Below, piece by piece: positions 1 through 64,000 of a stretch of 64,000 bases of DNA. The position numbers and the translations under genes are program-made. The stretch covers positions 282,161,999 through 282,225,998 of the forward strand of contig CM041776.1 in NCBI GenBank assembly GCA_023374045.1, given 5' to 3'. The notes beneath the pieces are model-generated. The model searched no databases. It was not told the DNA's origin and was given only the letters and a program-made list of their open reading frames with translations. Each line of letters starts with the position of its first letter. The stretch's first letter is position 1. This DNA is from Limonium bicolor (taxonomy: Eukaryota > Streptophyta > Magnoliopsida > Caryophyllales > Plumbaginaceae).

Positions 1-593
1 AGATTGTGAATTACGAAGGAAACAGGGGTTCTTGTGAATTTTCCCAAAATAATTTATTTTTGGGGGACATGGAATGTCTACCACCTTCAATAAAACATTT
101 TCTTCCTGATTAGACATCATTGTCCCTCTTCCAAAATAAAAAATCTAAGGCGGGGCACTAGGACAGTAACATCCCTTGTCGCAGTCTAGACTTCTTTAGG
201 CAGGGCGTTAGGGTGATAACCTCCCTAAACTGCAGCCTAGAATTTTACAAGGCGGGGTGCTAGGGATGTGACTGTCCTTCCTAGTTGTAGTGGGATTTTA
301 GAATCGTTAACTCCCTTCTACTCGATTTCAATGTTTTCGGTTTTCAATTTTTTAAAACCCGGGAGTTAGAGACGTTATTATATGACCGAGGACATCTCAT
401 TCATGGTGTCTCTTAAACCCTAGTTTCGACATAAATACATTGCCCAACTTTCGAGTCAAGGAACATACCATTAATTAAGTGCCGCACTCGAGGGGGCACA
501 TAGGGTGTTCCCTCTAGATCACCCGCCCTTTCAACAACAATGATTTTCCTCAACCATCTTCGAACCTTGAACCCTAAAAACCCGGGATCTCTC
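1..593 (+). mobile_element. Left part of Tat/Ogre-like LTR, split by E1
   Basis: Non-coding sequence that continues at 14998 across the E1 insertion: both sides carry the CTCTC target duplication. The assignment to a Tat/Ogre-type LTR comes from the continuation, which holds the family's characteristic repeat motifs, a primer-binding-site-like sequence and a decayed gag. No ORF here is credible. The LTR start lies outside the window, so its length is unknown. Confidence 0.5.
140..300 (+). repeat. Imperfect tandem repeat, about 53-bp period, 3 units
   Basis: Three diverged units each have a core like GGCGGGGCGCTAGGG, followed by a TCCCT-containing segment and a CCTAGA-like stretch. They begin near 147, 198 and 250. 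Internal repeats are common in LTR U3 regions; the role here is unknown. Confidence 0.5.
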
Positions 594-2782
594 TGAAATA
601 CCAACCTAATATATTGTTAACACTTAAATATGGTGTATTAAGACTAAAAAGAGTCTTAGAAACATTAGTAAACAAATTTAAACAAAAGAAAACATAAAAT
701 GTGCTTTAAAGTCAAGAAGAGCCAAAATGTGCTCTAAGCTTGGGATAAACTTGGTTAAGACCTAATGAACTTACCAAGACCTCATTTATACACTAATGAA
801 CATATTAACCAATTACCAAAGAAAACCAAGCTTGAAAACAAGTTTAAACACAAAATGTGCTTTAAGGAGTCTTAAAGCACATTTTTGAAAAATTGTCTTG
901 TAAATGAGTTTTGAGTGGCTAGATGTCCATCATTACTCTTAAATATATGTGTACTATATAATATCACATTTGGATGTCTATATCAATGGGAAATCAAAAA
1001 TTTCACTTCTATGTGCCTTGTTTTCATGAATAGTGATTTTTATAAGCTATTTTGTAACATATGTTTGTATAAGTAATTAAATTGACAAAAGACTATATTA
1101 CCCCTAAGTATAATGGGGGCCGGTTTTCTTAAGTGTGGTGACTCACCACTCTCTTATTAATGTATTAAGTAAGTAATGATAAGTAAATAAACTACTTTTT
1201 ACTTTTACTACAAATATCTTCAAAAAGTAATTCTATCTCATTCTCTCATTTCCTTCCTTGTTCACACGGCTCCACACCTCTCTTCTTCCTTCTCTTCCAC
1301 GGTAATACCACACCACCTCCATTAAACCTCTTCTTTGATCTCTTGTAAAATCTAGCTCACTTGTTCAAATCAAAAACAAACACCACCATCTCTTCCTCTC
1401 ATCAAGCTCTTCATTTCTATCTTCTTAAAATTCCAAGACCACCATTTCGGTGCCATGGAGTTCCACCATTGAAGGAGCTTGAGCTTGTATTTTTACATAT
1501 TGTTACTCTCCTTTGCTTCTAGGTAAGGAATCTCAAATAAAAACTTCATTTCCTTCATGTTTTTGTGTAACCGAAAATACATATTGAAGGAGCTCTTTGT
1601 GTGACTTGTTCTAGCTTCATTCCAACTCTTCATGGACTAGGTGGAGTCCTCTCTTGTTAGATATTCAAACTCTCTTCAAAGAGCAAGGTAAAACAACTAC
1701 ATTAATGTTTTTGAAACAATGTAAAATTAGGGTTTACAATGAGATGAAGCTTATAGCTTGAATACTCATTATAATGTTTGTATATTGTTTAGAACTTGTC
1801 AAAGAATCAAATACCTTACCGGTTTTTAAAGGAAACAAGAAAGAAGTTGTTTGGAAAAGAGGTAAATCTACTAACCTAATGTTGTTTAATGCCTTAGGAG
1901 AAATGAGCTTATAATGCTTGTTAAAACTACCTAAAGAGCAAATGGTGAATGACTTAGTAAGTGTTCTCAAGAGCTTAGTAAAAGGCATATGTGTTGTTGA
2001 GTGTATTTGCAGGTCAAAGGCAAATATATTGTGGAAATTCAGTGTTTATGATTTATGCATCTTAAGGGCCTAAGAGCCATGTCATTTAAGGGCCTAAGTG
2101 CCATGCAATTTAAATTATGCACTATATTGTGATGTAGTGCTTTGTGAGTGGAGTTTGTGTATAATAAGTGCTTGATGGATTTTTAGTGTTCTTGGTTGTT
2201 TGTTGGTAAAACAATGTGTTTTGGTTTAGTAATGTTCTAGGAGAACCTATGTCGAAATTTAGGTAATAAATGAGAAGTCTAAGAGTTAAAATGAGTTTGA
2301 TAAGTTAAGAGGTTTTAGATGGTTAAGTGTTGTTCTTGTGTAAGAAACATGCATTAAGGTGATTTATGTGAGAAGGACTTAGGCATGATCTTGAGGTTTT
2401 AGTATGTACCAAAGTCATTTTGGACTTAGGTAAAGACTTAGGCAAACTTTGGTAAATAAAGAAAGTGTAAACTTGGAAAAGAACTTCAAGAATGACATAA
2501 GGAGTTAGTTGTGGAAATAATGCTTAAGATGATGTTAAGATGAGGAAAAGCATTTTGGGATAGTAGTTATCATAGGTGAGAAACACCATTTAGAAACCTA
2601 GTAAAAATGTTGTAAGTGTTAAGGAATTTTACAAGAAATAAGTAAAGGCTTAAGGAATTAGAAAATGAGTTTCATGGATGTTGTATGTGGATATAAGGGT
2701 ACCAAATGTTGTTAGGAAGCATTAAGAGGCTTTAGGAGAAGTTTGGTGAAGATTTGACAAAGTTTGGGTAAGTTTAGAGGAC

Positions 2783-3240
2783 GTCCGACCCAGGGGTCCG
2801 ACCCAGTTTGGGTCGGACAGCCTCTGTTAGACGTTAGGAATGTTCTGTAATGGTCCGACCCAAAAGGGTGGGTCGGACATGGGTCGGACGGTCATATTTC
2901 AAAGGAGGGAAAATGTTTCTGGAATGGTCCGACCCAGTCGAGTGAGTCGGACGTGGGTCGGACGGGCATGTTTATAAGGCGGTAAAATGTTCTGTAATGG
3001 TCCGACCCAGAAGGGTGGGTCGGACATGGGTCGGACATGTATGTTCTGAGGTCGATGAATTCTCTGTAATGGTCCGACCCAGTCGAGTGAGTCGGACGTG
3101 GGTCGGACATGTCTCTGGAATGGTCCGACCCAGAAGGTTGGGTCGGACATGGGTCGGACATGGTAAGGTTCTTCAGACCCGAAAACCACTGGAAGGGTCC
3201 GACCCAGTTGTGGGTCGGACGGTGGGTCGGACATACCAAA
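2783..3240 (+). repeat. Tandem hairpin repeats of about 73 bp in E1 5' LTR
   Basis: Units start with GGTCCGACCCAG and close with GGGTCGGAC, usually twice, so each can fold on itself. Unit starts at about 2853, 2926, 2999, 3072 and 3196 are 73 nt apart (the last after 124 nt), with a shorter unit at 3123. The same block is at 13199-13654 in the 3' LTR. Units alternate between two spacer variants (AGAAGGGTG and AGTCGAGTGAG). Short ORFs predicted here are by-products of the repeat. Confidence 0.9.
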
Positions 3241-4172
3241 ACTTGTAAAAAAAAAACAGAAAAGAATGTGACTTATGTAGTTAACCCTAGGGTGTATAAT
3301 GAAGGTAACCTAGGGTAAGTAGACATTAAACATGTCATACAACATGTTAAACTTAGTAAGTTTGGAGTTAATAATAATTAACCGACGTTATTAACATGTA
3401 TAGGAGTGACCTACGGTGGAAACAAATCAAGGCAAGGACCAAGGTATGGTTTTCTTGCAGTCTGTTGTCTACCGGTTTACACCGGCTTGTGTGTTGTATG
3501 TTTTTCTGTGTGTTTATGACGTTATAAGACTTAAACATGTAATGAGTTTACAGTTGTTCATATTATTGTGATGTTATGTTGTGACTCATTTCCCTTGTGT
3601 GTGTCTAACATGACTTACCACCTATTGTGTGTTGGTTGTTAAGTTCCACTATGAACTTCTAACAAGTGTTAACTGGGAAGTGAGGAATCCGGTTGTCCGG
3701 TCATGCATGTAAGTTAAGAGTAGATATCTGAATCAGATTCGACTCTTATGTTGTTAAGATTGTTCTCCTTAATTTGGCGTTCGATCTCCCGCTAGCTTCT
3801 TCCAAAGCTTACCTATTCTGACTTATGATCGGTTTAGTGGGAACATGTGTTTGTGTGGTGTGTTCGGGTCACTAAATCCGAACCATCTGTGACTTAAGTT
3901 ACTCGTTCGTCTAACAGAACGGTAATGAGTGTGTTTAACGAGCTTAACATGAGAGTGAATCACTCTCTAGGCTCTTGTGTTTTTGACCCTTGTGGTTTGT
4001 TATTGTGGAACGAAGATCCACTGTGTATGTGTTTGTGTGTGCACTATTGTGCTATGCCACATGTTATGTTATGTTATGTATATAAATGAATGCCATGTTA
4101 TCATGACAATTAGTTGCGCGTATCCCGGTAGCCGATGGGCTGCGCGTTACCATACCAGCCAAGGGTTGCTGA

Positions 4173-4184
4173 CCCCCTCGGGGG
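4173..4184 (+). promoter_or_regulatory. CCCC-CTCG-GGGG hairpin in E1 LTR
   Basis: A 4-bp C/G stem closed by a CTCG loop, in the context GCTGA before the stem. The E2 LTR has the equivalent stem with a TTCG loop in the same GCTGA context (29948-29959). A C(UUCG)G loop is a known exceptionally stable RNA tetraloop. A role in RNA folding, packaging or 3' processing is inference. Confidence 0.5.
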
Positions 4185-4453
4185 ATCCATATTTCTTATA
4201 CTGCAGGATGAGGATCGAAGAAGCGGAGTGGCTCTAGATCCTAGGAGTGATTTACTTTTGTATACTTTTGGGATGATGGCCCGGGATGCGCCTGTGCTCC
4301 CGTGGCGTTATATATTTGGTTGTTGCAGTTAACAGTGATGTGATACAGTGAAGAATATGTAAACACTCGGTATTGTATATGATGTATTTATGGTTTAGTT
4401 TTATGCTCGGGAGTCTGATCATCAGACCGGTACACTTGTATTTATTCTGCCTT

Positions 4454-4475
4454 GTCAACCACGTGGGTGGTTGAC
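4454..4475 (+). promoter_or_regulatory. Conserved 9-bp hairpin near the E1 5' LTR end
   Basis: Perfect stem with arms GTCAACCAC and GTGGTTGAC around a GTGG loop, 88 nt before the LTR end. The E2 LTR has the same loop and a 9-bp stem differing by three compensatory base-pair changes (30280-30301). That pattern is expected of a structure kept by selection in RNA or DNA. Confidence 0.65.
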
Positions 4476-4568
4476 GGCGTTGTAGCACCGAAGCGTTAGT
4501 TACTGTTTAGTTTATTTTTCCGCTGCGATTTCATTTAGTGTTGTGCGTAGTAGGGGTGTTACAAAAAG

Positions 4569-4580
4569 TGGTATCAGAGC
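4569..4580 (+). other. E1 primer binding site (initiator Met-tRNA)
   Basis: TGGTATCAGAGC lies 5 nt after the LTR end and is the usual plant PBS complementary to the 3' end of initiator Met-tRNA. It overlaps a 9-bp inverted repeat (4573-4596, arms ATCAGAGCG and CGCTCTGAT). Confidence 0.92.
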
Positions 4581-4779
4581 GAAGTATCGCTCTGATGACT
4601 AGAATACCGAGCTTAGGAATATACCGAGTTAGGAAACCTAACTACAGTTACTTCAGTGAACATTATGGAAAGGTTAACCACTAACTAAGTGTGGAGATAC
4701 CTTATTGTCGGGAAGCGTTACAACCGTTGGACCGATAAGTGTGCAAGCATATTGCTAATGAATATTCATGTGAATACAG

Positions 4780-6240
4780 ATGGCAGGTAGACCGCGTGGT
4801 AGAGGCCGCGGAAGGTACTAGTGATGGGGACCAGGGCGAGAACACTACGGCTCAGGTTATGGCTGAGGCTGTAGCAGCCGCTGTGGCCCAGATGGTACCC
4901 CAGCTTGTAGCTGCGTTACAGCAGGGGCAGATGCCCGGAGTTCAACCACCACCGCCACCGCCACGAGAGACCAATTGGGTCAAGGCATTGGCAGACTTGA
5001 GACCCCCTTCATTTCATGGGGAGACCGACCCACGTAAGCTGGAGGCGTACATCTCCGAGTTGGAGACCGCCTACGAGACCTTGGCTGTACCCGCAGAGGC
5101 TAAGGTCCGTCTTGCCGCTTACTACCTGAAGGGTTCGGCACAAAACTGGTGGAAGCTTGTGAGAGAGGACCGGATGGCGGATCCTCAGTTTGGATGGAGG
5201 GAGTACACGGCTCTGCTGCGAGCCAAATACTACCCTGTGCACGTTCAAGAGGCCAAGCGCCTTGAGCTGGATAGTCTGAGGCAGGGGGACAAGGTGTCGG
5301 TTGATGAGTATTACACTGCCTTCACCGGCCTTGTCCACCTGTTACCGGACCTGGGATACTCGAACCGGGTGCTGGTAAACCGTTTCTATAACGGTCTCAG
5401 CCACCGTCTTCGCTATGGGATGGGGCCAGCTGAGTATACTACCTTGCAGGTAATTTAAATAAAGAGTGATGTGAATATGTGTAGTCTACAAGTGAGTATT
5501 AATGTGAGTTTGTGAGTATGTATTGCGGGGCATGACTGACCATCCTAAATTCAGGAGTGCTATCATGCCGCTGCTAAGGTGGAGATCACCGTCCGTCTGA
5601 GGGACGAGGAGAATGCGCACAAGCGCAAGGCCACGAGCGAGGGCCAGAGTCCGCAGGGGTACGGGGGAGGAAAGAAGAAGAAGAAACCTTATCCCCAGCC
5701 CCAGAAGAGTCAGCACCAGGGTGACAAGGGCCAAGCCCAAACCACCACAGCTGAGGAGCCACTGAAGCTCACATATGCTTATGCGGCGAAGCCCCTACGC
5801 TCTTACCCACCTAAGGGTAATTATTTAATCTTGTGTGATAAGTGAAGTGTATGTTGATAAGTTGTAGAACAAGTACTGAGTGTGTATTGTGTTAGCAGCT
5901 AGCACGGGCTCTGGACCGGAGCGCCACTATTACTGTAAGTGGTGCAATGGAGACCACCCCGGCAAGGACTGCAAGGGAAATGAGGTGCAGTGTCGCTACT
6001 GCGAGAAGTGGGGTCACCGTGACCACGAGTGTTACCGGAACCCCAACAGCAGAGTTAACAAGCCCAGAGGGCAGTGGAAGGGTAAGGCCACAGCAGCTAT
6101 TGATGGCCCGAAGACGGCTAACCAGCCACCCACAGATCAGAGGCACACTGATTCCCAGAAGGGGAAGGGGTCGGGACCTAGCAAGGCCGCCCTGAATGTG
6201 GTGGACCGGTCTGAGGCGCCAGGGCCCTCTTCTAGACCAG
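4780..6240 (+). CDS. gag: E1 Gag (three putative exons)
   Basis: Encodes the capsid/nucleocapsid polyprotein that packages element RNA. The start is chosen at ATG 4780, which opens a short Arg/Gly-rich stretch typical of Tekay Gag; a one-base shift near 4812 is needed to enter the long frame. Exon 4780-5449 holds the retrotransposon Gag domain (conserved PPSFHGETDPRKLEAYI, WW at the capsid core). Exon 5555-5816 is Lys- and Gln-rich. Exon 5899-6240 has two zinc knuckles, CKWCNGDHPGKDC and CRYCEKWGHRDHEC. The in-frame stops between the exons fall in GT-AG segments whose removal preserves phase (phase 0, then 1, then 1 into the protease). Gag-pol is expected to be one frame in this lineage. The splicing is inferred, not observed. 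Confidence 0.8.
5450..5554 (+). other. Putative intron 1 in E1 gag
   Basis: Donor CAG|GTAATT, acceptor AAATTCAG|GAG, 105 nt, phase 0. It contains the stop that ends the first gag frame. The coding sense resumes exactly at the acceptor. There is a branch-like CTAA just upstream of the acceptor. Inferred from sequence only. Confidence 0.6.
5817..5898 (+). other. Putative intron 2 in E1 gag
   Basis: Donor AAGG|GTAATT, acceptor GTTAGCAG|CT, 82 nt, phase 1. It contains the stop of the Lys-rich frame. Removal brings the zinc-knuckle exon into frame. The short length is within the plant intron range. Confidence 0.58.
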
Positions 6241-7305
6241 GTACCGCCTAAACTGTTGAATGTAATAAGTGATTGCATACCGCATTTCATGCATGTGTGT
6301 ATATGAGTCCAAGATTATCATGTAAGTAAAGAGTTAAAGTATAGTGTGAAAGACACCTAATTAGATAATTCTAAACTTAAAGGAACCTTCAATATATGTT
6401 ATCCAATCCCACCCACACCAAACCCTGAAGAAACCACCATCAACATCACCGACTTTCCAATGGAGCAATGTCAGGTTATCCAGCCAGGTATGATACTTTT
6501 AAATGGATACCTGACACCGGAAGCACAAATCCATGTCATCAGACGATGCGACGAACTTGGAGCTAAACCTGGAGGTTTCTACACACCTGAATATCCGAAC
6601 GGATCAAGAATGCAATTGAAGATGATGTGCATGGGTAAGGACTGGAACCCTTACACCAAGTCATATCAAGAAGTGCGAGCTGAAGATGGAGCAACAGTAC
6701 CAAGTATACCTGAGGAGTTCCGTGCGGTCGTTAATCACGCCGTGGGAATTGCTCAACAAGTTGAAACGGATTCAATTCCAAATGTGGAAGCAGATTTGTG
6801 TATTGTGAACTTCTACCAGAAAGGTGGACGGTTAGGTTTACACCAAGATAAGGACGAGTCACCCGAGTCTCTAAGTAAGGGAGTACCCGTGGTGTCTTGG
6901 TCCATTGGTGATACCGCAGTGTTTGTGTATGGCGAGCAGAAGCGTGCTGATCTCGCAAGGAAGTTAATACTAAAGTCAGGAGATGTGTTAGTTATGGGTG
7001 GGCAGTCAAGGATGCTATACCATGGCATCAGGAAGATCAAACTGAATACCGCACCGTCGGCAGTGATCAATGCCACACACATGAAACCCGGACGTTTGAA
7101 TTTGACCTTCAGACAATTCTAAAGCCTTGTATAATTCTGTAATGTGTTAAGCCAGTATATGTTAAGGAAGTTATGTATGTGTTAAGTTATATCAACCATG
7201 TAAACCAACAATGTTGTAAAGAGAAGTGTTAATGAATAAAGTGGAGTTATTGAAGTATATCAACCGTGTTGTTACCCAGTACTTATTAGTTTGCCAATGA
7301 ATTAG
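6241..7305 (+). other. Putative intron 3 enclosing the AlkB ORF
   Basis: Donor GACCAG|GTACCG, acceptor GAATTAG|GCTGTG, 1065 nt, phase 1 on both sides, so the zinc-knuckle part of Gag would join the protease segment in frame. The whole AlkB ORF lies inside, on the same strand, with AT-rich flanks (6241-6380 and 7123-7305). An AATAAA-like signal occurs near 7235. The alternative is that the insert simply separates gag from pol and the splice-like signals are coincidental. Three phase-consistent GT-AG pairs in a row argue against that. Confidence 0.55.
6460..7122 (+). CDS. AlkB/ALKBH1-family Fe(II)/2OG dioxygenase inside E1
   Basis: Predicted oxidative demethylase of alkylated nucleic acid, using Fe(II), O2 and 2-oxoglutarate. 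The 220-residue ORF is uninterrupted. Visible features are the nucleotide-recognition part with GGFYTPEY (39-46) and LKMMCMGKDWNP (53-64), NFY (117-119), the HxD motif H128-Q-D130 in LGLHQDKDE, the distal iron ligand H188 in LYHGIRK, and the RxxxxxR 2-oxoglutarate motif R212-R218 in GRLNLTFRQF. The fold order and the KMMCMGK/HQDKDE blocks resemble plant ALKBH1-type proteins, but the protein is shorter, lacking an N-terminal extension. ALKBH1-type host genes normally contain introns; this copy has none, which suggests capture through mRNA. The frame stays open upstream from about 6351, so a longer or Gag-fused form is possible. The substrate (RNA or DNA, which methyl mark) cannot be told from sequence. 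Confidence 0.93.
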   Translation: MEQCQVIQPGMILLNGYLTPEAQIHVIRRCDELGAKPGGFYTPEYPNGSRMQLKMMCMGKDWNPYTKSYQEVRAEDGATVPSIPEEFRAVVNHAVGIAQQVETDSIPNVEADLCIVNFYQKGGRLGLHQDKDESPESLSKGVPVVSWSIGDTAVFVYGEQKRADLARKLILKSGDVLVMGGQSRMLYHGIRKIKLNTAPSAVINATHMKPGRLNLTFRQF

Positions 7306-10300
7306 GCTGTGCACTCGGAACGGGAGGTACACTGAGTGTCTGCAATGAGGCAGAAGCCGGCAAGAGCGGCACAATCCTCACCGGTACCTTTCCAGTGAAT
7401 GGCGTGGATGCATCGATCTTGTTCGACTCTGGAGCCTCACACACATTTATTTCGCTATCTTTTGCGAAGAGGCTGGGGTTAGATGGAGATGAGATGCCAG
7501 ACTTCTTGGTCACTCTCCCATCGAAAGAGCGGATCAGGTGTACCCGCTACCACCGAGATGCTGTTGTACAATCAGAGGTGAAGAGTTTCCGATCGACTTG
7601 ATAGAGTTCGACGGACTTGGATTTGATGTGATTGTCGGGATGAACTGGTTGGAGCGGTACAAGGGCAGAATCCTGTGTGCCGAGCATCGACTGCTTCTTC
7701 GGAGTCCATCTGGGGTTACCATATCATACCGCCAGAGGCCCAGGGAGCCTTCGACTCAGATCATCACCGCCATGGCCATGTATCGTGAGTTACGACGAGG
7801 GAGTGATGTATACCTCTGCTATGTCCAGGACATAGAGAGAGACCCTGAGTTTAGCCCAGATGTGCCGGTAGTGTCGGAGTTTCCTGATGTATTTCCTAAG
7901 GAACTGCCGGGCATGCCGCCAGCACGAGAGGTTGAGTTTGAGATCGACTTAGTTCCGGGCACTGGACCCATTGCGAAAGCACCTTATCGTATGGCTCCAG
8001 CAGAGATGACAGAGCTCAAGGAGCAGCTGAGAGACCTACTTGACAAGGGCTTTATCCGCCCTAGTGTTTCACCATGGGGAGCGCCGGTCCTCTTCGTGAA
8101 GAAGAAGGACGGTAGCCTCCGCCTGTGTATTGATTATCGGGAGCTGAATGCTGTTACGGTGAAGAACCGTTACCCTTTACCACGCATCGACGATCTATTT
8201 GATCAGCTGAGGGGAGCATCAGTATTCTCCAAGATAGACCTACGTTCCGGATACCATCAGATTGCCATCCGTGACAGTGATATCGAAAAGACAGCATTCA
8301 GAATTAGGTATGGGCATTATTCACAGTTATGCCGTTTGGCTTATCAAATGCACCAGCAAGTTCATGGACTTAATGAACCGTTTGTTCCAAGATCAGTTGG
8401 ACAAGTCAGTGGTAGTCTTCATCGATGATATTCTTGTGTATTCTAAATCAAGAGGTGAGCACGAAAGCCACCTGAGAAATGTGTTACAAACATTGAGGAG
8501 GAATCAGTTGTATGCAAAGTTTTCGAAATGTGAATTTTGGTTGAACCAAGTATCCTTCCTTGGACATGTGATTTCTGAGGCCGGGATCGCTGTTGATCCG
8601 GCAAAGATAGATGCAGTGCGCACCTGGCCTAGGCCGAAGACAGTTACCGATATCAGGAGCTTCCTCGGTCTGGCAGGTTATTATAGGAGGTTTGTGAAGG
8701 ACTTCTCCAGTGTCTCGAAGCCGATGACTTCCTTAATGAAGAAGGATGCACCATTCGAGTGGACAGTCGACTGTGAGAGTTCTTTCACGAGTCTCAAGGA
8801 TGCTCTGACATCTGCACCAGTCCTGACTATACCAGACGGTCCAGATGGTTTTGAGGTCTACTGCGACGCATCAGGCAGAGGTATGGGTTGTGTATTGATG
8901 CAGCACGGGAAGGTCGTAGCATACGCCTCCCGTCAGCTGAAGAAGCATGAGGAGAACTACCCTACCCACGACTTAGAATTGGGTGCCATTGTCTTCGCAT
9001 TGAAGATATGGCGACATTATTTGTATGGGGTAAGTGTGACATTTTTCTGACCACAAAAGCTTAAAGTACTTGTTCACTCAGAAAGAGTTGAACATGAGGC
9101 AAAGAAGGTGGGTTGAATTTCTGAATGACTACGATATTAATCTGCAATATAAAGAGGGTAAGGCAAATGTGGTAGCTGACGCATGAGTCGCCGAGCACAC
9201 TCTCTCCATTCGCTAGTCTCTCATACTGGCTTGGTTGAAGAGGTGCGGAGTGCTCAGATGACGGATCAGTATATGCTGGAGATCCGGCAGAAGCTTATTG
9301 ACGGCACATTCGAGGGTCAGAAGTACGACTTCAGACTCCACGATGATGACCTGATTAGGCTGAATGGCCGATTGTGTATACCTAGGAGTAGCGCTGAGTT
9401 GAAGGAGCGCATATTGAGTGAATCCCATTGTTCTACTACTTCGATTCACCCCGGAGCTTCAAAGATGTATAAGAGTATGAAAAGGTATTTTTGGTGGACT
9501 GGAATGAAAAAGATGTAAGTGATTATGTGTTGAGGTGTCTCACTTGCCAGAAGGTCAAGTTTGAGCACCGACGGCCTGGTGGTATGGTACAGCCAATGCC
9601 AGTGCCTGAGTGGAAGTTCCATGATATCTCCATGGACTTTGTAGTAGGGCTTCGCCTGCAAGGGGAGGTCTGAATATGATATGGGTTGTAGTTGACCGAC
9701 TGACCAAAGTGGCCCGTTCATTCCGATGAAGGACACTTGGAAAGTGGCAAGATTGGCAGAACTCTTTGATAAAGAAATTGTAAGACATCATGGTGTACCG
9801 AAAACGATTGTATCTGACAGAGATACCAGATTCTTATCCAGATATTGGAAGTCTACACGAGAGGCATTGGGTACTGAACTGAAATTGAGTACAGCGTTTC
9901 ACCCACAGACCGATGGTCAGAGTGAGCGCACCATCCAGACACTTGAGGATATGCTACGTGCTTGTGCACTTGACTTTCAGACCAGCTGGATTGATAAGTT
10001 ACATCTGATCGAGTTAGTTACAACAACAGTTACCACGCTTCGATCAAGATGTCTCCCTTCCAGGCCTTGTACGGTAGACTATGCCGCACGCCATTATGCT
10101 GGGATGAGTCAAGTGAGACGGTCATTATAGGACCAGAGTATCTTGAACAAGTCCAGGCAGAAGTTCGCCAGATCCGGGCTAACATGAAGGCAGCTCAGGA
10201 TAGACAGAAGTCGTACGCAGATGTGCGCAGACGTGACCTGGAGTTCGCCGTGGGCGATCAAGTATTTTTGAGAGTATCCCCCATGAAGGGAGTATTTCGT

Positions 10301-10669
10301 TTTGGCCAGAAGGGCAAGTTGAGCCCAAAATATGTGGGGCCTTATGTTGTGACGGAGCGGATCGGCCCGGTAGCCTATAGACTAGACCTACCCGCCGAGC
10401 TGGGCAAGGTACATGATGTATTTCATGTGTCCCAGTTGAAGAAGTATATGTCTCATCCGTCTCAGTGCTTCAGCCTGAAAGGCTAACCTTAGAGCCGACC
10501 TGCGATCAGTGGAGACTCCGGTACGGATTCTGGATACTAAGACTCGAGACACTCGCCATAAGTCTGTGAGACTGGTGAAAGTTCTTTGGTCTAACTAGGA
10601 CGTTGAGGAGGCCACTTGGGAGCTGGAAGATAAGATGAGGCGAAGTACCCGTCATTGTTTACTTCTTAG
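7306..10669 (+). CDS. pol: E1 Pol: protease, RT, RNase H, integrase, chromodomain
   Basis: Domains in order: aspartic protease ([10 protein letters not shown] near 7420-7450); RT (about 7920-8650, catalytic [10 protein letters not shown] near 8415); RNase H (about 8860-9180); integrase with the HHCC zinc motif (about 9425-9560) and a D,D,E core (MDF near 9635, SDRDTRF near 9815, [13 protein letters not shown] near 9910); then a chromodomain-like tail (about 10530-10665, VKVLW and EEATWELE). Breaks lie near 7565, 8312, 8350, 9035-9052, 9182, 9510, 9650, 9720, 10015, 10452, 10500 and 10640, plus one TAG at about 10594 in the chromodomain. Most look like loss of one base in a homopolymer, so sequencing or assembly error is a serious possibility. 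If real, this copy is not autonomous. The frame is entered from gag through putative intron 3. Confidence 0.9.
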
Positions 10670-10704
10670 TGCTGATGTGTATAGGTACGGGGCGTACCCC
10701 TTTT

Positions 10705-10717
10705 AAGGGGGGTAGAG
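10705..10717 (+). other. Internal second polypurine tract of E1
   Basis: CCTTTTAAGGGGGGTAGAG lies just after the pol stop and about 285 nt before the 3' LTR. It nearly copies the tract abutting the LTR. E2 has the same motif far from its 3' LTR (34754-34769). It could prime extra plus-strand DNA synthesis, as central polypurine tracts do in other retroelements; this is inference. Confidence 0.55.
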
Positions 10718-10977
10718 CCGTTTCGTTGTGTACGACGTGTATTTGAATACATCGTCTATGTTATGTTGTTATTTACAGACCGTTGTGTCTGAATGATGTG
10801 GATAATGTTGTATGGACCTTGCGTCCAATGTTATGTACCCGATGTTATGTTGTATGGACCTGGTGTCCAATGTATGTAAGTTGTTGTAATGATGTATGGA
10901 AGTATTGTTTATAAGTATTCCCGTGTTCTAATATTTAGGATATGTGGAAGTATGAACTTTGAGGGCAAAGTTCTTTT

Positions 10978-10989
10978 AAGGGGGGTAGA
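10978..10989 (+). other. E1 3' polypurine tract
   Basis: Purine-rich AAGGGGGTAGAT directly precedes the 3' LTR TGAAATACC. It is preceded by CTTTGAGGGCAAAGTTC, the usual end of chromovirus 3' regions. Confidence 0.85.
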
Positions 10990-11511
10990 TTGAAATACCC
11001 CAAACCTTAATATATTGTATAGACACTTAAATATGGTGTATTAAGACTAAAAAGAGTCTTAGAAACATTAGTAAACAAATTTAAACAAAGAAAACACAAA
11101 ATGTGCTTTAAAGTCAAGAAGAGCCAAAATGTGCTCTAAGCTTGGGATAAACTTGGTTAAGACCTAATGAACTTACCAAGACCTCATTTATACACTAATG
11201 AACATATTTAACCAATTACCAAAGAAAACCAAGCTTGAAAACAAGTTTAAACACAAAATGTGCTTTAAGGAGTCTTAAAGCACATTTTTGAAAAATTGTC
11301 TTGTAAATGAGTTTTGAGTGGCTAGATGTCCATCATTACTCTTAAATTATTGTGTACTATATAATATCACATTTGGATGTCTATATCAATGGGAAATCAA
11401 AAATTTCACTTCTATGTGCCTTTTTTCATGAATAGTGATTTTTATAAGCTATTTGTAACATATGTTTGTTAAGTAATTAAATTGACAAATAAAGACTATA
11501 TTACCCCTAAG

Positions 11512-11518
11512 TATAAAT
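11512..11518 (+). promoter_or_regulatory. Candidate TATA box in E1 LTR
   Basis: TATAAAT, followed about 130-200 nt later by a CT-rich (Y-patch-like) stretch. The 5' LTR copy near 1109 lacks one A. It is consistent with an RNA polymerase II promoter in U3, but the position is unproven. Confidence 0.35.
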
Positions 11519-13198
11519 GGGGGCCGGTTTTCTTAAGTGTGGTGACTCACCACTCTCTTATTAATGTATTAAGTAAGTTGATAAGTAAATAAACTACTTT
11601 TTACTTTTACTACAAATATCTTCAAAAAGTAATTCTATCTCATTCTCTCATTCCTTCCTTGTTCACACGGCTCCACACCTCTCTTCTTCCTTCTCTTCCA
11701 CGGTAATACCACACCACCTCCATTAAACCTCTTCTTTGATCTCTTGTAAAATCTAGCTCACTTGTTCAAATCAAAAACAAACACCACCAATCTCTTTCTC
11801 ATCAAGCTCTTCATTTCTATCTTCTTAAAATTCCAAGACCACCATTTCGGTGCCAAGGAGTTCCACCATTGAAGGAGCTTGAGCTTGTATTTTTACATAT
11901 TGTTACTCTCCTTTGCTTCTAGGTAAGGAATCTCAAATAAAAACTTCATTTCCTTCATGTTTTTGTGGTAACCGAAAATAATATTGAAGGAGCTCTTTGT
12001 GTGACTTTGTTCTAGCTTCATTCCAACTCTTCATGGACTAGGTGGAGTCCTCTCTTGTTAGATATTCAAACTCTCTTCAAAGAGCAAGGTAAAGCAACTA
12101 CATTAATGTTTTTGAAACAATGTAAAATTAGGGTTTACAATGAGATGAAGCTTATAGCTTGAATACTCATTATAATGTTTGTATATTGTTTAGAACTTGC
12201 CAAAGAATCAAATACCATTACCGGTTTTTAAAGGAAACAAGAAAGAAGTTGTTTGGAAAAGGGTAAATCTACTAACCTAATGTTGTTTAATGCCTTAGGA
12301 GAAATGAGCTTATAATGCTTGTTAAAATACCTAAAGAGCAAATGGTGAATGACTTAGTAAGTGTTCTCAAGAGCTTAGTAAAAGGCATATGTGTTGTTGA
12401 GTGTATTTGCAGGTCAAAGGCAAAAATATATTGTGGAAATTCAGTGTTTATGATTTATGCATCTTAAGGGCCTAAGAGCCATGTCATTTAAGGGCCTAAG
12501 TGCCATGCAATTTAAATTATGCACTATATTGTGATGTAGTGCTTTGTGAGTGGAGTTTGTGTATAATAGGTGCTTGATGGATTTTTAGTGTTCTTGGTTG
12601 TTTGTTGGTAAAAACAATGTGTTTTGGTTTAGTAATGTTCTAGGAGAACCTATGTCGAAATTTAGGTAATAAATGAGAAGTCTAAGAGTTAAAATGAGTT
12701 TGATAAGTTAAGAGGTGTTTAGATTGGTTAAGTGTTGTTCTTGTGTAAGAAACATGCATTAAGGTGATTTAAGATGTGAGAAGGACTTAGGCATGATCTT
12801 GAGGTTTTAGTATGTACCAAAGTCATTTTGGACTTAGGTAAAGACTTAGGCAAACTTTGGTAAATAAGGAGAAAGTGTAAACTTGGAAAAGAACTTCATG
12901 AATGACATAAGGAATTAGTTGTGGGAAATAATGCTTAAGAGATGATGTTAAGATGAGGAGAAAGCATTTTGGGATAGTAGTTATCATAGGTGAGAAACAC
13001 CATTTAGAAACCTAGTATAAAATGTTGTAAGTGTTAAGGAATTTTACAAAGAAATAAGTAAAGGCTTAAGGAATTAGAAAATGAGTTTCATGGATGTTGT
13101 ATGTGGATATAAGGGTACCAAATGTTGTTAGGAAGCATTAAGAGGCTTTAGGAAAAGTTTGGTGAAGATTTGACAAAGTTTGGGTAAGTTTAGAGGAC

Positions 13199-13654
13199 GT
13201 CCGACCCAGGGGTCCGACCCAGTTTTGGGTCGGACAGCCTCTGTTAGACGTTAGGAATGTGTTCTGTAATGGTCCGACCCAAAATGGTGGGTCGGACATG
13301 GGTCGGACGGTCATATTTCAAAGGAGGGAAAATGTTTCTGGAATGGTCCGACCCAGTCGAGTGAGTCGGACGTGGGTCGGACGGGCATGTTTATAAGGCG
13401 GTAAAATGTTCTGTAATGGTCCGACCCAGAAGGGTGGGTCGGACATGGGTCGGACGTGTATGTTCTGAGGTCGATGAAATTCTCTGTAATGGTCCGACCC
13501 AGTCGAGTGAGTCGGACGTAAGTCGGACATGTCTCTGGAATGGTCCGACCCAGAAGTTTGGGTCGGACATGGGTCGGACAAGGTGAGGTTCTTCAGACCC
13601 GAAAACCACTGGAAGGGTCCGACCCAGTTGTGGGTCGGACGGTGGGTCGGACAT
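13199..13654 (+). repeat. Tandem hairpin repeats in E1 3' LTR
   Basis: Same GGTCCGACCC/GGGTCGGAC units as in the 5' LTR, about 73-bp spacing, with a few point differences (for example GTAAGTCGGAC near 13517). Confidence 0.9.
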
Positions 13655-14997
13655 ACCAAAACTTGTAAAAAAAAAAAAAGAAAAGAATGTGACTTATGTA
13701 GTTAACCCTAGGGTGTATAATGAAGGTAACCTAGGGTAAGATAGACATTAAAACATGTCATACAAGCATGTTAAATACTTAGTAAGTTTGAAGTTAAATA
13801 AATAATTAACCGACGTTATTATCTATGTATAGGAGTGACCTACGGAGGAAACAAATCAAGGCAAGGACCAAGGTATGGTTTTCTTGCAGTCTGTTGTCTA
13901 CCGGTTTACACCGGCTTGTGTGTTGTATGTTTTTCTGTGTGTTTATGACGTTATAAGACTTAAACATGTAATGAGTTTACAGTTGTTCATATTATTGTGA
14001 TGTTATGTTGTGACTCATTTCCCTTGTGTGTGTTTAACATGACTTACCACCTATTGTGTGTTGGTTGTTAAGTTCCACTATGAACTTCTAACAAGTGTTA
14101 ACTGGGAAGTGAGGAATCCGGTTGCCCGGTCATGCATGTAAGTTAAGAGTAGATATCTGAATCAGATTCGACTCTTATGTTGTTAAGATTGTTCTCCTTA
14201 ATTTGGCGTTCGATCTCCCGCTAGCTTCTTCCAAAGCTTACCTATCCTGACTTATGATCGGTTTAGTGGGAACATGTGTTTGTGTGGTGTGTTCGGGTCA
14301 CTAAATCCGAACCATATGTGACTTAAGTTACTCGTTCGTCTAACAGAACGGTAATGAGTGTGTTTAACGAGCTTAACATGAGAGTGAATCACTCTCTAGG
14401 CTCTTGTGTATTTGACCCCTGTGGTTTGTTATTGTGGAACGAAGATGCACTGTGTATGTGTTGTGTGCTGTGCCCTATTGTTGCTATGCCACATGTTATG
14501 TTATGTTATGTATAAATGAATGCCATGTCATCATGACAATTAGTTGCGCGTATCCCGGTAGCCGATGGGCTGCGCGTTAGCCATACCAGCCAAGGGTTGC
14601 TGACCCCCTCGGGGGATCCATATTTCTTATACTGCAGGATGAGGATCGAAGAAGCGGAGTGGCTCTAGATCCTAGGAAGTGATTTACTTTTGTATACTTT
14701 TGGGATGATGGCCCGGGATGCGCCTGTGCTCCCGTGGCGTTATATATATTTGGTTGTTGCAGTTAACAGTGATGTGATACAGTGAAGAATATAAACACTC
14801 GGTATTGTATATGATGTATTTATGGTTTAGTTTTATGCTCGGGAGTCTGATCATCAGACCGGTACACTTGTATTTATTCTGCCTTGTCAACCACGTGGGT
14901 GGTTGACGGCGTTGTAGCACCGAAGCGTTAGTTACTGTTTAGTTATTCTTTCCGCTGCGATTTCATTTAGTGTTATGTGCGTAGCAGGGGTGTTACA

Positions 14998-16303
14998 CTC
15001 TCCCAAATTTTAATTGCCTCACATTCTCAAATCATCATTCAATACTCCGACTCACCTTAAACTCGAATCATCTCTTGAATTCCAATTTCTTCTAAACTTA
15101 TAAAGCCTCATAGGCCCGAGCTCCTCATAGACTCGAACATCATAATCTTTCCACCATTTTAAGATTCTAACATCTCACTGACCCAAGCGTCTCATAGACC
15201 ATGATATCACATTCCTCCCACTACATGAACATCCCAAATGTCTCATAGACCTGAGTGTCTCACAGACTAACCTCTCAAACATCTCAAAAACCTTTAAAAC
15301 CCTAAATTCTCTAAAAACCCAAAGACCCTGAACTACGTATGATCTGATGTCAACATGGAGTTGAGTACGTAGGCAACCCACACAGGGTGCCACATCAATC
15401 TAAATACCCTTTGCACATAGTCATCTCACCTCCAAACAACCCCATGCACTTCCAACCCTCGATTACCTCAAAAAAATCAATCATCCTAAAAGCCGCGAAC
15501 TACGTAAGGTCTGATCTCAACATGAAGTTGAGTACGTAGGCAAACCATCTAAGCTGCGCCCCCATTCCAATAAAAAAATCTTTCCCCACTCTAAGCCGCT
15601 CTTCATACCTCTCAAAATACTCAAAGCTTATTCGGCTCCCACAAACTTCAAACCATCAAACTCCAAGTCTCGACTATTCACTCAACCTCAGACTTTTCCT
15701 AAATCTTCATTTGAATTTACTAATTCCTCTTCTTCGCACTAGCTTGGCAGAAAGGCTCATCTCATCCACTCTCTTTCTCTCTTCCTATCCTAATCCTATC
15801 CTTGTGGCCCTTTGAAATGAATCTCTCAAAAAAGATTTTGAAAGATGGCAATCCCGACAATGGACGATCTAGGTTTCCTCGGGCACCTATCCGAAGTTGT
15901 GGTTGTTGCCACTGCCAAGGGGTGTAACCCAGTGCGAACCCACATAGAATCTCTGAAATGACCAGATAAGTCCTATCCATAGGCAAAAATCTCTGAGTCA
16001 ATTAATGGTTCTTAGAACTCGATCTTCCTTCCTAGTTATCATAGGTCAAACTAGGTGGCGACTCTAATCAATTTCGCCCTTAGGGTATAAGTCCGCGTAG
16101 AGCCCATCGAGAGCGGGTGTAGTGCATACTTGCACCCCCTTTATGCTTTCTGGGAAAGACAGACGATTTAGTAGGTATTTGAGGGATGCGAGAATAACGG
16201 GTTTTTACCCTCCACAGAATGGCATATCTCTAGGATCTTAGCTTTTCAGTCAAACCATATTTAGATAGACCCCCCTCATACCAAAAGATCACCCTCCACA
16301 GAA
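14998..16303 (+). mobile_element. Tat/Ogre-like LTR, part right of E1
   Basis: Non-coding. It contains two copies of a motif running from GAACTACGTA to GAGTACGTAGGCA (15330-15376 and 15497-15543), a pattern I associate with Tat/Ogre-type element LTR and leader DNA. Near 16045 there is a GGTGGCGACTCTAA segment and a CCGCGTAGAGCCC segment. The exact LTR end is not determined; a CCCTCCACAGAATGGC phrase occurs at about 16207 and again at about 16291. Confidence 0.5.
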
Positions 16304-16320
16304 TGGCGACTCTGCTGGGG
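16304..16320 (+). other. Putative PBS of Tat/Ogre-like element (tRNA-Arg type)
   Basis: TGGCGACTCTGCTGGGG resembles the primer binding site of Ogre-type elements, described as complementary to an Arg-tRNA. Placement just after LTR-like DNA and upstream of a decayed gag fits. No tRNA alignment could be run. Confidence 0.45.
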
Positions 16321-18985
16321 AAAACTTGAGTAAGTTTTTCTCAAACTCAAGGAAGACGGAACTCTATTCAAATTTGTCGGGATTTCCCCACTTCTATCAA
16401 AACCTTCAAGAGATTCATTTCAAAGCCTCTACGATTATTCTACTCCACACTTTGAGTGTGTATCTAATAAGGACAGATAGGATTTGTTAGATCCTTAACA
16501 AACATTCAACAATTGGGTTAATAATTAGCTCATGATTAAAAGAGACACTTAGGACTGAACGAATCTAACTTTCCTTTAGGCTAATAAGCAACCAATTTGG
16601 AATCACTTTTCTCAAGATAAAACACTTAGTAAATAGGTCGGTGCTAACATCGTTTGCTTTATTTACTGCTTTCATATTTATGTTACGATTGGGGTGCATT
16701 GGGTGGGTAGCTTAGGACATGCATTCCTTCATGTCACCTGATTTACCCACGATGTCACAGGATCTCAACCGGTCCACGGTTGATTCCCTTTGAGCTAGGA
16801 TCACTTTCTAAGTGAACTAAACCACGAGGCGGCATGGTCTCCGACTAACGCCTTGAGCTCATAATCCAAAAATATCCTCCATTATCCGAGTCAAAAGCCA
16901 GCATTTAGAGTCAGCGTCCAGTAACCTGGTCCGGTGTCAAGGGTGGGTTTTATGGGAAGTCACCCCCTGGTATGACGACTGTCTGACCACCCCTTGTCTT
17001 ACCTTGAAGATTGCATGAGCTCAGTTCTCCATGATTCCTCTACACTACGGGTGTCTTTAAAGCCCAATGTCTCCCTACAAATTCATAGAGGATACCATAT
17101 TTACGGATACCCAGACATGACATAGCATAGTTAGTGAATAATTTGGACTTTAGACACACCTTATCGTGCAGATGAGGGGAGACCCGTTTCCATGCAGTAC
17201 TTCCCCGAGTTTCTTGAAAGTGAGCATGTTGTCGGATAATCACTGGCCGTGATGTATGTTTCTCTATCATCTCGGGTGTCCTGACCTTTCGAACTTAAGC
17301 ACTCGATGAGGGGCCTTCTTTATAACGTACCCCGCAAAGGCGTAGCAGACGGTTCCCCCCAGTGAGACGGAATCATAATTGACCTGGAAAGTGATTATCC
17401 CAACATTAACACTTACAGCTCCACATCAAACATAGCCACATTTACTTTATGCTATACATGTGTGCAAACCGGCTTTTCAAGCCAGTCAATTTTAAAACGT
17501 TCGGATTTCTCATTTGTATGTCTCTTAAAGCTTTCTTACAAGCTCGTTTAATTTTGAATCCCACCTAAAATTTACTCATAAACATTTGGGGTTTTAAAAC
17601 CTGTCACTTCATCTTTTAAAACTTTATTATTTCCAAAACATTTTTCAAAATAGATTTCGAAAAACCTACTTCCTTCAAACGAATTTCAAACAGCATTTTT
17701 CACCAACTTTATTTCAAAATATTTTGAAAACATTTTTCAAAGTTGATTTTCACAAACGTATTTCAAAATAAATGATTTAGTCCCCATGTTGTGACCCGTT
17801 ATTTTTGAAGTTCTCCTCACCTTCAAGAACAACGGTCATTACTGTGGAGCGTACTAGTCGTTTCGTGTTTTCACAAAAGTGATGGATTTTCACATAAGAT
17901 TTTGTGCTCGATCATTCACCTTTCCTTTCTTTAAAATATCCATCATTCTCTTCGACGGAGCAAGTGGAGCAGCATGAATATCAATTACACAGTTTGAACC
18001 AAAAGCTAGAGGCATGAAGACAGCAACACTTCTTTGAGTTCAAACAGTCGAAAGTCAGAAGAGCACCAACCCGTTTGGTCACAATGCTGCTTTGTTGCAA
18101 AATTTTAAAGATGGGCGAGAAGCCGGCCAAGAGCCCGAAGACGAGCGAGCATCCGGTCAAGAGTCCGAAGACGAGCGAGCAGCCTGAGCGTGAGCAGTCA
18201 GCCAGAAGCCCGAAGACGGAGCAGTAGAGTTTAAAAGAAGTTTAGCTCAAAATTCCCCCTTTTAATGACTTTTTAGAATTGATGATGTATTGATTTTCCC
18301 CTATGATTCTTTTCTCTCTTGTTCATTTCGGAATAGATTACATGTATAGGTTTATACATTTCCTTTGAATTTATTTAGATCAAACGTGTATAGGGTTCCC
18401 CACTCCCTATTTTATTTGTGAATGACCAAGCGTCAAAGTTCATATTGGGAAAATCCACCACTTCGTAAACACGCGTTTTCAAAAACTTTCTTTTGGCATG
18501 CACATTTTGCTCAAAGAAAAAAAAGACAATCTTTCACGTTTTATTTATCACTCTAAAAACTTTGCTTTATGGGGTGAAATTTACGGTATCTACCCCATCA
18601 AAAATGAGATAAAATGACACTTAACATACGCTCGCATCCATGCCATTCATACAACATGAATTTCACAACATTTTCAAAATAAATAAAAGTTGTCTTTTGC
18701 ACCAACAATCATTCACGCTCATCACACACAAATTTTGTTTAACGATGCATACTAACATTGCCTCTTCACTTTCATTTTCCTTGTGCATGCCGGTGTCCAT
18801 GGTAGTCAATAACCAAATAAAGAAGACTAGCACTTCCAGCAATGACACAAAAATGAAGCAAGGTCCTCAAAATGTTCAGGAGGTCAAAGGTCGATTTGTT
18901 CACAAAGAATTGACCCATGACCTTGCCGACGACTTGGAGAAAAACCTGAGGATAAAAAGGTGTCCAAAAAAGAATAATTAGGGGC
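16321..18985 (+). mobile_element. Non-coding leader of Tat/Ogre-like relic
   Basis: About 2.6 kb with no credible gene. It contains a short Glu/Ser/Pro-coding-like tandem repeat (18117-18226). The ORF at 18640-18981 has no recognisable domain; its tail might be the start of the old gag frame, but I cannot support that. Long leaders are typical of Ogre-type elements. Confidence 0.45.
18117..18226 (+). repeat. Short tandem repeat with CCGAAGACG core
   Basis: About three imperfect units of roughly 36 bp built on GAGCGAGCATCCGGTCAAGAG-like sequence, repeating AGCCCGAAGACGAGCGAGCA. Function unknown. Confidence 0.6.
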
Positions 18986-19029
18986 TATTCAATGTCGGAT
19001 AGCAGTTAGAAGGAGACTCCAACATACCC

Positions 19030-20290
19030 TGCATACGATGCCTATGAGTTTCAAGCAATGGACCCTCATGCTCTCTCTGTCCAAGTTCGAACAGCTCCTA
19101 GCATGCCTTATTCACCTATGTACAGTTCAACTCTGAGAACCCCAAATGCCACTAGAGGAAATTGGCAACCATAAATGGTCTGTGATAGGGGAAAGACCCA
19201 AGGCCCATCTTCCCCTATGATGCATTCCGGCTTAAACCTCCCCTTGCCCACACCCAGACATACCTTCCTCGGCAAGCGCATCCTCATTCATCAAAGCCTA
19301 GCCAACATTCTTACCCAGGAACAACCCTGTCCGCTCAATCTCTTAGTAATCACTACCCTGAGACAGCGTATACTTCAATCCAAAACCTTGATCTCAAAGT
19401 GAGTCCAATGAAAGAATTAGTACAAGAACTGAAGAAGGAATTAGAGCTTGCCCAACGTTTTAAGTCAGCAAGTTGGAAGCTAACTAACCCATATCCCGAT
19501 GTCCGTCTACAAAAAGGCATGAGTTTGCCTGAGATGGAAAAGTATGAGGGAATCAAGACCCGAGGCATCATGTCAACAAGTACGATAAACTTATGAACCT
19601 TCACGGGATTTCCGACGAGCTGAAAGCCGCATGCTTTAGATTCTATCTGCAAGGACCTACTTACTCCTGGATTATAAGCATGGATCTAAACGGAAAATCA
19701 AGCCAAGACCTGTACTTAGAGTTCCTCTCTCAATACGGCAACACTTTTAATCATGAAGTTACACGAAAAGATTTAGAGATCACACGTCAGAGTTCTGACG
19801 AACTTGTGAGGGAATTCAGGAAATGATGGAGGATGAAGGCCGGACAGATGAATAACCGGCCTAATGAGGAACAACAAGTGCAAATGGTAATTTTTGGGCT
19901 GAAAGATGTGTACCGACATCGGTTAAAATATCTAGGGATATGTGACTTTAGACGACTGATGGCGGTTGTGACTGCTTTTGAAGATGCTAAAACCAAAGAT
20001 CCAAAACCAACAATCATGCAAAGAGAATACCACCAACACGGACATGACTCTCAAATACAGCATTCGGGTCTAGGAATGTCACTTGGTGAAGCCTCGAGAA
20101 TTTTGACTGAGGGAGGTTACCTAGCACCTTACAACACGAGTTCGAGGGTGAAGAAGCTTGGGCCACATCCACAGGAATATTGTGACTAACATCAAATTCG
20201 TGGGCACACCACTGACGAGTGCACCACACTGAGAAACGTAATCCATGAGCTGATAGACAGGGGAGATGTCTCCCCTTTAAAGATAAGGCG
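19030..20290 (+). pseudogene. Decayed gag of Tat/Ogre-like element
   Basis: Reading several frames in turn gives a Pro/Gln/His-rich N-terminal part (to about 19390), then a Gag core (LQGPTYSWI near 19650; LDLYLEFLSQYGNTF-like near 19720-19755), a region with MVIFGLKD, and a C-terminal CCHC-like knuckle (YCD, HQIRGHTTDEC) followed by LRNVIHELIDRG near 20240. Breaks lie near 19575 (frameshift), 19826 (stop) and 20187 (stop within the knuckle). No protease or RT follows before E3. The knuckle and the LxxxIxxLI tail match Tat-lineage Gag. Confidence 0.7.
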
Positions 20291-20446
20291 TCCGTCCTAG
20301 ACCACGAGGGTGCACTTTCCTAAGGCATCACCGACCTAAGCATGGTCATGTGCTGATCCGTGGCAATAGTGGCAACAAGTAGTTGAGTCATGTTTTTATT
20401 TACAACTGTAATAAAAGCGTATGAAGGGTTGCATCCCATCCCTCTC
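20291..20446 (+). other. Tail of Tat/Ogre-like relic before E3
   Basis: No coding sequence recognised. It ends in CTCTC directly before the E3 LTR; the matching right-hand target duplication is lost. Confidence 0.4.
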
Positions 20447-22527
20447 TGTTATGCCCCAGTTTTTTTTTCTATTTTATTTCAGCTTGTTTCAAATTCGCAA
20501 GGGAGCTTTATAACTTTCTAATCTTATTTTAGTGGGATTATGTCATCAACAATATAATTCCTAAGTTAGAAGGAAGGAGGGTTAATCTTGTCCTTTTAGT
20601 CTTCTTACTAATTAGGGAGTTGGAGAGTTAGAAAACTAAATTCATTTTAGATATCCTAACTCTTGTTTTTATTCTCTCTCATTTTTATCTCTCGATCATC
20701 CCTCTCGACAGTTTTCTTCCTTCTCCTCTCAACTCCCGTTCTGCAGAAACTTCCCCTCCCTTGCTCTCTTCTTCACAATTCCGCAATCTTGCAAATTAAT
20801 TAGCCTGATGTCTAGCTTCTGCATTGATGATTTCAATCTGTAGAGTCCGAGTGTGCGTTGCTGTTCGTCGGTCAAGTTCCTTGCTTCTTCCTTCGCTGTT
20901 GGCCCTCTTCGATTTGTGCGAGCATTTGTGATTCGGGTTGTAATTCGAGTGGAGCAGATTGTAGAGTCTACAGAGATGGCTTAGCGTCGGATGTGAGGTA
21001 GGTGGTGAATGGATTCGGTTGTGTGTGTTCGTCCATGGGGATTTCTGATTTTGTTTGTTCTTCGTATATGATTGTTTTAACTCTTTGATTTGGTGATGTT
21101 TTTGGTTGATTTTGATGTGCGTTTGATGCGTTAAAACCCCATGGAAATGTGTTTTCGATTGGTTAATTTGCTACAATAAGTTATGTATGTTTTGTGGGGG
21201 ATTTGTGGCTTGGTTCTGGCTGATTTCCGTAAGTGATTTTGCAGTTTTCGGTATGTCCTAACATGTGTCCGAACATTGAAGTTCGTACATCATACGCCGG
21301 AGGATTTTCAGACTCTCGAATTAGGTCCGAACATGCAAGGTCGGACGCATGTTCGGACCGGCCTTTGTTTTAGCATAACTTGTTCGTTTGAGCTCCGTTT
21401 TGAGTGCCGTTTGCGGCGTTGGATTCCTCTTTTCGAGTACTATCTGATCTAATATGTTTTAGCACATGTATATGTGTACTTTAATTTGAAAGTCTCAGAT
21501 AAGCCTTTGAACTCTGATTTGCTCTGAAAGAGTGTTTGAGCTTCAACGCTTCTGTTTAGTTTTCGTGTTTGCTAGTCAGTATATGACCTTTGTTTTGATA
21601 AGGATTATGATCCGTTTGATGTGCTTTGTCCCTCCGCTCTGTTCTGTTAAAGGCTTCTGCTTCATTTTGTAAAGCTTCTGTTTTGGGACCTAGATGTTTA
21701 GCTTCTGAGCCTTGGATAGTCGGGTCTGGCTGTCCCGTAGCATGCTGCACAGGAATTCCTTCTGTTATTCCCTTGGGTTCCCTTCTGTTCTATCTCTCAG
21801 GGTCCCTTGGATGTTTAGTGACCGACGGGTCCATAGCTGTCTCTACGGCTTCTGTTGTGGGATCTTCGGATCCATAGGACGTTATGTGAGTCCTTCTGAT
21901 GTGTCAGCTGGTGTCTAGTGTCCCACCTCTGTTTTGATTGAGCTTCTGTTATGAACTTCTGAGTTTGTGGTTTGCTTTGTTCTGATTTAAGACTTCTGTT
22001 CGGTTTGCTCAGTTCCTGCTTCTTTGCTCTGATTTGACAAACTTCTATTTCGGTTCTGGCTTGTCACTTCTCTGATTTGAGAAAGCTTCATTCTCTATCT
22101 GATTTATGTTACAACTTCCAGTCTGATTTGCTAAGCTTATGTATTAGTATATGATTATGTTCAGTATATGTTTTGAGCATGCTCAGCTGATGAAGTTTAT
22201 CACCTGCTGAGCTATAGTTTGGCTCACCCCTATTTCCGTCTGATTTACAGGTTTAAGTTTCCTTTGAAGACTCCGCTCTGCTTTCTGCATCGTCCTTCGC
22301 TTTGTATTTGTAGTTGTGGCTTAAGGCCCTTTGTAATTTGATTATGTGACGTAATGTAGTTTGGCTTCTGCATGTAATGTCAGATAGACCTTGTAATCTA
22401 TTTTCAGTTAATAAAAGTGTACTTTGTTTTGTTTTGGGTATCGTATGTTAGAGCCTTGCGTTATTAGGTAATAGATACGCGGCGTGTAACGTCCCTAACT
22501 CCTAGGGTGGTGTTTGGGGTGGTTACA
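20447..22527 (+). repeat. E3 5' LTR (2081 bp)
   Basis: Matches 24255-26101 almost base for base. It ends GGTGGTTACA. It contains one palindromic GGTCCGAACATGC...GCATGTTCGGACC module (21326-21363) resembling the repeat modules of E1 and E2. Short ORFs (for example 21626-21918) sit in the LTR and are not credible genes. Confidence 0.92.
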
Positions 22528-24254
22528 TTTAGTGGTATCAGAGCCAGGTTTGGCTTCCTTTGGGTTTTGTGGGTGTCTGCATGCCTACGCTTCCGTGTCC
22601 TTGCCTGTTATGTGTTATGTGCTGCCTACTGCGTGATTCACTGTTGTTTGTTGTATGATTTGATTGTTTCTTGGAGTCTAATGAGTGCGTCTGCTCTGTG
22701 GTTGTCCACTAACAGAGTAGCGCAGTGGAAGCGTAGTGTCTGTTTATCTGTGTGCTTTTGTGCTTTGAGTCTGAGTCCGAGGGAGTCGGGTCCTTTGGAA
22801 AAGGGTGACCGAATGCAAGTTCTCGTTTGTTAGAGTTGTGTGCTTCAGATGTGTGGTGACGTGGGTTTGTGTTGTGTTCTGGGACGTGAGTTAGTGCGTT
22901 GTGATCGGGCTGTGAGATGTGTGTGAGATCAGATGAGTTTGGCTAAGGTGATGAGTGGTGATGTGGGTTCAGGGGTGTCTTAGTTAGGTGCTCTGACTAG
23001 GCGATGTGCTTTAGCCGGTGTTGAATGTGCAATGAGTATGGGCTACGAGTTGAGTAAGGTGATGCGTTGTGATGTAAGTTCGGGTGTGCGCTTGGTCTAT
23101 ATGCTCTGTGTTTAGGTGTGGGTTTGGATTACGAGGTCTGAGTTGAGTGATGGGTGTCTAGGAGTGCTTCAGCGTGTGTTCTGGAGTGTAGGTTGTGCCT
23201 TAGTTCTGAGTGGGTTGTGGTGTGAGCTTAGCCTGTGAAGTTCTGCGTTTGGGTGAGAATCTTAGCTGAGTGGTTTGAGTTGTGTGATGGGAGCAAATGG
23301 GTGCTTCAGTGTGTGTTTCAGAGGGTGTGTTGAGCTTTGGTTCTAAGTGGCTTGAGGTGTGGGTTTGATAGATTTTTTTGGTTGGTCCCTTGTAGAAGGA
23401 CATCTTCTGAAAGAGTTTTGAGCGTTTTAGCGATCCCCTAATTTGTTTCCTTCTGTCAGTGAGACCATCTGTGGTTCGATGAGCTGGCCCGTGTAAGATA
23501 GAGCTCTGAGATTGTGAGTGTTCCTTCGGTGCCATAAGGTTAAGTGGTTAAGTAATCTTTTGCTTTGTTCCTTCTATTAGTGAGTCTACTAGTATGTTCT
23601 GAAGGCTGGATCTTTGTAATGCGAGTTTCTAAGGTACGTGAGTGCTTCTCTTGTGCTTTGAGACTAAGTGTTGGTGACCTTCTAGTGTGCTCTTCTGTCA
23701 GTCAGTTAGTAGTGAGATGATAATGTTCCAGTTCCTTCAGGCCTAGCCTCCAGTAACCTCCTGCTTCGTTCTTTTGTTAGCGTTTGAGCCAGTAGGTTCG
23801 GTGTGTTAGCCTGGGTATGGTTAGCGATGTGGAGGGTGTTTCCCGTGCCTTAGTCTGAGATTGTGGGGATCTTCTGGTATGTTCCATGTCTGTTAGTTAG
23901 TGGTGAGTCTGGGTGTGGCTCCTGTGCTTTCAGGGTTAGTTCTTAGTTACCTTTGCTTCGTCCCTTCGGTCAGCAAGTCAGTTGTCAAGTTGGAGTGTTA
24001 GCTCTGTGAGATGTAAGTGTTTCCTTCCGTGCTCTAAAGTTTTGCACCAGTAATATTCTGCTTGTCCTTCTGCCAGGCTAACAGTTGTGAATCTTGTTCT
24101 GTGTGTCAACTCCCTATGAGGGTTGACCTTTTGACCTGTGAGCTTCATTCTGCATGTCTTAGAGTTTGTAGTATTCCTGCACTGGAGGTGCATTCATGTG
24201 TATTCCGCGTTTCATCGAATTTCGAGGACGAAATTCATTTTAAGGGGGGTATAA
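22528..24254 (+). mobile_element. E3 interior, non-coding
   Basis: No gag, protease, RT or integrase motif in any frame. ORFs such as 22507-22833 start in the LTR and match nothing I know. The sequence is a mosaic of G/T-rich phrases such as GTGTGTTCTGG. The polypurine tract AAGGGGGGTATAA (24242-24254) ends it. Confidence 0.8.
22533..22544 (+). other. E3 primer binding site
   Basis: TGGTATCAGAGC followed by CAGGTT, 5 nt after the LTR end; extended match to initiator Met-tRNA. Confidence 0.9.
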
Positions 24255-26101
24255 TGTTATGCCCCAGTTTTTTTTTCTATTTTATTTCAGCTTGTTTCAA
24301 ATTCGCAAGGGAGCTTTATAACTTTCTAATCTTATTTTAGTGGGATTATGTCGTCAACAATATAATTCCTAAGTTAGAAGGAAGGAGGGTTAATCTTGTC
24401 CTTTTAGTCTTCTTACTAATTAGGGAGTTGGAGAGTTAGAAAACTAAATTCATTTTAGATATCCTAACTCTTGTTTTTATTCTCTCTCATTTTTATTTCT
24501 CGATCATCCCTCTCGACAGTTTTCTTCCTTCTCCTCTCAACTCCCGTTCTGCAGAAACTTCCCCTCCCTTGCTCTCTTCTTCACAATTCCTCAATCTTGC
24601 AAATTAATTAGCCTGATGTCTAGCTTCTGCATTGATGATTCCAATCTGTAGAGTCCGAGTGTGCGTTGCTGTTCGTCGGTCAAGTTCCTTGCTTCTTCCT
24701 TCGCTGTTGGCCCTCTTCGATTTGTGCGAGCATTTGTGATTCGGGATGTAATTCGAGTGGAGCAGATTGTAGAGTCTACAGAGATGGCTTAGCGTCGGAT
24801 GTGAGGTAGGTGGTGAATGGATTCGGTTGTGTGTGTTCGTCCATGGGGATTTCTGATTTTGTTTGTTCTTCGTATATGATTGTTTTAACTCTTTGATTTG
24901 GTGATGTTTTTGGTTGATTTTGATGTGCGTTTGATGCGTTAAAACCCCATGGAAATGTGTTTTCGATTGGTTAATTTGCTACAATAAGTTATGTATGTTT
25001 TGTGGGGGATTTGTGGCTTGGTTCTGGCTGATTTCCGTAAGTGATTTTGCAGTTTTCGGTATGTCCTAACATGTGTCCGAACATTGAAGTTCAGACATCA
25101 TACGCCGGAGGATTTTCAAACTCTCGAATTAGGTCCGAACATGCAAGGTCGGACGCATGTTCGGACCGGCCTTTGTTTTAGCATAACTTGTTCGTTTGAG
25201 CTCCGTTTTGAGTGGCGTTTACGGCGTTGGATTCCTCTTTTCGAGTACTATCTGATCTAATATGTTTTAGCACATGTATATGTGTACTTTAATTTGAAAG
25301 TCTTAGATAAGCCTTTGAACTCTAATTTGCTCTGAAAGAGTGTTTGAGCTTCAACGCTTCTGTTTAGTTTTCGTGTTTGCTAGTCAGTATATGACCTTTG
25401 TTTTGATAAGGATTATGATCCGTTTGATGTGCTTCGTCCCTCCGCTCTGTTCTGTTAAAGGCTTCTGCTTCGTTTTGTAAAGCTTCTGTTTTGGGACCTA
25501 GATGTTTAGCTTCTGAGCCTTGGATAGTCGGGTCTGGCTGTCCCGTAGCATGCTGCGCAGGAATTCCTTCTGTTATTCCCTTGGGTTCCCTTCTGTTCTA
25601 TCTCTCAGGGTCCCTTGGATGTTTAGTGACCGACGGGTCCATAGCTGTCTCTACGGCTTCTGTTGTGGGATCTTCGGATCCATAGGACGTTATGTGAGTC
25701 CTTCTGATGTGTCAGCTGGTGTCTAGTGTCCCACCTCTGTTTTGATTGAGCTTCTGTTATGAACTTCTGAGTTTGTGGTTTGCTTTGTTCTGATTTAAGA
25801 CTTCTGTTCGGTTTGCTCAGTTCCTGCTTCTTTGCTCTGATTTGACAAACTTCTATTTCGGTTCTGGCTTGTCACTTCTCTGATTTGAGAAAGCTTCATT
25901 CTCTATCTGATTTATGTTACAACTTCCAGTCTGATTTGCTAAGCTTATGTATTAGTATATGATTATGTTCAGTATATGTTTTGAGCATGCTCAGCTGATG
26001 AAGTTTATCACCTGCTGAGCTATAGTTTGGCACACCCCTATTTCCGTCTGATTTACAGGTTTAAGTTTCCTTTGAAGACTCCGCTCTGCTTTCTGCATCG
26101 T
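24255..26101 (+). repeat. E3 3' LTR, truncated by E2 insertion
   Basis: Matches 20447-22293 and stops where E2 begins; the last roughly 235 bp of the LTR do not reappear after E2. Confidence 0.92.
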
Positions 26102-28349
26102 TGAAATACCCCGAACTTAAATATAGGGATTAAAATTTATCTCATATGTATTTAAGGGCCTAATGGTACCCAATTAATACTAGTAAGGAAAAATAAATCC
26201 AAAAGAAATAAAGAAACGCTTTAAAAGCGGAAAACGCTAAATAAGCGTTAAATAACCATAGGAGGTACGAGACCTCGGTTAGAGTATTACATGGATTTTG
26301 AAGGTTTAATAAGACCTAAATAATATATGGGAACAAACCCCGAAGAAAACGGATCCTTAAAACGGATTAAAATCACTAACGAACCTTAAAGCGCGTTTTT
26401 CGAGGTAACCGAGAAAACGTGACTTTAAGCGGGTCAAATAGACTCGTAACAATTTTGGTCAACTAAATAATCATTAATACATATTGGTGAGGCTTTAGAA
26501 CCAATAAAAATCAAGAAAACGAGAAATTAGTAAAAACTGTCAAAAACGGGAAGTTGTGGGGTAGAAACATAAATAACACAAACTTATGTGTCCAATATTG
26601 TAAATAAAATTTTAAAACCCCCATGCTCTGTGTGTGTGTCCGATTTTACCTCTCCCTCACACACAATCTCTATTCTCTTTTGTTCACAAGAGACAAAAAC
26701 ATCAAAAAAGCAAAAAGTAACATATTTACTCTCACACTCTCACATTTCTCTCTCTCCTATCCCCATTCTCTATTCCCTCTCACGTGGACCAGCACCCCCC
26801 CTCTCTTTTTTCTCCTTTCTTCTTCCCCATGCGATTTCCATGGTGATTTGAGAGAAACCACACAAAACTCAACTTCTCTCCTTTGTAACTCCCTCAAATC
26901 TCCTCCAAAAATTACAAAACTTGTACCATTGGAATCCTCTCCTCAAGAGCTACATTCCTACCTTTTCAAAAATCGAAAACAACAACTTCCATCTCCATGG
27001 GTATGGAGCATTTGGAGCTCCAAGACCACCATTGGAACCACCTCATTCTCCTTGTTCTATTGAGGTAAAAATCTTCTTGAAACTCCACCTTTTTCTAGCC
27101 TTTGTGGGCAAAACAAAAATTTGACTAAACCCTTGTTTGGTCCCTTGTGTTCTAGCCGATTTTGGCTTTGTTGGAGGAGAGGAAATATTGTTCTTGAGCT
27201 AACCCAAATAGCTCCTACACCCTTGGAAGGTAAAATAAATTCTAAACCCTAAAACCTATATTAGAACATACATAATGGTTAGGGTTAAATTGTGTATTAA
27301 AATGGTGTATTGAAAAGTGTATGTATATGGGTTGTAGTGTAAGATTGTTGAAGTAGCTAAAGCCGGTGGGAAGAGGAAGGAGGAAGAGAGGAGAAGCTTG
27401 AGAAGTAACAAGGTAAAATATACTTGTCCTTGTGTAGTTTTGTATGTGTGTGTGTATAACAGATTTTAGAAGTATAAAATGGTATTGTAAAATGGTAGTG
27501 TGTAGTAGAGTAATGTATAGAGAGGATGTAAGTGTTTTAAACCCTGGAGACAACGTTAAAAACTGTTACAACTAGTTTGGGAATGAATGTTTGAGTGCAG
27601 GAATTTTTAGTAGTGTTTTAGTATTGGTAAATGTGTATGGGAGCTTGTATATTGATGTTGTGTATAAACAGGTGAGATGATGTTAATGTGTGAGAGAAAC
27701 CATGTGGAGAATGTTAATAATATAGGGGAGACTATGTCAAATTTTATCTAGGAATTTGAGGACTTAAGTGTTCAAGATGAGAAAACAACCTAGGTAGTGA
27801 CTAGGTGTATGTGGAGAGTATAATGGGAGCTTTAGTAGCTTGTAACAGATTTGGGTATGATTTGTTAATGGGATGTAATTAGGAAGTGAATGGATGTATT
27901 TTGGATACTAGGAGTAGCATTGGTTGAGGAAGTAATGGAGGTTAGAAGTTGAGTACAAAATCTGTAGCAAGATGCATAAAAATGCATTGGAGAGGTTAGG
28001 AAAAATTAGTGTGTAAGAATTGGTAAAAAGAGTGTTGGACTTGGGTATAGATATTATAGTTGCTTGGAAATGAATTGGAATGGTAAGATGGCATTAGGAG
28101 AGGGAGCTAGGCATGGAGGAAATAAGAACCCAAAATCTGTAGCAACAACCACTTGGAGAAACTATTGTAAGTGTTGGAAAGAAGTGAGGGAAAAATTGTG
28201 TAAGTGGATTGATGGATTTAGTAAAGCATTTGGTGGGTGAACTAAGGCAATTTGAAGGGCCTAGGTAGTGTTTAAACATGTGAGATTACATGTAAGAAGA
28301 TTGGAGAGACAATGGGTAAAGTATGGGACTGAAAACAGAAGTAAAAATG

Positions 28350-28745
28350 CAAATACTGGGACCGACCGGGACTTGCAAGTTCGGTCGAGCCCAGATTTAC
28401 AAAGACGGGAAAGCTTCTGGAATCGACCGGACTTGCGACCGGACTTGCAAGTTCGGTCGGACCAGAAAAATTCTCCCGTCTGGAACCTACTGGAATCGAC
28501 CGGACTTGCGACCGGACATGCAAGTTCGGTCGGCCAGAAAAATTTCCGTCGAGTAAGCTACTGGAATGGACCGACCTTGCGACCGGACTTGCAAGGTCGG
28601 TCGGGCTAAAATTTTTCCGTTAAGTAACTTACTGGAATGGACCGACCTTGGGACCGGACTTGCAAGGTCGGTCGGCCCTGGAATTTTCACCCGATGTAAC
28701 CTACTGACTCGGACCGAACTTGCAAGGTCGGTCGCAAGTTCGGTC
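28350..28745 (+). repeat. Tandem hairpin repeats of 71-73 bp in E2 5' LTR
   Basis: Units run CTGGAATNGACCG...GCAAGNTCGGTCGG, with unit starts near 28417, 28490, 28561, 28632 and 28703. Each unit holds inverted CCGACC/GGTCGG copies and can fold back. Same period and same CTGGAATGG lead-in as the E1 block, with different cores. Confidence 0.88.
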
Positions 28746-29947
28746 GGGTCAAAACTTACAAAAAAAAAAACTATAAGACTATGGTTAGTATATGTATGTA
28801 TGTATATGTATACCCACCTATACATACGTGCATACATAGGTAAGTAAACCATCGTTAAGTAATTAAAAGTAAGTGAATAAAATGTAAGTATAAGAATGTG
28901 AAGACCTAGTAAGTATGAGTTAGGAAGCGTAAGGGTAACCGAAGTAAGTTAATGATAGTTAGATTAATTATTCGGTTGTATGTATATCATAGGATTTGAA
29001 TTGTGAATACCGGAGGAACGTTGGGATACGAGTACAACGGTGAAAGGTATGATTTCTTCATGCCCTGTATCCTAATCTGGTTACCCCGATTTGTGTGTAT
29101 TTGACCACCTAAATAAGATAAATGCATGAATCGGACTATATTGCACTTACCTGTGCTTGACTTCTGTTGTGCTTGATATTTATTGTCTTGAGCACTAGTT
29201 TGTATAATTCATGAAATGTATGAATGATGATGAATGGTATTCGAACCTAGTATTGTACTTGTGTAAAGTATTGTACCTCGTATGTATGTGTATATTTGTA
29301 TTGTATTATTGTGGCTTGGATGTTGACTTGTGCTAATTCCTAACTATCTAACTCCTAACTTAAGTGAGTAAATTGGAATGAGTACAAGTCCGATATAGCT
29401 TCGGCCACGCGTGAGGATGCGGAGTCACAAGAGGTTGGCTGCAATTCCTGACTCTTAAACTGGTCCGCGGCCCAAATCCCTTAATGGGTAGCATCCCGGA
29501 TTAGTGAGTCAAGTAAATCCCGGAGGTGGGACGGTGTAGTCCCCAGGGCCGGAGGTCCCGACGACTTAACTTGAGTAAGAGTAAGAGTAAGTAAGTATGG
29601 ATCCGTAAGTAAGTATGTGTATGAGTATGTATGTGTATGAAGTAATGAGTAAAAGAGTAATCTCCACCCGATTAACCCGGGTGGACCAATGAAGCTAACA
29701 AGAATTGTATTTTGTGTATGTAATGAGTATGTGTATTTCGGAAGAGGTAAGTATGTATTGGTTGGTTTATATTGTATTCCTTGTATGAACTGAATTGTAT
29801 GTATGTGGTGTAAGTATTATGGTACTGTGTGTAAGAGCATGTATGCATGTATGCTTGTATGAAATGAACCGCATGTATTCGACCAAGTGGTCGGCGTACC
29901 CTCACTAGTACGCGGGGTATGCGGTTATCATGCTCGGCGAAAGCTGA

Positions 29948-29959
29948 CCCCTTCGGGGG
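29948..29959 (+). promoter_or_regulatory. CCCC-TTCG-GGGG hairpin in E2 LTR
   Basis: Stem of four C/G pairs with a TTCG loop, the classic very stable tetraloop if transcribed, in the same GCTGA context as in E1. Role inferred only. Confidence 0.5.
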
Positions 29960-30279
29960 ACATTTTTTAGTGTGCAGGTACCCGAAACGAATACGGTCAA
30001 GGAAGAGACCGGAAGCACACCCTGGTATTTGGAAGTAAGTAGCGTGTGAGGAACGGGTAGTAAGTAGTCTCTTAGTGAGTATGTATGAACTTTGAAGAGA
30101 TAGTACATTGTATAAGGATCCTAGTAAACTCGGTATGTAGATTATATTGTATTGTACTTGGAGTACTGTATTGAATGGAGATTGTGGTAGCATCTGGTAA
30201 ATGGAGAATGCATTGTAGATTTGTAGTACTCGGGATTCCGGTCCATCAGACCGATGCTGTATGTAGAATCAGTAGCCTT

Positions 30280-30301
30280 GTTAGTCACGTGGGTGACTAA
30301 C
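30280..30301 (+). promoter_or_regulatory. Conserved 9-bp hairpin near the E2 5' LTR end
   Basis: Arms GTTAGTCAC and GTGACTAAC around GTGG, 102 nt before the LTR end. Three base pairs differ from E1, all compensated. The copy in the 3' LTR is at 40302-40323. Confidence 0.65.
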
Positions 30302-30408
30302 GGCATTGTATCACCCATTGTATGTAAATATATATCCGCTGCGTGTATCTGATATGTAAGGAGGTTGGAAGGTAAGCACTGTATTAATGGTAGGGGTGTT
30401 ACAAAAAG

Positions 30409-30420
30409 TGGTACCAGAGC
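30409..30420 (+). other. E2 primer binding site (one substitution)
   Basis: TGGTACCAGAGC differs at one base from TGGTATCAGAGC. Apart from that base, the sequence from 7 nt before it to at least 20 nt after it equals E1's. Confidence 0.8.
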
Positions 30421-33400
30421 GAAGTATCGCTCTGATGACTGGAAATACCGAGTTTAGGAATACCGAGTTAAGAATTAGAAGCTTAGGGCTAAGGGCTGAG
30501 TGTTAGCATTAGAGATATGCTAGTTAGGAACTACCGGTGAGTACCGGATACCTACAATACCAGTCCCGCCCGCCGCAAACCCATGTATAACTTGGGAAAG
30601 GACGCCAGAGAGAAAAGCCTCTCACACTCGGGAAAACCCGATCTGGCAGTTGTGAAGCAATCACACAGTAAACAAGAACGACAGTAGTAGATTCCAAGAA
30701 CTGGAAGTCCCGGAGATGGATCCCGGTTGAACACAACACCGCACGTAATAGGGGTAGAATGAGCACTCCAACCACGAGGAGGCTATAACTTGCAACAGCA
30801 TGGGGCGACTGCTTAGCAGTCGCGAAACCTAGCTAGTCAACCAACAGCAGGACAGAAGCACTAACCGTGCAACGGAATGAAAAAGGGAGCAGTAACGGAA
30901 CCCGAGACACAAGTCTACGGGATAGTAATACTTGAATAATACCACCAACGGTATGCTAGCCGACTAAGGACATAGTCGGAAGCGGTTAACTCCAAAACTA
31001 CGATGCCATCAAGGTTGCAACCTGGCCAATATAGCTCAGACAACTACAAGAACAACCATGAGATATAAACCAATAGGACTACAAGCGTAGTGCCTAAACA
31101 AGGAAGGCTCAGTAACCACCACAAATGTGGGGAACGAGCCACAAGGAGCGACACTAAACCAAATAGAACGGGAACCTCCAAGGAGTGGAGAGTACCCAGA
31201 TCTACGACAGCCATGTCTAGACCACCAAGAAGCTACCTAAAGGAGCGAGTATACCAATTATAGATCAATAAGATCGAGGGAGCGCCAACAAGACTAACAA
31301 ACACAAATGGAAACCCTACCAAGATTGGTATAGGATTATCCAAAAACCACCGATACCACGCACTTGCCAGGCAAGTGCAGTAAAGACAGAGATATGTAAA
31401 GGACACTAAACGTCACAAGTACATAGTAATGTACGGTGACGTAACGAAACAACCACAGGATAAACATCCTAAAACTGAAGGAATGGAACCTTGGAAAGGC
31501 CTAACGGCCCGACCACTGTATTAGAACATACCAGTCAGCGAGAAGCTAGACTTGGTCAAGACCTCAAACATGGCTATGCCATGAGATTCTTTTAACACCG
31601 AACCATTGTTTTAAAACCCAAAATTTTCTTTTCAAAACCACAACCCTCTTTTAAAAACCTTGGATTTTAAAACCAGATCAACAGCATTATGGTGAGTATC
31701 ATAGGATGATACAAGAGGAGTTGGCAACAGAATACTTCACCTAGGCGTGTGACGAACACTACGAGTATACCCGTTACGGGATGTGGGACAACCGCACTCC
31801 GAAGGAGCTTGTGGGCCCGACATATAGTTGGGTAAGTGGTAACGTATCAACATGGTACCCCACGTATGTATACATGTAGTGTACGACACACGGGAAGTAG
31901 TCAACTCCGTTCTACGGACCATCAGTAAGTTCAACCCAAGACAACTGGACACCTCAGAGGATCAAGCATAAAGGAACTCAGAGAATCCATCTGAAGATGA
32001 GGAATAAGAACTAGGAAGTGCAAAGAGCACATGCTAGTAAGTATAGACATTGGATATGTCTCAAATAATCCAAGCAATTACCTGACAGCTGGATGGAATG
32101 CCCAGCCTAAACACATTAAGGCGAATGCCTAACGTGAACCTAACAATGCTCAACAAACGGGGCAGAATTCCCAAGAGCGATCACAAAATTACTACGAAGC
32201 ACAATCCATAATCGGAGAGGATATTCAAACCCAGTTAAGTACTAGGAACAAGCATAAACAGTCTACCCAAGGACGGGAGACGTCATGACCCAAAAAGGGA
32301 CAACTCAAGAACGATACCACAAGATGGTACAGTGGACAAATATCATAACCATCAGCCGGAAGTAACGACATAATTTAACAACACCAGGAGCAATCCTTGA
32401 GGGTGACTAGATGGACAACAGTCGAACAACAGCGACATGATAAAAGCACGAAAGTTAGAACGAACACTTGGTTGGGACCCGAAGGGATTTCACTTAACAG
32501 GAAATGCCCTAAGATATTGAGAGACACCTATTAACATCAGATTACCTAAAGGGTCTCCTATGAACGGAAGCGTGATGTCACGACTTACCATGGAGCCCAA
32601 TAATACCTCCAACCTATGACGGTATATAAGGAGTGGAAACATGCATAAGCAGCTTGCAAAGAGCATAGCTCGCAGCAGTACGGCTTAAAAGCCATCAACC
32701 AACTACGTGTGTAACCTTAAACGGTTGCAAAACCCACACCAATACTAACAAGACTTGCAAGAGGGATTGCCTCATACAACAAGAAATCAACAACTGGACC
32801 ATAAATTCAAACCCAACACTTTGAGTGGCTTGGAGTAATGGCCAACTCAATGTCACTGTCACTAGAGCATCAGCCTAGTATACAGTCGACGGAGTTCTTA
32901 ATTACCGCCATGCCTTCTGTAGCAATGGTAGCACAGAGGCATGAGAATCATGGTAATGCCAACATTGGCCTAGTCCACACTTGGACACTAAGAAACCCAA
33001 GGGAAGGTACCCCTCGTTAACCAAAGACCACTAATGCGGTGATGATGTGAACCCTTAGAAAAGGCTTCCATCTACTATAACAATAAAACCACGCAATAGA
33101 TATTGCCAAGGGATGATGGGATAAGGAAATGAGATTTCCAAACCATTACGACTTAAGGGAGTAAGCATACTCCATATACACCTAAACATGTGGTGGACCA
33201 TTGCGTAAACACCAACATAGCAAACCTTGTCATTAGACCTATGAGTGGAGACAAACCCCTCAACAAGAACCTTCACTTGTCAGTGATAGAATACCCTCCA
33301 ATTGGAGAACGGGACCAGAAAACCCTTGAAGTTTCATGGGATGTCCTGGTAGTATATACAAGCAAAACACACAGCCAGAGCCTAAACCAATGCTCAGCAC

Positions 33401-34753
33401 CGAAAGGCAATAATTAACAAAGCAGTTAATGTGAACACACATTGAACACCATGAATGATTAACGCTCAAGAGAGCTTATGACCCGATGAGTTATCTCATC
33501 CTTGGTCAACCAAGATACTTGGTGAATTGTATCACAAATGATGAAAATAATGTGAGGTAAGCCAACCTACACATGAAACCTAAACTAATAAAACATCCCC
33601 ACAATGGGAAGATAGTAGTAGTGCGGTATGCTACAACAACCGTCATACACACGAACATTGGAAACCCCAGGGTATTCATACCATAAGGGAATGGTGCCAA
33701 TGACAATGGCTATGAGTGAAGAGAAACTATCACAGTAACAGAAACAGTAAAAACGATGTTGTATAATGAGTAAGAATGCGGTGCGCAACAAGCGACCGAC
33801 AGGAGGAAGTAGCAGATGATGACACGGAGTATAAGTACGAGATGATACACGGAAATATTCCTTCCTATCACATAAGTGACTTACTGCCAAGCGTTTACGC
33901 CTCTGCACTCTGTATGACTGAGTGTTTTGGTATTGCACTTGTGCAGCTAATGATCTAATGGGATGGCTAGGGATATGGAGAATGTAAACCGTAGTAAACC
34001 TTTCTTTTCACCAATAAACATGGCACTAGCCAGTTAAGCAAGCTTAGCAACAAACCGTGCGGCCTAAGGCCAAAGAAGCACGAAGAGTGTACAATACACT
34101 AACAATCACAAAGTGTGAATTCCAATGGAATAAAGAGTGGAAAGAGACTTAAGAAAGTCACTAGGACCGACGCATAGAAATGCAAGGTCATACAAGTAAA
34201 GAACACTTGTACTGAACCAGAAGAACTGGTGTAATTCAGAAGCTATTGACAAAGAGGAAGTACTACAACTAAGTAGTGACTTAACCTCGCCCGACAATAA
34301 GTCGGAGGAGCTTAACGAATAATCGTAGAAGCACGAATAGCATGTGCAGAAGATTACCAGAGAGCTGGTTATAAACCTTAAACTCATTGAGTTCAAACAC
34401 AGTAAAAGAATACCGCATTGATGCATAGTACATTAAGGATAGCACGAAGGGTAAATAACCCGAGTTATCAGGGTCGCGCAGCAGAAGCTAGTGGGCCCCA
34501 GCTAGTAAGTATAGCAAAATGGCTATTAATGCCTTTAAGCCTGATAGGCTAGAACCGAATTAACGATGAGTTAAATAAACTCATATAGGAACTCTTGGTG
34601 CAAAGACTAAACCGTTGGTATGGTTAAGACCCTTTGACCAGAGCATATTCTATAGTATACCGTAGTGAAGCTAAACGCTTCAGTTTGCCCAAACTGATTA
34701 AACCAATGTTTAATAATAATAACATATGGTAGATTACGTGGGCGTAATCCCTT

Positions 34754-34769
34754 TTAAGGGGGGGTAGAG
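34754..34769 (+). other. Internal polypurine tract of E2
   Basis: TTTTAAGGGGGGGTAGAGC, matching the internal tract of E1 (10705-10717), but 1.44 kb before the 3' LTR. Confidence 0.5.
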
Positions 34770-35825
34770 CGAAAACCGCTTAATGTAAGTTTTATGAATA
34801 AAACACTTAAACCGTAATGTGCATAGCACAAATGAGAATCAAATTGATGATTGGTACTATGTTAAATAAACATAAGTACTCATTCATATTGTAATTATGG
34901 TAACTAGGCATTAAACATGCAAATACCATAGGAGGAATGTACCTACCTTGTAACACCAGCGTAAGAGTATTAGTAAAAGAAAAGTAATGAGTAGTGGACG
35001 GAGCTCCACAAGTATTGTAACCTTTGAAGAAGTAGTACAAAATGAATGAGGATAGTAGATGAATGAAGTTTATGAGTAGTGGAATCGTAAGTAAAATATG
35101 TGAAACAATTGAAGCCAACTAAATCTTATAAGTGTAGTATTCTGTAGTTAGAATATAGGATATGATGAGAGTAATGGATGGAAGTAGTGAAGGGTGAGGA
35201 AAGGAGCATTAGGATTGAACCATGGAGTAAAGCAATTGGGGAAATAGAGTGAGGATGATTGATGGACTGATTCCATCCTTTGGAGATGTATGAATGACTA
35301 GGAAGAGTAAAAAGATAAAACATGAAAATAATTGAATTAATGCTTGTTGAAACTGATGTGGGAAGTCGAACTTGATCCTGATCAGATCAAGGGAAACCGA
35401 ACACAAATTGGGGTGGAAAGATAGTTCAACACTGATGCTGATCACATCAGGGTCGAATGATTCTTGAAGCTCCCCTCAAGTGGTCACAAGAATCACACAT
35501 AGGATAGAAGTAATGAATATAAATTGGAACATGGAGTCGTATGTTTTAGAAATTTTAATTGGTAGTGGTGGAAGAATTTCTTTTAGTAGGGAGAACGAGG
35601 ATGTGTTAGAAGTGAATACCGAAGAAAATAGTAAGGTAGTATGTGGTATAATTCCAAGGGCAGCGGGACATAGAGGAGTCCCGTGTCTAGAGGACCTGAG
35701 TGCCTGCGGGATTGGAATGTGTATTGCATCGCTTTGGGGATAGCCTTGCATTGTATGTATGTATAAATTGGTAATGAGGAACAGGATGATCGGTAGTAAT
35801 GTGGATTGAGTGATTATGCATTAGT

Positions 35826-36064
35826 ATGTATGGTATGGTATGGTATGGTATGGTATGGTATGGTATGGTATGGTATGGTATATGGATGGTATGGTATGGT
35901 ATGGTATGGTATGGTATGGTATGGTATGGTATGGTATGGTAGGTAGGTTATGGTATGGTATGGTATGGTATGGTGGGTATGGTATGGTATGGTATGGTAT
36001 GGTATGGTATTGGTATGGTATGGTATGGTATGGTAGGTATGGTATGGTATGGTATGGTATGTAT
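35826..36064 (+). repeat. TATGG pentanucleotide microsatellite
   Basis: About 45 copies of TATGG, with a few interruptions (near 35880, 35940, 35975, 36010 and 36036), inside E2 shortly before its 3' polypurine tract. Confidence 0.97.
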
Positions 36065-36191
36065 AGTATGTAGGAACCGTGGGTAACGGATTTGGGATGG
36101 TAAGAGGAGAAGGTATGGCTTTGGTATTAGACACGTAAGAATGAGTAAACATTATAAACCCATAACCTCGAACAACTTTGAGGACAAAGTT

Positions 36192-36207
36192 CCTAAGGGG
36201 GGTAGAT
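36192..36207 (+). other. E2 3' polypurine tract
   Basis: CCTAAGGGGGGTAGAT directly before the 3' LTR, preceded by an inverted CTTTGAGGACAAAG phrase as in E1. Confidence 0.82.
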
Positions 36208-39200
36208 TGAAATACCCCGAACTTAAATATAGGGATTAAATTTATCTCATATGTATTTAAGGGCCTAATGGTACCCAATTAATACTAGTAAGGAAAAATA
36301 AATCCAAAAGAATAAAGAAACGCTTTAAAAGCGGAAAACGCTAAATAAGCGTTAAATAACCATAGGAGGTACGAGACCTCGGTTAGAGTATTACATGGAT
36401 TTGAAGGTTTAATAAGACCTAAATAATATATGGAACAAATCCCGAAGAAAACGGATCCTTAAAACGGATTAAAATCACTAACGAACCTTAAAGCGCGTTT
36501 TTCGAGGTAACCGAGAAAACGTGACTTTAAGCGGGTCAAATAGACTCGTAACAATTTTGTCAACTAAATAATCATTAATACATATTGGTGAGGCTTTAGA
36601 ACCAATAAAAATCAAGAAAACGAGAAATAGTAAAAACTGTCAAAAACGGGAAGTGGGGTAGAAACATAAATAACACAAACTTATGTGTCCAATATTGTAA
36701 ATAAAATTCTAAAACCCCCATGCTCTGTGTGTGTCCGATTTTACCTCCCCTCACACACAATCTCTATTCTCTTTTATTCACAAGAGACAAAAACATCAAA
36801 AAGCAAAAAGTAACATATTTACTCTCACACTCTCACATTTCTCTCTCTCCTATCCCATTCTCTATCTCTCACGTGGACCAGCACCCCCTCACTCTCTCTT
36901 TTCTCCTTTCTTCTTCCTCATGCGATTTCATGGTGATTTGAGAGAAACCACACAAAACTCAACTTCTCTCCTTTGTAACTCCCTCAAATCTCCTCCAAAA
37001 ATTACAAAACTTGTACCATTGGAATCCTCTCCTCAAGAGCTACATTCCTACCTTTTCAAAAATCGAAAACAACAACTTCCATCTCCATGGGTATGGAGCA
37101 TTTGGAGCTCCAAGACCACCATTGGAACCACCTCATTCTCCTTGTTCTATTGAGGTAAAAATCTTCTTGAAACTCCACCTTTTTCTAGCCTTTGTGGGCA
37201 AAACGAAAATTTGACTAAACCCTTGTTTGGTCCCTTGTGTTCTAGCCGATTTTGGCTTTGTTGGAGGAGAGGAAATATTGTTCTTGAGCTAACCCAAACA
37301 GCTCCTACACCCTTGGAAGGTAAAATAAATTCTAAACCCTAAAAATATTAGAACATACATAATGGTTAGGGTTAAATTGTGTATTAAAATGGTGTATTGA
37401 AAAGTGTATGTATATGGGTTGTAGTGTAAGATTGTTGAAGTAGCTAAAGCCGGTGGGAAGAGGAAGGAGGAAGAGAGGAGAAGCTTGAGAAGTAACAAGG
37501 TAAAATATACTTGTCCTTGTGTAGTTTTGTATGTGTGTGTGTATAACAGATTTTAGAAGTATAAATGGTATTGTAAAATGGTAGTGTGTAGTAGAGTAAT
37601 GTATAAGAGGATGTAAGTGTTTTAAACCCTTGGAGACAACGTTAAAAACTGTTACAACTAGTTTGGGAATGAATGTTTGAGTGCAGGAATTTTTAGTAGT
37701 GTTTTAGTATTGGTAAATGTGTATGGGAGCTTGTATATTGATGTTGTGTATAAACAGGTGAGATGATGTTAATGTGTGAGAGAAACCATGTGGAGAATGT
37801 TAATAATATAGGGGAGACTATGTCAAATTTTATCTAGGAATTTGAGGACTTAAGTGTTCAAGATGAGAAAACAACCTAGGTAGTGACTAGGTGTATGTGG
37901 AGAGTATAATGGGAGCGTTTAGTAGCTTGTAACAGATTTGGGTATGATTTGTTAATGGGATGTAATTAGGAAGTGAATGGATGTATTTTGGATACTAGGA
38001 GTAGCATTGGTTGAGGAAGTAATGGAGGTTAGAAGTTGAGTACAAAATCTGTAGCAAGATGCATAAAAATGCATTGGAGAGGTTAGGAAAAATTAGTGTG
38101 TAAGAATTGGTAAAAAGAGTGTTGGACTTGGTATAGATATATAGTTGCTTGGAATGAATTGGAATGGTAAGATGGCATTAGGAGAGGGAGCTAGGCAGGA
38201 AAGGAAATAGAACCCAAAATCTGTAGCCCAACCACTTGGAGAAACTATTGTAAGTGTTGGAAAGAAGTGAGGGAAAATTGTGTAAGTGGATTGATGGATT
38301 TAGTAAAGCATTTGGTGGGTGAACTAAGGCAATTTGAAGGGCGAGGTTAGTGTTTAAAACATGTGAGATTACATGTAGAAGATTGGAGAGACAATGGGTA
38401 AAGTTGGACTGAAACAGAAGTAAAAATGCAAATACTGGGCCCGACCGGACTTGCAAGTTCGTTCGAGCCCCGATTTACAAAGACGGGAAAGCTTCTGGAA
38501 TCGACCGACTGCGACCGGACTTGCAAGTTCGGTCGGACCAGAAATTCTCCCGTCTGGAACCTACTAATCGACCGGACTTGCGACCGGACATGCAAGTTCG
38601 GTCGGCCAGAAAAATTTCTGTCGAGTAAGCTACTGGAATGGACCGACCTTGCGACCTTACTACTTGCAAGGTCGGATCGGGCTAAATTTTCCGCTACGTA
38701 ACTTACTGGAATGGACCGACCTTGGGACCAGACTTGCCAAGTCGGTCGGCCCTGAATTTTCACCCCGATGTAACTACTGACTCGACACGACTTGCAGTCG
38801 GTCGCAAGTTCGGTCGGGTCAAAACTTACAAAAAAAAAACTATAAGACTATGGTTAGTATATGTAGTATGTATTATAAACCCACCTATACATACGTGCAT
38901 ACATAGGTAAGTAAACCATCGCTAATTAATTAAAAGTAAGTGAATAAATGTAAGTATAAGAATGTGAAGACCTAGTGTATGAGTTAGGACGCGTAAGGGT
39001 AACCGAAGTAAGTTAATGATGTTTAGATTAATTATTCGGTTGTATGTATAACATAGGATTTGAATTGTGTACCACCGAGACGTGTATCAGTACAACGTGA
39101 AAGGTATGATTTCTTCATGCCCTGTATCCTAATTGGTTACCCCCGATGGTGTGCTTATTTACCACCCTAATAAGATAATGCATGAATCGACTATATTGCA

Positions 39201-40388
39201 CTTACCTGTTCTTGACTTATGTTGTGCTTGATATTTATTGTCTTGAGCACTAGTTTGTATAATTCATGAAATGTATGAATGATGATGAATGTATTCGATC
39301 CTAGTATTGTACTTGTGTAATGTATTGTACCTCGTATGTATATGTATAGTGCATTGTATTATTGTGGCATGGATGTTGACTTGTGCTAATTCCTAACTAT
39401 CTACTCCCTACTTAAGTAATTGGAATGAGTACAGTCCGATATAGCTTCGGCCACGCGTGAGGATGCGGAGTCACAAGAGGTTGGCTGTAATTCCTGACTC
39501 TAAACTGGTCCGCGGCCCAAATCCTTAAATGGGTAGCATCCCGGATTGGTGAGTCAAGTAAATCCCGGAGGTGGGACGGTGTAGTCCCCAGGGCCGGAGG
39601 TCCCGACGACTTCTTGAGTTAAGAGTAAGTAAGTATGGATCTGTAATAAGTAGTGTATAGTATGTATGTGTACGAAGTAATGAGTAAAAGAGATAATCTC
39701 CACCCGATTAACCCGTGTGGACCAATGAAGCTAACTAGAATTGTATTTGTGTATGTAATGATATGTGTATTTCGGAAGAGGTAAGTATGTATTGGTTGGT
39801 TATATTGTATTCCTTGTATGAACTGAATTGTATGTATGTATGTGGTGTATATTAGGGTAACTGTGTGTAAGAGCATGTATGCATGTATGCTTGTATGAAA
39901 TGAACCGCATGTATTCGACCAGTGGTCGGCGTACCCTCACTAGTACGCGGGTATGCGGTTATCATGCTCGGCGAAAGTGACCCCTTCGGGGGACATTTTT
40001 TTGTGTGCAGTACCCGAAACGAATACGGTCAAGGAAGAGACCGGAAGCACACCCTGGTATTGGAAGTAAGTAGCGTGTGAGGAACGGGTAGTAAGTAGTC
40101 TCTTAGTGAGTATGTATGAACTTTGAAGAGATAGTACATTGTATAAGGATCCTAGTAACTCGGTATGTAGATTATATTGTATTGTACTTGGAGTACTGTA
40201 TTGAATGGAGATTGGTACATCTGGTAATGGAGAATGCATTGTAGATTTGTAGTACTCGGGATTCCGGTCCATCAGATGCTGTATGTAGAATCAGTAGCCT
40301 TGTTAGTCACGTGGGTGACTAACGGCATTGTATCACCCATTGTATGTAAATATATATCCGCTGCGTGTATCTGATATGTAAGGAGGTT
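36208..40388 (+). repeat. E2 3' LTR, last 35 bp missing
   Basis: Follows the 5' LTR to GTAAGGAGGTT, then changes to unrelated DNA at 40389. Many more one-base losses than in the 5' copy, especially 38400-39900, so this stretch may be poorly assembled. Repeat block at 38430-38820. Confidence 0.9.
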
Positions 40389-40892
40389 CGGACGAAAATT
40401 TTTTACCTCTAAAATCTTCGTTTGAGCTCCGATTTGATCCCTGTTTCGCCTACGCGTTCGTCTCTTCGTGTACTTGCTCCTAGCTTGGTTTCCTCATGTT
40501 TAACCAATAAATTTGTGAGATAATCAATAAAACATACTAGAGGAAAAACTAACCAAAGTGGAGAAATGAGCAGAAAAAGTGCTAATATAATATATGAAAT
40601 ACACCTATAAACATGCTCATTTGGACACTTATCAGAAACAAACCCAGACCAAAGTAGCGCATGACTCACTGGGAAATTTTGAGTGTGGCCCGGGTTTGTG
40701 TCCGGGATTTAAACCTAGACCAAGGCAATGTCCGTGTTTATGTCCAGTTAAATGAACTGGATGTCTCACAAATAGCACTCATCCGCACAATCTCTCCCCA
40801 GACTTTTTTCTCACCTGTGTCTGGTCTGGGTCTTTCCCCGGACCATGTGGAAACTACCGCAGATCTGCATGATTAAAAGAAAAAAGAGAAGA

Positions 40893-40924
<32 letters not shown>

Positions 40925-41915
40925 AGAAAGAGGAGAGAGAGAGAGAAAGAGATAGAGAGAGAGGACTCTCAAGAAGCTCCAGACGATGAACCAGAAGAGA
41001 AAAGAAGGGAACAAAGAGAAGAGGGAGAGGAAAAAGAAGGATAAAGGAAGACTCCACCCCCATTGAAGCTCCCCACCTTGTTCATGGCCATTTATCTCTG
41101 TTATATCTTATCTATCTCTACTACGCTTGAATAGTTTCCTTTTAGCTAGGGATTGGGATTTGCCCCAAATCCTCTAAACTCCATTGTTAAATCTTGGATT
41201 GATGTTTGCTTTTTTTAGTCCTTGTTCTTAGTTGAAGATGATTATTGAGTGATTATGGCCTTTAAGCTTGTTTTTTTGTTAATTTAGGGATTGCTTAGGG
41301 TTTTCTCTAATTAATTGTCATTATGTTAAATTGGTTGGTTTGATATCACCGAATAGTTTAGCACTAGTGTGGATTTCTATGGACACGTTCTAAAAATAGA
41401 AAACTATACTGTTGGGTTTAAATCAATGTTAGCCAATTTTCACTGATTTTGAGATGAGGTTCCCATTGCAACCTAAGGTATGTGCTTAATGCTTCTGATT
41501 GAAATGGAGATCGATTAGCCGTATGTTTCCTTCTAAATTGGTTAGAATTAATTGACCATGATTTGGCTATTACTTAAACTCCCGTTGGTTTAGCTATTGA
41601 TTGAGATTCGACAACTAGTAGTAAAGAGTTACAAGTGCAATTTTCATCCCGAGTTACACATATCCTAGAAGTTATTCATTTAGTTTTATTGTTTTCTTTT
41701 ATTTCTTCAATCACAACCAAAATCCAAAAACCCCGAAATTTACTTTTATGCACTTTTTTTATATTCTTGCAACAAAAACTAAACTTATAATTGATTATAT
41801 AGTTACGAAGTCCCTGAGGATACGACCTTGTTGAGCACAACGACTGAGATCACTACCCATAGTTAGCAAGATAGTTTCACTACTATTTTGCCTAGCAGTA
41901 AGCATTTCCTATAAA
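40389..41915 (+). other. Non-coding region with Athila-like LTR sequence
   Basis: No gene seen. The segment at 40389-40470 resembles part of the E3 LTR (CGTTTGAGCTCCG...TCGTGTACTT). The end (41805-41900) contains TCCCTGAGGATACGACC, a phrase I associate with the ends of Athila/Tat-type LTRs, so an old LTR fragment is possible. Confidence 0.35.
40893..40963 (+). repeat. GA-rich microsatellite
   Basis: Pure (GA)n around 40899-40923, then interrupted GA/GAAA runs. The short ORFs on the minus strand here are by-products. Confidence 0.9.
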
Positions 41916-42179
41916 CAAAAGGGTGTTGCTTCTCTTTTGAAGTTCATCTTGGCTCCACCGAGTGAAAGCAATATGATTCTCAACTTGAGCTTAAGATTAA
42001 TCATCAGGTTGCAATAGCGAGCGCTCTTAGACTTGGAACAGTGAAATCTCTTGAAAGTTTTCTAACTCCTCATTGAGATCCTTGATGTGGTTAAGAAACT
42101 GAATTTTCTAAAAGAAAAGAAGCAAAAAAAAAAAAGACAACTTCAACAAAGAAACTGTCATGCTCATTGAGAAAGGAGG

Positions 42180-43350
42180 AAAACAAAAAAGTACCTGGGC
42201 GAGGGTTTCTCATAAAATTTTTCCTTCTCTAAAAGTTTGAGTTGGAGCGCTGCATTTTCAGATGTAAAGTTGCCAATGAAGCTTCTGAACCGGCAAGTTT
42301 TTTAGACCACCCTCCTTCTCCAGACCAAAGGCAACCTTTGCCTACTCCAATAAGGACTCTAAGTCGAAAAGTTTTCTTGACCATCATTCCTTTTCTTTGT
42401 CAAAACTGTTGCTCAACTATTTTGATGAAAGGACCTCCGCCTCCAGCGATTGTATACGAAGCTTCAAGACAAGATTGTCATCTCTCAACTCTTTTATTTG
42501 AGCTCATATTCATTACATTGTTTGGTTTTGGACTCCCGGTCATTAGGAAGCTCCTTGTTTAGAACAGAAGTACACTCCTTCGCCATGGAGTCAATCTCTT
42601 GTAAAGTATTGTCAATGAAGCATTGAGAAGCTCGTGCTTTTCGAAGTTCTTCTCCTGCCTTATCATCTGGCTTTTCTCAACCCGGAGTTTAACAAAACAC
42701 TCTTCGAGTGCACATCAACACTTTGGGCTATAGCAAGAGTGTGAAAACAAAGCCAAAGAAAAAGAAAGGATATATAAGTAATAAAAATAAGGAAAGGGAA
42801 GGAAGGAAGCAATACAAGGAACAAAAAGCACGAACCCGAGAGAGTCCTTGTCGTATGAGGTCTAGGGCTTGGTCACGGGGGATGGAGTGTCGCATTATAG
42901 CATTAACAGCACCCTCCCTAATACGAAGCTTCTCCTTTGGTGACGTGATAGTCCAATGTGGGGCAAAGATACCATCCGATGTACCTGATAAGGTGGTCGC
43001 CTCTTTCAAAAGTTTGGAGTAGGAAAGCGTTTCAATGTTTAAAACTCCGCATATGTTGGCCCCGGTGGTAAAACTAGCCGTCTTTTGAAGATGGACCACA
43101 TGTAGCATGGTGGACCTCGGGGAGGAGAATATGGAGAAGCATGGGTATCTTCTCGCATTTTGCTTCAAAGATCCGGGTCTTCCGGACTGGTGCGATAGGC
43201 AATAGGGGATCCACCCTCTGGGGAGGAACTGACATCATAGATATCTAATGGCTTCACTTTTTTAGCCATGTGTTTCACCCTCTTTGGCTTTGGACCGGTG
43301 GCTAGCTCATACAGGATGTCTTTTCCCTTTTCCCTGGGCATGATTGATGG
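42180..43350 (-). pseudogene. Decayed minus-strand gene with basic and coiled-coil parts
   Basis: Reading leftward from about 43342, a frame opens with a Lys-rich, nuclear-localisation-like stretch (GPKPKRVKHMAKKVK) and an acidic Ser/Pro part. After a shift near 43185 it continues with GANICGVLNIETLSYSKLL (43060-43010) to about 42850. Further left, a Glu/Lys/Leu-rich coiled-coil-like piece (42680-42480) has stops. The layout resembles transposon-derived plant genes that combine a mobile-type domain with a coiled coil, but I do not recognise the family with confidence. The hAT element to the right splits the same low-complexity host DNA. Confidence 0.35.
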
Positions 43351-43973
43351 CCCCCTTTTTAAAGGTACGCTTTCATGAATAACAACACCTTAAGGTTGTC
43401 ATTGAGAATGGTCCTTTCAACAGGATTACTCAACATGGGGGCCTAAAAAACAAAGTATACATCAAAAGGGCTAAGGAAAAAGCAAGTAAATTCAAAGGCA
43501 CAAAAGAAGGGAAAGGCATCTATGGGTAAAGATCAGAAACAAAGTTCCCTTACTCTTCTAAATAGTATCTGGAACTTTATCTAAGGAAAATAATCCATCA
43601 GATCAGGAAAAAAGATGAAATTGGGGTCAAACTGCTAGATCTTCTACCTGGAAGGGACTAATACTAAGCTTCGCCCCTAGAGTAAGAGGAAGAAAAACTC
43701 GATGCCCCGACTGGCACAACATGCCATTTACCTGGATCAGAAGAAGTCTCTCTCGATTTGGGGGTAATTGGCACCTTATTTTTTACAAGCTTTCGTCTCT
43801 TGGGGGAGTTACCTTATGTTTTTCCTTGTCCTTTTTTAGAAACAAAGGATCTAGAAGCACCGATACCCGCGGGGTAAGTGCTAACTGACCTCTTGGCTGC
43901 CTCATCAAAAGCACGAACAGGGGCATAATAGTCCACCCGGACGTCCCCCCCTTGAATGTGACAAAATTCCACT
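43351..43973. other. No gene recognised
   Basis: Intergenic or decayed intronic DNA upstream of the minus-strand relic. Minus-strand ORFs at 43783-44067 run into the hAT end and are not supported. Confidence 0.4.
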
Positions 43974-45278
43974 GGTAAAAGTAGACCTGGCAATTTGGGT
44001 CGCTGGGTCGGGTTGATATCAACCCTAACCCAACCCATTTAAATATCATCAACCCAACCCAACCCAAAAATGGATGGGTCAGAAAATCATGACCCTAACC
44101 CAACCCGTTTAAAATCCTTTAACCCTAACCCAACCCACCCAACCCATTTTTTAAGCATACAATAATTTAGATGGATTAGGAGTAGAAATTAATTAAAAAA
44201 TCTAATTAGGATGATACAAAAGGAAGAGAAGTAATCTTGCTTGATCGACTAAACTTTAAACAAATTTCATGTTATGCAAAGAATGTAAAAGTACTGCACC
44301 AATTTCCCATGAATAGAATAACACGTACTTTTTCCATAATTTATATTTATCAATCGGAGCCTAAAGCTCTACCACTGTTGGGGAGGAATCCTATCTAGAT
44401 ATGCACATGATCCTATTGCGCTTAATAAAAAGGGGGATGAAAATGAAAATCTTCATTATGCATTAGAGAATATACTAAAGACAAATCTTCTAAAGTTAGA
44501 AATAATTTAGAAACTGAGAGCTCAAAGCCTCAAACTATGACTGATAGTTTTAAAATATTACACTTGTTAAAATGAATGGTCATGCATGAGAAAAGTACAA
44601 TCACAATAACTTAATCGTTACCAACAATTAAGGAATTTTTTATGCAACACACTATCTGTATTGTTGGCTTCAAAATTCACTAAGAGGTCTAAATCAAGAT
44701 CCTACTTACAAAAATACATATCACCTACTATTGTTCACCCTTCTAGATAATCTAAATGTACATATGTTCTCAAGAACAACTAGGGTAGTGAGAATTAGAA
44801 AAACAACCTTGGGCAGAGATGAAGAGAGACATAGACATGAACAACGCATAGAGATGAAAAATGGATGTGAGTATACAAGACAAGAGCATTTGGGTTTTCA
44901 ACATTATGTTAAGGTGGGCCCTTTGTTTGATATGCAGTAGGTTAGGCCATTTGTTTAGTTAAGATTATGTGATATTATTAAAGATGGAATAGTCCAACTA
45001 CACATGGGCTTAAGGCTAAGATATAGCTTGATCTGAAAATAATATATATATAATTATGAATTAATATTTTTATTTTTCATTATTAATAAATATATTTTCG
45101 GGTTTCGGGTTGGGTCATGGGTTAAGATCTCTACCCAACCCAACCCACAAAATTAGCTTATTACCCTAACCCAACCCAAAAAATAGATGGGTCAATAATC
45201 AAGACCCTAACCCGCAAAAATATGGGTTGGGTTCGGGTTGGGTTTCGGGTTGGGTCAAATTCCAGGTCTAGGTAAAAG
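43974..45278. mobile_element. hAT-type non-autonomous transposon with 8-bp target duplication
   Basis: The 1289-bp element (43982-45270) has terminal inverted repeats TAGACCTGG(C)AATTT and is flanked by GGTAAAAG on both sides (43974-43981 and 45271-45278). An 8-bp duplication and TAG-type ends are hallmarks of hAT elements. About 150-190 bp at each end is packed with AACCC/GGGTT repeats in opposite orientation. The interior is AT-rich and holds no transposase, so it needs one in trans. Confidence 0.9.
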
Positions 45279-45779
45279 GGCCCCTTCGACCCCTATAATA
45301 GAAAATTCTGCCAAAAGGAAGGGCTAAAAAATAAGGCAAAATCAAGATAAAAGAAGGAAAGCTAAAGATTGCTTAGTTTAAAAGATGTATTAAATATGAA
45401 AGTATGGCACATGAAAGAGCCAATGTAGCGAATCTATATATAGGGCACATAATAAAGGTATCGTGATTCTTAGCAAATCCCCCCTCTCGAAACTTTTGAA
45501 AATTTATTAAATACTTCAATAAATTTAAAAAAAAGTACAAAATGACATAATGTTTTTAAAAAAGATAGTGTCAAAAACTTTTTAATCCGCCAAATAAAAC
45601 TCCTAGATCCGTCACTGTCTGATATAAACTGTGAATCAAAGTGACTTATACACAACACTGATAAGTGATCTCTCAAATTTTTACCGAAGAACAAGGAGCT
45701 AAAGGGGTTAAAAAATAACATCTAACACTACTGTAGTAAAAGAAATATCATAACAAATAAAATATATTATTTTAATAGT
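45279..45779. other. No gene recognised
   Basis: AT-rich DNA between the hAT and LINE insertions; the minus-strand ORF at 45470-45721 has no recognisable domain. Confidence 0.4.
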
Positions 45780-45823
45780 ATGACTCATAGGTAAGTATTT
45801 TTTTAAAAAAAGCAGATATGTCA

Positions 45824-48800
45824 TTAAGAAACAAGTTTGAGTACAAATTCTGGAATGTTATCCGAATCCCATGAACCCATGTGTTGCATACACCGGACAT
45901 GGTTAGCTAAACAATGCACTGGGATGTTTGCTTCTCTAGATAAGTAAAACCAGTCAATTTCATTGAAACGTGCTAGATTAGTAATAACCCGATCTAAAAT
46001 TACTGTTGTGGATGGTAGCAAGGATGTAGTTCCCCTAGTGTGTAAATATTGTACTATGGACTTGCTTTCTGAAAATAATCTGAAGGACTGGATTCCTGAG
46101 TTAAAAACCATGTTCACTACATTTTCAATCACGAGAGCTTCCGCATCAGCAATTAACGTGCGACTCTTATAAGCAACGGTTCCGACTGAGTGAATTTTCA
46201 TTGATAATCGTACCACCCATGCAGTGCCAACTCTGTCATATGAGTCTAGGATAGCATCAACAAAAACAGCTCTCATATGTGGATAAAGCTCACGGTGAAA
46301 CTGCAATGCAGTTAATACTGCTGTGGACATGGAAGTTGCTGAGTGAAAATAACTGTCAGCTTGGTACCAACCATGATTAAAATCACGCGCCCTGGCATGA
46401 GTAACTTGACAGCGGGCAAACCATATTTTCCATAAATGACAAAGATAAGAGGCTACCTCGGATTGTGAGTGACTTGAGCAGAAACCATAGAACCAATCCT
46501 GCAAAGCTTTATCCGATTTGATAGTAGTTGGTAAAACAAATCCAAATTGCATCCAATGGGGAAGAACAACAGGACATAGAAATAAGGCGTGCAAATCGTT
46601 TCATTTTTGTTGTAGAAATAACACGCCGTTGGCATTTCAACCTTGATTCTATCTTTAATAGCAGTTTTGCAAGCAAGCATAGTAGTGAGCAGTTTCCACC
46701 CAAATAGCTGTATTCGTGCAGGAATATCCAGAGCCCAATTTTTTTAAAAACCTTACCATTGGGACTTGGTTGTGAAGTGCTTGGAGTGGAGGCATTCCGA
46801 TCGACAAAGCAGCATAATAAGTCGATGATACTATGAACTGGTGTGTCCTTGAAATTCCCCAGTACCAGTAATCCTCGGAGGGCATGGACTGTGATTGTGG
46901 AAGTGGCAATGGGATTTAAAGGACATGGTCTATATCAGACACATCACACCATAGTTGGAGCAGATGAATATTCCAACTAGATTGCGGAGTGATAAGAGTC
47001 GCAACAGAAGAACACTGATGGACCAACGATGGAAGCTTCCAAGTGAAAAGTTTTCCCCCTTGCTTCGATGGCAGCCAACGGTCTTAATCTTTGTTCCCCT
47101 ACCATTTACAATTGATCATCTGGAACCAAATTCAATTATATCACGAACACTGAGCAATGCTCACCAGATTAGGCTAGAATTGGCACCTGGTTTCATGGTC
47201 AACCAATGCGATGATCTCAGATACTTTGCATGATACAATTGTGCGAGCAAGGTGTCTGGTTCTCCAATGATACGCTAGAGTTACTTGGCTAATAGAGCAC
47301 GATTAAAACTTTGTAATTGCCGAAAGCCCATACCCCGAGAGCCTTTATATTGACACATTGAAGACCACTTAGCCCATCTAATAGTAGATGACTGCATAGT
47401 CCCTCCCCACCAGAAACTGGTTATCATTTGTTGAAGTTTCTTGAGCAGAGTTCTTGGTAAAAGGATAACTGACATAGCATAAGATGGAATTGCTTGAAGG
47501 ACCGCTTTATCAATAACATTCTTCCCGCTTGCGAGACTTGTTTGGACCAGCTGTGTATACATTTAGAAACTCGGTCCTTTATATAATTGAATACTGCACA
47601 TTTTTTCTTACCTATATTGCTGGGGAATCCAAGATATACACCCAAATCCTGAACCTGATGTGCATTAATAGTAGTAGTAATCGCAGCCTTTAAGCTAGCT
47701 TGTAATCCAGGTGACATCATAATAGCTGATTTATCAGTGTTGATGCATTGTCCTGAAGCCGCTTTAAAATCCTGCAAGATAGCACTTAGAGCTTCAGCAT
47801 TGGAGGGGGTTGCTTCACCAAAGATAACACAATCGTCAGCAAATAATAGATTGGAAATTGGTGTAGCTAAGCCCGGAAGAGTAAAGGGACGATAAATCCC
47901 AACTTCATAATCGAGCTTGAGGGACGCAGATAAAGTCTCCATACAAACAATAGATATGATAGGCGACAATGGATCCCCTGACGAAGACCACGTTGAGGTG
48001 CAAAGAAGAGGCCTGGATATCCATTGATAAGCACTGAGGTGCGTACTGATATGATGCACTGCCGAACTAAAGATCCAAGATTTATGAAAACCCATACTTG
48101 AAAGAACCTCCAGGACGAAACACCATTCTATGCGGTCGAAAACCTTGGACATATCAACCTTGTAGGTAAAATGGCCCTAGGTTTTGGCCTTTGATTGCCT
48201 CATGGTATGCAGGATCTCATGTGACAGCATTACTTGGTCTGTAATTAATCTGTAGCGGACAAAAGCTGCCTGATTGTTTGATAACACACTTGGTAGAACA
48301 TCTGAGACACGATTGACTAACACTTTTGAGACAACACGATATATCGTATTGCATAAAGAAATGGGCTTGAAATCCTTGATTGAGACTGCCCCAGATTTTT
48401 TGGGATTAGAACAATATGCGTCTCATTCAAAGTAGGGGGCATTCTGTTGGTATTAAGAAGGAGACATGTGTCCAAAAAACCCTCACTAATGAGAGGCCAG
48501 TAGGTATGAAGAAACGTGCCATTTATTCCATCAGGTCCTGGAGCTTTACCTGGGTGCATCTGCTTGTATGGCTTGATCACCTCCTCACGAGTATAAGGTT
48601 CACCCATAGCTTGCTGTGAAGCGATAGGAACTCTGTCAACTACACAAGCCAGGATATGATGATCTGGTTGCGGGTTAGAAGTGGAGAATAAGGACTAGAA
48701 ATAATGTCGAGCAACCTGTTCAATCCCAATTCAGGAAGTTTGTGGTGGAGCATGGTTATCTGATGATAGACAACAAATTGTATTTTGTCTGGATCCCATT

Positions 48801-49871
48801 CTGTAACGTGCAAAAAAGAAAGTAGAGTTACGATCGCCAGAGGATAACCAATTTTGCCTAGATAGTTGTTGCAGTAGAATTTCTTCCTTCAACAAGAGGG
48901 AATCCATAGTGGAGTTCAGTTCATTCCAATGGTCTATATGTCATTGATAGGCATCCGATTAGCAACTGAATCAATCTCCTGCCGTGTTTGATGAAGAAGT
49001 CGCTTTTCTACCCAAATTTGTTTCCTACCCCAACTCTGAAGCTTTTGGGCACATCGCATTACTTTCTGACAATAGTCCAAATTGGTTGAGCACCAAATAG
49101 ATTGCACCAGGGATTTGCATTAAGGATGATGTGCCCAACAATTTTCAAACTTGAAAGGTTTAGGGCCTCGACGGGTAAGAGGATGAAGAACCAGTTTGAT
49201 TGGTTTATGATATGAGTGTCGCCAACGCAGATGAAAGTTAGTTGCTACCGGAAAGTGAGTGAGCCAAGAGTAATTGCATAAAAACCTATCCAACCTACTG
49301 CGAGTGTTTCAAAATTGTGTACCCTTGTTTGTAAACGTAAACTTGGAGCCTCGAAAGTCCTGAAGATCACAGTGTAACAAACAAGTACGAAAATCATTCA
49401 TGGTTACAGTAGAGCGCATACCCCGCCCATTATGTTCATGGTGGTAAAGGACCTCATTGAAATCCCCGCCCAAAACCCATGGTCCATTCCACTGCACATT
49501 CAGATACCAAATCAAATTCCATGTTTTCCATTTCTGCATATGATCAGACCATCCGTACAAACCAGTAAAACGCCATTGAAAACCGCCATTAGATCCTACA
49601 ACTACATCTACATGATGACTTGATACACTAAGAACTGTTACATCAAAATTCATAGTCCAAAAGAGTGCAACCCCAGCCTTCCTACCAATACTATCCCCAC
49701 CGACCCGTTGTAATTACGAAAACCACGAGCAAAAGGGCACAGTTCAAAAGCTGAAAGCTTGGTCTCTGCCAAGAACACAAAAGAGGGTGGTTGTTGATGT
49801 ATAACATCCTTGATCCAGCGAACCACGGCAGTAGCACCCAGGCCCCGACAGTTCGCAACCAACAGGCGCAT
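45824..49871 (-). pseudogene. LINE ORF2: endonuclease, reverse transcriptase, RNase H
   Basis: From ATG 49871: an APE-type endonuclease (VANCRGLG, FLAETKL, GGDFNEVL near 49470); RT (KAPGPDGINGTF near 48545; FADDCVIFGE near 47845); a zf-RVT-like segment (46909-46655); and an RVT_3 RNase H (46594-45824) with FVDA, an Asp-Ala-Glu-Ala stretch, and FSESKS where an Asp is usual. Many shifts and stops occur (for example near 49653, 49305, 48317, 48160, 47425, 47281 and 46650), so it is inactive. The C-terminal RNase H is typical of plant L1 elements. Confidence 0.9.
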
Positions 49872-49885
49872 TATGACGGGCGATA

Positions 49886-50967
49886 CTAGGATTTACCCAG
49901 CATCGCCGATGAACCAGCAGTCGTATCATCTCCCTTTCCTCGCTTAGCAACGTCCTTCATAGCTTGCACCTCCCTCAGCTCAAATTCAAAGGAAGAACAT
50001 TGGACCACATTCAACTTGTGTTTACGTTTGTTCGAGCCAGTAGGCGATGGTGGAATTTCTCCCTCCTCAAGTTCAAGGATTTGGTTAATATCAACCATCG
50101 GTTGGACAGCAGCGTCCATCGCATCAGAGTCGGCAACAATGGGCACAACAGCAGGGCGCGGTGAAGGTGATGGACGCCTGGTGGCAGATGAACCTTCGCC
50201 TCAGGTATCATAGCGTGGTCGAGGGGTACCGACAGGTCCGCCTTGAGCCATAAACCGTAGTTAAACTCATCTTTTGTTGCCTCTGTATGATACGGGCAGT
50301 CCCGAAGAATGTGGGTGAAGTGACCGCAGAGGAAACATAGATTGGGAAGCCTCTCATATGTCAGTGGCAAAATAGTTGGCTTTGCTGCAATGGAGATGAT
50401 TATAAAGCGCAGAAGAGGGCGTGTGATATCAACATTAACCTTTAACCTCATGTAAGACCCGACTTTGCGACGGTCGAACTCCATGTATTCCATAAACACG
50501 CCAATCCTTTCAGCCAAACGACGCGCAAACATCTGATTCATGAATTGCAAAGGAACATCATGAGCATGGACCCAGAGGGGAACCCACCGAAAGTCATGAT
50601 CCCTGGGAGCAATTGATTTATCTATCTCTGAAAGAACTAGGAGACTCCCATCGTGTGTCCATGGGCCCCGAGAGAGCACGGATGCCACAAACCCCTCATC
50701 TGGCAAATGAAAAAGTAGTAAACCACCTCCCAAGTTGCGAATACGGAGCGTATACTCACACTTCCATGCCTTTGCAAGAGTACTTTCCAGCAACTTAATG
50801 TCAACGGAGCGGTGCATGAGTAGTTTTCCCAAGAAACAGCAGTGGGTGAGAGCTTCTGAGCTGGAATCAAGCAGATCGTCAACCTAGAGTGACTCCTCTT
50901 CAGTAGCGGTGAGAGAAAGGTGCGAGCAGTGGTCTGCCAAGACATCAACTGGTGGTGGTGAAGCCAT
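49886..50967 (-). pseudogene. LINE ORF1 (DUF4283-type, CCHC knuckle)
   Basis: RNA-binding chaperone-like protein of plant L1 elements. Start taken at ATG 50967 (MASPPPVDV). An in-frame TAG at 50884-50886 interrupts it after 27 codons. The body (50832-50230) has the DUF4283-like block ending in RWVPLWVHAHDVPLQ, then a zinc knuckle CFLCGHFTHILRDC near 50310. A shift near 50140 moves the Lys-rich C-terminal part to another frame, ending at 49886. It lies 14 nt before ORF2. Confidence 0.85.
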
Positions 50968-51399
50968 TGAAATGAATCGCAGTAAAGTAGTCAAAATTTG
51001 AGAGAAGCTAAAGAGCGTGCGACGAAGCCAAGACAGTGTTGTTCGTAGGGAAAGAGGAAGAGGAAAGGTTTGATATTGCGAAGATGGAAAGTTCTGGCGT
51101 GCCCAACCGGTACTTAAAGTGGGTTTTGAAAACCTAAACTGGATTACATGCAAATCTAGTGGTGTAGGTAATGATTGCTTGCATGGTTTAGATCAGCACT
51201 TGTGCCTGAGGAAGATATGAAACGTGTTTTGGTGGTGATAATCCATGGACAAATCAAATGATGGGATGAATAAGTGCAGACAGAGGACATGCAAGAAGAG
51301 GACAAAAAGTTACTGAAAAAACACCTTGAGAAGAAACCCACTTAGAGAGAAAAACTTGCCATGAAAATCTTCCGAACCGATGACTCATAGGTAAGTATT

Positions 51400-52589
51400 A
51401 AAAACCATGTATTATTATGGTTGCTCGGACACACTTAAAAAAAATTGGGTTTACCTCTCTCTCATATTCTCTCGGTCACTTTTTTTAATAAAATGGTTTT
51501 TTGGTATGTGTGCTCTAAAGACACCCACCGCCGTGGCAGTCGTCGAACCAGCTCCAACTTTTGGCATTAAGCGGGCAGAGCACGTGATTGCGTGAAGTGT
51601 GGTTGGTAGAGGCTGACTGACTTGCTTTTTAATTGACTGCCAATTTTATTGAACGGCGTTGACAAGAAGTCATTTTTGTCAGCTGATGAAGACATTGTAG
51701 GTCAAATTGAGGGGCGTCCTTTACATTATTAAAGATTGAATATTGAAAAATCAAGTCTTATTGAGTTAATTCGTGATTAATTAACTTTTAGATGTTAGAA
51801 TAATAAAAAAAGTCAGAAAATTATTCGAAGCATCAACTTTAAATGAATTTTAAAATTGGTGCTAAACTTGTTTCTTTTTACAATACCTATAACATAGTCA
51901 AAATTAGTAGCGTTTGATTGATTGGTCAATCATAATGTTTAGTTTTTTTTCAAAAAAAGTTACAAGTTAATAATTAAGAATTAATTGTAATAAAAGTTAT
52001 CTTCATAGTTTTCAAATGTTAACTAATAAAATAATATCTATTGAAAAATTAACAAAAATTATAAATTAGGCCATTACTTTTTTTGAGAGAGGGAACATGT
52101 ATAATATAGGGGAACTCTTTATGTTGCTATATGAAAGCATATTGTACATATACATTAGAATTTTTTATATGGTCGCACTGTATAATGAAACTCTTTTTGA
52201 CGTATTTTTATTTAGGGTCCGCTCACTGAAAACAGTACATTCAGTTTAATGTTCTTATGGTTAATCTTAATTAATTTATCATATTCTTGATAAGTGGGTC
52301 TAATGATATAATATAAATAATCCATTAAAGTGAGGACATGTATTACCTTTAACGGCCTGTAAACAAAATCGCCGAAAATGAAAGGAGAATTTGGCAGGCC
52401 ACAACCCACAAATGTAAAACCCGGCCTACAAAGGTAGGTAATCGAATTATCGGTTTGGCTTGTTGCGTTTTTTGGTTTTCTGCATTATTTATCTGTATTG
52501 TCTTTTTACTACTTGTGTTGTGTTTGCTCACGTATTATTTTATGCACTCGATCCTGAAACCATCTTTTTTGTTTTTTAATTTATTACTA
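51400..52589. other. No gene recognised
   Basis: AT-rich sequence. Small ORFs (51407-51595, 52212-52409) show no domain or splice context that I can support. Confidence 0.4.
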
Positions 52590-52816
52590 CTCCATCCGTT
52601 CCAGTTGACTGTCCACTTTACTATTTAGATAGTCATTTGATTTCAATATTTAACCTGTAAGATAATATATTTTTATAAATTTATGTTTTACAATAGAATC
52701 CTTATGTGAAAAACTATATATTATACAACTTAAATTTTTTAAAATTATTTTATCTTATATGTTTAATATTGAAGTGAAAAAATGTACTAAAAAGCAAACA
52801 GGACACTTGAGGGAGG
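52590..52816. mobile_element. Stowaway-like MITE
   Basis: About 227 bp with imperfect terminal inverted repeats (CTCCATCCGTTCC at the left, the complement of ...GAGGGAGG at the right), flanked by TA on both sides, AT-rich, without an ORF. Ends and target site fit Tc1/mariner-derived Stowaway elements. Confidence 0.65.
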
Positions 52817-53991
52817 TAGTAGTATATACTCCTCTATTTGATAAGATTGAAAAACAGATTGTTAGTGTACATCTGCAGATTGATAAGATAAGAAGTCACG
52901 TTAAAGAAGATGAACCTCATAATGAAGGGCTGGAATGGATGATGAGCTGTTCATGTGCTTCTCCTCAGTTTCTGACCGATTTGACGTTTTCGATAGTTCC
53001 CCCTTTTATTCCTTTCTAACATTAGCTTTGCATATCCCTTTATTTTTGTCTATATTTATCCATCGATGGACCTATAAGCTTTCAACATGTAAGACTCCTT
53101 TCGATAACGATTAATAGGCCTTTTGAAGGCTTTTCGGGCTGGTTAACCGTTGCTGACCGTGGCCCAAGCTGGAAGATGTCTCATAAGGCTGGATTCAAGC
53201 CTTTATCATAAATGTTACAAAACCCACGTTTTGGGGAGATGCTACAAGGCTGACATGGTATCAATGTCCAATTTGTCCCTCATTTTTCAGTGTCCCGCAC
53301 TCGTGTCCCCAAGTCATACTCCATCGACGATTTTTACGTTGAAATGGCGCGTTCTCTGCTGCCACTCAACCACGCTGATTTGTCCCAAATCTATCACATG
53401 AATTCGCCATTTAATGAAACACCAACTTCATTGAGATTTCCGGTATTAATAGATGATAGCTCCAGGTTGTGAAACCACAACAACCAAGTAACGAGGTATT
53501 TTCTAAAAATTCAAAGTACTGGGTTTTACATTCTTTTTGTTTGGTGGTCCATTTACTGATAATGTAGTTCCATTTCTTCTTCGGCATTTGGTGGTCCATC
53601 GGTTGATGTGGTTTTTGCTATTGGTAAGGCCACATTGCATCCTTATTTGGGGTTTTAATACGGCTATTTTTCATTTTTGTTTTCTCCTACGAAAATTTCT
53701 CACATGCATTTCCCATCTTTTCTTCTTCTTCATGTCCCTTCCACTTTGTTTTTTGTGTGGGGTCAAATCTTGCAACTTCGGTCCCGATTATTAGGTATGC
53801 ACTGGTAATTATCGCCTTTTATATCCTAACACTACTGCTCACTTGTTAACGATTGCGTGCCTATTTGCATTTGGAAATTAGTGAATTTGCTCCTTTTGAT
53901 TTTGCATGTTGCTTTAATGATGCCGCACGCGTCTATTGTTTGCTTGCTGTGTTCATTATTGTTTTGGGTTTTTCTGTTAGCAGATTAGAAT
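52817..53991. other. No gene recognised
   Basis: Probably the 5' part of the Harbinger element or its flank. A GGCCTTTTGAAGGC palindrome sits near 53116, but no matching inverted end was found. Confidence 0.35.
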
Positions 53992-55261
53992 ATGGGTGAT
54001 GGAAAGGACATAGATAAAGGGAAGGGTAAGATGGTGGATGCTGATAGCGAGAAACAACGGAAACAAAAGCATGAGTGGACCGAAGAGGAAGTTGAGTTGT
54101 TAGTTAGTTTGTTGTATCAAGAGGCACAAATACAACAAGGTAGAGGGGGAAATCTTTCTGGATTTAAACATAATTAGACGTCAATTACACAGAAGTTCAA
54201 TGACCGTAGGGTAGGGGATATAGAACCATTAGATAGGCATTGTTGTCAAAATAAGGTGATTGGTTAAAGGTAACGGGCGTCGGTGGAAGATCTTACAAAC
54301 CATAGAACAGGCCTTGGTTGGGACAAGGATCATGGGGTCGTGACCTATCCACCGGAGTGGGTAAAGGCGATGTGTAAGGTATGCAAACCAGTGGCACTTT
54401 TGTAGCTTATCTTCAATGTCATGGTTTATTGTTTATACATGCTTATAAACATACCTTGCTTTTCTTACATAGGAGGATAACCGTATTGCAAAGTTGGTGA
54501 ATTCAAAGTGGCCATCCAACCTGGCACATGATATGGAGTTTATATGGGGTCAGACGTCACGCTACTGGGGACCTGCGAATCACACAGGTGCAAATCCACC
54601 ACCTGAGGTCATAGATAATGCTGAAGAGCCCAGAATATTTGTTTTAGCCAGGGCTAGCGGGAGGGTTATGTCCTTGTTGTAAATGCAAGTTATCCTGATG
54701 CTTCAACGTTTGCATCCTCCATGGATATATCTAATGGGGGGGTTCCTTTTGTAAAAGAGTCGTGCCTCCCAACCCTACTAGTTTGTGTCTAGTCAGATCC
54801 AATCTTTGATCTAAGTACTGCAGATGCAGTTGCTAATTTCAACGCAGCGTTACAGGGTAAATTGTATGGTGGTCTGGGTGATGAAAATAATTTAGGTCTT
54901 ACACCTTCCATCAAAACACAACAAACCTTAATCAAAACACAAATTCCCTTCCTTTACTTACCCACCTAACATTAATTTTACCCCTGATGTGTACGGACTG
55001 GGTACTAGTTCTCAAAAGCCTATGGAGTGGGATGACCTGATGATGACTACAGGGGGAGGTAAACCACACGATGCTAGGAGGAACAAGCTTCAGCTGAAGA
55101 AAGAAAGTAGTATCAAGAAGAGCTCGAAGGGGAGTAAGGGCAGTAAGGGCAAAGGTAAGGCAACTGTTGAAGAACTGAAGGAATTTGGTAGTGAAATAAG
55201 TGTGGAATTGTGTAATTGTTCTGGGATGATTGGTGGTTTACAAGCACAGCACAAGTTGTGA
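53992..55261 (+). pseudogene. PIF/Harbinger ORF1: Myb/SANT-like protein
   Basis: DNA-binding partner of Harbinger transposases. ATG 53992 starts a Lys-rich segment, then HEWTEEEVELLVSLLYQEA and a GGNLSGFKHN motif typical of Myb_DNA-bind_3-like trihelix domains. The codon after it (54178) is TAG where the family has Trp (TGG). A second part reads GLGWDKDHGVVTYPPEW up to a donor near 54378. A further exon continues near 54475 (NSKWPSNLAHDMEFIWG). The later Lys/Ser/Gly-rich stretch (54989-55261) belongs to the linker. The several breaks make it non-functional. Confidence 0.75.
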
Positions 55262-55976
55262 CACCGTGATTTCAGTTCCTGAGGCAGCATCCATGATCAG
55301 GGCAGTGCCTAGGCTGACGTGGGCTTAGATAACACATGCTACTACAATCATAGCTGACCGTTCTCAACGTGCTTGTCTGATGACATTAGTGGATGGTGAT
55401 GAGATTGCAGAGTGGGTCCGCCATCTATATTTTTCTGTCTATGGTAGCAAGTAACATGACAACTGATATAACTGGGTAGAAGATGATAAGTTTTTTTTTG
55501 GCGCATTGACAAACATGTAGATGTGCGTAAGTTAGCAGTTCTATTTCTGTCTCTTCGATGAACTTAATATCTTTTTGGATGTCGTGGGTTGGGAGGGATG
55601 AGTATTATATTAGTTTGACTGAGGGTTGTTGACATAACTTTTTTTTTAGTAGCAAAAAAGTATTTTAGTTGGGTATGTTGTTGCAGTAGACAGGTGGGGT
55701 GTAGATGTGGCATAGGATGGGGAACTGAAGTTGATGATGCTCTTTTGCTACAATATTGTTTTGAATTACCAAAATGGTACTGTTGCAGTATAATATATGA
55801 AGAAGAATTATGCTTAGTGTGCTGGTAGTTACATCTTAATATACATATGAATAACTCTATGTTTCTAATAGGTCCCAAGAAATGGAACACAACGCAACAA
55901 TTGCACTCATTCTTAAGAAACATTTTTTACAAAACAGGAGGGACTACGTTAAATTCTTAATCCTTCGAGCAGCAGA
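55262..55976. other. No gene recognised
   Basis: Decayed interior of the Harbinger element; the opposite-strand ORF 55564-55923 has no domain. Confidence 0.35.
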
Positions 55977-56190
55977 GATTTATTAGGCTAAGGTTTTATT
56001 GTTACTAGCAACCAAGAGGAGTGAACATTTGGCAAAATATGCTTATACATACGGGTCAGCCAAAAGGATGCGCCATTCATGTGATTTATTAGGCTAAGGT
56101 TTTATTGTTACTAGCAACCAAGAGGAGTGAACATTTGGCAAAATATGCTTCTACAGATGGGTCAGCCAAAAGGATGCGCCATTCATGTGA
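55977..56190 (+). repeat. 106-bp direct tandem duplication
   Basis: The block beginning GATTTATTAGGCTAAGG is repeated immediately with a 106-nt period and a few changes (TATACATACGGG against TCTACAGATGGG). It lies at the start of the next coding piece. Confidence 0.9.
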
Positions 56191-56551
56191 TTTCTGCAAG
56201 AGACATGGGTTCATAGATCAAGCATATTTGATATTCAGGGAACTTTGGATGACATATAACCTGTCTGTTTCACATCATATCCAGGATATATTATTTGGGA
56301 GCCAGAGACCAAATTATGAAGAGATGGCAAAGAGGGAAGGGCGCAGGACTGAAAATATGGCAGTTGAAATGCTCAGAAGATTGAATTTATCTGATGCTGA
56401 GTTTAGATACGGTGCATGTATGATACAAGATTCCAATATGAGGGACTTATTTGAGTGTTCTGCTGAGGAAGAGATCATGGATATCATTAGGATGAAAATG
56501 TCTAGATATATGAGTTATATTATGCATATGTACTCGCAGGATTGTATGTGA
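56105..56551 (+). pseudogene. C-terminal part of Harbinger Myb/SANT-like protein
   Basis: An open stretch ending in LRRLNLSDAEFRYGACMI and an acidic tail. This resembles the C-terminal LSD/E...LF...M segment of plant Myb/SANT-like proteins. Position between ORF1 and the transposase fits. The frame start is unclear because of the duplication. Confidence 0.45.
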
Positions 56552-56745
56552 CCATAATGAGTATTTCAATATTAGTTGTTACTATTTTTCTTGTTTTCGA
56601 TTTACTAATGTTGTGTTGTTCTTCGCTCTGGTTATGGATAGTATGAATACAACACTTGCAGTTCAACCTTTAACACAATAGCAAACGATTCAGACAAGCT
56701 TCACGAATTTTGTGTTGCATTGACATTAGACCTCACTAACATACA

Positions 56746-57914
56746 ATGAAAGTATATATTTTCTTGGATAGACTTGAAGCTTATTTGAATGTACCTACAA
56801 GAGTGCCAATGCATACTTCGAGTATGAGTGGTGCTAGATGGGTAGATGAATTGCTTAATGGACATCCCATACGATGCTTCAATGCTCTCCGAATGAACAA
56901 AGACATATTCTTGAGTTTATGTTATCTGCTGGAATATAAGTATTTTCTTAGCGGTACAGCAAGAATTTTGGTGAAGGAGAGGGTTGCATTTTGCTTGCGT
57001 ACTTTGAGTCACCGTTGTGCTAATCGAGACAGTATGGAGAGGTTTCAACATTCAGGGTCTAGTGTTTCTATTCATTTCGGTGATGTACTTGAGAGGCAAT
57101 TGGTCGTCTTGGAAAACACGTAATTAAGCCTAGAGATCCAACATTTTCAGCCGTTCCGCCACAGATCTTAAATAGTGATATGTATTACCCTTTGTTCAAG
57201 GTTCGTGTGCCATCCATGTTTGTAATTGATGCATGCATCGGTATATATGTGTTGTTGTTTCTATGTTGCTACCGTTTTTCAAAAAATGCAGGACTGCGTT
57301 GGTACGTTAGATGGTTGCCATATAGAACTTACTTTACCCGAGAAAGACAGGATGCGCTTTATAAACAGAAAAGGAAGTACAACTACAAACATATTAGTTG
57401 TGCGTGATTTTGACATGCTATTCGTGTTTGTTTGTAGTGGCTGGGAGGGATCTGCCCATGATACCCGTGTGTACTTAAATTCTATCAACGATCAGGGCCT
57501 TAGCTTTCCACATCCTCCAACTGGTATGTCAATCTGGATGTCCCTGGTAGAACATGAATTTGATGTTGCTGTATTGTGGCTTACTATTGTGTAAATTAAT
57601 GTTGCAGGGAAATATTATCTAGGAGATAAGGATACCCCGATCGTAGAGGGTTAATGACACCCCACACTAGAGTCAAATATCATCAATCGGAATTTAGAAC
57701 AGAACAGCCAAATGGTATAAAAGAATTGTTCAACAGAGCCCACTCATCTTTACGATCAGCTATTGAAAGATCATTTGGGGTCCTCAAGGCAAGATGGAAA
57801 ATCCTAAGGAAAGTCCCTAGTTATCTAATGTTAAAGCAAATTAAAATTGTGAACACCTACTTTGCTCTACACAATTTCATCAGATTAAGTGCATTTGGCG
57901 ACTCAAGCTTCTAG
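56746..57914 (+). pseudogene. PIF/Harbinger transposase (DDE_Tnp_4)
   Basis: Endonuclease that cuts and reinserts the element. Pieces: 56746 to about 57199 (helix-turn-helix-like N-terminal part, frameshift near 57110); an intron to acceptor AG 57290-57291; exon 57292 to about 57523 with first Asp in VGTLDGCHI and second in SAHDTRVY; an intron with acceptor 57606-57607; exon 57608-57914 with the Glu in AIERSFGVLKARW. A one-base loss near 57628 breaks the last exon. The DDE triad is recognisable, but the gene as read is broken. Confidence 0.85.
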
Positions 57915-58473
57915 ATGGTTGACTCTGCTCCCAATTTCATACCTAAATGTGAAGACTTGGATGAAAATGAAATCTCCGGTTCAAGGTTATCAACTGCCCC
58001 ACTCGACAATGGATCTCAAGCAATGGTTCAGCTGAAAGACCAGCTTACTGCATCTTTGGTCAATAGACGAGTCCGTAGCCGTCTCAGTTGACCAATGTTT
58101 AATTACTTGTATCTACTGTTTTCAGTATTGTTAGTGAATACTTTGAAATCTTTTGTTATAGTCATTTTGCTCAATATGTACTACTCCATCATTGTGTCGT
58201 CTATATATATATATATATATGTCGACAGCTGATCGCCACAATTCTATAGTTATTTTTGATGTAATGCTTTATTATCGATAGAATTTCGGAGACAATTAGA
58301 TTCGTAAACATTCATGCATGTATGCACCACACTATATAGCACATAATAAGTAACAAAAGAAGATTTTCAATAAGAATACGGAGGTTCCCACTACAGCACA
58401 ATGACATAAAAACAAATACAATCGAGCAAACTAGCCGTATTTGTAAACATTCATTCTAATTGCATAAGACATA
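57915..58473. other. No gene recognised; short TA repeat
   Basis: 3' flank of the transposase. A (TA)n run lies at 58202-58221. Inverted ends for the Harbinger element were not found. Confidence 0.4.
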
Positions 58474-58918
58474 TTAATGATATAACTTCGCCTCGTGTAG
58501 CATGATGTCTTCCCTAGATGAAGAATCTGGTTCCGCCAGCTTCCTCATGACTGAGTACTCATTTTTTGACATCTCTGGTTTTTCGTTGTTGTACAAAGAA
58601 TGACGAACGGTTGAATCTTCCTCGGTTTTCACTTTAGTGGCAGGGAGACCGATAACAAGAGATGTGGCGGCATATTTACCTTTGTGCATGTTCATGTTGT
58701 TCTTCTTGGCTATATATAACATAGGTGTGTCGTCTTTGAAGGAATGATTCTCCTCAGCATGAACAATGTCGTCAATCATCATCGCCGCCTGAATCACTGA
58801 TGACGATGATGTCCGGTGAATCGCCCAAACTAGATGAGTTGAAAACTTCATCATATCTTATCTCTCTGAGTGGTGAATGGTCCACATCGATGATAGTTAT
58901 GTAATTATGGCACGACAT
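58474..58918 (-). CDS. Unassigned small protein with SUMO-binding-like motif (two frames)
   Basis: ATG 58918 starts MSCHNYITIIDVDHS and runs to a stop at 58772 after DIIVISDSGGDDD, a hydrophobic-then-acidic stretch resembling a SUMO-interacting motif. A second frame continues from about 58785 (MMIDDIVHAEENH) to 58474 with charged, Lys/Glu-rich sequence. The two could be one gene with a one-base shift or an intron. No family is recognised, and both could be chance ORFs. Confidence 0.25.
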
Positions 58919-59590
58919 GGAGAAGAAATGGAAACAAGAAAAGCTCCAGATATCACTTGGAGATGGCGAGTGAAGGGAGCTCAACAATATGCGATGACTG
59001 CTCACTGGGGTTAGAAAGTTACTAGCATTAAAAGAGGAGAAAAGTAAATACTGGTTAAATACTATCAACACGTTTGGTTGTGCAGTCAAATCGAATGTAG
59101 ATGCGGTGGCGTAAAAACCCACTCCCTTCAGTGCATCAACAAGGCACACTTGAATGTGTACAATGGATTAGCTTTGACAACAGATAGTATTATGTAAACC
59201 ATGACACATACTGAAGCCTACAACTAGGAAAACATATAGAGCATAAAGTAGCGGTCACAGTAGTCGTTGTGTTAATTGCACGTTGCTCTGCCGACAATAA
59301 ACAATTTGGAAATCAACAGAGGAGGACCAAGACGAAGGCAAACTTAAGATAACAGATCACCATTTCACATTAATTAAAGGTACATTACAGAATAGTACTA
59401 AGATAGATAGACTTCGACACTTCCCAACAGTAATTAAAAGCATTCACAAAGATAAGTAGATCGTCAAGATCTCATGAGTTTTAGAGCACTAACAAAAGTC
59501 AGCCTACATGGCTGAAAATACATAAGTAGCACTCCTCTCAGGGAACATGCTCATGAAATATCAGGGTGATGCTTTCTTTATGGGTGTATA
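58919..59590. other. No gene recognised
   Basis: AT-rich flank between the small ORF and the copia element; an upstream extension of the same minus-strand frame to 59149 is unlikely to be coding. Confidence 0.4.
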
Positions 59591-59850
59591 TGTCAGGTTT
59601 TAGACAAAAGAAACCTGCTACATTTTATTTCTTGATTCTAGAATTCATCTCAATAGTGTATACAGAGAAGATGAGTCAGTTTATGAAAAAGACTCAATGA
59701 ATATGATCTGTTTACTAGTGGACCGTACATATATATATATATTTGTGCTATACTAAGTAGCCGGTCCTAGTAGAAATATTACATACAGAAAAGACCTACA
59801 TACATATTAGAAACGTACATAGAGAATAACCTAAGTACATATCCTAATAC
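59591..59850 (-). repeat. Putative copia 3' LTR (about 260 bp)
   Basis: Lies immediately after the polypurine tract on the minus strand and ends CCTGACA. Small LTRs are usual for this lineage. The start reads TATTAGGATATG rather than TGTTAGG, so it is mutated or the border is a few bases off. The partner LTR is outside the window, so the limits are tentative. Confidence 0.45.
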
Positions 59851-59958
59851 CCCCCCCCCCCCAAGAGTGCAGTCTTTGATCTTGCTGTTCAGAAAAGAAT
59901 GCGCTTTTTGTGTTGTTATGAGGTCGATCCAGTGCTGATGTTGCTGAGCAGAAATAAG

Positions 59959-62900
59959 TTATTCTTTGTTTGTCTGTGAATTCATCAATTTCCATGTGCC
60001 TCCTGTAAACCCAAATCTTGAAAAAGAGTTGTAATAGCTCTTACCTGTGAGCGGCTTCGTCATCAGATCTGCTAGTTGATGAGTGCTGGGGACATAATGT
60101 ACATGTATCAAACCTGCCTGTAACTTTTCACGCACAAAATGATAGTCTATTTCTATGTGTTTAGTGTGTTCATGAGAAACTGGGTTTCTAGCGATGTGAA
60201 TGGCAGCTAGGTTATCACATTTGAGAGGAATTTTTGTTATGTTTGTAACTCCCATGTCATTTAGGAGTCTACTAAGCCAGCTAAATTCTCCTGTAACATG
60301 TCATGGCTTTATATTCTGCTTCAGCGGAGGAAAGGGAGATGGTTGTTTGTTTCTTGGATTTCCAACTTAGAGGAGAACCTCCTAGAAGTATGTAATATCC
60401 AGAAATAGATTTTCTGGTAATCGGGCAAGAGGCCCAGACCGAATCACAATAAGCTTTGAGTTCATATTCTGGTCTATTATTAAAGTATAATCCGAAGCCT
60501 GAGGTTCCTTTAATGTAAGACAAGGTGTGATAAGCAACTTTAAGGTGTTAAGTGGTTGGTGTTTACAAGAATTGACTTAGAAACTGAACAACAAAGGCTA
60601 TATCAGGTCTTGAGTTGGTTAAAAATTTTAATTTTCCTACAAGGCATCGGTAGATTGTGGGATTTTCTAACTTAGAACCAGAGCTTGTATGGAGCTTTAT
60701 GTTAACAGGGAGAGGAGAAACTGAAGCTTTTGTGTTGTGCATGTTGAATTCATCCAAGATTTGGTTGACATATCGTTGCTGTGACATTATCATTCCATCA
60801 TTTGTTTCTAAGAATTCCATTCCTAGAAAATAGTTTAATCTCCCTAAATCCTTTATTTTGAATTCTTTGTCGAGCTGTCTTTTTAGGAATTTGACTTGTT
60901 TCACATCATTCCCCACCACTAGGATGTCGTCAACATAAACTCCTAAGGGAGTGATGGTGTTTTTCTGGTTTTTGATGAAAAGAGAATGATCATTCTGAGA
61001 ATGTATAAAGCCTAGATTTTAAGAAAATTGGCCAGTTTTTCATGCCATTGCTATGAAGCTTGCTTTAGGCCATAGAGTGATTTGTGCAGTTTGCACACCT
61101 TATTATCACCAGCAACTTGCAAACCCTCGGGTATCTTCGTATAAACGTCTTCATGCAAGTCTCCATGGAGAAATGCGTTATTAACGTCTAGTTGATCTAG
61201 AATCCATCCTTTTTTAATTGCTATGATAATTAGGGCCCTAACTGTGGTTAGCTTAATGACTGGAGAAAAGGTCTCTTCATAGTCTAAGCCATGTTTTTGG
61301 GTGAAACCCCTAATGACTAATCTTGCTTTATGTCTCTCAAGGCTCCATCTGCCCTAAATTTCAATTTATAGACCCACTTGCAGCTTATAGGACGTTTTCC
61401 TTTTGGGAGATCCACAATGGACCATGTTTCATTTTCCCTAAGAGCTTTGAACTCCTCTGCCATAGCTTTTACCCAGTTTGGGTCCTTGCTGGCTGTTTTG
61501 TAATTTGTAGGCTCATGGAGATTGTGGAGGTTTTGAATAAGTCTATTTGTGTTTAAGGGAAGACAACAAGAGAGGATGGTTCTAGCAGGAATGTGGTCAG
61601 TTAAGGTGGTGATAGGTGTTTGGTCATGGAAGTTAGAGTTTTGTTTTTGAAGTTTGTCATTTATAATGGTGGAAAACATGTCTGGTTGATCTGTGGTCAT
61701 GGAGCAGATGTAGTCATTATATTTGGCTGGAGGTCTATGTGTGCGTGTAGATCTTCTCAGTGGGGTGTTTTCTGTTGGGACAGGTTCTGGTTCTGTGGGA
61801 TTTGGAATACTATGTTGTTCATCTGCAAGGTTAGTGTGAGGGTGAGACTCTTCTCTTATCTCAAAGAGCTGAGACGTACAAGTGTCGTCCTCACTGTTGT
61901 AGGTGGGAAGAGAGGGAGGAAGAAACACATCAGTATTCTGTAAGTCCTCACACAGAAGATTTTTCCACTCTAAGTTTCTGAAAGGGAAGATGTTTTCAAA
62001 GAAGACTAGATCACGGGTAACTTTGATTTTTCTTTGGCATGGAACTAGGATTTTATATCCTTTGGTGTTTTTGCAAGTTCCAATGTAGATACATATGGTT
62101 GACCTAGGTTCAAGTTTACCTCTATGTGGGTCTAGGTTTGTTGCATAGTAAAGACATCCAAAGGTTTTAATTTCATTGTAATCAGGTTTGGTGTTGTAAA
62201 GTTTTTCGAATGGGGTTGAGTTCTGGATAGCTTTGGAAGGTGTTCTATTGACAAGAAAAGTTGCTTGTTCAATACAGTGGCCCCAATAGTTATCTCCCAA
62301 ACCTGACTGAAACAACAATGCTCTAGCTATTTCCATCAAATGGCCCTGCTTCCTCTCCACAACACCGTTTTGCTGAGGTGTGTGAGGGCAGCTGGTTTGA
62401 TGTGTAATACCTTTTTCAGAGAAGAAATTTATCCCTTCTTGTGATTTTCCTAGTTCCCTAGCGTTATCACTTCTAAGTATTTTTGTATGTTTATTCATCT
62501 AGGTTTCAACCATGTTTATGAAAGTTTTAATGCTTCCCATAGCTTCAGATTTGTACTTAAGAAGAGTAACCCAAGTTCCCCTAGAAAAATCATCCACTAT
62601 TGTGAGAAAGTATTTATTTCTATCTGGTGTTTCAGTTTTCATGGGCCCGCACACATCAACATGGATTAATTCGAAAGGTTCAAGAGTTTTACTTTCTGAT
62701 GTGGGAAACTTTAGGCATTTCCCTTTAGCCTTGTGGCATATGGTACAAGAAAGAAGTGTGTGTGTGGGTTAGGTTTTCTAGAATTTTAACATTTATCATC
62801 ATTCTCATTTTTTTCAATGGGATGTGTCCAAGTCTATTATGCCACAGAAGAGAATCCTCTTCATTATTCACACTAGATTTTCTGTTACATGAACTAACAC

Positions 62901-63500
62901 AACCATACATTTTGTTTCTACTATCTATAGCATAGTTTCTCAGCATGTCCATATCCACAAAGTATAAACCACACACTTGTTTTCCAATTTTCTGGAAAAT
63001 GTTGTTCTCAAAATCGTGCAAAGCACAGAAATCCCCACCAAACACAACAGATGTTTTTAAGTTTTCAATCAGTTTACTAACTGAAACAAGATTAAACAGA
63101 AAACTGGGAACATGCATTACATTTGATAAACATTCAATGCCATTGACACATAACTTAGCAGAACATTCGATTTTCCTTGTATTACCATCAGGCAAAGTAA
63201 TTTCCTTTCCAGAATTGGAAAAGGTGCAATCAGATAACAAAGACCTATTCCCACATATATGTTCACTAGCACCAGAATCTAGAATCCATAGGTTCTGTGA
63301 TTCATTTAGCATGCTGTGTTTGTTCGAAAATAAGCATGGTAAGGAGTTAATCAGAGTTTCAGTTTTACCTGAAAAGTTCCCGAAATTAGCTTTCCTTGTA
63401 GATCCGGTTGCTTTTTTAGTCTGCCGAAGATAAGTAACCAGATCTTGAAGCTGCTCTAGACTAAACCCTCTCACTGGTGATTGATTGTTATTAGTGTTGG
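59959..63500 (-). pseudogene. Copia Pol: protease, integrase, RT, RNase H
   Basis: From about 63500 leftward: protease (WILDSGASEHICG near 63280), GAG-pre-integrase (LLWHNRLGHIPLKKM near 62830), integrase core (SDNARELG near 62460, QQNGVVERK near 62370), RT (KWVYKLKF near 61350; YVDDILVVGND near 60925), RNase H (AYCDSVWASC near 60455; SSAEAEYKAM near 60310) and the C-terminal HIEIDYHFVREKL. Breaks lie near 62725, 62498, 61317, 61020, 60560 and 60290 (one-base losses and stops), so this copy is probably inactive, allowing for assembly error. Confidence 0.9.
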
Positions 63501-64000
63501 ATTCTGGTGAAGGTTTGGACTCTTTGAATCGGCAAGGACGGATCCAACCCTAACTTCTCATGTCTTCTTGCTTTCACCTTCTGGAAACCCAATGAGCTAC
63601 CAACAATCGTTGCGTGTGTGGCCTAATTTGTTACAGTTTGTGCATTTCGGTGCATTCTTCCTTGCGCCTGCGCTATTCTTGTTCATCAGCTTTCTGTTGA
63701 AGTTTTTAGGGTTTGTCGAACTCGTCCCAGTCTTCGATTTGTTGAAGCTAAGAATGCTTCCTCCTTTGTTGAACAAAAAAATCGATTGTTATGATTGTTC
63801 CTTGGTCTCGATTTCTCCTTCTCTTTGCTGCTCTTCTTGTACGATGATAGAAAAGATTTCCTCCAAGGTAGGTATCTCGCTCATCGCCAGGATTTGTCCT
63901 CTCAAATGAACGTAGGAAGAGTTCAACCCCATCAAGAAATGTATAATTTCTTCTTCACCTCTTGCCTTTCTTTGATTCTCCTTCCCCTTGCAGGCGCCGC
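63501..64000 (-). pseudogene. Copia gag C-terminal part with zinc knuckle
   Basis: The partial Gag ends at a zinc knuckle CTNCNKLGHTRNDCW (63600-63641). Upstream, toward the edge, the UBN2-type Gag sequence IIHFLMGLNSSYVHLRGQIL appears near 63955-63896. Frames change near 63790 and 63580. The N-terminal half is outside the window. Confidence 0.82.

Follow-up and report, generated by a model that had tools for sequence, protein, structure and literature searches.

An ALKBH1-type AlkB gene between gag and protease of a Ty3/gypsy retrotransposon, predicted to be spliced to Gag

The stretch of Limonium bicolor DNA analyzed here (64,000 nucleotides; hereafter the window) contains a Ty3/gypsy LTR retrotransposon of 14.4 kb, E1, that carries an ALKBH1-type AlkB gene between gag and protease. 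The open reading frame (ORF), its catalytic residues, the surrounding element and a set of diverged relatives that group in one clade were all observed. In the reading we prefer, with a probability of roughly 0.6, the gene has likely been maintained by selection across a lineage of elements of this kind, is predicted to be joined to Gag by splicing, and is thought to demethylate element RNA or single-stranded cDNA.

Results

An AlkB gene framed by a Ty3/gypsy element

The first-pass annotation of the window had described an element framed by LTRs, a PBS and a target duplication, and this framing holds, as both LTRs have identical ends and CTCTC is found on either side (Table 1). TG...CA LTR ends, a 5-bp target-site duplication, a PBS-like stretch, which we take to be a match to initiator-Met tRNA, and a PPT are the features of a Ty3/gypsy LTR retrotransposon present. 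Alignment of the LTR pair identified differences at 44 of 3955 sites (23 transitions, 21 transversions; K2P 0.0112) and 48 small gaps, of which 33 are single-base. A tandem array with units of ~73 bases is also found within each LTR (2839-3234 and 13256-13532), and a second PPT-like stretch, TTTTAAGGGGGGTAG, is located at 10701-10715, ~270 bases upstream of the one adjacent to the 3' LTR.

Table 1 Features of the AlkB-carrying element and its predicted splice sites.
Feature	Position	Strand	Details
Left target-site duplication	589..593	.	CTCTC
5' LTR	594..4563	+	3970 bp, TGAAATAC...GTGTTACA
PBS-like	4569..4580	+	TGGTATCAGAGC
Gag exon 1 (capsid), open frame	4739..5449	+	Pfam Retrotrans_gag 1.5e-17, Ty3_capsid 4.6e-11
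Predicted intron 1	5450..5554	+	CAG/GTAATT...ATTCAG/GA, phase 0, GC 35%
Predicted Gag exon 2, open frame	5555..5816	+	no Pfam match
Predicted intron 2	5817..5898	+	phase 1, GC 32%
Predicted Gag exon 3	5899..6240	+	two Cys/His knuckles by eye, CKWCNGDHPGKDC and CRYCEKWGHRDHEC
Predicted shared donor	6241..6242	+	CAG/GTACCG, phase 1
Predicted acceptor A	6381..6382	+	TTAAAG/GA; lets Gag exon 3 read on into AlkB
Predicted AlkB terminal exon	6383..7122	+	N-terminal GTFNICYP
AlkB ORF from first ATG	6460..7122	+	220 aa, ALKBH1 type; translation, Pfam, fold
Predicted acceptor B	7304..7305	+	AATTAG/GC; lets Gag exon 3 read on into protease
Protease, RT, RNase H and integrase region, frameshifted in this copy	7306..10486	+	Pfam RVP_2, RVT_1, RT_RNaseH_2, Integrase_H2C2, SH3_Tf2-1
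PPT-like	10978..10989	+	AAGGGGGGTAGA
3' LTR	10991..14997	+	4007 bp, ends as in 5' LTR
Right target-site duplication	14998..15002	.	CTCTC

Pfam matches in pol (7308-7553, 7538-8428, 8262-9050, 9183-9518 and 10049-10486) follow the Ty3/gypsy order of protease, RT, RNase H and integrase, with Gag upstream and all on the plus strand. This order and the reading frames confirmed that the AlkB ORF lies on the same strand as, and between, Gag and protease. Pol is not intact in this copy: its frame is interrupted near 7540 and again within RT, and a stop comes after the integrase tail. The LTRs differ by more small gaps than substitutions, so sequencing errors may account for some of these interruptions. 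The earlier label of chromovirus is no more than suggested: an SH3_Tf2-1 integrase tail and chromodomain-like residues, judged by eye, would fit membership of the (Tekay-like) chromoviruses, but Pfam returned no chromodomain match after integrase in the tail pieces 10479-10595 and 10599-10703. A search with the RT piece produced 7960 matches, the best 120 of which were 53-72% identical, and many of those 120 are from plants (Cucumis, Solanum, Tanacetum, Nepenthes and others). Two RT relatives, P0161 and P0185 (67-69% identical), are filed as Salmonella enterica and Corynebacterium; these bacterial records look like plant DNA.

As first annotated, the AlkB frame is free of stops over 220 codons, and H128, D130 (HQD), H188, R212 and R218 occupy the positions claimed for them. 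Pfam PF13532 matched the ORF with 166.2 bits (cut-off 31.2), the product translated from the ATG spanning the full profile (positions 1-194 of 194), and the five residues of the HxD...H metal triad and the RxxxxxR motif are invariant or present at >90% across 46 aligned rows. Structure prediction for the product from the ATG alone yielded a confident fold. Both sequence and fold placed the protein nearest to ALKBH1 rather than ALKBH5, ALKBH2 or FTO, with OsALKBH1 and AlkB nearest, supporting the earlier assignment of an ALKBH1-type AlkB gene inside a Ty3/gypsy element. Rice OsALKBH1 (PDB 5xoi/5xeg) served as the plant ALKBH1 for comparison; the window gene, unlike it, sits in a retrotransposon, and its product lacks a loop of ~9 residues found in aligned plant ALKBH1 and has a short N-terminus. 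Overall GC and third-position GC are both 46% over 6383-7122, whereas third-position GC is 62% in gag exon 1, 68% in gag exon 3 and, for the RT piece, 54%; this difference in composition fits an origin outside the element. A chance ORF was rejected given the Pfam match and predicted fold, and bacterial contamination given the LTR frame and the plant identity of the named AlkB matches at the top of the list.

Predicted splicing of Gag to AlkB or Pol

Gag looks to be split by AT-rich GT-AG introns, which appears to be new here. The two predicted introns (105 and 82 bases) have GT-AG ends, contain in-frame stops and have a GC content of 32-35%, compared to 57-60% in the gag blocks. The ATG at 4780 is not in frame with the rest of gag, the earliest in-frame ATG being at 4859. 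For predicted exon 3, the one Pfam match, to PHD, fell below threshold (E 0.0016). The last base of this final block is 6240 (phase 1), and a GT follows directly. When relatives were searched using the predicted Gag at a cut-off of E 1e-10, P0122 (64% identical) was the sole relative at that cut-off. It meets a stop just past the same LQ/V junction (LQVLS-stop, versus LQVI-stop in the window), and because it does so at the same point, the first gag junction is likely conserved.

The originally annotated limits of the AlkB gene (6460 to 7122) were correct as an open frame, but AlkB homology starts further upstream, at ~6383, 26 codons 5' of the ATG, for a total of ~246 aa including the upstream stretch. 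In-frame translation of this stretch (LDNSKLKGTFNICYP...) extends back to a stop at 6358-6360 and has no ATG, and its GTFNICYP aligns both with the P0003 residues GPFDICYP and with PFDIC, a motif of plant ALKBH1.

Twelve AGs lie between the predicted donor and the AlkB ATG, 7 of them AlkB-phased and 3 of those 7 open; in 7123-7330, 5 of 16 AGs are pol-phased, with 2 of the 5 open. Splice phase by itself is weak evidence for acceptors A and B as predicted. AAAG is a poor plant splice acceptor; acceptor A nevertheless stands out because its position matches the start of AlkB homology. The simplest reading of this arrangement is predicted alternative splicing from one donor, in which joining 6241 to 6381-6382 would produce Gag-AlkB and joining it to 7304-7305 would produce Gag-Pol. 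The model resembles that of Ogre elements, where a subset of transcripts is reported to be spliced to reach the downstream frame (PMC6317226). The Ogre intron separates GAG-PROT from RT-RH-INT and is not reported to hold an enzyme gene (PMC6317226), whereas the gap in the window is between gag and protease and holds the predicted AlkB exon.

AlkB relatives, likely linkage to Gag and probable selection

Among the AlkB matches listed (120 of 3189), the best relative was P0002 (70% identical), and no named plant protein exceeded 51% identity. For P0002 and for the Gag relative P0122 alike, the contig listed (source ena) is 26,621 bases long; as the contigs are equal in size, we infer that both proteins are encoded on one contig with a second element. 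An insertion of the host gene after E1 had formed was rejected, as the AlkB stretch is gag-phased and a relative with both genes is likely on one contig.

A tree was built from 53 hand-picked rows of 121 (window AlkB and the 120 of 3189 matches listed), with 7 rows in the clade described below, 27 plant rows (25 plant-named, plus P0008 and P0012 assigned by length) and 19 others; P0086 forms a very long branch. Window AlkB (P0001) and six relatives, 59-70% identical, formed one clade with a support of 99/94. The tree is unrooted and sets this clade apart from plant and other rows without showing which are nearer, and the branch parting the clade and plants from all 19 other rows had a support of only 90/58. 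The tree consequently carries less of the case for a plant origin of AlkB than do the scores, the fold and the PFDIC motif.

In a neutral simulation to 70% identity (substitutions without indels, one drift starting from the window ORF), 2 of 300 runs remained stop-free, and in 1 of these the five catalytic residues were retained as well. The clade of relatives and the rarity of stop-free neutral runs speak for selection on AlkB in the lineage. AlkB probably belongs to a lineage of carriers and is not a one-off passenger; a nearest listed protein of 70% identity and a Gag relative on an equal-sized contig suggest that it is not a near-identical, one-off host insertion either. Two results count against such a lineage: by eye, none of the RT relatives listed (120 of 7960) was on a contig equal in size to an AlkB contig, and scans of IMG/VR using window AlkB (3 pattern matches) or window Gag (1 match) had 0 confirmed matches. 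A scan with the seven-sequence alignment A3 produced 82 matches, of which 3 were confirmed (L001-L003; AlkB 32-38% identity).

Discussion

Alternatives to a proposed Gag-spliced, selected AlkB

AlkB could belong to the element and yet be made as a free enzyme, with no Gag fusion, if translation began at the ATG at 6460 on RNA that had been spliced partly or not at all. The Pfam profile is matched in full by the frame starting there, whose product is predicted to fold well by itself, and the orchid element, as described, has AlkB in a separate ORF (PMC9289625). However, similarity to P0003 and to the PFDIC motif of the plant proteins continues upstream of the ATG, where there is no in-frame ATG, and 35 ATGs are present in 4564-6459, 23 of them within the leader and predicted exons; we regard a free enzyme as unlikely, though worth retaining beside the spliced fusion.

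We give less credence to two further readings. In one, the ORF was acquired by transduction of a host ALKBH1 mRNA, either in this copy or in a small family, and has no role in transposition. Gene capture by plant transposons is reported to be frequent (672 in rice, 1343 in sorghum; PMC7264820), and pol is broken in this copy, but the equal size of the contigs with the diverged Gag and AlkB, the seven-member clade and the scarcity of stop-free neutral runs make such a passenger improbable. It is equally doubtful that the relatives at 59-70% are, for the most part, ordinary genes belonging to host plants that have been sampled poorly, with one capture by this element alone. That all six come from contigs of sources ena or lgn and that the N-terminal motif of P0003 is plant-like would agree with this; the shared 26,621-base size of the P0002 and P0122 contigs and the ceiling of 51% identity for named plant proteins among the 120 of 3189 matches listed count against it. 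A selected AlkB spliced to Gag remains our preferred reading.

Comparison with known systems

The first-pass annotation was unaware of any described retrotransposon carrying a gene of this kind. This did not survive the literature search, as orchid Gypsy elements carry AlkB, and a retrotransposon with its own demethylase was thus already known (PMC9289625). The Phalaenopsis enzyme (Gypsy_Pa_2799) demethylates m6A in vitro, and a screen of 121 angiosperm genomes detected the AlkB domain only in two Phalaenopsis (PMC9289625). On this description, orchid and window elements share a Ty3/gypsy LTR structure, an AlkB ORF with metal and 2-oxoglutarate residues, and proposed RNA demethylation. The orchid case is ALKBH5-like, a 565-aa ORF2 that is active in vitro, in a 25.5-kb Tat/Ogre-related element with gag-pol as one ORF (PMC9289625), whereas the window has an ALKBH1-type gene of 220 aa between gag and protease, and a gag with predicted introns. 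Compared with the orchid lineage as described, neither an ALKBH5-like domain nor a single gag-pol ORF with AlkB outside it was found in the window. Since both the ALKBH1 type and the gag-protease position differ, a capture separate from that in orchids is likely. AlkB domains are also reported from plant RNA viruses of the Alphaflexiviridae, Betaflexiviridae and Closteroviridae (PMC9289625); as described, these too are selfish, RNA-copying entities that have captured AlkB, but they lack LTRs. No further ALKBH1-type or chromovirus retrotransposon AlkB was found in the open-access literature, and as far as this search shows, the ALKBH1 type, the gag-protease position and the predicted splice arrangement are new.

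Possible role of the AlkB protein

Reverse transcription yields single-stranded DNA within Gag particles, and m1A and m3C stop reverse transcriptase. A Gag-AlkB fusion would enter the virus-like particle along with genomic RNA, where packaged AlkB could strip methyl groups before or during reverse transcription. Candidate targets would be m1A or m3C blocking reverse transcriptase, m6A marking RNA for sequestration, and 6mA in single-stranded DNA. RNA or cDNA in the particle would be the most likely substrate; a host mRNA may have been captured, and its product may now demethylate element RNA or cDNA. In its full form, the scheme is tentative and in our estimate somewhat short of probable: one donor and two acceptors would supply Gag-Pol or Gag-AlkB, the demethylase in the particle would clean template RNA or nascent single-stranded cDNA, and the system would have arisen apart from the orchid case. 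ALKBH1 is reported to be active on 6mA in single-stranded or unpaired DNA, with rice ALKBH1 at R-loop regions (PMC10469495). RNA of plant LTR elements is reported to be retained in stress granules by its m6A, and ALKBH9B to free ONSEN (PMC12786077). The ALKBH1 type would point to single-stranded DNA or blocking lesions and not to m6A alone. A second, separate uptake of a demethylase by plant Ty3/gypsy elements, from a different AlkB subfamily and at a different position in the element, would, if true, mean that plants and retrotransposons have clashed more than once over methyl marks on RNA or DNA.

Other repeats in the window

Beyond E1, long direct repeats (26101-30369 and 36207-40392) are 95.6% identical and have internal tandem repeats, and a further direct repeat of 1847 bases (20447-22293 and 24255-26101) is 99.1% identical, its second copy ending where the 26101 repeat starts. 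A broken LINE-like element (45824-50832, minus strand; RVT_1, RVT_3, DUF4283 and a zinc knuckle) and Copia-like fragments (61317-63474, minus strand; gag_pre-integrs, Pol_BBD and SH3_retrovirus) were also identified.
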